Source: Candidatus Gottesmanbacteria bacterium (GTDB lineage Bacteria; Patescibacteriota; Microgenomatia; UBA10105). From it: a DNA stretch of 34,589 bases. A program made the translations under genes and the position numbers. The stretch is taken from positions 1-34,589 of the forward strand of contig JAHFKJ010000015.1 in assembly GCA_023245415.1 (NCBI GenBank), in the 5' to 3' direction. The notes beneath the pieces were generated by a model, which had not been told where the DNA came from, did not search any database, and saw nothing but the letters and a program-made list of their open reading frames with translations. Of this stretch, positions 1 to 34,589 are shown piece after piece. Every line of letters begins with the position of its first letter. Within the stretch, counting starts at the first letter, position 1.

Positions 1-2044
1 GATTTTCCGCAACTTTTTCTGAATCAGCAAAGCGCTTTTTCTCTTCAGCGATAAAATCAGCTAAATCCATAAGTTTGAGCGGCTGTCCTTTATATTCCGG
101 ATATTTTATTTCTATTGAATCTTGTCCAATCCGGACTGAATCTTTTAACTGTACTTCCTTCACCCACTTGCTATTTTTACACACATACATTTCACTACAG
201 ACATTTTGGATTCTGCAGATCGGATACTCGATGTAATCAATCGGCAGCCGGCCGGCCATTTTTCCCAAAGTTGAGGCAATTTCGCCACCAACCTTAAAAA
301 GTTTTGTAATTACTGCCAACGGCACTTTGACTAGCGTTCCGCCAAGTGCATAACCCGCAGCCTCAGATATGAGTGCTCCGGCTTTAAGAAGTTTTTCCAA
401 ATCTTTGGCATCTGTTCCCTCGCCTTTGCGGTAGGGCGTTTCAAATTTGACTTCACCATTTTCATCCAGCAGGGTAAAAGTACAGCGCCACGTTTCTCCA
501 ATTTGAGTTTCACCGGTTTTGCAGGAACGTTCTAAATCAAGTTTTGGTTTCGCAACCGTAGGCTTTGCACCTACATCAGGATGAAGTATCGCAGGTAAAG
601 ACGTCTTGGCTAATGTCAAGGCCTGATCGAGTTTTTCCTGGGCCAGGCGTTTCTCGCACATAGCTAAATCTTTTTCCAGCGCAACCAAAGTTTTTTGCGA
701 CTCTTCTAATATAAATTTGCTTTTTTCCAGTTCTAATTCTCCCTCACCTATCGCATTTTCTGCTGCAGCCAGTTCTTGTTCTGCTTGGGCTTTTTTCTCT
801 GCCATTTCTTGAGTTTTCTGGTCATAGATATCTTTACCGGTTTTATAACCATAATCTTTCATATAGTGGCGCTTGCCTTCATAATCCATAAAGTCATCAC
901 CACTTGGCTGTTTGGTGCGCAGATGATTTTTCAAAGCAGTCACCGCGCTTTCCGCTTTTTTCTGGGCGACTACAAGCTGTTCTTTGAGAGTTTTAACCTT
1001 TTCCGCCGATGACACAATTTCAATTTCAAGCTTAGCAATCTTGGCTTTAAGTTCTGCAACTTTGACCCGTAATGGCGCACATTTATCGCCAATATAAGTA
1101 TTGCCCGAATTAGTGAACATATATGCAGCTCCTGTAGCTGCGGTTCCAACTAAAGCAATCACGATGAACCCAATCAATAATCCTGAAGGCTTATTAGCCG
1201 TATTATCGAGTGCGGGTTGTGATACTGGAACAGCCGCAACGGGTGAATTTTTAAGAATAAAATTAAGCGCAGAGGGTTGTACCTTATAAACAACTGGTGA
1301 GGGAGAAGGCAAATTAACACGCAAACTTTTTCCAATATCATCACTGCCCACCCGTACAACTCCGGGTTTTTCCACCAGCTTGCCAGCGACTTTAACCGGA
1401 CCGCTGATACTATTTTCCAATGGCGGACTTTGGTTTACCTTAATTTGGGCTTCCTGTGGTTGACTGGTGGGAATCACTTCTTGAGTACTAATGCAATCAC
1501 TGAATGCACCGTTGGGTACTGTATCTGTTGATTCGGCTTCTTTGGATAAAAATCCGACTGCGATCTGGTAGGCAACTTTACCATGTCCAATCAGACTTTT
1601 AGGGATTTTGAAAAAAGCAGTCTTACCATCCAGAGTAATCTGCGCTGGCCAGGGTTTGCTATCTGTATCTTTACCATGTGAGATGAATTGGCTACCTTCC
1701 CAACCAGAACCGTCTTCTTTCCAGTGTACGGTAATGGCATTAATACCGGAATCTTGTGGATCCTGGGATAACAGACTTGACGGGAATAGCACGCTGTAAA
1801 TCATTACACCCGTTGTCCCGAAACCATTAGGAATATTCCCGGCACTGGTGATTTTAACGCCAATTGCGTCACCGGCGTCAGAGAGTTCTGTTCCAACGAC
1901 ATCTGTAAATGAAAAAGATGATCCGGAATCACCGGTCGGATCGGTTAAAATATGACAATAGGCTAAAACTGGCGGTGTCTGAATGAACGTTAAACAAACG
2001 CTGATAAAAACTACAATTAGGAATTTTTTCCAGGCAGTCTTCAT
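1..2044 (-). CDS. Exported/membrane-anchored coiled-coil protein of unknown function (3' part outside window)
   Basis: An uninterrupted reading frame starts at ATG 2044 and runs off the left edge (681 codons seen), so the C-terminus is missing. Residues 1-28 look like a signal peptide (Lys-rich start, hydrophobic core, small residues ending PVLA). Residues about 33-178 are a predicted beta-rich domain with a DPTGDS opening and evenly spaced Asp/Gly, reminiscent of DOMON or carbohydrate-binding beta-sandwiches; this is a weak resemblance. A Pro-rich linker precedes one clear membrane segment (about 286-309), then a charged coiled coil (about 325-473). A second hydrophobic or amphipathic stretch lies at about 553-600, followed by three Cys spaced six apart. 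A promoter sits in the 50-bp gap upstream, so it need not depend on the glycosyltransferase gene before it. Function is unknown. Only tiny fragments of it would be found by an ORF caller that needs a stop codon. Confidence 0.8.
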   Translation of the reverse strand, partial: MKTAWKKFLIVVFISVCLTFIQTPPVLAYCHILTDPTGDSGSSFSFTDVVGTELSDAGDAIGVKITSAGNIPNGFGTTGVMIYSVLFPSSLLSQDPQDSGINAITVHWKEDGSGWEGSQFISHGKDTDSKPWPAQITLDGKTAFFKIPKSLIGHGKVAYQIAVGFLSKEAESTDTVPNGAFSDCISTQEVIPTSQPQEAQIKVNQSPPLENSISGPVKVAGKLVEKPGVVRVGSDDIGKSLRVNLPSPSPVVYKVQPSALNFILKNSPVAAVPVSQPALDNTANKPSGLLIGFIVIALVGTAATGAAYMFTNSGNTYIGDKCAPLRVKVAELKAKIAKLEIEIVSSAEKVKTLKEQLVVAQKKAESAVTALKNHLRTKQPSGDDFMDYEGKRHYMKDYGYKTGKDIYDQKTQEMAEKKAQAEQELAAAENAIGEGELELEKSKFILEESQKTLVALEKDLAMCEKRLAQEKLDQALTLAKTSLPAILHPDVGAKPTVAKPKLDLERSCKTGETQIGETWRCTFTLLDENGEVKFETPYRKGEGTDAKDLEKLLKAGALISEAAGYALGGTLVKVPLAVITKLFKVGGEIASTLGKMAGRLPIDYIEYPICRIQNVCSEMYVCKNSKWVKEVQLKDSVRIGQDSIEIKYPEYKGQPLKLMDLADFIAEEKKRFADSEKVAEN

Positions 2045-2064
2045 TAAATCTTAAGCTTTACTTC

Positions 2065-2094
2065 AGTGTAGAGATACCTAACTACCTCTGTCAA
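2065..2094 (-). promoter_or_regulatory. Sigma70-type promoter for the coiled-coil protein gene
   Basis: On the minus strand, TTGACA (2094-2089, perfect -35) is followed after 18 bases by TACACT (2070-2065, four of six matches to TATAAT). The start codon at 2044 lies 20 bases after the -10 box. No Shine-Dalgarno sequence is visible in the short leader. Confidence 0.5.
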
Positions 2095-3621
2095 TTACTC
2101 AAGTTTAAATCCATTCGTGTCATACCAAAAATACAATTTGTTTTCATATCGAGGTACATGTTCATTTAAGTATGATTTGCTGAATTTATCAAAAGCGTCA
2201 TGGTCTTTTGGACGGATAATTAAACGGTACTTTAACAGCTGCTTTGGATCTACGGTTTCGGCATAATGGACATTGCGGTCAGCGTAAAACCCGATAAAGA
2301 CATCGGTAAATTCTTTGTAGGAAAACGAGCTCACAAGAGATAATTCTCCAGAATGAGTCTGGGCTGCGATAAATTTCCCCAATAAGACACCCCGTTCGTT
2401 CATTTTTGAATCAAGCAGAGCTTTGGCAAAATTTGCCCGTTCAAACGCTACTACCAGAATAAGTCCGACGACGGCGATGTTTCGAAACCACACTAAGGGT
2501 ATTATTTTAAGCAGCTGATTTGCAGCTGCCCCGGCGGATAAACACATAAAAGGCAATAAATAATAAATCATGTAATCATGAATAAAAACTAATTGTTGAA
2601 AAATAAGCAAATGCGTCATTCCATAGACAGCGAACATTATTAACAAACGATCCCCCGGATTTATCTTGAGTTTCCGAATAAATTTAATCAGCAATTGCAG
2701 CAGTTTAAGAAACGCCAACACACACAAGGGTAAAGTAAAATAAATTTTTATGAAGTTCAATTCCTGAATAAAATATTTAGGTAATGAAAAACCGTAGGTA
2801 CTTTGGGTTTGATATGGATTAAATCTATCCATAAATATACCGATCAAACCTCCACCGAAAAATTTTCCAGTTAAGATTTTCAGATGCAGCAGATGCCCAG
2901 AAAATAAACTCATGCTAACAAAAATTAAAGTGATGATAAGCCAACGTAAACGTCTGACTTTTTGCATAAAAAAATAATCTCCGACAATCGGCAGTACTAC
3001 ATAATAACCGGTCCAATTGATAAGTCCGCCAACGACCAATCCCAATAATAATAAAAAATAAAACTTAAATTTTTGGGTCTGGATGTATCTAAAATACCCA
3101 TAAACTGCTAATAAGCTGAAAGCTGGAACAACTGATTCATGCACCGGCATTTTGCCGAAATAAATAAATATAGGGGTCACGATCATGAATATTCCGGCTA
3201 AAAATCCGACGTCCCGATTAAAATAATTCAGCCCGAGCAAAAAAATGAGACCAACCATTAGTCCCGAAGCAATAATAGGTACGACTCGGGCAGAAATTTC
3301 AGAAATTCCCAAAATGGAAAAACTGCCACTCATTAAAATCGGAAGTAAAGGTGGATAATGCGTAATGTATCCAAAATTGGCCGGTGTTGTGAAATCGTAC
3401 GTATTTACTTGACCAAATTTCGCCTGCCAAATTCCATACCGCACTATATTTCGCGCTACCTGGCTATAAACGACACTATTCCAGTCATGATGACCCATGA
3501 AGGGCTTGTTAATATGAATACTGAGTATAAAAACTGCGAAGAAAACAAGTGTCACCAGAAATATAGCGTTTTGGAATCTATGCTTTTTTTGCATACCAAC
3601 CTTTGGTGTGGGATAATACAT
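2095..3621 (-). CDS. GT39/ArnT-like polytopic glycosyltransferase
   Basis: A 508-residue integral membrane protein with about ten to twelve hydrophobic segments. It has the hallmarks of the GT-C superfamily (PMT/ArnT/GT39): an acidic residue in the first extracytoplasmic loop (GHHDWNS, Asp46) just after the first membrane helix, and a His-Tyr-Pro-Pro-Leu motif near residue 88. Family members transfer a sugar from a polyprenyl-phosphate carrier to protein or glycan outside the cytoplasmic membrane; donor and acceptor here are unknown. The ATG at 3621 is 6 bases past the dipZ-like stop. The internal ATG at 3594 (residue 10) has a better Shine-Dalgarno (AAAGG, 5-base spacer) and may be the true start. 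It probably shares a transcript with the dipZ-like gene. Confidence 0.82.
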   Translation of the reverse strand: MYYPTPKVGMQKKHRFQNAIFLVTLVFFAVFILSIHINKPFMGHHDWNSVVYSQVARNIVRYGIWQAKFGQVNTYDFTTPANFGYITHYPPLLPILMSGSFSILGISEISARVVPIIASGLMVGLIFLLGLNYFNRDVGFLAGIFMIVTPIFIYFGKMPVHESVVPAFSLLAVYGYFRYIQTQKFKFYFLLLLGLVVGGLINWTGYYVVLPIVGDYFFMQKVRRLRWLIITLIFVSMSLFSGHLLHLKILTGKFFGGGLIGIFMDRFNPYQTQSTYGFSLPKYFIQELNFIKIYFTLPLCVLAFLKLLQLLIKFIRKLKINPGDRLLIMFAVYGMTHLLIFQQLVFIHDYMIYYLLPFMCLSAGAAANQLLKIIPLVWFRNIAVVGLILVVAFERANFAKALLDSKMNERGVLLGKFIAAQTHSGELSLVSSFSYKEFTDVFIGFYADRNVHYAETVDPKQLLKYRLIIRPKDHDAFDKFSKSYLNEHVPRYENKLYFWYDTNGFKLE

Positions 3622-3627
3622 GCATCT

Positions 3628-5532
3628 TTACCCAAATGTAAAGGCATAGACTTCAAGAGAATTATCCAGAAACTCTAGGGTTAAAATATGGTCTCCTGGT
3701 TGTTTTAAATTTATCAACGTATACAACTTGTCAGAATCAACTAAGACTAGGCCAGTTTTTATATCTTTTCCGGCCGCGTCATTGGAAAGCAGTTGACCGT
3801 CAAGTAATAATTTCACCTGGCCGGGTTTAGCTTTTGGCCGCATTACTAAGTAGACTTCTTTGGAAACAAAATGCAGTTCTATTTTGGCACCTGGTTCCGG
3901 ACTGGCATATTGCCCACCGATCATCCACATTCCGCCGTAAGCAAAACGTGATTTCAGCAGATCTTGAGGAATACTATAAGAAGCAATCTTGTCGGGTTGG
4001 ACTGTTTCCGGAGACACTAAGAATTGGAGACGATCATAACCTAAATAGGTTTCGCGGGTTTCATCGAACGTCGAATATTTCGGATTATTGATCGGCTCAT
4101 CAACTTGCTGTCCCATTTCTCCCAGGAGTTTTTGGATCAACTGTTCTGATTCATCGTACGCGCCTTCGCCAAAATGTGACCAGCGAATTTTACCATTTTT
4201 GTCAATAAAATACTTTGCCGGCCAGGCATTATTGTTATACGCTTTCCAGGTAGCAAAATTATTATCCTGTACTATTGGATAAGTCAAACCAAAATCTTTG
4301 ATCGCCTGGGCTACATTTACCGGATTTTTCTCAAACTCAAACTCCGGTGCATGCACGCCAATAATGACTAAACCTTTATCTTTATATTTCGCATACCAAT
4401 TTTTTAAGTATGGTAATGTTCGTTGACAGTTGATACAGGTATAAGTCCAAAAATCTACAATCACTACTTTACCTCGAAGTGATCTTATGGTGAGCGGAGT
4501 CGAGACTTGACGTGAGCTTGCCGAAGGAACTTGTCCTGAGCTTGCCGAAGGAACTTGTCCTGAGCTTGCCGAAGGAACTTGTCCTGAGCTTGCCGAAGGA
4601 ACTTGTCCTGAGCTTGCCGAAGGAACTTGTCCTGAGCTTGCCGAAGGATTAAACCACTCTCCACCGGGAATTATTTCCGGGGCTAACCCTACATTATCTT
4701 CAAGCAGATTAAACATCGGCTTACCTAAATCTTTCTTCACTACCGGCTTTTGCTGCAGTTTCTCCAGTTCAGTTTTAATCTTTCCCGCTTCTTCAAATTT
4801 AGTTAAACCCACTCCATAATTTGGAAATGTGGTGATAAACCAAGTTTGAAACTTCCGGTCAATGTTAAAATATATCCCGATTGCAGTCACCATCATGATT
4901 AACCCAAATACCTGTTGAATCCGGGCAGTTTTTTTGAGTAACCACGGCACTTGGGTAAATAATTTTCTACCACCGTAGGTAATCGCAAGCATTGGTATGC
5001 CGGTTCCTAATGCGTAGGCAAATGTAATAGGAAGAGTATTTTTCAAAAATTGAAAGCTTGGTAAGAAAGATTCGTTAGGGTTACCTGCTGAAGATATAAC
5101 CAAACTAATAACAGAAGCAAGAATCGGACCAACACAAGGAGTCCACAATAATCCCAAACTAATTCCTATTAATATGCCTCCCCAAAACCCCTCGCGTTTT
5201 TTTTGTAGAGGTAATCTGTTCGATAGTTTTGAAAATAATTGTTCAAGTAAAACTTGGACTCGTGGAGTAAGCAAACTTAGTCCAAATATAAAAATGACTA
5301 TGACAGAGAGCATCCGGAGTACATCGGCAGAGATACCGGTAAGTTTCACCAATGTAGCCAAAAACAGGGTAAAAAAAGTGAAGCTTAAGACAAAACCAGT
5401 TACAATCCCTAATGGCCGTTTTTTTCCTGCATTTATAGAACTCGATAATACAATCGGCAATACCGGCAAAATGCAGGGAGATAAAATTGTGACTACTCCA
5501 GCTAAAAAGGCAAAAAAAATCAACAGTAACAT
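3628..5532 (-). CDS. dipZ: DipZ-like protein: CcdA/DsbD membrane domain + TlpA-like thioredoxin + C-terminal beta domain
   Basis: This 634-residue protein has the domain order of mycobacterial DipZ. Residues 1-240 are a six-helix CcdA/DsbD-type module with the two membrane Cys in typical contexts (LSPCILPVLP, Cys20; TPCVGPIL, Cys133). Residues about 340-480 are a TlpA/AhpC-like thioredoxin domain with a Cys-Ile-Asn-Cys active site (Cys366/Cys369) and the FGEGAYDES segment. The rest is a beta-rich domain like the carbohydrate-binding-like C-terminal domain of DipZ. The family moves electrons from cytoplasmic thioredoxin across the membrane to extracytoplasmic thiols. The linker between membrane and thioredoxin domains contains six near-identical 8-residue repeats (PSASSGQV) encoded by a 24-bp DNA repeat. 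It follows a thioredoxin-like gene, suggesting a redox pair, with a palindromic element lying between them. No clear Shine-Dalgarno is seen. Confidence 0.88.
   Translation of the reverse strand: MLLLIFFAFLAGVVTILSPCILPVLPIVLSSSINAGKKRPLGIVTGFVLSFTFFTLFLATLVKLTGISADVLRMLSVIVIFIFGLSLLTPRVQVLLEQLFSKLSNRLPLQKKREGFWGGILIGISLGLLWTPCVGPILASVISLVISSAGNPNESFLPSFQFLKNTLPITFAYALGTGIPMLAITYGGRKLFTQVPWLLKKTARIQQVFGLIMMVTAIGIYFNIDRKFQTWFITTFPNYGVGLTKFEEAGKIKTELEKLQQKPVVKKDLGKPMFNLLEDNVGLAPEIIPGGEWFNPSASSGQVPSASSGQVPSASSGQVPSASSGQVPSASSGQVPSASSRQVSTPLTIRSLRGKVVIVDFWTYTCINCQRTLPYLKNWYAKYKDKGLVIIGVHAPEFEFEKNPVNVAQAIKDFGLTYPIVQDNNFATWKAYNNNAWPAKYFIDKNGKIRWSHFGEGAYDESEQLIQKLLGEMGQQVDEPINNPKYSTFDETRETYLGYDRLQFLVSPETVQPDKIASYSIPQDLLKSRFAYGGMWMIGGQYASPEPGAKIELHFVSKEVYLVMRPKAKPGQVKLLLDGQLLSNDAAGKDIKTGLVLVDSDKLYTLINLKQPGDHILTLEFLDNSLEVYAFTFG
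4505..4648 (-). repeat. Six tandem 24-bp repeats inside the dipZ-like gene
   Basis: Six head-to-tail 24-base units occupy 4505-4528, 4529-4552, 4553-4576, 4577-4600, 4601-4624 and 4625-4648. The last five appear identical and the first differs at a few bases near its start. The core, on the plus strand, is cctgagcttgccgaagga. Each unit is exactly eight codons, so the frame is kept and PSASSGQV is repeated. A related word (gcttcaacaagctcag) occurs at 9615-9630, which suggests a dispersed repeat family that has expanded in tandem inside this gene. Confidence 0.93.
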
Positions 5533-5541
5533 AAGATCGTG

Positions 5542-5625
5542 TTGTCATTCTTGCGAAAGCGAGAACCCTCGACTAGATCGAGGGTTCCCGATCGAGCCTG
5601 CCTGCCGGCAGGTCGGGAATGACAA
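5542..5625. repeat. REP/MITE-like palindromic element between thioredoxin and dipZ-like genes
   Basis: An 84-base element is bounded by a perfect 9-base inverted repeat (ttgtcattc at 5542-5550, gaatgacaa at 5617-5625). Inside are three small hairpins: tcttgc-gaaa-gcgaga, aaccctcga-ctaga-tcgagggtt, and the palindrome cctgccggcagg. It fills nearly all the gap between two co-directional genes. Ends of the form gtcattc...gaatgac are typical of short non-coding palindromic repeats in environmental bacterial genomes (from general knowledge, not a search). It might also act on the mRNA between the two genes. Confidence 0.7.
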
Positions 5626-5636
5626 AGTAACGACAC

Positions 5637-6089
5637 TTACTTAATATTCTTTTTCAACTCACTTAATCCGCCACCGCTCCAAGCGGTAACTTCTTTATCA
5701 TTCGCATCAACTTGGACGAATGTATGTTGATAAGGAATGCTATACAGTCTTTTGAGTTCAACTTCTGTATCAAAGTCAGTTTTAAACACAACTATATCTG
5801 CCGGAATTTTATCCATCATATCGGAAAATTCTTTATCAATCGGCTGACAGACGGGACACCACTTCGCATAAAAAAAGAGGATCCGTTTTTTATCTATTGC
5901 AGCAGTAAATGCATCTTTTGAATATATTTGATAACGACTTCCTTCTTTATTGACGATCACATTGTTTCGAATATCAATTTCTTCCTTTTTTAACGCTGTA
6001 TTTGATCCAGATTTCTGACGAATAAATATAACTCCACCGACAGCAATTACAAGAATAATTGCCCCTATAATAAGATAAATTTTATTCAT
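5637..6089 (-). CDS. Membrane-anchored thioredoxin-like protein
   Basis: With the start at 6089 the product is 150 residues: an N-terminal signal-anchor helix (about residues 3-24) and then a thioredoxin fold with the active site WCPVC (Cys78, Cys81) and a cis-Pro-like Ile-Pro-Tyr later on. The redox domain should face outside the membrane. The longer frame begins at ATG 6128 (163 residues). I prefer 6089 because GGGAG lies upstream of it and because a weak promoter (TTGTAA, 17-base spacer, TAAACT) abuts the 6128 codon. It lies just upstream of the dipZ-like gene in the same direction and is a natural redox partner for it. Similar small thioredoxins act in disulfide reduction, cytochrome maturation or stress defence; which applies here cannot be told. 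Confidence 0.83.
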   Translation of the reverse strand: MNKIYLIIGAIILVIAVGGVIFIRQKSGSNTALKKEEIDIRNNVIVNKEGSRYQIYSKDAFTAAIDKKRILFFYAKWCPVCQPIDKEFSDMMDKIPADIVVFKTDFDTEVELKRLYSIPYQHTFVQVDANDKEVTAWSGGGLSELKKNIK

Positions 6090-6224
6090 ATGAATCACTT
6101 CTCCCAATTTTCCCGTTACCGTATTCATAGTTTACCGATATTACAGTCAACTTACAAGTTATTCTTGACTTTTATGTTTAAGCCTTTATTAAAGTTGTAA
6201 TATACAGATGTATTTGAGGTTTTT

Positions 6225-6551
6225 ATGCAAAAATCATCTAAAATTTCAGTAAATACTTTATTTATCATAATCGTTATAATTCTGACTGGCTTAAGTCTTG
6301 TTTTAGTCAAAAAATACAAAACGTCAAAATTGACGTCGAACGAAACATCATCAGTCACCACTACCCAATCTTCCACTTCTCAAGTACCAATTGCTAGCAA
6401 CAAAACTGCATCAAATGCTTCGACTCATACTGCAACCGGCAATATAGATACAGATGTAAAAAGTATTGATGACTATTTAAAATTGTTGGAAGACGATCAA
6501 ACCAAAACCGACAAAGCTCTAAGTGATACGCCGATAGATAACGGACAATAA
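6225..6551 (+). CDS. Small membrane-anchored Ser/Thr-rich protein, unknown function
   Basis: A 108-residue protein with one N-terminal membrane helix (about residues 10-28, flanked by Lys), a Ser/Thr/Asn-rich flexible stretch (about 35-75) and an acidic helical tail (about 78-105). GAGG with a 6-base spacer precedes the ATG, supporting this start. It is divergent from the thioredoxin gene (96 bp apart) and is followed 13 bases later by another exported helical protein, so the two are probably one operon. No known family recognised. The topology suggests a small cell-surface or periplasmic-facing anchor. Confidence 0.68.
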   Translation: MQKSSKISVNTLFIIIVIILTGLSLVLVKKYKTSKLTSNETSSVTTTQSSTSQVPIASNKTASNASTHTATGNIDTDVKSIDDYLKLLEDDQTKTDKALSDTPIDNGQ

Positions 6552-6556
6552 AGGAG
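6551..6556 (+). promoter_or_regulatory. Ribosome-binding site AAGGAG that sets the start at 6565
   Basis: AAGGAG lies 8 bases before ATG 6565. It supports this start over the internal ATG at 6598, which would otherwise give a more typical signal peptide. Confidence 0.7.
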
Positions 6557-6564
6557 TATCGTAC

Positions 6565-7368
6565 ATGACAATTCAAATATTTAACCGGAAATATGAAATG
6601 AAATCAATAATTTGTTCTAGTCTAACTTTTCTACTTTTGACATGCATATTTTCAAGAACTTCAACTTCTTCATACGCCGTAGACTCAACTAGAAACTCGG
6701 TCAGGTCACAAATGCAGGAAAACCGCATGGAAATGGGAAAAACAAAAGCCATGCAAGAAATCGACCGGCGAATTACATCTTTGAACGAATTGATCACCCG
6801 AATTCAAGCCATGAAACGCATATCTGATGCACAAAAAAGTTCACTCGTCTCAGATGCTCAGTCGCAAATTAACAGTCTCACTACACTTAAAACTAAAATC
6901 CAAGCTGACACAGACCCGGCAACAATCAAAACTGACCGCCAGTCGATATACAGCCAATACCGAATATATATGCTGTTTATGCCCAAAATCCGAATACTGG
7001 CTGCTGCTGATAGAATGAATGAGATTGTTGACGTTATGAGCCAAACCGCGACCAATTTAGAAACACGAATTAATTCTGCAAAGACAGCGGGTAAAAATGT
7101 CGCAAACTTAGAAACAGCGCTTGCTGATCTGAAAGCGAAACTAACTGATGCAAAAACTCAATATACCAATGCCCAAAATACCGTCACCGGACTCACTCCT
7201 GATAACGAGGATAGCACGAAGATGCAGTCTAACAAAACTGCTCTGGAAAATGCGCGCGCTATGATCAAAACCGGATCTCAAGATTTAAAAATTGGTAGAA
7301 CAGATATTGAAACTATCCGTCAAGGGCTAAAAGACATGAAACTTCCTGAAGCTTCAACAATAAAGTAA
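6565..7368 (+). CDS. Exported alpha-helical (coiled-coil) protein, unknown function
   Basis: A 267-residue protein. An unusual 11-residue polar stretch precedes a hydrophobic segment (about residues 13-28) that looks like a signal peptide with possible cleavage near Tyr-Ala. The mature part is almost entirely charged or polar helix with few Pro and no Cys. It contains heptad-like stretches at about 60-110 and 150-260 and a short hydrophobic patch near 130-145. Helical exported proteins of this sort are common in CPR genomes but have no assigned role. Transcription is convergent with the zinc-ribbon gene at 7437-7682; the 68-bp gap shows no clear terminator hairpin. Confidence 0.7.
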   Translation: MTIQIFNRKYEMKSIICSSLTFLLLTCIFSRTSTSSYAVDSTRNSVRSQMQENRMEMGKTKAMQEIDRRITSLNELITRIQAMKRISDAQKSSLVSDAQSQINSLTTLKTKIQADTDPATIKTDRQSIYSQYRIYMLFMPKIRILAAADRMNEIVDVMSQTATNLETRINSAKTAGKNVANLETALADLKAKLTDAKTQYTNAQNTVTGLTPDNEDSTKMQSNKTALENARAMIKTGSQDLKIGRTDIETIRQGLKDMKLPEASTIK

Positions 7369-7436
7369 CTAGCATCTATATATTTATTCTTTGCGCATTG
7401 TCCATATATTCCGTAAACCTTAGGAAAAAATATAGA

Positions 7437-7682
7437 TTAATTTTTTGGTTTTGACAAATGCGTCAGAGAAACGCGTTTGAAGGGTGGGCGCTTGTGTGCA
7501 TGCATCAGTCTCTTTTCTTCACGAAGTGCGTTATTGCGATCTACAATTTCCTGACATTTTGCATCCGGGCACTGCGTCAAAGTATATTTGAGTACAGACG
7601 TGCCAACTTTTTCTGACCATTTTTTGACTGTGATCCTTTCCTGTCCGCATCGGACACAAGGATTTGATTCTTCTTTCTGCAT
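7437..7682 (-). CDS. Small zinc-ribbon protein, unknown function
   Basis: An 81-residue, highly charged protein with Cys9-x2-Cys12 and Cys38-x4-Cys43, which can form one four-Cys zinc site (zinc-ribbon-like). The C-terminus is basic (Lys/Arg/His-rich), suggesting nucleic-acid or ribosome contact, but no family is recognised. It lies 95 bp downstream of the RRM gene on the same strand, so co-transcription is likely. No Shine-Dalgarno is visible before ATG 7682. Confidence 0.65.
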   Translation of the reverse strand: MQKEESNPCVRCGQERITVKKWSEKVGTSVLKYTLTQCPDAKCQEIVDRNNALREEKRLMHAHKRPPFKRVSLTHLSKPKN

Positions 7683-7777
7683 AGACTTTTTCTTATTATG
7701 AAATCTCGCTGAAACGAAAATCTATCCCACATCGTTCTAACTAATAATCGGGGAATTTCGCACAGACGGATGAAATC

Positions 7778-8107
7778 TTACCAGCGTTTCGATCTAAATT
7801 TACTGCGGCCATTTCCATTATCTGAACCACCTTGGCCAAATGATCTGCGTCCGCGATCTTCCTGTGGTCTGGCTTCAGACACAACTATGTTGCGTCCCGC
7901 AAGATCTTTACCATTTAGGGTATCAATTGCTTTTTGAGCTTCTTCTTCCGAAGACATTTCCACAAAACCGAAGCCTTTACCTTGACCCGTGAATTTATCC
8001 ATAATGACAGTCGCCGATACAACTGTGCCTACCTGGGCAAATAATTCTTCGAGTTGTGAACTCGTAGTTTCATAAGCAAGTCTACCCACAAACAATTTTT
8101 TGGACAT
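7778..8107 (-). CDS. RRM-domain RNA-binding protein
   Basis: A 109-residue protein made of one RNA recognition motif (about residues 4-80) and a Gly/Arg/Ser-rich tail. RNP2 (LFVGRL, residues 5-10) and RNP1 (KGFGFVEM, 44-51) both have the aromatic residues that stack on RNA. Size and layout match the single-RRM glycine-rich proteins known from cyanobacteria, several of which are cold-induced. The start is fixed by a strong Shine-Dalgarno (AAAGGAGGA). The gene has a long leader: the best -10 box is about 135 bases upstream, which fits post-transcriptional or cold-type control (inference). Confidence 0.93.
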   Translation of the reverse strand: MSKKLFVGRLAYETTSSQLEELFAQVGTVVSATVIMDKFTGQGKGFGFVEMSSEEEAQKAIDTLNGKDLAGRNIVVSEARPQEDRGRRSFGQGGSDNGNGRSKFRSKRW

Positions 8108-8110
8108 AGA

Positions 8111-8119
8111 TCCTCCTTT
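8111..8119 (-). promoter_or_regulatory. Strong Shine-Dalgarno of the RRM gene
   Basis: AAAGGAGGA on the minus strand, three bases before ATG 8107, is one of the strongest anti-16S matches in the window. Most other starts have weak or no Shine-Dalgarno. Confidence 0.8.
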
Positions 8120-8241
8120 AATATTTTTATATTGGGAAATTCGTAAAACTTATGAGCTCCTGCCGAAATACTTAATTGCGCATTCTAATTGACATAATAC
8201 CCGGTATTTTTTTCGCATCAAACCAAAAAAACGAAGCTAGC

Positions 8242-8247
8242 ATTATA
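8242..8247 (-). promoter_or_regulatory. -10 box giving the RRM gene a ~125-nt leader
   Basis: A perfect TATAAT on the minus strand preceded directly by TG. No good -35 lies 16-18 bases upstream. Transcription from here would give a leader of about 125 nt containing a small hairpin (aatacc-g-ggtatt near 8200). The divergent MGMT gene has its own -10 box about 90 bases to the right. Confidence 0.4.
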
Positions 8248-8332
8248 CAGAATTTCTCTCCTCCCCGTATTGTACCATGAACAATTGCGAATCACAATCC
8301 TATTTCCGGTGTTAAAATAGTACAGATCGCGG

Positions 8333-8338
8333 TATAAT
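8333..8338 (+). promoter_or_regulatory. -10 box of the MGMT-like gene
   Basis: A perfect TATAAT lies 22 bases before ATG 8361. The -35 region is poor. No Shine-Dalgarno is seen in the short leader. Confidence 0.45.
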
Positions 8339-8360
8339 ATAAATAGCAATCAGTTCATTT

Positions 8361-8678
8361 ATGCCTAACTTAGCTCAAGACGTTTATACTCTACTTTCAC
8401 AAGTTCCCAAAGGCAGAGTCACGACATACAAAGCGTTGGCAAATGCTGTCAATTCGAAGGCGTATCGAGCTATCGGCCAAATTTTGCGCACCAATCCCAA
8501 TGCACCTCAAGTTCCCTGTCACCGGGTGGTCAGAAGCGATGGCAGCATCGGAGGTTATAAAGGTCAAACATCAGGTGTCGAAATTCGACATAAAATTGCC
8601 ATTCTTAAAAAAGAAGGAGTGGACGTTATAAATGGAAAGGTCGTAAACTTCGATAAAATATCGTATCGGTTTGAATAG
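8361..8678 (+). CDS. MGMT/Ogt-family DNA methyltransferase domain protein (alkylation repair)
   Basis: A 105-residue stand-alone version of the C-terminal DNA-binding and active-site domain of O6-alkylguanine-DNA alkyltransferase. It has the helix-turn-helix with RAIGQIL (Arg36 is the expected base-flipping finger), Asn-Pro at 45-46, and the acceptor motif PCHRV with Cys53 (Trp in the non-catalytic ATL proteins), followed by GSIGGY. The family removes alkyl groups from guanine O6 in a suicide reaction. The N-terminal domain of full-length Ogt is missing, as in many short bacterial and archaeal members. Cys53 argues for activity. It is followed 14 bases later by the NqrB/RnfD-like gene. Confidence 0.92.
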   Translation: MPNLAQDVYTLLSQVPKGRVTTYKALANAVNSKAYRAIGQILRTNPNAPQVPCHRVVRSDGSIGGYKGQTSGVEIRHKIAILKKEGVDVINGKVVNFDKISYRFE

Positions 8679-8692
8679 TTGTCCAACTACTT

Positions 8693-9499
8693 ATGAGGTT
8701 ACCTTTTATTTTCCGTTTACCCAAAGTACAGTTGATTGGAATATTATTGTTGATATTTCTCACCGCATTACCTCAATATCCGTTAATTACAAGTATTCGG
8801 TTGTTTATATATACTGTTAGTTTTACAGTCTTTTTTGACCTACTCATCACCTGGACTGGAAAAAAACAGTTGTTTGTGCCGTTTGGTGGTTTGGTAACCG
8901 GAATCATTCTGTCCATGCTCATAACCCCTGATGCTTCTGTGGTTTACATCGTTGCTACTGCCGCAATTGCAATCTTGAGTAAACATTATTTGCGAATATC
9001 AGGTAAGCAAGTTTTTAATCCTGCCGGGTTTGGATTGTTTGTGAGCTCTATTATATTTTCACAGCACGTGACGTGGTGGGGAGTCGCATTTCAATCTGTG
9101 TCGTACTTGAACTCCATTCAGTTTCTAGTGTTTTTAATTCTTTTATTACCTTTGCTGATAACTGGATATCGTTTACGTCGATTTCCAGGGTCAGCGACTT
9201 TTTTAGTCACCTATGCATTTTTGTCACAATTTTTAAGCAGAGGCTGGTCATGGATTTCTTTACTACAAAACCTACTAAATCCCACTTTGATTTTTTTTGC
9301 AATCGTTATGCTTCCTGAACCAAAGACTTCTCCAGGAAAAATAAAAATACAATTTTGGTATGGATTGGCAATCGCGGCGATAATATATTTACTTACTCTT
9401 AGCAATTTAAGCCAGTTTTTAACCAGCCACGGATTGCTGCCCGACATATTATTGCTGGCTTTACTCATAAGCAATTTATGTTTTTTTAAATTCAAGTGA
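8693..9499 (+). CDS. NqrB/RnfD-like integral membrane protein
   Basis: A 268-residue polytopic protein with about eight hydrophobic segments. The segment SKHYLRISGKQVFNPAGFG (residues about 96-114) is characteristic of the NQR2/RnfD/RnfE family, the membrane subunits of Na+-translocating NADH:quinone oxidoreductase and Rnf complexes. The covalent-FMN threonine motif of true NqrB/RnfD is not evident, and no other nqr/rnf subunit gene is nearby, so energy-coupling activity is doubtful. It may be an orphan redox or transport membrane protein. It probably shares a transcript with the MGMT-like gene before it. No Shine-Dalgarno is visible. Confidence 0.8.
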   Translation: MRLPFIFRLPKVQLIGILLLIFLTALPQYPLITSIRLFIYTVSFTVFFDLLITWTGKKQLFVPFGGLVTGIILSMLITPDASVVYIVATAAIAILSKHYLRISGKQVFNPAGFGLFVSSIIFSQHVTWWGVAFQSVSYLNSIQFLVFLILLLPLLITGYRLRRFPGSATFLVTYAFLSQFLSRGWSWISLLQNLLNPTLIFFAIVMLPEPKTSPGKIKIQFWYGLAIAAIIYLLTLSNLSQFLTSHGLLPDILLLALLISNLCFFKFK

Positions 9500-9510
9500 A
9501 TTTTAGTTGT

Positions 9511-9541
9511 TTGTAAATATCAAATTTTGATATACTATACT
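9511..9541 (+). promoter_or_regulatory. Possible promoter upstream of the msrA leader
   Basis: TTGTAA (9511-9516) and TATACT (9536-9541) are separated by 19 bases; a second TATACT overlaps at 9531-9536. The spacer contains the inverted repeat atatcaaa-t-tttgatat. Transcription from here would give msrA a leader of about 220 nt that includes the palindromic block below. Confidence 0.35.
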
Positions 9542-9544
9542 TAC

Positions 9545-9635
9545 TTGATCCCGATTTAATCGGGATCAATATAGAATGTCTAGCGAAGCTAGATCAGGCT
9601 CTGCCTGACGTTATGCTTCAACAAGCTCAGCATAA
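9545..9635. repeat. Array of four consecutive perfect hairpins
   Basis: Four back-to-back palindromes: ttgatcccgat/atcgggatcaa (11-bp stem, 3-base loop, 9545-9569); tctagc-gaa-gctaga (9579-9593); tcaggc-tct-gcctga (9594-9608); ttatgct/agcataa with an 11-base loop (9611-9635). There is no coding frame in keeping with the neighbours. The last loop contains a word close to the core of the 24-bp repeat in the dipZ-like gene. This is either a mosaic of dispersed palindromic repeats or a structured leader. Confidence 0.75.
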
Positions 9636-9673
9636 TCCTGAGTTTAATCTAACGGGTCATGCTCGCCTGTTTG

Positions 9674-9754
9674 TGCTCCGTCGGCCAAAGCATTTGGCGG
9701 TGTGCGACCGGCAGGGATCGTCAGACGTTCCAGGTAGGGAGCATTTTTAAATGC
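9674..9754 (+). other. GC-rich block with nested stems just upstream of msrA (possible structured RNA)
   Basis: The 60 bases at 9661-9720 are 65% G+C by my count, against 32% for 9781-9840. Stem TGCTCC (9674-9679)/GGAGCA (9738-9743) encloses the hairpins gccaaa/tttggc (9684-9698), cggt/accg (9698-9710) and cgtc/gacg near 9720. A second hairpin, gcattt/aaatgc (9741-9754), uses the same gca and so excludes the closing stem. It ends just before the msrA Shine-Dalgarno. This could be a structured 5' leader or an inserted repeat of foreign base composition. I do not recognise a known RNA family. Confidence 0.4.
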
Positions 9755-9755
9755 C

Positions 9756-9760
9756 GAGGG
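9756..9760 (+). promoter_or_regulatory. Shine-Dalgarno GAGGG setting the msrA start at 9767
   Basis: GAGGG with a 6-base spacer precedes ATG 9767. It shows that the in-frame ATG at 9659 (which would add 36 residues encoded by the palindromic block) is not the true start. Confidence 0.75.
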
Positions 9761-9766
9761 TATATA

Positions 9767-10324
9767 ATGTCAAATGTGACAATTAAAAATAATTTACATG
9801 AAACAGTTACATTTGCCGGTGGATGTTTTTGGTGTACGGAAGCAGTTTTTCAAAAATTAAAAGGAGTTACTTCGGTAATACCGGGTTATACAGGTGGTAA
9901 AATTCCAAATCCTACTTATGAGCAAGTTTGCACTGGTACGACTGGACATGCAGAAGCTATTCAAATAATATTTGACCCAAACTTAATTCCCTTCCGTAAA
10001 CTGGTTGAGGTATTTTTTCATCTTCATGACCCGACCACATTAAATCGACAAGGTAACGACACGGGTACGCAATATCGCTCAGCTATATTTTATAGTTCGG
10101 AAACTCAAAAAAAGAATGCTCAGGAAGTAAAAGCAGATATTGGGCAACAAAAATTGTATCCGGGTAAAGTTGTCACGGAAATTGTCCCATTTACTAAATT
10201 TTATAAAGCCGAAAACTACCATCAGGATTACTACAACAAAAATTCTTATCAGCCGTACTGCCAATACGTCATCGACCCCAAAATCCAAAAGCTAAAAAAG
10301 GAATTCGCAGCAGAAGTGAAATAA
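9767..10324 (+). CDS. msrA: Peptide methionine-S-sulfoxide reductase MsrA
   Basis: A 185-residue protein of normal MsrA length from ATG 9767. The catalytic motif GCFWC (Cys20) and following Glu are intact, as are GYTGG and the GTQYRSAIF segment. A C-terminal Cys in QPYCQYV is placed to act as the resolving thiol. MsrA reduces the S-epimer of methionine sulfoxide in proteins, with thioredoxin as usual donor. The reading frame is open upstream to 9659, but that part is a GC-rich palindromic leader with no resemblance to MsrA. The 3' end is duplicated as a decayed fragment at 11135-11224. The partner enzyme MsrB is at 30502-31044. Confidence 0.96.
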   Translation: MSNVTIKNNLHETVTFAGGCFWCTEAVFQKLKGVTSVIPGYTGGKIPNPTYEQVCTGTTGHAEAIQIIFDPNLIPFRKLVEVFFHLHDPTTLNRQGNDTGTQYRSAIFYSSETQKKNAQEVKADIGQQKLYPGKVVTEIVPFTKFYKAENYHQDYYNKNSYQPYCQYVIDPKIQKLKKEFAAEVK

Positions 10325-10347
10325 TCTAAATTAGTATTATTTGTTTA

Positions 10348-10356
10348 TGATATAAT
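10348..10356 (+). promoter_or_regulatory. Extended -10 promoter of the AT-rich orphan gene
   Basis: TGATATAAT is a consensus extended -10 element. The box ends 10 bases before ATG 10367, so the transcript would start at or within a few bases of the start codon. There is no Shine-Dalgarno; the mRNA would be leaderless or nearly so. Confidence 0.55.
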
Positions 10357-10366
10357 AGACTCAATT

Positions 10367-11011
10367 ATGAAAAATTTAAGAAATAAATTTAACAATTTAT
10401 TCGTTTATAGATATCTATCAATTTATATTTTGATCTCCATTGGAGGTTTATTACTGATTTTTTATTCGCTAACTATGCGAGATTATAACCGAAAATTACT
10501 CCAAAAAAATGGATCTTTAGAAGGTAAAAATCAAGAATTGTCTAAATTAAATTCGGAATTGCAAATTAAAATTGACAAACTGAAATCTGAAGATAAAAAT
10601 AAGTTTAATTTATATAACCTAAAAGATGCCTACGTTCTACTAACAAACTCTAACGAATTTGAAAAGTCTTTATTATTAGGTAAATACGAACAATTAGAAA
10701 ATTTAATAGCAAATAAAGTCAATTTTACTATAGCGGCAAGTGAATGCTGTGGTATTACAACTAAATTATATACAATTAACAACCTACGATTACAGTCTTT
10801 AGATACAACAGATCTGAGTTTTATTCAAAATGAAGAAATTCGGAAAATAATTTATTTAGAGTACGACTCATTACCTAAGAATATGAAAATTGGTACATAT
10901 CATGTACATGTATCAAATCAAAGATCTCAAACTTTAAATTTTATAGCCTATAAAACAAACCTACAAAACCTTGTTGATGAGATTTTTATTGGACAAATTT
11001 ATCAACAATAA
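10367..11011 (+). CDS. Membrane-anchored coiled-coil protein, AT-rich orphan
   Basis: A 214-residue protein: one membrane helix (about residues 16-36), a short coiled coil (about 42-75) and an extracytoplasmic domain of about 135 residues with a Cys-Cys pair (ECCGI) but no family I recognise. Base composition is unlike its neighbours: two 60-base stretches I counted (10501-10560, 10681-10740) are 25% G+C. It sits between intact msrA and a decayed msrA 3' end, suggesting arrival by insertion or by loss of a second msrA copy. The extended -10 box leaves almost no leader. Real coding seems likely from the clean frame and promoter. Function is unknown. Confidence 0.7.
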   Translation: MKNLRNKFNNLFVYRYLSIYILISIGGLLLIFYSLTMRDYNRKLLQKNGSLEGKNQELSKLNSELQIKIDKLKSEDKNKFNLYNLKDAYVLLTNSNEFEKSLLLGKYEQLENLIANKVNFTIAASECCGITTKLYTINNLRLQSLDTTDLSFIQNEEIRKIIYLEYDSLPKNMKIGTYHVHVSNQRSQTLNFIAYKTNLQNLVDEIFIGQIYQQ

Positions 11012-11094
11012 CTTCTATATTTTGGTCTGAAAAGACATCTTTATTATGACTTGAATTACTGTAAGTTTGACTTAAAACTGATCTCCTTATCTTC

Positions 11095-11131
11095 AACCGC
11101 AACTTTTTGCTTACTTCTTGCGTTTCTATAT
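11095..11131 (+). repeat. Left copy of a diverged direct repeat flanking the toxin-antitoxin region
   Basis: aaccgcaacttttt at 11095-11108 is identical to 11967-11980. Similarity continues more weakly to cgtttctatat (11121-11131), matching acgtctatat (11991-12000). The right copy begins 6 bases after the toxin stop. Confidence 0.5.
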
Positions 11132-11134
11132 TGA

Positions 11135-11224
11135 GACAATAAAAATTTGAATTAACCATATTACTGAAACGTCATCGACCCCAAAATTCAAAAACTCTAC
11201 AAAGAGTTCCCTAATCATCTATAA
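11135..11224 (+). pseudogene. msrA: Decayed msrA 3'-end fragment
   Basis: This stretch aligns without gaps in the same frame to msrA from position 10232, up to the last few codons. It includes an 18-base identity, cgtcatcgaccccaaaat, and conserved VIDPKIQKL and KEF. Two codons that are Gln in msrA have become stops (TAA at 11153, TGA at 11165). The fragment ends with its own TAA at 11222-11224. No start or upstream MsrA sequence remains. It is a relic of a second msrA copy or of recombination around the AT-rich orphan gene. Confidence 0.78.
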
Positions 11225-11262
11225 AAAGTAGAAACGTGCTATCTGCATTTGAGCCAGCAGAA

Positions 11263-11291
11263 TTGACAAATTTTATCAAGTGATGTATACT
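11263..11291 (+). promoter_or_regulatory. Near-consensus promoter of the toxin-antitoxin operon
   Basis: TTGACA (11263-11268), a 17-base spacer and TATACT (11286-11291): the best promoter on the plus strand here. The expected start of transcription, near 11298, is 2-8 bases before the possible start codons 11300 and 11306, so the antitoxin mRNA would be leaderless. Confidence 0.75.
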
Positions 11292-11301
11292 AGTGATGTA
11301 T
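11279..11301 (+). promoter_or_regulatory. Direct repeat overlapping the promoter, likely antitoxin operator
   Basis: agtgatgtat occurs twice (11279-11288 and 11292-11301), 13 bases centre to centre, across the -10 box and start site. Ribbon-helix-helix antitoxins commonly repress their own operon by binding tandem repeats in this position. The role is inferred from location. Confidence 0.5.
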
Positions 11302-11575
11302 GTTAATGCGACGCACACAGATCTATTTGGATGAAGAAACCAAAGCGCTGGCTCAATGGCAGGCAAAAATCGAAGGCACCAGCATGTCTCATATTCTACG
11401 TGCCTCTGTTAAGGCTTACGTGAAGCCAAAAAATAAGAATAAAGTCAGTGACTTCATCCAGAGAATTGAAGCGTTGAATAAAAAATACCCGACTCCTCCT
11501 GGAACACCTACAGATATTGCCATGGAACATGATCATTACCTTTATGGAACACCCAAAAAATATTCTAAAAAATGA
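11300..11575 (+). CDS. Ribbon-helix-helix antitoxin
   Basis: A 91-residue protein. Residues about 3-45 form a ribbon-helix-helix fold (CopG/Arc type): the beta strand RRTQIYLDEE, then two helices ending in SHILRASVKAYV. The C-terminal half is charged with Pro-rich turns and should wrap the toxin. The start may be ATG 11300 or ATG 11306; the promoter favours a leaderless message with either. The stop overlaps the toxin start (ATGA), giving translational coupling. It should neutralise the PIN toxin and repress the operon. Confidence 0.85.
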   Translation: MLMRRTQIYLDEETKALAQWQAKIEGTSMSHILRASVKAYVKPKNKNKVSDFIQRIEALNKKYPTPPGTPTDIAMEHDHYLYGTPKKYSKK

Positions 11576-11961
11576 TATTTGTTGATTCAAGCTTTATCAT
11601 CTCAATCCTCCTGGAAACTGATCCGAATCATATAAGAGCCAAAAATACCTGGAACAATACGCCGATTGAGAAACTAATTTCAGAGAATATCCTCATGGAA
11701 GTACTGACAGTCGTAAGCCAAAGAAAAGGCCGTAATTTCGCTATTGAGGCATATCATGACATATCGGTCGATCACAAGCTATTTCCTGTAACAACCGACC
11801 GGTTTCAATCTGGACTCAAATTGTTTTTAAACCCAAAACTCCAAAAAGATATTTCGTTGATTGACTGTATTACCGCAGCAATTTGCCATGAACTCCACAT
11901 TAAACACATTCTCTCATTTGACAGCCATTTCCGTAAATTTGGTTTAATACCAGTTCCCTAG
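11572..11961 (+). CDS. vapC: PIN-domain ribonuclease toxin (VapC-like)
   Basis: A 129-residue PIN domain of typical VapC length. The acidic metal-binding set is present: Asp5 (FVDSS), Glu43 (LMEVL), Asp98 (SLIDC) and Asp117 (SFDSHF). VapC toxins are Mg2+/Mn2+-dependent endoribonucleases that cut tRNA or rRNA when free of antitoxin. The start overlaps the antitoxin stop by four bases. The pairing with a ribbon-helix-helix antitoxin is a known VapBC arrangement. The cassette is framed by a diverged direct repeat (11095-11131 and 11967-12000), which may mark how it was acquired. Confidence 0.9.
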   Translation: MIFVDSSFIISILLETDPNHIRAKNTWNNTPIEKLISENILMEVLTVVSQRKGRNFAIEAYHDISVDHKLFPVTTDRFQSGLKLFLNPKLQKDISLIDCITAAICHELHIKHILSFDSHFRKFGLIPVP

Positions 11962-11966
11962 TTTTA

Positions 11967-12000
11967 AACCGCAACTTTTTATGCGCTTTTACGTCTATAT
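11967..12000 (+). repeat. Right copy of the direct repeat flanking the toxin-antitoxin region
   Basis: It shares 14 identical bases with 11095-11108 and a weaker match beyond (see the left copy). It begins 6 bases after the toxin stop codon. Confidence 0.5.
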
Positions 12001-12066
12001 ATTCACTGGATCTTAAACTGATTGCATAACATATTTTACTGTACTACTATATAAATGTAGAGACTT

Positions 12067-15000
12067 ATGAAAAGTGAATACGCGAATCTTATTGAACTTG
12101 TGTTAGCTCAGGGAGTTGCCTATTCGAAGCTAATTGAAGAAATTCAAGTCAATATATTAATCGCTTACAAAAAAAGCTATCCCAAAGCTCCAATTGACTC
12201 AACCATTTTTATAGACGAAGCAAGTGGCCAAGTGCGGCTTATGAGTGATGGTAGGGATATTACTCCACAAAACTTTGCATCAACAGCCTCCCAAATCGCC
12301 CGGATGACGCTTATAAGTTACCTTACTTCTGCTAAAACTCCCGGCACAGACAAAAAAAATGTTCCAGAAACACCTCAAATCACCAACACCACTGATAAAC
12401 CCATAGGCAAATCTGCCATAGCTAATTTTTTAAGCCTGGCTTTGTTTTGGGGATATAACGGGTTGTATCTTTTATTTATGGCAGTGTTTATTTTAGGGTT
12501 AGCAACTTCCGACCTGCGTCATTCTTTGATAGATACATTTAAACAGTTAGGCAGTATTCGTTCATTTTTATTTGTCTTATTGCTTACAACTCCAGTTGCC
12601 ATCATTATCTTTTCGATACGGGAAAAACTGCATAAACAACCGGAAAAATTGGGCAAATTATTCTTCTTGCTGGAAATACCTCTTCTTATTCTCATTTATT
12701 TTCCGTTGAGCATATCCGTAAATTTAACGCCGATCATGTGGTTTTTTACGTTGATGCTCTTATTTATCCCGCCAACACTCTATTTCTATGAAGATATCAG
12801 TAAAGTGTCATCAACTGTCAAATTGACAATCTTGATGTCTGTCCAAGAGTTGTTGGCTATGGTTTCTATTTATTTGACTGCGTTATTAGCTTTTTTTGCG
12901 CCACTTATCTTAGGCGGTATTGCTTCAGAACTCTTCCGCGGTTTTTTCTCATCATTTAGCAGTTCGTATGGCGCACAATTTATGTATGCAGCTTCATTTT
13001 CCGATATAATCGGCAGACTTATTCTATTTGCTTTTGGGACACTGCTTCTCCTTGTGGTGTCAACGCTCATTCTCCTCCCCTTTTTAATCACGTACTTGTT
13101 TATTAAAAGCTTTTTAAGCACACGAAAAAATCTTGCTCATATCTATGATGAACGCAAGTTAAACCGTTTAAATATCGTATTTGCCATCGTTGTTTTTGTT
13201 GTAACGATCGGAATATCATACCAACCCAAAACTAACCAACTGCTAAACAAATTGGGAGAGTTTTCTCTGGCAACAAAATTTGCCGAAAAAGAGACTTTAG
13301 CACGGATTATAGTTCCTCATGAATCGGAGCTAAAAGAGGCGATCTTGGACATGTCTGATGCCAGCCGTCGTTTCTTATTTACCAAAGATGATATATCTTT
13401 AGCCCGCAGTTATGAAGATGTTTTTCAACTTAAACATACGCTTGCTGAATTTGTCCAAAAAACTTTTTTGACCATAGCCTACCCGTTTGTTTATCAAGGC
13501 AGTTCGAATAACTACAATGATCTGGCCCAACAGTTTACCTATGTTTTCGGTTACTCGCCACAGACTCAGGATAATTATAAACCCCAATTGCAGGAAAATG
13601 TCCGCGTCGTCAACCGGACAATTCGCGCGACAACTGATACTCAAAATCCGCTCGCTACCGTCACTTTTGAAGAAACTTATGAGAATAAAGTGTGGAGCAA
13701 TCAGGAAGTCGTCTACGAATTTTCGCTCCCCAATGAGGCAGTGATTACAGACCTTAAACTCGGGCCAAATCTGGAATTTCCAGGGATTATTGCGCCCATT
13801 GGTGCAGCGCAAAAAACTTATGAGCGGGAACTACAAAGAAGCCGCGATCCGGCGCTTCTGGAACAAATTGGCCCACGCCAATATCGGCTGCGGGTATTTC
13901 CGATCCCAGCGAAAAACGATACCGCTATTTTAAACGGCAAACTCCAAAAAGTTCAATTTACTTATGTGGTTGGGTTTGTACCCGATGGCATACCTTTGCC
14001 GAAATTTTCGAAAAAAACAAACGTAGGCGCTTATACACCGGAATTGGCATTTGTAAATGATAAAAAAACAGCAAATGTCAGAGACGAATATCTGGAATTT
14101 AATTCATGCGAAAGCCGCTTCAATGGCCAAATTAAACTTGGTTCTCAAGCAGTGTCTCTTGTACCGCATGAACTTTTGGATGGAAATCGAATCAGACCCT
14201 TATGCGTTGGATCGACACAAAATGGTGATATCTTAAATGCATTTTATAAAGGCAATAAAATCGCTTTGTTCTATGATGTTTCTTCTGATAATAGAGAGGA
14301 TAATTTCGGAAAAACGGTCAAACAGCACTTGGAAAGAAACGGGATTTACAAAAATAATACATATGATTTATATCTCTATAACGATCATCTAAGTGAAAAG
14401 AAACCGGTGACTGCTGATCTTCTGTCCACCTTTAGTCCGGTTTACTTTGGTAAAAGTGATGTACTCGGGGCGTTAAAAAATCTGCCTGTGGGATATGACG
14501 CAATAATGGTTATAAATAGCAGTAAGTCTCTCAACCAAGACAATACGTTGTTCACCTCAGTTAATGTGCCTGTATATTTTATCCAAACACGGGGTATCCC
14601 ATCTTACACACAAATACTCACTGCAAAAATTATCCAAAGTCATGGCTTAGTCACCGAATCAATCACCGAAGCATTGAATCACCTGGCGTTGAAAAAACAA
14701 CTCTATTCCGCAGGTACTGAAACACTTTATATTGGTCCGTATTGGAGTCTAATGACTAATCGAAATGCATCTATACCTTCAGTCCAAAATAAAGTTGCAG
14801 AAGGTGTTACTCCGCAATCATTTATGCTCTTACCGCCAATTCCACCGCCTCCGCCGATTGATTCGAGCGGCTGGGAAAATATGACTACATCAGCTGATAA
14901 TCCTTTATCGTATATTGTGGCCCACGCGTATTTTGCGCAGAAACTGACTGCATTTCCAACTAGTCCCTCAACAAGTGTGTCTTTCCTTGATGCAAGCAAC

Positions 15001-15414
15001 GCTTTCGCAGTTCAAACTCATATCATCACTCCCTATTCTTCACTAATCGCCCTCGTCAACGAACAACAGAAATTAATCCTGGAGCAAAATTCGCAAGGCT
15101 ATGATCGTTACGAAGAAAAGACACCACCAGAAATTATTACTCAACCTCTTTTCTCTAGACAACCTTCACTTGGTATCATGGATAACTTTGTGGGCATTGA
15201 GTTATTACAAGATAAAACATCAATGATACCCACTATTGAAAGTGGAGGTGGAATTAATACAGTTACGCCAAGAATCTATCGACCGGGTAATGGATTTTCA
15301 ATGAATATACTAGGCGGAAGTTCCCTCATCCTAGTTTTCATCGTCTTCACGGCTTTAATTTTTATTTCAGGCTTAACATTTCATCTCATGGGACTTATTA
15401 GAAAAAAGACATAA
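12067..15414 (+). CDS. Large multi-pass membrane protein with VIT domain and vWA-like region
   Basis: A 1115-residue protein. Residues 1-115 are a soluble, probably cytoplasmic domain. About 118-392 hold seven or so membrane helices. About 510-640 look like a VIT (inter-alpha-trypsin) domain, with the typical VTFEETYENK and later YRLRVFPIP segments. About 730-880 resemble a von Willebrand A fold, but the metal site is degenerate (DVSSD instead of DxSxS). A Pro-rich stretch (PPIPPPPP, near 924) and a final membrane helix (about 1081-1105) followed by Arg-Lys-Lys end the protein. The layout recalls the multi-pass VIT proteins linked to PEP-CTERM/exosortase systems (TIGR02921-like), but I cannot confirm membership and see no exosortase here. 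The large outer part suggests a surface or envelope role. It stands just before the Cys-rich surface cluster. Confidence 0.72.
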   Translation: MKSEYANLIELVLAQGVAYSKLIEEIQVNILIAYKKSYPKAPIDSTIFIDEASGQVRLMSDGRDITPQNFASTASQIARMTLISYLTSAKTPGTDKKNVPETPQITNTTDKPIGKSAIANFLSLALFWGYNGLYLLFMAVFILGLATSDLRHSLIDTFKQLGSIRSFLFVLLLTTPVAIIIFSIREKLHKQPEKLGKLFFLLEIPLLILIYFPLSISVNLTPIMWFFTLMLLFIPPTLYFYEDISKVSSTVKLTILMSVQELLAMVSIYLTALLAFFAPLILGGIASELFRGFFSSFSSSYGAQFMYAASFSDIIGRLILFAFGTLLLLVVSTLILLPFLITYLFIKSFLSTRKNLAHIYDERKLNRLNIVFAIVVFVVTIGISYQPKTNQLLNKLGEFSLATKFAEKETLARIIVPHESELKEAILDMSDASRRFLFTKDDISLARSYEDVFQLKHTLAEFVQKTFLTIAYPFVYQGSSNNYNDLAQQFTYVFGYSPQTQDNYKPQLQENVRVVNRTIRATTDTQNPLATVTFEETYENKVWSNQEVVYEFSLPNEAVITDLKLGPNLEFPGIIAPIGAAQKTYERELQRSRDPALLEQIGPRQYRLRVFPIPAKNDTAILNGKLQKVQFTYVVGFVPDGIPLPKFSKKTNVGAYTPELAFVNDKKTANVRDEYLEFNSCESRFNGQIKLGSQAVSLVPHELLDGNRIRPLCVGSTQNGDILNAFYKGNKIALFYDVSSDNREDNFGKTVKQHLERNGIYKNNTYDLYLYNDHLSEKKPVTADLLSTFSPVYFGKSDVLGALKNLPVGYDAIMVINSSKSLNQDNTLFTSVNVPVYFIQTRGIPSYTQILTAKIIQSHGLVTESITEALNHLALKKQLYSAGTETLYIGPYWSLMTNRNASIPSVQNKVAEGVTPQSFMLLPPIPPPPPIDSSGWENMTTSADNPLSYIVAHAYFAQKLTAFPTSPSTSVSFLDASNAFAVQTHIITPYSSLIALVNEQQKLILEQNSQGYDRYEEKTPPEIITQPLFSRQPSLGIMDNFVGIELLQDKTSMIPTIESGGGINTVTPRIYRPGNGFSMNILGGSSLILVFIVFTALIFISGLTFHLMGLIRKKT

Positions 15415-15462
15415 ACTTCACATCAATACTGTGGAATTAGATTTATTCAGGCAAAAATATTC

Positions 15463-15491
15463 TTGAATTGGTAAGACTGCTTTGTTACACT
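15463..15491 (+). promoter_or_regulatory. Promoter upstream of the Cys/His solenoid protein gene
   Basis: TTGAAT (15463-15468), a 17-base spacer and TACACT (15486-15491); four of six matches in each box. The same -10 variant, TACACT, serves the coiled-coil gene at the left end. The leader to ATG 15518 is about 20 nt with no clear Shine-Dalgarno. Confidence 0.4.
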
Positions 15492-15517
15492 CAGGCTATA
15501 TTAAAAAGTGATAATTC

Positions 15518-16681
15518 ATGTTTAAAAAATTGGGATTTTTGGCATTTCTAGTTTTAGTCAGTTCATTCATTCCTTTGAAAATTCCACGCCTTACGTATCC
15601 TCTAGTTATTTCCAAAATACCAACAGCTGTACCTGAAGTTAAGTCAGCAGTCACAGAAGGAGTTCCAGAAATGACGGAAATATTGTCTCCCGATCAGGAA
15701 CATCGCATAAAAGCTGGACGCAAACTCGTTGAACGCGTCGGAATCGAAGAGGCATTGGAAATACTGGAGCACTCACCGCTTCCTCATACTGGAGAAGGTC
15801 ATTTGGTCGTACATCAAATTGGTTTTTATGCGTATCAAAAATTTGGCATGCAAGGCATTTTGAAATGCAAAGATTATTTTCTGTTTGCCTGTTATCACGG
15901 TGTGATTATAGAAGCGGCAACAAATCAAGGCATACCAGCAATTGCTAAAATGACAGATATCTGCAAAGCTTCCTCAACCCGTTACTTTCAATGTGTCCAC
16001 GCTGCGGGACATGCGATATTGGCGATGTATAGCTATGATTTAGCTCAATCTCTCAAAACGTGCGACCAACTTTACGAAAATGAGATCCAATTTCCCGATG
16101 CGTTGAGTTCCTGTCATAATGGCGCATTTATGGAAAATCTGTTTGGTGTTCATGATTGGGGCAAAGATAAAACTCCAAAACGCGCCTGGCTTAAAGACGA
16201 CGACCCCTATTTTCCGTGTACTTATTTTGATGAAAAATATCAAAAAGGCTGCTGGTTAAACCAAGCTGCGCGAATTTATCAGATGTATCAGGGAAATATC
16301 CCCAAGACTGCCCATGCATGTGAGATTATAGGCAACCGCACTCATAGCGAATGGTGTTTTGACAATTTGGCACGACAAATTCATCCTTTATCCAACGGGG
16401 ATCCGGCTAAATCATTTGAACTCTGTCAACAAGTCGGCAGTTACTGGGAACAGGGATGTCTCATCGTCAACGCTCAAGCGTTTTATTCAGTGGGAGGCCG
16501 TCTTGATGGAATTAATATCTGTAGTAAGTTAGTAGACCAGGCCAGGCAAGTTTGTTATGCTAAAATCTTGAGTCAAATTATAAGTGATACGATACCGCCT
16601 CAAGAGAAAAAAAATTTATGCGACAGGTTAGATCCTCAATACAAAAAACAGTGTATAACTCAAGTCGAAATTCAGACTTGA
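15518..16681 (+). CDS. Exported Cys/His-rich helical-repeat (solenoid-like) protein, short paralogue
   Basis: A 387-residue protein with an N-terminal hydrophobic export signal (about residues 5-22). The core carries four spaced motifs also found twice in the protein at 19537-22068: HLVVH (95-99), CYHG (125-128), CVHAAGHA (159-166) and CHNGAFMEN (199-207). The rest is a series of amphipathic helical pairs, each with two Cys about 8-14 residues apart (for example CEIIGNRTHSEWC and CSKLVDQARQVC). They look like an alpha-hairpin solenoid held by disulfides. The conserved His/Cys set could bind metal or be catalytic. There is no CxxCH haem motif and I recognise no known family. It begins a rightward gene cluster, 66 bp before the next small gene. 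Confidence 0.78.
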   Translation: MFKKLGFLAFLVLVSSFIPLKIPRLTYPLVISKIPTAVPEVKSAVTEGVPEMTEILSPDQEHRIKAGRKLVERVGIEEALEILEHSPLPHTGEGHLVVHQIGFYAYQKFGMQGILKCKDYFLFACYHGVIIEAATNQGIPAIAKMTDICKASSTRYFQCVHAAGHAILAMYSYDLAQSLKTCDQLYENEIQFPDALSSCHNGAFMENLFGVHDWGKDKTPKRAWLKDDDPYFPCTYFDEKYQKGCWLNQAARIYQMYQGNIPKTAHACEIIGNRTHSEWCFDNLARQIHPLSNGDPAKSFELCQQVGSYWEQGCLIVNAQAFYSVGGRLDGINICSKLVDQARQVCYAKILSQIISDTIPPQEKKNLCDRLDPQYKKQCITQVEIQT

Positions 16682-16692
16682 CAGCACTTTGA

Positions 16693-16747
16693 AAAAGTTT
16701 CAATATTATATTTAGATTACGCGCAGAAGAATATTTTTGAAACTTTT
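16693..16747 (+). promoter_or_regulatory. Inverted repeat abutting the start codon of the small membrane protein gene
   Basis: aaaagtttca (16693-16702) and tgaaactttt (16738-16747) form a perfect 10-bp inverted repeat with a 35-base loop, the right arm ending immediately before ATG 16748. It could be a protein-binding site or an RNA stem that affects translation of 16748 and the coupled gene 17041. It has no terminator-like U run. Confidence 0.4.
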
Positions 16748-17044
16748 ATGGAAAATTCGCACCTGCCCAGGGCTGATTCATCCTTAATTGGCAAATTTAA
16801 ACTACATCCGATTCTTTTTAGCATCATTACTCTCTTGCTTCTTTCAAGCGTTACTTTAGCTGTATATTTTTTGACTACAGCGAAAAATTTCGAACCTCCC
16901 TCAAAAGCAAAGACAGTCACACAGAGTGATTCTACAGTGACTTTAAAAAGCGACTACAAAGATCCGTTTCAGCAAAAATCTCAATATATCAATCCTTTTG
17001 ATTTGACTAAAAGTCCTTTTTACAACTTAAAGAAAACTAAATGA
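16748..17044 (+). CDS. Small single-pass membrane protein with xPF motifs
   Basis: A 98-residue protein: a polar N-terminus, one strong membrane helix (about residues 22-44) and a polar tail with three spaced Pro-Phe motifs (DPF, NPF, SPF) ending in basic residues. Orientation is uncertain. Its stop overlaps the start of the 811-residue Cys/Tyr-Thr-Pro protein (ATGA), so the two are translationally coupled and their products probably work together, for example as anchor and surface protein (inference). No family recognised. Confidence 0.68.
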   Translation: MENSHLPRADSSLIGKFKLHPILFSIITLLLLSSVTLAVYFLTTAKNFEPPSKAKTVTQSDSTVTLKSDYKDPFQQKSQYINPFDLTKSPFYNLKKTK

Positions 17045-19476
17045 ACAAGCTGAAAATAGGAATTGGGTTAAGCATTAACATAGTAAGTTTTTTCTTAGTC
17101 AGTTCTGCGTATGCACAGCAGGCTTCACCATTTGTTTCAGTGATTCCCGTTACCACTCCACCCAAAAATATTACCGAATTGACATATCCTATCCCCGAAC
17201 TGGGAAACTGTAGTGATGCTGGCAGCTGTCTGACATTTTGCGACGATCCGGTCAACTTTAATCAGTGTGTAGACTATGCGAAAAAACAGGGATTTTATCA
17301 AGCGGATAAAATTCAGGAAGCTGATAAACAAATTTTAGAAAAAGCTAAAACGGAATTAAATTGTGATAGCCTGGAAACGTGTCTTAAATTGTGTGACGAC
17401 GAAACAAATCACGATATTTGTGACACATTTGCAAAACGTGAAAACTTGATCGGCGGGTATACAGATTCACCAGATAAACCGGAATATATAGAAAAAGCCA
17501 AAACTGTTTTGGGCTGCGATTCACAAGCGACATGCAGCAAATTTTGCGACGACCCGACTCATGCCAGCCAGTGTACTGCATTCGCGCATCAAGTCGGATT
17601 ATTAGGCGGTACAGTCGAAACTGGCCCTGGCGGTTGTACATCAACTGGTACGTGCAAATCTTTTTGCAGCGATCCGAATAATTTTAACGCGTGTAGTTCT
17701 TATGTTCCACCCGCAACAGGTGGCACATTTCATGGTCCTGGAGGATGTAACAGTCAAACTGGCTGCCGGAGTTTTTGTGAAGAGCATCCGGGAGATTGTC
17801 GCAGTTACTCACCAGGATCAAATGGTGTCTATGTTCCTATTACCTGTCCGGCTAATCAGTATATTGGACCAGGCGGAAATTGCACTCCAATTGAAAAAAC
17901 TCAAGAAGCTGTTCAATGCAATGGTACGGGAAAATATTGGAATGGTGCAAGCTGTACTGATCAACCACCTCAGGGAATAGTTGCTGGGTCAGTTACAAAC
18001 AGTGCTTATTTTCAATCACGACCGGATATGGGGAACTGCGATACACCAAGTGAATGTTATGACTGGTGTAAGACGAATCCGGGTCAATGTCCGGGGCTTA
18101 AAAATGATACCCAAAGACCGGATGATAAATATATTCCGAGTTTATATTATACTCCCGGTACTCCTGTCAAAATGGATCCGCGGCAGGAAATGGGTAATTG
18201 TGATTCTCCGGGAAAATGTTATGACTGGTGTAAGGATCATCCGGATAAATGTCAAGGATTTAATGCAAATGCTCCTCGGCCAGTAGATCAGTATGTTCCT
18301 GGTACCTATTATACACCGCCTACTGATTATGTCTACGTCACACCGCCGATAACCAACTATTATGTCACACCGGTTTATTATAGCCCGCCTGTTGGAATTC
18401 AATATTCTACACCTGCTTATTATACTCCTGGACAATACTCCACTCCATCTTATTATAGTCCGTCTACATTGGCTAATTATTCAACTCCTACATATTACAC
18501 CCCAGGATCGCATTATGTCACTCCGTCTGCTGAATATCCTACACCTAATTATCCAACTCCGATTTATTATACACCACCAATAACGAGTAATTACACTACG
18601 CCAACTTACTATACGCCGGCTGTATACGTCACTCCTACTTATTACACCCCACCTTCAGGATCAACGTATACTACTCCTACATATTTAACTCCGCCGCCAT
18701 ATAATACACCCACATATTACACGCCTTATACCGGTGCCAACTATGCAACTCCGGTATATTACACACCGCCTGTATATTCCACACCGACTTATTACACGCC
18801 ACCACCAGGATCTAACTACACTACTCCGACATATGTATCACCATCAACTTACACTACACCGACTTATTATACACCGGGGTATTATACTCCGTATACAACT
18901 CCTAATAACTATTACACACCAGGAAGCGGATATACATATCCGACTCCAGCATATAGTTATCCGACACCAGGAAGTGCATATACCTACCCGACACCCGGAA
19001 GTAGTTATTCATACCCCACTCCGGGAACGACGTATACGACACCGTCCTATCCAACTCCAGCCAGCTATATCACACCCGGTTATTACACACCGGGAGGAAG
19101 TTATGTTTCGCCAGCTTATTACACGCCAAACGGAAATTACTATACCCCTGGTAGTTATGTCACTCCAGGAAGTTATAGTTATCCTACGCCAAACGGAACC
19201 TTTTCATATCCTACACCAGACAGTTACTCTTATCCAACACCAAATTACGCAACTCCTGCATATGTCACTCCGACTTACGGGACTCCAAGTTATGCTACTC
19301 CTTCATATGGAACACCATCCTACAGCACACCTTCGTATAATTCGCCGTCATATGGTACACCTTCTTATGAAACACCTGCCTATGGCACACCATCTTATAA
19401 CACTCCAAGTGTACAGGGAGAATCTACCAGTCGCAGTTGGCTAGACTTCATTCGGCAATTGCTATTTGGCAAATAA
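17041..19476 (+). CDS. Exported protein with Cys-rich modules and long Tyr-Thr-Pro repeat tail
   Basis: An 811-residue protein. Residues 1-26 are a good signal peptide ending AYA. About 55-410 contain seven short Cys modules with the spacing C-x5-C-x3-C-x(5-8)-C, the first at Cys57/63/67/76 (NCSDAGSCLTFC). Modules 1-4 match closely, 5-7 are shorter, and the last two share the segment CYDWCK. About 420-790 are low-complexity, dominated by Tyr, Thr, Pro, Ser and Gly in YYTP, TPTYY and PSYGTP units, with no Cys and hardly any charge. A basic amphipathic helix (SRSWLDFIRQLLFGK) closes the protein. This looks like a disulfide-bonded head on an extended tyrosine-rich stalk or matrix. Function is unknown. 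The start overlaps the upstream stop by four bases. Confidence 0.8.
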   Translation: MNKLKIGIGLSINIVSFFLVSSAYAQQASPFVSVIPVTTPPKNITELTYPIPELGNCSDAGSCLTFCDDPVNFNQCVDYAKKQGFYQADKIQEADKQILEKAKTELNCDSLETCLKLCDDETNHDICDTFAKRENLIGGYTDSPDKPEYIEKAKTVLGCDSQATCSKFCDDPTHASQCTAFAHQVGLLGGTVETGPGGCTSTGTCKSFCSDPNNFNACSSYVPPATGGTFHGPGGCNSQTGCRSFCEEHPGDCRSYSPGSNGVYVPITCPANQYIGPGGNCTPIEKTQEAVQCNGTGKYWNGASCTDQPPQGIVAGSVTNSAYFQSRPDMGNCDTPSECYDWCKTNPGQCPGLKNDTQRPDDKYIPSLYYTPGTPVKMDPRQEMGNCDSPGKCYDWCKDHPDKCQGFNANAPRPVDQYVPGTYYTPPTDYVYVTPPITNYYVTPVYYSPPVGIQYSTPAYYTPGQYSTPSYYSPSTLANYSTPTYYTPGSHYVTPSAEYPTPNYPTPIYYTPPITSNYTTPTYYTPAVYVTPTYYTPPSGSTYTTPTYLTPPPYNTPTYYTPYTGANYATPVYYTPPVYSTPTYYTPPPGSNYTTPTYVSPSTYTTPTYYTPGYYTPYTTPNNYYTPGSGYTYPTPAYSYPTPGSAYTYPTPGSSYSYPTPGTTYTTPSYPTPASYITPGYYTPGGSYVSPAYYTPNGNYYTPGSYVTPGSYSYPTPNGTFSYPTPDSYSYPTPNYATPAYVTPTYGTPSYATPSYGTPSYSTPSYNSPSYGTPSYETPAYGTPSYNTPSVQGESTSRSWLDFIRQLLFGK
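18302..19405 (+). repeat. Coding low-complexity repeat tract (Tyr-Thr-Pro)
   Basis: About 1.1 kb of degenerate repeats of the type tat-tac-aca-cct in the reading frame of the 811-residue protein. Codons vary at third positions (aca/act/acg, ccg/cca/cct/ccc), which suggests selection on the protein repeat and not recent DNA slippage. Toward the end the unit settles to five codons (TPSYG/TPSYN). A spurious 236-residue frame (18734-19444) is a shadow of this tract. Confidence 0.9.
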
Positions 19477-19536
19477 TCATTACCACTCTGTCCGCAGGTA
19501 AAAACTATTACTACTTAATTTTAGATATTTCAAATA

Positions 19537-22068
19537 ATGAAATATATATTCAGTTGCGTCTTGTATCTCATACTTTTACTATTTAATATTCCTCACGCAC
19601 AGGCACATTCATTAAAAGTAATAGTTCGTATGAGTGCTGCTGGTTTTATTCCAGCAAATGTAACTGCGGATGAAAATCAATCCGTTGTTTTTATAAATGA
19701 AGACAAAGAAGATCATTGGCCAGCCAGTGATATTCATCCGACACATGAATTATATCCGGAATTTGATCCTCAAAAATCTATTACACCAGGTCAAAAATGG
19801 GAATTTACTCCCCAAAAAGTCGGTTCCTGGAAATTTCATGATCATTTGTTTCCGCATTTCCGCGGTTTAGTAAATGTAATAAATGAAGCAGAATTTTCGA
19901 GGCAAAGTTCTCCTTCTACAAGTTTCTTATCAACAGCTAAAGACTCAATATCATTGCTCCATCGAATCTGGCTATGGTTCACTCATTTATTTTCGCAATT
20001 TATCGCGCGCTGGATTCTATTATGGTCATTTCCCAAAACCATTTCTTCTTCACATCCAGATGCGCAAAAGTTTAAGCAAATTTCTGAAAAAGAACAGTTA
20101 GTCATCTTGGATAATTTAATTAAACAATCAGGAAGTCAATCTACCTGGAGTTATTTACTTAACTCATTCTCTGGTGAATCGGGGACAAAGGGCAATGTTC
20201 ATGATTTGGCACATTTTATCGGTAGTCTGATATTCAAAAAAGATGGTTTTCCCGGACTGGTTATTTGTACACCACAATTTGCATTTGGTTGTTATCATGG
20301 ATTCCTAGACAGCGCGTTTAAAGAGAGTTTGGAACAGTTACCCCAGGCTGAACAGGCATGTCAAAAACTGGGAACAGGTATTTCCGGTCCGGTATCAAGC
20401 TGCATACACGGCATTGGGCACGGGGTTGCCAGTTTTTATCAAACTTCCGATCTTACTCGAGCGCTAACTGTGTGTCAACGCCTTTCTCTACCAGCTCAAA
20501 CCTATTGTCACGACGGCGTGTTTATGGAATTTGCCCACAATGCTCCAGTGAGTTTTTTTAAATCCGCAAAGCCACTTTATCCATGTGATGAAATTGCCGA
20601 GATTTATCACTTTACCTGTGGTCGAAATCTACCATTTATTTTAAGGCAACGATATGCATACTCCTACACTAAAATTGTCACTGTCTGTCTAGAACAAATG
20701 GATACAAATTTAAAAAACGGCTGTGTAGATGCACTGGGTTTTACCGCAGTTGCCTCTGCCTCGGGCGATACGAAGTCAATTCTTGATATGTGCGCGCTGA
20801 TTGTTGATACAACCTATAATTTTCGCTGTGTGCAAGCCGCTGCTGGTGAGCTGGTCTTTCAGGAATTTCCGGGTTGGCAAACTGATGCGCTTATACTGTG
20901 CAAATCACTTACCCTCGAGTACCAAAATCAATGTCAAACTTATGTTCAAAATATAATTACTGTTTATGGCCGCTTCCAAACTTTTCAATTTCGATCTTAC
21001 CGGAAAAATGAAGATAAGTCTTTGTATGTTCGCGAACAAATGGCCATTTGCTACCAGCAGGGAGGCAGAGATTCATGCTACAAACAAACTGCGGATTTAT
21101 TTTCCCGCCAATTTCCGCTAAAAGAGACACTTGCTCTTTTTGCCCAAACTGAAGCGTATCCGGAAATTTACACCCGCTGTCATGAAGTTACACATTACCT
21201 TTCTCGGAATGAGTTTACCAAAAATCAAAGCGTACCTGAAACTTACAGCCAATGTAATTCGACCTGTCACGGTGGCTGTTACCACGGAGTTCTTGAAGCA
21301 TACCTCAAATCCAAACAAGTTGCACTTGATAGCCCGCAGTTTAACCAAGAGTTTAAAACTGTCTGCGGCCAGATCTCTGATTACACCAAGCCTTTATTAT
21401 TTTACGAATGCTTGCATGGACTCGGACATGCGGCTATGTTTGTGACAGATATGGAACTTCCCCAATCATTGGCCCTATGTGACTTATTACCAGATTCGGC
21501 CAATCAACCCCGCTGTTATAGTGGTATTTTTATGGAAAATTCCTCAAGCTCGACGAGCACCGACCATCCGGGTAAATATGTGAAAAAATCTGATCTGCTC
21601 TATCCGTGTTCGATACTTGAGAGTAAATATCTTGCGACGTGTTACCGCTACCAAAGTTCTTATTTTTCTTTACTTACAAACCACAATTGGGTTGAAGTCG
21701 CCCGTCTGTGCCAAACTGCACCGGTTGCATACCAGGATGAATGCATAAGAACTATTGGCACGAACCAGGTCGGATTTACACAGGACTTTATGCAGATGAA
21801 AGCTAACTGTCAAAATCTGACAACGTACGATTTTCGACGCCTTTGCTTTGATGGAGTGATTTCTTCTTTGGCTTATCGTTATGTCGGAGATGTGCAAAAA
21901 ATGGTCGATTTTTGCGGATTGGTACCAAATGAAAGCCAAGAAAGTTGTTTTCATCAAATTGGATCAGCTTTAACTGACTGGACTTCGCACCGAGACGAAG
22001 CCAGTCACTGGTGTGAACAAATTCAAAATCTTAAGCAGCAAGCCTGGTGCAAACAATCAATTACTTAA
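19537..22068 (+). CDS. Exported cupredoxin + double Cys/His helical-repeat (solenoid-like) protein
   Basis: An 843-residue protein with a signal peptide (1-23, ending AQA). Residues about 25-116 are a cupredoxin-like domain; first copper His candidate His60. The usual Cys ligand position reads His (FHDHLFPHFRG, His101/103/107), so a blue type-1 site is unlikely. The remainder holds two copies of the motif set seen in the 15518 protein. Copy 1: HDLAH 222-226, CYHG 252-255, CIHGIGHG 289-296, CHDGVFMEF 324-332. Copy 2: HEVTH 549-553, CYHG 581-584, CLHGLGHA 625-632, CYSGIFMEN 660-668. Many helical hairpins with paired Cys lie between and after. The spacing of motifs is nearly constant among all three copies. 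The stop overlaps the convergent SDR gene end by 12 bases. Possible roles are metal binding or an extracellular redox scaffold, both inferred. Confidence 0.8.
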   Translation: MKYIFSCVLYLILLLFNIPHAQAHSLKVIVRMSAAGFIPANVTADENQSVVFINEDKEDHWPASDIHPTHELYPEFDPQKSITPGQKWEFTPQKVGSWKFHDHLFPHFRGLVNVINEAEFSRQSSPSTSFLSTAKDSISLLHRIWLWFTHLFSQFIARWILLWSFPKTISSSHPDAQKFKQISEKEQLVILDNLIKQSGSQSTWSYLLNSFSGESGTKGNVHDLAHFIGSLIFKKDGFPGLVICTPQFAFGCYHGFLDSAFKESLEQLPQAEQACQKLGTGISGPVSSCIHGIGHGVASFYQTSDLTRALTVCQRLSLPAQTYCHDGVFMEFAHNAPVSFFKSAKPLYPCDEIAEIYHFTCGRNLPFILRQRYAYSYTKIVTVCLEQMDTNLKNGCVDALGFTAVASASGDTKSILDMCALIVDTTYNFRCVQAAAGELVFQEFPGWQTDALILCKSLTLEYQNQCQTYVQNIITVYGRFQTFQFRSYRKNEDKSLYVREQMAICYQQGGRDSCYKQTADLFSRQFPLKETLALFAQTEAYPEIYTRCHEVTHYLSRNEFTKNQSVPETYSQCNSTCHGGCYHGVLEAYLKSKQVALDSPQFNQEFKTVCGQISDYTKPLLFYECLHGLGHAAMFVTDMELPQSLALCDLLPDSANQPRCYSGIFMENSSSSTSTDHPGKYVKKSDLLYPCSILESKYLATCYRYQSSYFSLLTNHNWVEVARLCQTAPVAYQDECIRTIGTNQVGFTQDFMQMKANCQNLTTYDFRRLCFDGVISSLAYRYVGDVQKMVDFCGLVPNESQESCFHQIGSALTDWTSHRDEASHWCEQIQNLKQQAWCKQSIT

Positions 22069-22791
22069 CCTGTTCCCCATCCACTCATGGGCATAGATTT
22101 CCGGTTTTTCGCAAGTAATGGCTTCGAGGATTTTTTCCGCGACATATTCCGGTGCATCTCCTGGCGGCAACTTGGTATTTTGATTGTTTATGCTGCTCGA
22201 CCTGATTTCTTCACCAATCATATTTTGTCCAAAATTGGTGTTTGTTATATAGGGATAAACAACACTTACATTAATCTTATCTTTAGCCAATTCTTCCCTG
22301 GCGGTTAAACTTATACCATTAATCACCCGCTTGGTAGAAGCATAAGCTTCTAAGTTTGGCAAATGCATCAACGATGTACCGGAACTGATGTTAATGATAC
22401 ATCCACCTCCCCCACTGCGCATAATGGGAATTACTGTCTGCATTGCAACAAGCGGACCGATCACATTTAAATTAAAAAGTTGATTATATTTGGCTATATC
22501 AATCTTTTCAACAGAAGCAGCATATCCCCGCCCGGCATTATTGACTAAAATATCAATCTTATGAAAATGATCATAAACTTTTTGCACCAGTGATTTAATT
22601 TCCGTGACAACACTCATATCTGCCGGGACTGCAAATGAATTCGGGAGAAGAGATGCTAAATTTTCTAATTTTTCCCTTGATCTGGAAACTAGTGCCACAC
22701 GAGCACCTTCACGACTTAATAATTTGGCTGACGCCAAACCAATCCCGGATGAAGCCCCGGTCACAATGATGACTTTATTTTTTACCGTCAT
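22057..22791 (-). CDS. Short-chain dehydrogenase/reductase (SDR)
   Basis: A 244-residue classical SDR. It has the nucleotide-binding TGASSGIG (11-18), NNAG (84-87) and the catalytic Ser137, Tyr150 and Lys154 (YASTK). An Arg-rich stretch after strand 2 (SRSREK) suggests preference for NADP(H). The substrate cannot be told from sequence. It is the last gene of the leftward operon, 9 bases after the ABC permease, and overlaps the end of the opposite gene, so no terminator fits between them. No Shine-Dalgarno is visible. Confidence 0.94.
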   Translation of the reverse strand: MTVKNKVIIVTGASSGIGLASAKLLSREGARVALVSRSREKLENLASLLPNSFAVPADMSVVTEIKSLVQKVYDHFHKIDILVNNAGRGYAASVEKIDIAKYNQLFNLNVIGPLVAMQTVIPIMRSGGGGCIINISSGTSLMHLPNLEAYASTKRVINGISLTAREELAKDKINVSVVYPYITNTNFGQNMIGEEIRSSSINNQNTKLPPGDAPEYVAEKILEAITCEKPEIYAHEWMGNRLSN

Positions 22792-22800
22792 ATCTAATTA

Positions 22801-23547
22801 TTAAATTTGAATTTTGGAAAAGAGATAACTGCCTAAGACCAATATCAATAAAGTTAAAACTCCTAGCACTGATATATCAAGAATTATTCCGAATTGAGTA
22901 ATGTTGGACAACACATCTCGAAGTGCGTCAACTCCATACGTTAAAGGGTTAAGTTTCGCGCTTAGGGATAAAAAATCAGGCGCACCTTTGAGTGGAAATA
23001 AAGCTCCTGACAGAAAAAACAGCGGCAGTACCAAAAAATTCATAATCAGTTGAAACCCCTGCATATCATCCAGAAATGAAGCAATGGCTGTCCCCACTCC
23101 TGTAAAAAAAAGGGCGATAATAAACATTATGACTAATCCCATTGGTAGCAGCCACAGGTTATATGGCCGAAAACCAACGAGCAGAGTTAAACCAAAAATA
23201 ATTATTCCCTGAAATGTGGCAATCGTTGCTCCACCCAGAGTCCGGCCCAACATGATTTCAAACCGGGAAACAGGGGCTACCAAAGTTTCTTTCAAAAAAC
23301 CAAACTGTCGATCCCAAATCAGTTCAATTCCGGCAAAAATAGCCGTAAACAGTATTCCTTGAGCGATCACCCCAGGGGCTAGAAAATCAATGTAATTACC
23401 GCCGCCGGCTTTTTGAAAGATAGGACCCAAACCAAATCCCAAGGCAACCAAAAATAACAACGGCTGACCTAAAGAACCAATGATCCGCGACCGCGATCTC
23501 AAATAGCGTTTAATTTGCCTTAACCACAATATATAAATTGTACTCAT
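22801..23547 (-). CDS. ABC-2 type transporter permease (DrrB-like)
   Basis: A 248-residue membrane protein with six hydrophobic segments and the ABC-2 family layout: a cytoplasmic N-terminus rich in Arg, a central RFEIMLGRTLGG segment, and a late FLSGALFPL segment. I place the start at ATG 23547, one base after the ATPase stop, with GGGGGAG 8 bases upstream. The frame extends to 23616, but the added 23 residues overlap the ATPase gene and are not like the family. With the ATPase it forms an exporter, often for drugs, lipids or polysaccharide; the substrate is unknown. Confidence 0.9.
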   Translation of the reverse strand: MSTIYILWLRQIKRYLRSRSRIIGSLGQPLLFLVALGFGLGPIFQKAGGGNYIDFLAPGVIAQGILFTAIFAGIELIWDRQFGFLKETLVAPVSRFEIMLGRTLGGATIATFQGIIIFGLTLLVGFRPYNLWLLPMGLVIMFIIALFFTGVGTAIASFLDDMQGFQLIMNFLVLPLFFLSGALFPLKGAPDFLSLSAKLNPLTYGVDALRDVLSNITQFGIILDISVLGVLTLLILVLGSYLFSKIQI

Positions 23548-23548
23548 C

Positions 23549-24352
23549 TCATTTTCTCCCCCGCCACATTTGCCGATGTAAACGCATTTGTTCACTCGGG
23601 TTGGCTTCTTCCTCACGAATTGCTTTGCCGGTTAACTTTAAGAATGCTGCTTCTAATGTAGAAGTTTGCGTGAGATTTTTTAAATCCTCAACTGACCCGT
23701 GGGCGATGATTTTACCGTGATCAATGATCGCCAGACGCTGGGCTATCCGCTCCGCTTCTTCCATATAATGAGTTGTGAAAAACACCGTTATATTTTCTTT
23801 TTGATTAAGTTTAGCTACATAGTCCCACATTTGGTTGCGGGTTTGCGGATCCAAACCAATCGTAGGCTCGTCAAGAAAAAATATTTTGGGATGGTGCACC
23901 AGTCCGCGGGCAATTTCCAGACGGCGTTTCATTCCACCTGAAAAAGTTTTGATCAATTGATCCTTACGCTCCCATAAATCTACGATATTCAGAAGTTCTT
24001 CAATCCGCTGTTTGCGCAAACTTTGGGGAACGTGATACAAAACTCCGTGAAACTCCATATTTTCATAAGCAGTGAGTTCATCATCTAGGCTGGGATCCTG
24101 AAACACGATACCGAAAGATGCACGCGCCTGATCTTGTTGCGTCACTGGATTAAACCAGTTTAAACTTATGGTGCCACTGGTTGGTAGTAGCAATGTCGTA
24201 AGCATTTTAATAGTGGTAGTTTTTCCGGCACCGTTGGGACCTAAAAAAGCAAAAATCTCACCTGAATTAACTTGAAATGATACATGATCAACAGCGGAAA
24301 ATTCCTTAAATTTTTTGGTTAGTTGATTGACATCAATAATAATAGAACTCAT
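23549..24352 (-). CDS. ABC transporter ATP-binding protein (DrrA-like)
   Basis: A 267-residue ABC ATPase with Walker A GPNGAGKT, Q-loop in VFQDPSLDDEL, signature FSGGMKRRLEIA, Walker B IFFLDEPT and a switch His (FFTTHYMEEAE). The C-terminal extension (HGSVEDLKN onward) is typical of the DrrA/CcmA daunorubicin-resistance-type subfamily, which pairs with ABC-2 permeases. It probably forms a 2+2 exporter with the adjacent permease. It starts 26 bases after the internally duplicated unknown gene. Confidence 0.95.
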   Translation of the reverse strand: MSSIIIDVNQLTKKFKEFSAVDHVSFQVNSGEIFAFLGPNGAGKTTTIKMLTTLLLPTSGTISLNWFNPVTQQDQARASFGIVFQDPSLDDELTAYENMEFHGVLYHVPQSLRKQRIEELLNIVDLWERKDQLIKTFSGGMKRRLEIARGLVHHPKIFFLDEPTIGLDPQTRNQMWDYVAKLNQKENITVFFTTHYMEEAERIAQRLAIIDHGKIIAHGSVEDLKNLTQTSTLEAAFLKLTGKAIREEEANPSEQMRLHRQMWRGRK

Positions 24353-24378
24353 ATTCGAGGTAATGACGGAATAAAAGG

Positions 24379-25371
24379 TTATTTATATTTTAGCCGAAAT
24401 TCCCGCGCTTTACGAGTCATAGAAGCTGAAGCAGTATTTTTTTGCGCCGGAAAAATAGACGCGATTTTAGTCCATTGCAGTTTTATTTTTTGAGCGTCAG
24501 GCTTAAGCGGTGTAAACTTGATCAGCGTGTAACCACTTGGGTTTGTTTCAATTATGACACTATTTGCCTGCAATTTATGTTTCGTTTGATCCGACAATTG
24601 GAAATCACCTTCTATCATCTGTTCGCTGGAATCCTCGGTAAATCCAGCTTTATCTATGGAATAACCCTTACGTGTCAATGTCAATACGGCAGACCTGACT
24701 TGCGGTTCCAATTCTTCGATAAACATACCAATCTGACTTTCAACAGCTTGAGGATGTGGATTTTTTTCCAGACGTTTCTTAATATCAGACTGCATTACGA
24801 GCTCTGCTTTATATCGAACCTGTTCCAATAAGCGCAAACGCTTCAGCAGTGGATCCGTGGGTATATGTTTGCGTCGAAAATCCATCGCTGCATAACTTGA
24901 AGAAGGAACCGTAAGCAATCCTCTATCGGGCAATAAACTGACTATTTTTATCCATTTTTGAGTGATATGGTTAAGATCTGCCTTTTCCGGCCAGAAAATG
25001 AGCGACTTACAACGTTCGTGTTCACGCAGCTTTACACCAATCTTCTCCAACCTTCCCCGAGTCATATGATCCACGGAAAAATACCCATTGAGTTGTTGGA
25101 ATTCTCCATATGTCCCGCCAAATCCTGAAGAAATCTCCATCGCATATCCGCGTTCGTAGAGCTTATATATGACTTGAGTCAGATGCGATTCATACATTTC
25201 CAAAAACGCCCCCAATACATATTCTATTTTCGTAAGTTTAGGACGCGTCGCTATACGGTGTTTTAGCGCAGCTTTTCTTTTTTGGCCGATTGCAGATTTT
25301 AACTGAGACAGTTCTTTCCAAATTGCCTGACTCGTTGCATTCATAGAATCATACATATCAGTCTTTTTCAT
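24379..25371 (-). CDS. Unknown protein with internal duplication
   Basis: A 330-residue soluble, basic protein without signal or membrane segments. Two halves (about 16-170 and 178-330) share the same pattern: a charged helical lead-in, IEYVLGAFLEMYESHLT versus VESQIGMFIEELEPQVR, then KLYERGYAM versus TLTRKGYSI, then a short beta-rich part and a closing KWIKIVSLLP versus QWTKIASIFP with Phe-Arg near each end. It is an old tandem duplication. No family recognised. It is translated 4 bases after the DEAD-box helicase stop and precedes the ABC exporter. The position next to a helicase hints at RNA-related work, but this is only a guess. Confidence 0.75.
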   Translation of the reverse strand: MKKTDMYDSMNATSQAIWKELSQLKSAIGQKRKAALKHRIATRPKLTKIEYVLGAFLEMYESHLTQVIYKLYERGYAMEISSGFGGTYGEFQQLNGYFSVDHMTRGRLEKIGVKLREHERCKSLIFWPEKADLNHITQKWIKIVSLLPDRGLLTVPSSSYAAMDFRRKHIPTDPLLKRLRLLEQVRYKAELVMQSDIKKRLEKNPHPQAVESQIGMFIEELEPQVRSAVLTLTRKGYSIDKAGFTEDSSEQMIEGDFQLSDQTKHKLQANSVIIETNPSGYTLIKFTPLKPDAQKIKLQWTKIASIFPAQKNTASASMTRKAREFRLKYK

Positions 25372-25375
25372 ATGA

Positions 25376-26590
25376 CTATCCTACAAAAGTTAAAGCTTTA
25401 CCTGACTTTTCAGCTCTTCCCGTTCTACCAATACGATGAATATAGTCAGTCATCGTAGCGGGTTCGTCAAAATTAATTACGTGTGAAACACTTTCGATAT
25501 CCAAGCCTCGTGCTGCAACATCTGTAGCAACGAGTACCTGCAATCTGTTTTCTTTGAATAAATTAAGCACCCGAATGCGTTGGTTTTGCGACTTGTTACC
25601 ATGTATTGAATCTACTGAAAAACCCTGCTGTTGAAGTTTTTTGGATAGTTTTTCTACCCCCCATTTGGTTCGGCCAAAAACGAGAACTTTTTTAAATTCT
25701 TCCTGCTTTAAAAGCGAAGCCAACTTTTCGAGCTTTTCATTTTTGTCGGAAATTCGAATAATATCCTGATCTATATGCTCAGCGGTTTCTTTAACTTTTA
25801 CCGAAATAGTCAACGGCTCTTTCGTAAACGATTGAATCAATGTATTGATCTGGGTAGATACAGTAGCGGAAAAGAATAACGACTGTCGAATTGGGGGCAG
25901 TAGTGAAATGATGAATTTTATCTCGTGGACAAATCCGATGTCCAACATCCGATCAACTTCGTCAAGAATAATAGTTTTGAAAAGCTGCAGATTTATCAAC
26001 CGCCTCTGCACTAAATCCTTAAGCCTTCCCGGGGTAGCGATGATAATACTTGGGTTTCTACGCAAACTTTGCATTTGTCCCTGCATATTGGCCCCGCCAA
26101 TACAAACTACTGATTTGATGTCTAACCCTTTGGCAAAAGCAGACAATTCCTGGGCAATTTGAACGGCCAGTTCCCGAGTTGGAATCATAATCAACGCTTT
26201 TTCTGACCTGTTGCGCATGATCTTATCAATAAGCGGAATCAAAAATGCCGCAGTTTTTCCGGTACCCGTATTGGCAATTCCAACGACATCTTTACCTTCA
26301 AGAATTGGTTCAATTGCCTGGTCTTGAATCGGAGTTGGATCTGTATATCCATGAGTAATAATATTCTGCTTTAGTTTATCATCGATTTGAAAATCCGCGA
26401 ATGCATGTTTATTTATAACCACCTCTTCAGTTTTATGTGTTTGAGACTTATTGACGTAACGGGATTTGTGTATAAATTCTGGCCCAACAAATCTATTGGG
26501 AATATTATTTTTATGGCCAAAACGATTGAATCTCTGTTTCTGGTGAAATGAATGGGGGGTAAATGGTTTACGAAACATATGACAATACAA
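25376..26590 (-). CDS. DEAD-box ATP-dependent RNA helicase
   Basis: A 404-residue helicase with all core motifs: Q motif (PTPIQ, 85-89), motif I (ANTGTGKT), PTREL, TPGRL, motif II as DEVD (210-213, a variant of DEAD), SAT (241-243), ATDVAARGLDI and HRIGRTGR. A basic, aromatic N-terminal tail of about 60 residues precedes the core. The protein ends soon after the last motif (GKALTFVG), so there is no C-terminal RNA-binding extension. ATG 26578 (residue 5) is an alternative start. A consensus promoter gives a leader of about 150 nt beginning with a hairpin, as in cold-induced helicases (inference). It is the first gene of a five-gene operon. Confidence 0.95.
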   Translation of the reverse strand: MYCHMFRKPFTPHSFHQKQRFNRFGHKNNIPNRFVGPEFIHKSRYVNKSQTHKTEEVVINKHAFADFQIDDKLKQNIITHGYTDPTPIQDQAIEPILEGKDVVGIANTGTGKTAAFLIPLIDKIMRNRSEKALIMIPTRELAVQIAQELSAFAKGLDIKSVVCIGGANMQGQMQSLRRNPSIIIATPGRLKDLVQRRLINLQLFKTIILDEVDRMLDIGFVHEIKFIISLLPPIRQSLFFSATVSTQINTLIQSFTKEPLTISVKVKETAEHIDQDIIRISDKNEKLEKLASLLKQEEFKKVLVFGRTKWGVEKLSKKLQQQGFSVDSIHGNKSQNQRIRVLNLFKENRLQVLVATDVAARGLDIESVSHVINFDEPATMTDYIHRIGRTGRAEKSGKALTFVG

Positions 26591-26715
26591 ATATGCTCAA
26601 TTAAACAAATAAATCTGCCTAAATCGTGAAGTTGCTTTAAAAAATTGAAGAAAGATACGAAGAAAAAAGTCAGGTATCTTTATCTTAAATCGCTTTAAAA
26701 CTAAATCAAATTTAA

Positions 26716-26739
26716 ACAGATTTATGCGTTTAAATCTGT
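26716..26739 (-). other. Hairpin at the 5' end of the helicase mRNA leader
   Basis: A perfect 9-bp stem (acagattta/taaatctgt) with a 6-base loop. It lies directly downstream of the helicase promoter, so the transcript would start within a base or two of the stem. A 5'-terminal stem-loop can protect mRNA from decay. On the plus strand it is upstream of the acetyltransferase promoter and has no evident role there. Confidence 0.55.
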
Positions 26740-26746
26740 ACTTGGG

Positions 26747-26775
26747 AGTATACCACGTATCTTCTCGAATGTCAA
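26747..26775 (-). promoter_or_regulatory. Consensus promoter of the DEAD-box operon
   Basis: TTGACA (26775-26770), a 17-base spacer and TATACT (26752-26747) on the minus strand, identical in boxes and spacing to the toxin-antitoxin promoter. Expected transcription start is near 26740, 150 bases before the start codon. Confidence 0.78.
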
Positions 26776-26827
26776 TATACTATAGGACTTAAAACGCGCG
26801 CGTATTTAAGAGATTTCTTCTCCATTG

Positions 26828-26833
26828 TATAAT
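26828..26833 (+). promoter_or_regulatory. -10 box of a leaderless GTG-start gene
   Basis: Perfect TATAAT preceded directly by TG, ending 5 bases before GTG 26839. The expected transcription start coincides with the start codon, so the mRNA should be leaderless. The -35 (TTTAAG, 17-base spacer) is poor. Confidence 0.5.
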
Positions 26834-26838
26834 ACGCT

Positions 26839-27786
26839 GTGATTACTCAACTCACCTTTTTATCAGAAATCAAGCCAATTTGGCAACAATGTTTAGATAA
26901 GTCGGCGCTGCAGCTGCCATTTTTTTCTTTTGCCTGGCAGGAGGCATATTTTGGAACACTGGGGAAAAAAGAAACACCGCTTATTCTTCATTTGCCTCAT
27001 CTAAATATAATAACCGCATTTGTTAAACGAGAAAATTCTCTAGAATTTTCCGGCGGAATTGAGGTCAGCGACTATCTGGATCTGGTTGGTCCGGATGAAT
27101 ACAAAGCAAAAGCCTGGGAAGAAATTCTTGAATACTGCAAAAACAACCAAATTCCCTTGCTAAAATTAGCAAACGTTCCTGAGTCTTCCCCTACGCTTAA
27201 ATTTTTCCAGGATTTATCTCGCAATACCTTTGCTAAAATCAAAACCATACAACAAGATACAACGCCAATTTTCGTTTTACCAAAAACTTATGAAGAATAT
27301 TTAGCAGGTTTAGATCGCAAAGCCAGACATGAATTGGGGCGAAAACTGCGGAAATTTGAGCGCGAGCATCTTGATGTACAAATAAGCGTGAGTCCTCATC
27401 CTGATCAAGATGTGCAGATTCTTTTCGATCTAATGCGACTTGACGGACGCAAGCAGAAATTTTTAAATCCTGATTATGAAGAGTTTTTTCACCTACTGAT
27501 GCGAAACTTTTCAAAAAATATAATACTGCAAATCTTATATGTGAATGCGCTCCCTGCCGCTGCATTATTTGTCTTAACCACTCCGGCAGATTTTCTATTA
27601 TATAATTCTGGTTTCGATCAAACGAAGTTTTCCGGAGCAGGTTTTTACATAAAAGCGGAAAGTGTCCGGTATGCAATTGAAAAAGGATTTGAACAGTATA
27701 ATTTTCTGCAGGGCCGTGAACGTTACAAATATGAGCTCGGTGGACAGGATTTTGGCGTATATGAAATCCTAGTTGATCTGACATAG
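26839..27786 (+). CDS. CelD/BcsL-type GNAT acetyltransferase
   Basis: A 315-residue cytoplasmic protein starting with GTG. The pattern matches the FemAB-like/CelD acetyltransferase family (Acetyltransf_6): an N-terminal half with SDYLDLVG, a central LDRKARHELGRKLRKFE helix, and a C-terminal GNAT fold with YNSGFD, a GFYIKAESVRYAIEKG helix and a final FLQGRERYKYELG. Members modify extracellular polysaccharide precursors or cell-envelope molecules, but most have no proven substrate. The start is supported by the -10 box directly before it. It is followed 10 bases later by cbiM, so the transporter may be expressed from this promoter. Confidence 0.85.
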   Translation: MITQLTFLSEIKPIWQQCLDKSALQLPFFSFAWQEAYFGTLGKKETPLILHLPHLNIITAFVKRENSLEFSGGIEVSDYLDLVGPDEYKAKAWEEILEYCKNNQIPLLKLANVPESSPTLKFFQDLSRNTFAKIKTIQQDTTPIFVLPKTYEEYLAGLDRKARHELGRKLRKFEREHLDVQISVSPHPDQDVQILFDLMRLDGRKQKFLNPDYEEFFHLLMRNFSKNIILQILYVNALPAAALFVLTTPADFLLYNSGFDQTKFSGAGFYIKAESVRYAIEKGFEQYNFLQGRERYKYELGGQDFGVYEILVDLT

Positions 27787-27796
27787 TAAAATTTTT

Positions 27797-28840
27797 ATGC
27801 ATATACCTGACGGTTATCTTAGCCCAGCAACATCAGTTACTCTATACTCCATGTGTGTCCCCTTTATGGCTAAAGCATCGAAGGAAACAAAAAGAAAACT
27901 CAATGACAAAACAGTTCCGCTCATATCATTATTTTCTGCACTCTCCTTTGTCATTATGATGTTTAATGTGCCGCTTCCAGGTGGCACGACCGGACATGCA
28001 GTCGGAGCTACTATCACGGCAATTGTTTTAGGCCCTTGGATTGCGATGCTATCTCTCACTGTAGCACTTGTGATACAGGCGCTTTTTTTCGGCGATGGTG
28101 GCATTCTAGCCCTGGGAGCAAATGTTTTTAATATGGTCATTGTGATGACACTATCAGGCTATTTCATATATCAAATCCTAGATAGATGGTCCAAGACCCT
28201 GGTAAAACGGAAAGTGATCTTTTCGGCAGTTGCTGGTTATATTTCTATAAATCTGGCTGCCCTGTGTACCGCAGTTGAACTTGGAATTCAGCCACTTCTG
28301 TTTCACAATAATCTTGGTCAATCACTTTATTTTCCCTACGGCTTAAATGTATCGATTCCCTCAATGCTGATTGGACACTTGACCATAGCCGGTTTTGCTG
28401 AAGCCTTGGTCACCGGACTCATTTTATCGTGGATCTATAAAACCAATCCGGGAATTATGACATCGAATATGAATTCTGTTGAGAAAAATTACCCAATAGT
28501 CAAATGGGGATTGATTGCTTTAGGCGTACTTGTTATTTTATCTCCGCTTGGCCTTTTGGCTCCAGGAACCGCGTGGGGAGAATGGGGACGGATAGAACTT
28601 GAGAAACTGGGACTCGGATACATTCCACAAGGCTTTGACAAATGGTCCAATTTCTGGAAAGCACCACTATCTCAATATAACTTACCTCAATCAGGAAATC
28701 CAACCATCGGGTATATGTTTTCCGGATTTATAGGAGTATTTATGACCATACTCGTTTTATCAGGTACATTTTGGATTATGCGAAGACTGTCTAAAAATAA
28801 TATTTTGAAAGTAAGTAAAAAACCTGGAAAAAGTACATAA
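27797..28840 (+). CDS. cbiM: Cobalt/nickel ECF transporter S component CbiM with fused CbiN/PDGLE-like domain
   Basis: A 347-residue membrane protein. It begins MHIPDG, the conserved N-terminus whose amino group and His2 bind the metal in CbiM/NikM. Residues 1-210 hold the CbiM core, with PGGTTGHAVGA and FGDGGILALGAN motifs. Residues about 235-335 have two membrane helices around a loop with SPLGLLAPGTAWGEW, like the CbiN/NikN (PDGLE) partner domain that stimulates uptake, here fused. It imports Co2+ or Ni2+ together with the T component and ATPase encoded next. The stop overlaps the cbiQ start by one base. No cobalamin riboswitch is visible upstream, where only 10 bases separate it from the acetyltransferase. 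Confidence 0.94.
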   Translation: MHIPDGYLSPATSVTLYSMCVPFMAKASKETKRKLNDKTVPLISLFSALSFVIMMFNVPLPGGTTGHAVGATITAIVLGPWIAMLSLTVALVIQALFFGDGGILALGANVFNMVIVMTLSGYFIYQILDRWSKTLVKRKVIFSAVAGYISINLAALCTAVELGIQPLLFHNNLGQSLYFPYGLNVSIPSMLIGHLTIAGFAEALVTGLILSWIYKTNPGIMTSNMNSVEKNYPIVKWGLIALGVLVILSPLGLLAPGTAWGEWGRIELEKLGLGYIPQGFDKWSNFWKAPLSQYNLPQSGNPTIGYMFSGFIGVFMTILVLSGTFWIMRRLSKNNILKVSKKPGKST

Positions 28841-29670
28841 TGTCTTTTCTTGAACAAAACCTTCACCATATTACTGAGACTCTGCAAAATACGCTTTATG
28901 TGGAACACATCACCAAACTACCCGGGTTAATCCAACATTTAGATCCAAGAACACGCATCATTTGTTTCTGTTTATTACTTATGAGCGTAAATCTTTCTAA
29001 GAATATCGTTTTTATACTTTCTGTATATGTATTTTTATTACTTTTAGCATATGCGTCGCAAATTCCACTTAAATTTTTTATAATGCGCGTCTGGATGTTT
29101 TTACCTTTTTTTACCGGGATTATTGCACTACCCGCGATATTTAATGTTTTTACACCGGGGAACGCGCTGTTAACACTTATTAATCTACCAAATTATCACC
29201 TGTATATTTCGATTACCCAAAACGGTGTATTTTCTGCTGCTTATTTGTTAACCCGGGTTGCCACTTCCGTATCTTCAGCAATTCTACTAGTTTTAACCAC
29301 CGATTGGATTCAATTACTGAAATCACTTGAACGATTGCATGTGCCAAAAATGTTTATTATCGTAAGTCTTATAACCTATCGTTATATATTTGTGCTTTTA
29401 AAAACTACCAATAATATGCTGCTTTCCAGAAAAAGCCGGATGATCGGTAAACCGCAAAATCAGACTCATAGATGGTGGATCGGAGGAACGCTGGGCACAC
29501 TTTTTAATAAAACACAAACACTCAGCGAAGATGTTTATAAAGCAATGAGATCGCGAGGATATGCGAATCAAATAATTATATTAAGTGACTTTCACTACCA
29601 GTTTGTAGACTATGTGGCGATTGGTGTAACGTTTACACTTATTGTCATGTTATATTTCATCTGGAACTAA
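28840..29670 (+). CDS. cbiQ: ECF transporter T component CbiQ
   Basis: A 276-residue membrane protein with five or six helices. It has the family's DPRTR motif early (near residue 32) and the C-terminal coupling motif AMRSRGY (residues about 232-238), which contacts the ATPase. It couples ATP hydrolysis to the CbiM substrate unit. Its ATG overlaps the cbiM TAA by one base, so translation is coupled. Confidence 0.93.
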   Translation: MSFLEQNLHHITETLQNTLYVEHITKLPGLIQHLDPRTRIICFCLLLMSVNLSKNIVFILSVYVFLLLLAYASQIPLKFFIMRVWMFLPFFTGIIALPAIFNVFTPGNALLTLINLPNYHLYISITQNGVFSAAYLLTRVATSVSSAILLVLTTDWIQLLKSLERLHVPKMFIIVSLITYRYIFVLLKTTNNMLLSRKSRMIGKPQNQTHRWWIGGTLGTLFNKTQTLSEDVYKAMRSRGYANQIIILSDFHYQFVDYVAIGVTFTLIVMLYFIWN

Positions 29671-29674
29671 AACT

Positions 29675-30499
29675 ATGCCGACTAAAATTTTATTTGAGCT
29701 CAAAAATGTCAGTTTTACCTATCAATTGACTCACGCCCTCGATAATATCAGTTTTACAATTAGTGAAGGAGAAAAACTAGTCTTACTGGGAGCAAATGGA
29801 TCAGGCAAAAGCACATTGCTTAAAATATTAGATGGGCTGGTATTCCCTACTCAGGGTATAGTGCAAGCATTTGGTCACACAATTAACTCAGACTATTTTA
29901 GCAAAGAAAAACAAGAATATGATTTCCGCAAACGAGTCGGCTACATATTTCAAGACTCAGATGTCCAGCTCTTTTCTCCGACCGTTTGGGACGAAGTTAC
30001 GTTTGCACCCCTCCAATTAGGTCTATCGCAAGAACTTGTGACTAAACAGGCAGAATCCGCTCTTAAAATCATGGAAATAACTCATCTTAAGAATAGGATT
30101 CCCTTTCAACTTTCAGGAGGTGAAAAGAAAAAAGTAGCCATTGCCTGCGTCCTCTCCTATAAACCCACTGTGTGGTTATTTGACGAACCGACATCTGGCT
30201 TGGACCCACGTAGTCAAAGCAGACTAATAGATTTTATATTTGAAGTGAATGCTCAAAAGAATACAGTGATCACCGCGACTCATGATTTATTTATACTTAC
30301 GGAAATTGCCAACCGGGTCATCGTTCTTTCTGAAGATCACCAAATTGTAGCTGATGACACTCCACAGGAAATTCTTGCGGACACAAAACTACTTACCAAG
30401 CATAACCTCATACATGCACATATTCACAAACATTTAAATCAAGAACATGAGCACATCCACACACATACCTCTGACCATACACATTTATCAATTAAATAA
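29675..30499 (+). CDS. cbiO: ECF transporter ATPase CbiO with His-rich tail
   Basis: From ATG 29675, 4 bases after the cbiQ stop, the protein has 274 residues. The longer frame from 29642 adds 11 residues overlapping cbiQ and is not needed. Walker A GANGSGKST, Q-loop FQDSDVQLF, signature LSGGEKKKVAIA, Walker B VWLFDEPT and a His switch (ATHDLF) are intact and typical of CbiO. The last 30 residues contain 11 His, mostly as alternating HxH, a probable metal-binding tail fitting Ni2+ or Co2+ handling. It ends two bases from the convergent msrB stop. Confidence 0.94.
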   Translation: MPTKILFELKNVSFTYQLTHALDNISFTISEGEKLVLLGANGSGKSTLLKILDGLVFPTQGIVQAFGHTINSDYFSKEKQEYDFRKRVGYIFQDSDVQLFSPTVWDEVTFAPLQLGLSQELVTKQAESALKIMEITHLKNRIPFQLSGGEKKKVAIACVLSYKPTVWLFDEPTSGLDPRSQSRLIDFIFEVNAQKNTVITATHDLFILTEIANRVIVLSEDHQIVADDTPQEILADTKLLTKHNLIHAHIHKHLNQEHEHIHTHTSDHTHLSIK

Positions 30500-30501
30500 A
30501 A

Positions 30502-31044
30502 CTATTTATCTGGAATAAACTCAAGAGCTGCTGAATTCATACAATATCTTTTTCCAGTCGGCACTGGTCCATCATCAAATACATGTCCTAAATGTCCGCC
30601 GCACTTATCCAAAACTTCAACCCGAGTTTGGCCAAAACTGGTATCTTCGCGAAGTACCACTGCATCGGGCTGGATCGGCGCCCAGAAACTCGGCCAGCCA
30701 GTACCTGAATCGTATTTTTGTTCAGAACGGAAAACTGGTTCTTTACAGCCAACACTTACATAAATCCCTTTTTGCGAATTATGAAGTAATGTGCCGGTGA
30801 ATGGGACTTCTGTCCCCTGCTCGCGTAAAATATGAAATTGAAGTGGAGTCAAAAGCTTTTTCCACTGGGCATCAGTTTTGGTTTTAGTTGCATCAAAAGT
30901 ACCAGAAACCGGCGCCGTCTCCGGATTCTTCCGCCCCAACATGTTTGGAGATAGACGCAATCCCCCAATAACCACAATTATTAAAGTACCAATCAATATC
31001 GGTTTTTTATATCGAGTCAAAAAATTCATTCTCTGTTGTTTCAT
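30502..31044 (-). CDS. msrB: Membrane-anchored methionine-R-sulfoxide reductase MsrB
   Basis: A 180-residue protein: an N-terminal membrane helix (about residues 14-30), a linker and an MsrB domain (about 58-178). Catalytic Cys168 lies in RYCMNS, and GTGWPSFW and HLGHVFDDGP are conserved. The four Cys of the structural zinc site are reduced to single Cys100 and Cys148, so this is the zinc-free form; Cys100 may resolve the sulfenic acid. MsrB repairs the R-epimer, complementing MsrA. The anchor puts the enzyme outside the cytoplasm, alongside the thioredoxin and DipZ-like proteins. A TATACT box ends 7 bases before ATG 31044, so the message is probably leaderless. ATG 31029 is an alternative start. 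Confidence 0.94.
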   Translation of the reverse strand: MKQQRMNFLTRYKKPILIGTLIIVVIGGLRLSPNMLGRKNPETAPVSGTFDATKTKTDAQWKKLLTPLQFHILREQGTEVPFTGTLLHNSQKGIYVSVGCKEPVFRSEQKYDSGTGWPSFWAPIQPDAVVLREDTSFGQTRVEVLDKCGGHLGHVFDDGPVPTGKRYCMNSAALEFIPDK

Positions 31045-31051
31045 TCAGATT

Positions 31052-31057
31052 AGTATA
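31052..31057 (-). promoter_or_regulatory. -10 box of msrB, leaderless arrangement
   Basis: TATACT on the minus strand ends 7 bases before ATG 31044. No convincing -35 is seen. This is the same short box-to-start spacing as at 10356, 11291 and 26833. Confidence 0.45.
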
Positions 31058-31130
31058 TCTAATTATGAAATTAGAATTCGACTAATATTAACATTTTCAG
31101 GAAAAATAGAGTATTTCCCTTGGTGTCAAG

Positions 31131-32483
31131 CTAGTACACCCCAGGGGTGTGCAGAGTATAAATCTGATCTTTGGCCGGTAAAATCACATTTTGTATACCA
31201 AGGGTTGCTTTTATTTTTTCAGCCAACGTTTCCCGCTGCCGATTTTCTCCATGCACCAAATAAACAGTTTGAACACCTTGAATTTGCTTAAGCCAAGTAA
31301 TAAGTTTCGCCTGATCCGCATGAGAACTTAACGACTTAAGTTCAGTAATTGTCGCGTGAACAGGAATGTTTTCACTATGTATATTTATTTGTTTTGCGCC
31401 ATCCACGATTTCCCGACCAAGAGTCCCAATCGCCTGATATCCCACAACCAATACGCGGGTGGCAGATTGTGGAATATATTTTTTAAGATGATGTATGATT
31501 CTTCCGCCACTCATCATACCACTTCCCGCTATAATTACTTTAGCTTGGTTTACCAGGAAAATAGATTTGCTCTCTTCCACGGTTCTTGTAAGTCTTAGCC
31601 CGGGAAAATCGAATGGATGTGACTCCTTTTTCATTTCTAAGTTGTAAAGGTTTGAGAATTCTTTATAAATTTCCGTCACTTCTATCGCCATCGGGCTATC
31701 CAAAAATACCGGCGTAGCGTCCATAATTTTTCCGGATTGTTTTAAATGACCGATTTTATGCAAAATTTCCTGGGTACGTTCGATAGAAAATGCTGGAATT
31801 AACAATGTTCCGGATGAACTCTCAACTGTATTTATTTCTTGTTGTAATACAGCTAGAACTTCTTCTGCGGGATGAAGGGAGTCGCCATAAGTTGATTCCA
31901 TGACCACAATGTCTGCATGAGTAATAATTTCGGTCGGTTGAACTAAATCCTCCGGGCTATTTCCCAAATCACCGCTAAAGACTATAGTTTCCTGAGAGGT
32001 TTTATCTGTTATTTCAATGCTTGCAGAACCAAGAATATGACCAGCATTACGAAAGACTGCAGTAAATTCTCCGATATGGATCATTTCGTCATACTCAACT
32101 GTTTCTATTTGACTCACGATGCTCTCTACATCTGCCCCAGTGTAGAGTGGAACTTCTCTTTTGTCTTCCGACATTACCGTTGCACTATCCAAAAGCGCAA
32201 TTTTAGTAATCCTTTTTGTCGCCGGGGTGGTATATATTTTTCCATTAAACCCTATCTTTTTAAGTAAAGGCAATCTGCCGCAATGGTCAAAATGTGCGTG
32301 AGTAAGAATTACAGCTGTCAGATTTCTTCCGTCAAAAGTAGGCAAAGTAAAATTGAATTGGTGGAAATTTCCCGCACCCTGAAACATTCCAAAGTCTATC
32401 AGAATTGAATGATTATCAATCGTTAATAAATAACTGGAACCCGTAACCTCTCCCGCTGCTCCCAAAAATTGAATTTGCTTCAC
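31131..32483 (-). CDS. Metallo-beta-lactamase/beta-CASP RNA-processing nuclease family protein
   Basis: A 450-residue protein starting with GTG 32483. The metal-binding THAHFDHCGRLP (His62, His64, Asp66, His67) is intact, with later GHILGSASI, FSGDLG, ESTYGD and, in the beta-CASP part, SGMMSGGRI and SSHADQ. This is the CPSF73/Ysh1-like bacterial branch, zinc-dependent RNA endo- or exonucleases. There is no KH domain. It is the fourth gene of the leftward Obg run, 18 bases after the oxidoreductase. A 7-bp inverted repeat (acacccc-a-ggggtgt, 31136-31150) lies over its last codons. Confidence 0.93.
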   Translation of the reverse strand: MKQIQFLGAAGEVTGSSYLLTIDNHSILIDFGMFQGAGNFHQFNFTLPTFDGRNLTAVILTHAHFDHCGRLPLLKKIGFNGKIYTTPATKRITKIALLDSATVMSEDKREVPLYTGADVESIVSQIETVEYDEMIHIGEFTAVFRNAGHILGSASIEITDKTSQETIVFSGDLGNSPEDLVQPTEIITHADIVVMESTYGDSLHPAEEVLAVLQQEINTVESSSGTLLIPAFSIERTQEILHKIGHLKQSGKIMDATPVFLDSPMAIEVTEIYKEFSNLYNLEMKKESHPFDFPGLRLTRTVEESKSIFLVNQAKVIIAGSGMMSGGRIIHHLKKYIPQSATRVLVVGYQAIGTLGREIVDGAKQINIHSENIPVHATITELKSLSSHADQAKLITWLKQIQGVQTVYLVHGENRQRETLAEKIKATLGIQNVILPAKDQIYTLHTPGVY

Positions 32484-32501
32484 TTTTGATATTTCTCGTG
32501 T

Positions 32502-33443
32502 TTATTCTTTTATAATTAAAACAACTTTACCCCTGACCGAACCTTTTTCCAAAAAGTCGAACGCCGCCTTAACTTTCTGCAATGGAAAAACTTGACCAAT
32601 TTGGATTTTTATCTGACCGTTTTCAACATACCTGGTTAAACGATTGAGTCGCTCGGTAGTAGTTCCGGTATTTTGGCCAATTGCCGTTACTCCATATTTT
32701 TGGGCAAGCATCTGGTCAGGTTGACCCGTCATAGATATCAAAATACCACCCTTTTTAAGGACTATGAACGATTTGTTAGTTGTTTCACCGCCAACTGTAT
32801 CAAATACTGCGTCAAATCCTTTAAGTTTTTCAGCAAAATCTTCTTTTTTATAATCAATCGCTTCGTCAGCACCAAGTCCGTGAGCAAAATCCAGGTCTTT
32901 TGAACTAACTGTAGTTGCAACATAGGCGCCTTTTACTTTGGCCAGTTGGATTGCCGTTGAACCAATGCCACCGGCACCTCCATGAATGAGAATTTTTTGC
33001 CCCTGAGTAAGTTGCATATGATCTTCTAACGCTTGCAAAGCACTGACCCCAACCAGTGGTAACGCTGCAGCTTCAGTCCAGTTTGTATGGCGAGGTTTTA
33101 AGGCGATGTTTGCTACAGGTGCACCAGCATACTCGGCAAATGCTCCGGTTCCTCCTACCAACGTAATAGCTGAACCATAAACTTCATCCCCGATTTTAAA
33201 TTCAGTTACCTGTTCACCTACTTGAATGACAATGCCTGCCATGTCGGTTCCTAAAGTTGTGGGGAATTTGAGCGGAACCATTTTTTGTAAGTATCCTGCC
33301 CTGATTTTCCAATCGATGGGATTAACGCTAGCGCTATATACTTCAATTACAACTTGATCTTTTCCAGGAATGGGCCGAGGTGTATTTGAATTAATTTCTA
33401 AAACTTCGCTTCCGCCGTATGAGTTAATTTGTACTGATTTCAT
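32502..33443 (-). CDS. Zinc-free MDR-family NAD(P)H oxidoreductase (quinone reductase-like)
   Basis: A 313-residue medium-chain dehydrogenase/reductase. It has the N-terminal GroES-like domain with NPIDWKIRAG and the Rossmann motif HGGAGGIG. The catalytic zinc Cys/His ligands of alcohol dehydrogenases are absent, as in quinone oxidoreductases and enoyl reductases. The substrate is unknown. Its ATG overlaps the preceding stop by four bases and has a strong Shine-Dalgarno (AAGGAGG). Confidence 0.93.
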   Translation of the reverse strand: MKSVQINSYGGSEVLEINSNTPRPIPGKDQVVIEVYSASVNPIDWKIRAGYLQKMVPLKFPTTLGTDMAGIVIQVGEQVTEFKIGDEVYGSAITLVGGTGAFAEYAGAPVANIALKPRHTNWTEAAALPLVGVSALQALEDHMQLTQGQKILIHGGAGGIGSTAIQLAKVKGAYVATTVSSKDLDFAHGLGADEAIDYKKEDFAEKLKGFDAVFDTVGGETTNKSFIVLKKGGILISMTGQPDQMLAQKYGVTAIGQNTGTTTERLNRLTRYVENGQIKIQIGQVFPLQKVKAAFDFLEKGSVRGKVVLIIKE

Positions 33444-33949
33444 AATATTCCTCCTTCATTAATTATATCTTGCGAATCTTTTTTTTCTATATAGTGAATA
33501 TTTGGTATATCTTTTAATAAATCTTGGTTTATTAATTTAATTTTCCCCGCTTGTTTATTCTGTCGGGTCACCAGATGTGCCACGATCAAGCGCACATCTT
33601 CCAAATATTTTGGTTTATGAATTCCAAAAGACTTTAGTAAGAGCAGCTTTTCCAGTGAAATTACCAAAAAATCGCCGGCGTCAATGGCGCCTGCTAGTAA
33701 GTCTTGATACGAAAGGTAACAAATCGTCTTCCAAATTTCAAAGCCAAAAACACAAATTCCCAAATCTGCAAATAAATCTTTAATATAGGTCGGATATTGT
33801 TGCAGCAACTTGACCATATCTTTCTGGGTAACTATCAAATCAATATCTGCCCCGGCTGATCTTAAACCGTAATATTCCATCGCTTTCCCGCCCACTAAAA
33901 GTGGCTTGCTGTGAAAGCTGAAGTTTAACGGAATGAAATTGATCTTCAT
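33440..33949 (-). CDS. Nucleotidyltransferase-fold protein
   Basis: A 169-residue protein with the pattern of a minimal nucleotidyltransferase: Gly20-Gly21 in LLVGGKAMEYYGLR and the acidic pair Asp35/Asp37 in ADIDLIV, then helical KLLLLKSFG and a KYLEDVRLIV segment. Similar proteins include MNT-type and AbiEii-like enzymes that transfer a nucleotide to protein or RNA, sometimes in toxin-antitoxin pairs. No partner antitoxin is seen; it is coupled instead to an oxidoreductase gene (ATGA). The catalytic third acidic residue is not obvious. It follows obg by 27 bases. Confidence 0.72.
   Translation of the reverse strand: MKINFIPLNFSFHSKPLLVGGKAMEYYGLRSAGADIDLIVTQKDMVKLLQQYPTYIKDLFADLGICVFGFEIWKTICYLSYQDLLAGAIDAGDFLVISLEKLLLLKSFGIHKPKYLEDVRLIVAHLVTRQNKQAGKIKLINQDLLKDIPNIHYIEKKDSQDIINEGGIL
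33450..33456 (-). promoter_or_regulatory. Shine-Dalgarno of the MDR oxidoreductase gene
   Basis: AAGGAGG on the minus strand, six bases before ATG 33443 and inside the end of the nucleotidyltransferase gene. It supports independent re-initiation at the coupled start. Confidence 0.75.
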
Positions 33950-33976
33950 ATTCTTATAAATAGTAAATAAGCTGAA

Positions 33977-34589
33977 TTAGGCCAGTAGTTTTTGTAACGT
34001 TTTTTTAAGCACGGCAATACTTTTTTCATCATAAATTGAGATACAGAGCACCGTTTTCTTTTTCTTTTTGAACAATCGTTCATATTTTTTAATTGTTGAG
34101 GCATCCACCACATCAGTTTTTGTCAACAGAATGATTTCCGGTTTGGTTAACAAAACAGGATTATATTCTTGAAATTCTTGCCGGACAATTTCATAGTTTT
34201 TTTCCGGATCTGTCTGTCCCGCATCAATACAATGAACGATTAGTTGTGTTTTTTCAATATGCTTCAGAAATTGAATACCCAAACCTTTGCCTGTTGATGC
34301 CCCCTCTATAAGACCCGGAATATCGGCGATTGAACGGGCACCAAACATACCTAAGTTTGGTTCAAGTGTAGTAAAAGGATAATTTCCGATTGTTGGATTT
34401 GCATTAGTCAAAAGTGACAATAAGGTGCTTTTCCCACCATTGGGTAATCCTACTAAACCGATATCAGCAATTAGTTTAAGATTAAATAACAAGCGTTTTG
34501 CTTCCCCCTTCGTCCCTTTTTCCGCAAAACGCGGAGTTTGATTGATCGGTGTTTTAAATTCAACATTACCCCGACCGCCTTTTCCACCC
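33977..34589 (-). CDS. obg: Obg/CgtA GTPase (5' part outside window)
   Basis: The frame is open to the right edge, giving 204 codons. The visible start is not an ATG; the in-frame ATG at 34492 is internal. The first 30 residues (GGKGGRGNVEF and following) are the end of the glycine-rich Obg fold. The G domain has G1 GLPNGGKST, the switch TTLEPN, G3 DIPG, G4 TKTD and a short G5. The protein ends right after the G domain, so no C-terminal OCT domain is present. Obg acts in late 50S ribosome assembly and stress signalling. It heads the run of four more genes to the left, as far as seen. Confidence 0.94.
   Translation of the reverse strand, partial: GGKGGRGNVEFKTPINQTPRFAEKGTKGEAKRLLFNLKLIADIGLVGLPNGGKSTLLSLLTNANPTIGNYPFTTLEPNLGMFGARSIADIPGLIEGASTGKGLGIQFLKHIEKTQLIVHCIDAGQTDPEKNYEIVRQEFQEYNPVLLTKPEIILLTKTDVVDASTIKKYERLFKKKKKTVLCISIYDEKSIAVLKKTLQKLLA

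Follow-up and report, generated by a model that had tools for sequence, protein, structure and literature searches.

Two genes for exported Cys/His proteins

The window, that is, the whole stretch of DNA analysed here, comprises 34,589 nucleotides of a Candidatus Gottesmanbacteria contig. Two predicted ORFs, encoding P0001 and P0002, were found at the coordinates listed in Table 1, together with the genes lying between them. The longer of the intervening genes encodes a protein for which Pfam and NCBIfam searches gave no match. Other window genes near the pair encode thioredoxin/DsbD and methionine sulfoxide reductase, while no copper gene was seen near the pair in the window.

Table 1. Genes, domains and motifs of the P0001-P0002 region (positions in the window)
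Feature	Position	Strand	Basis
P0001, exported/membrane-anchored, one Cys/His solenoid domain, 387 aa	15518..16681	+	ORF call, homology search, AF2
P0001 solenoid domain, residues 60-386, 8 successive Cys pairs	15695..16675	+	AF2 pLDDT >90, Cys positions, co-variation
P0001 motif H95xxxH99	15800..15814	+	no variation across 149 sequences
P0001 motif C125-Y-H127-G	15890..15901	+	H in 148/149
P0001 motif C159-x-H161-x-x-G-H165	15992..16012	+	H161 148/149, H165 149/149
P0001 motif C199-x-x-G-x-F-M205-E206	16112..16135	+	M 98%, E 89%
98-aa protein, single hydrophobic segment, in conserved four-gene block	16748..17044	+	homologues in same place, 3 other genomes
Secreted protein of 811 aa, Cys-rich repeats followed by a low-complexity tail rich in Pro/Thr/Tyr, in conserved block	17041..19476	+	homologues in same place, 3 other genomes
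P0002, signal peptide, cupredoxin-like domain and two solenoid domains, 843 aa	19537..22068	+	ORF call, Pfam, homology
P0002 cupredoxin-like domain, His predicted first after signal cleavage (AQA/HS)	19606..19881	+	PF13473, AF2, Foldseek
P0002 cupredoxin-like H67-P-T-H70	19735..19746	+	both His invariant, 39 sequences
P0002 cupredoxin-like H101-D-H103, Asp at type 1 copper Cys position	19837..19845	+	HxH invariant; amicyanin alignment
P0002 solenoid domain 1	20110..20973	+	motifs at 20200, 20290, 20401, 20506
P0002 solenoid domain 2	21079..22065	+	motifs at 21181, 21277, 21409, 21514

An earlier note on this DNA had described an unrecognised family of exported proteins lacking haem CxxCH, with four ordered motifs occurring once in P0001 and twice in P0002 at near-constant spacing (34-44 residues between the second and third, 35-40 between the third and fourth), and the translated ORFs and profile searches bore this out. 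The single set in P0001 runs H95xxxH99, C125YHG, C159VHAAGH165 and C199HNGAFME206, and the two sets in P0002 start at H222/C252/C289/C324 and H549/C581/C625/C660. In the three sets, motifs 2 and 3 lie 34, 37 and 44 residues apart, and motifs 3 and 4 lie 40, 35 and 35 residues apart. Motif 3, too, has the HxxxH form, which had gone unnoticed. By sequence comparison the three sets are homologous and represent copies of a single domain, chance being excluded, because a P0001 query retrieved both copies in P0002 (2.9e-16 and 2.4e-11), as well as a third gene (1.7e-26), which lies on a different contig of the same genome.

The solenoid domain gave no significant match in Pfam, NCBIfam or PHROGs, only sporadic matches of single members, and no relative was found among PDB sequences (best E 0.2). 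The best of the sporadic matches, to SOR at 8.5e-4, came from one of 23 members and was absent from the other 22, and SOR identity was therefore rejected. A phage origin was not indicated by any match among 50,697 phage records. Among titles and abstracts retrieved for CPR with cupredoxin, for CopC/CopD with unknown domains, and for Patescibacteria with copper and disulfide, none describes the family. P0001 and P0002 are members of a widespread, undescribed exported family. Contigs were scanned with profile A3, and 248 loci were confirmed, including loci in Actinomycetota, Chloroflexota, Acidobacteriota, Binatota, Myxococcota and one archaeon; the family extends beyond CPR bacteria, contrary to the framing of the earlier note, which had proposed a search across CPR genomes. 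One homologue, KPHV_86690 of Kitasatospora purpeofusca HV058, belongs to an isolated actinomycete.

Solenoid fold and conserved residues

The AF2 model of the domain is a confident all-alpha solenoid (core pLDDT >90) of tandem alpha hairpins of 30-40 residues, as in the ARM/TPR/Sel1 helical-repeat fold class. Neither Foldseek nor a viral fold library returned a match to the model at E<1e-3, and the best Foldseek rows were ARM/TPR repeats with a TM of about 0.2. P0001 has 16 Cys in 8 pairs (117-125, 149-159, 182-199, 234-245, 268-280, 303-314, 335-346 and 368-379) and P0002 has 34 Cys beyond the signal peptide, in 17 pairs; the Cys period is 32-46 residues. The variable pairs 94-121 and 117-125 were present as both Cys or neither in all 148-149 sequences, and the tree shows 4 and 10 changes, respectively, every one concordant. 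Since Cys are gained or lost in pairs, the sequences support putative disulfide staples. The disulfide-stapled alpha-solenoid of the earlier note, for which AlphaFold modelling had been suggested, was in this way supported by the all-helical model and the near-perfect co-variation of Cys pairs. Its repeated pairs are present as described, but they had been undercounted, at least four and at least eight having been claimed against the 8 and 17 counted here.

Conservation was scored in an alignment of 149 non-redundant sequences (at most 80% identity). The five His (H95, H99, H127, H161 and H165) occur in 148-149 of the 149 sequences, which supports the suggested metal-binding capacity of a conserved His site; in the FME motif the Met is conserved above the Glu, a point previously overlooked. 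The motif residues lie in the first half of successive long helices in the AF2 model, a register by which the five His and the near-invariant Met would form one putative site.

The spacing of CYHG and HGxGH prompted a comparison with LanC-like zinc cyclases, which was rejected because there was no Pfam match and the solenoid is linear, not a toroid; none appeared in the top 50 Foldseek rows. Membership in the type 3 dicopper proteins (tyrosinase/hemocyanin) fails as well, with no Pfam match and five invariant His against six. Haem c was rejected for want of CxxCH in the domain.

The cupredoxin-like domain and links to copper

P0002 also carries an N-terminal domain that the earlier note had overlooked. 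It matched Pfam PF13473 at 3.8e-5, below GA, and AF2 (pLDDT 92.5) and Foldseek (TM 0.82 to 5fc9, the purple cupredoxin of Nitrosopumilus maritimus) assign it the cupredoxin fold, which it shares with type 1 cupredoxins such as plastocyanin, amicyanin and 5fc9. Unlike in these, a Cys, loop His and Met set is replaced by invariant HPxH and HxH His (39 sequences); a type 1 (blue) copper site was rejected, the Cys being Asp/Asn and the loop His and Met unconserved. A His directly after AxA, where cleavage is predicted, was found in 12/26 cupredoxin proteins versus 15/359 (p=5e-9), and anchored members are without it. With the blue-copper site lost, and HPxH/HxH and a predicted mature N-terminal His kept, the domain therefore probably holds a type-2-like or His-brace-like copper site. 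The predicted residue set is of the same kind as that of the CuB site of PmoB, in which copper is held by the mature N-terminal His33 and the HxH His137 and His139 (PMC12576850), but the domain has no Pfam PmoB match, carries an extra HPxH, and no PMO partner subunits were seen. Such a domain is present, N- or C-terminally, in 53 of 171 distinct family ORFs, and is also seen as a neighbouring gene. Solenoid and cupredoxin-like domain co-occur in genomes (18/23 versus 79/357, p=6e-8), and the latter is present too in many CPR genomes without a solenoid.

Other fusions also involve copper-handling parts. In four actinomycetotal loci CopC (6.5e-19) and CopD (6.5e-11) are fused to a solenoid. One CPR genome has a heavy-metal P-type ATPase with HMBD adjoining a solenoid gene. 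On a Kitasatospora plasmid, a solenoid gene adjoins one gene for cytochrome c oxidase assembly and one for a regulator of the BlaI/MecI/CopY type, and CopC is encoded at a distance of 6.6 kb. No recognised partner domain was found in 113 of 171 family ORFs, and when 112 neighbours were scanned with Pfam without bias, no family was enriched, copper families included, and the genes were scattered housekeeping genes; the link to copper comes from fusions and a few neighbourhoods, not from general gene context. Because it is fused to copper-handling parts in several lineages, the solenoid is probably a new extracellular copper protein. Copper had not been proposed in the earlier note; it is the fusions that point there. 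A role as terminal-oxidase assembly factor was rejected: although COX1 is found in 5/26 solenoid-positive versus 1/54 negative CPR genomes (p=0.013, uncorrected for relatedness), the other 21 of the 26 lack it, and so does the window genome.

Candidate functions and known systems

Our preferred reading, to which we give about an even chance, is an extracytoplasmic copper-binding module of stapled solenoids for capture, holding or transfer of copper, with or without redox chemistry, both metal and activity being predictions. Each domain would comprise some eight helical hairpins with one disulfide staple apiece, and the five His and the Met, with the common Glu, would lie just past Cys on four consecutive long helices, most likely binding copper outside the membrane. 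The two solenoids of P0002 may work jointly with its N-terminal cupredoxin-like domain. The module would most likely capture, hold or pass copper at the cell surface, a redox step being optional. The nearest precedent in layout is the Bacillus subtilis copper importer YcnJ, a CopC-CopD-YtkA protein (PMC12362106): in actinomycetotal members, too, an extracytoplasmic domain follows CopC-CopD at the C-terminus, although the solenoid sits in the place of YtkA and most family members are without CopC-CopD.

The conserved residues might instead hold Zn, Fe, di-iron or haem b in place of copper, which would make the protein a hydrolase or a haem protein and the links to copper incidental. Zn and Fe sites on helices are often rich in His and Glu, the FME Glu is conserved in 89% of the sequences, and in one locus (L101) a gene for a SOUL haem-binding protein is found two genes off. 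Conservation of the Met (98%) above the Glu, the lack of CxxCH, and fusions to copper domains (CopC-CopD, cupredoxin-like) but none to iron or zinc domains make this rather unlikely.

Also unlikely is that the solenoid is itself a redox enzyme (an oxidase, monooxygenase or reductase) with mono- or dinuclear copper, for example at H95/H99/H127 and H161/H165/M205, receiving electrons from haem partners. Such partners exist: a cytochrome c domain is fused to one solenoid (CBB3 7.7e-9), a membrane-anchored cytochrome-b5-like gene adjoins the solenoid at five saccharibacterial and actinomycetotal loci, and in L119 a TM domain is fused to it. PHM is not a helical solenoid, and no sequence or fold match to it or to dopamine beta-monooxygenase was found, but the inventory of five His and one Met is the same. 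In PHM three His serve CuH, and His242, His244 and Met314 serve CuM (PMC6123673). Against an enzyme, the redox partners occur in few loci, the 112 neighbours link no substrate or pathway, and the split of ligands into two sites is guesswork. That the family forms a novel class of copper oxidoreductases acting outside the cytoplasm in CPR and other bacteria, combining a five-His/one-Met solenoid, a His-brace-like cupredoxin and haem b/c partners, appears quite unlikely.

Up to 11 diverged tandem paralogues in one CPR genome (L161), and the repetitive 811-aa surface-type protein between the window genes and in three relatives, would suit a surface scaffold or adhesin of CPR epibionts, with a structural His set and paralogue arrays that vary host contact. 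This is very improbable, since the paralogues retain the five His, the family is also found in Actinomycetota, Chloroflexota, Binatota and Myxococcota, and fusion to CopC-CopD would be unexpected.

Helicobacter Hcp proteins (Sel1-like) are exported, and a Cys pair staples every helical hairpin. The solenoid hairpins are likewise exported and would likewise be Cys-stapled, but they have no Sel1/TPR Pfam match, carry the invariant His/Met set and are predicted to form another superhelix, with a TM of about 0.2 to solenoids of solved structure. The family has a strictly invariant putative metal site and occurs in an archaeon and in many bacterial phyla, yet it has neither a name nor a solved relative, and its superhelix is not a known one. 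The homologue KPHV_86690 opens it to experiment in an isolated actinomycete. If the copper-binding reading is correct, the solenoid would be a new scaffold for copper biology, and would give CPR bacteria, whose known redox functions are few, a specific extracellular activity.

Solenoid family and its distribution

Translations of P0001 (387 aa) and P0002 (843 aa), the two exported Cys/His helical-repeat proteins of the window, agreed with the coordinates in the earlier note, and the four ordered motifs described there were recovered at the same spacings, as one set in P0001 and two sets in P0002. With P0001 as query, both copies in P0002 were matched (2.9e-16 and 2.4e-11), as was a third gene elsewhere in this genome, on contig 20 (1.7e-26), so the motif sets represent homologous domains (here called the solenoid). 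Searches against Pfam, NCBIfam and PHROGs models and against PDB sequences gave no match to the domain, in line with the earlier view of an unrecognised family, and no description of it turned up in open-access papers. Within the libraries searched, there is good support for regarding these proteins as a new family.

A solenoid profile search was positive in 23 of 380 CPR genomes, often with multiple copies each, while scanning 84,980 species genomes with a single restrictive peptide pattern led to 248 confirmed loci, a lower bound. By record name (many records being metagenome bins), the 80 loci kept spanned CPR groups, SAR202, Dehalococcoidia, Thermoanaerobaculia, Acidimicrobiia, Rubrobacter, Binatia, Myxococcales, Nitrospirae and a Woesearchaeote. 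Occurrence within sampled phyla was sporadic (8/199 in Actinomycetota; the seed genome only in samples of 118-201 genomes from Chloroflexota, Acidobacteriota, Binatota and Myxococcota). Two cultured organisms, Kitasatospora purpeofusca and Gemmatirosa kalamazoonensis, carried plasmid-borne solenoid genes, and none were found in phages (0/50,697). At one CPR locus (L161:4566-18323, genome G018), eleven diverged solenoid genes were arranged nearly in tandem, together with a single cupredoxin-like gene standing on its own.

Predicted fold, conserved residues and Cys pairs

An AlphaFold2 model of P0001 (84 homologues; mean pLDDT 86.5, pTM 0.82, pLDDT >90 at 285 of 387 residues) consisted entirely of helices, a short helix with a terminal Cys alternating with a long helix with a Cys near its start, which agrees with the helical-repeat solenoid proposed earlier. 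No match was obtained in a viral fold library, or with Foldseek against solved structures at E<1e-3, where designed armadillo repeats scored best (TM about 0.2); the modelled superhelix thus appears to be new, resembling nothing tested.

Among 149 sequences sharing at most 80% identity (P0001 numbering), H95, H99, H127, H161 and H165 were each kept in 148-149, and M205 and E206 in 98% and 89%, respectively, of the sequences with a residue at that column. The invariant residues lie 1-7 positions past a Cys in four consecutive long helices of the model (93-116, 124-137, 153-170 and 195-209) and, judging by this helix register, would be aligned along one edge of the solenoid. Copper would most likely be held at this His/Met set. 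The strongest rival reading is a catalytic copper enzyme, the putative ligand inventory of which equals that of PHM (PMC6123673), but the solenoid fold differs from the PHM fold; binding of zinc, iron or haem at the site is also possible.

P0001 contains exactly 16 Cys (eight consecutive pairs) and P0002 34 after the signal peptide (17 pairs). Covariation across 148-149 sequences supported the disulfide stapling suggested earlier: neither Cys94 nor Cys121 occurred without the other in any of the 148 sequences with a residue at both positions, and the same held for Cys117/Cys125 (149/149), while Cys268/Cys280 were mismatched in one sequence. On a tree built without those Cys columns, the first two pairs changed 4 and 10 times, respectively, always jointly (only 2 and 5 of the changes on well supported branches). 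Such joint presence, absence and change supports the pairs as predicted disulfide staples, and at least one of the first two pairs, alternative staples beside H95/H127, occurred in all sequences except one.

Four-gene block and cupredoxin-like domain

P0001, a 98-aa protein with a single hydrophobic segment, an 811-aa protein and P0002 are encoded in this order on one strand, with gaps of 66, -4 and 60 bases. The 811-aa protein, the tail of which is rich in Pro/Thr/Tyr, had no match in Pfam or NCBIfam and was kept between two solenoid genes in three other genomes. All four genes recurred in this order in a genome of the same family as the window's (L159), and in L157 and L158, both genomes from another family, the order was retained with one to four extra solenoid genes inserted. 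The four genes probably form one exported system. Other genes of the window are listed in the table; no further Rnf genes were recognised there besides the NQR2/RnfD-like gene, and relatives of the DsbD-TM fusion gene occurred near three family loci elsewhere (L069, L073, L075).

Features of the window
Feature	Position	Strand	Remarks
DsbD-TM + thioredoxin + Thioredoxin_10 fusion	3628-5532	minus	linker with several tandem SASSGQVP copies, about 4498-4644
Thioredoxin	5637-6128		
NQR2/RnfD-like membrane protein	8693-9499		2.8e-12
MsrA and MsrB (PMSR, SelR)	9659-10324 and 30502-31044		in the same window as P0001 and P0002
Short probable antitoxin, then PIN-like toxin gene	11300-11961		likely toxin-antitoxin pair by appearance
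TIGR02921-like multi-TM protein with VIT domain	12067-15414		2e-62; directly upstream of the block
P0001	15518-16681	plus	one solenoid domain
811-aa secreted protein	17041-19476		Cys-rich, repeated Cys motifs, e.g. CDSLETCLKLCDDETNHDICDTFA, then long PTYYTP-type tail
P0002	19537-22068	plus	signal peptide, cupredoxin-like domain, two solenoid domains
CbiM-CbiQ-CbiO-like ECF cobalt/nickel transporter genes	27797-30499		by sequence appearance

Residues 24-115 of P0002, absent from the earlier note, form a cupredoxin-like domain (PF13473, 3.8e-5; AlphaFold2 pLDDT 92.5; TM 0.82 to purple cupredoxin 5fc9). Across 39 homologues, W-P-A, HPxH, one Asp and HxH were invariant and the loop His and Met variable; in contrast to type 1 copper cupredoxins, the type 1 Cys position holds Asp or Asn. 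The domain may be an undescribed cupredoxin variant in its own right. A His directly followed the AxA site in 12/26 cupredoxin proteins with a cleavable signal peptide, relative to 15/359 background ORFs (p=5e-9; cleavage predicted from the motif alone), the predicted site in P0002 being AQA|HS. The domain's profile (WPASN/HPTH/HDH) matched 97/380 CPR genomes, about four times the solenoid's count, often alone.

Partners and proposed copper role

The cupredoxin-like domain was fused N- or C-terminally to the solenoid in 53 of 171 distinct family ORFs (all loci), was also encoded as a separate neighbouring gene, and was present in 18/23 solenoid-positive CPR genomes relative to 79/357 others (p=6e-8, kinship ignored). 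At four loci in Actinomycetota, the solenoid follows CopC-CopD as the C-terminal domain of a fusion protein (CopC 6.5e-19, CopD 6.5e-11), where YcnJ, the copper importer of B. subtilis, has YtkA (PMC12362106). Single members carried an N-terminal cytochrome c domain or a fused TM domain, the latter with nothing significant in Pfam.

A membrane-anchored cytochrome-b5-like gene lay directly 3' of the solenoid gene at five loci in two phyla. Among the neighbours on the Kitasatospora plasmid were genes for a cytochrome c oxidase assembly protein and for a regulator of the BlaI/MecI/CopY type, and CopC was encoded 6.6 kb away; a heavy-metal P-type ATPase gene adjoined the solenoid gene in one CPR genome. 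In a Saccharibacterium, a SOUL haem-binding protein (2.4e-48) was encoded two genes 3' of a member of the family (L101:3277-3846). Scanning 112 neighbouring genes against Pfam gave no enriched family, so copper is unsupported by the general gene neighbourhood; it is the domain fusions and residue conservation that point to the solenoid family as putative copper proteins. The solenoid would most likely cooperate with either the cupredoxin-like domain or CopC-CopD, and together with its partner would capture, hold or pass on copper outside the membrane, possibly with a redox step in view of the haem partners.
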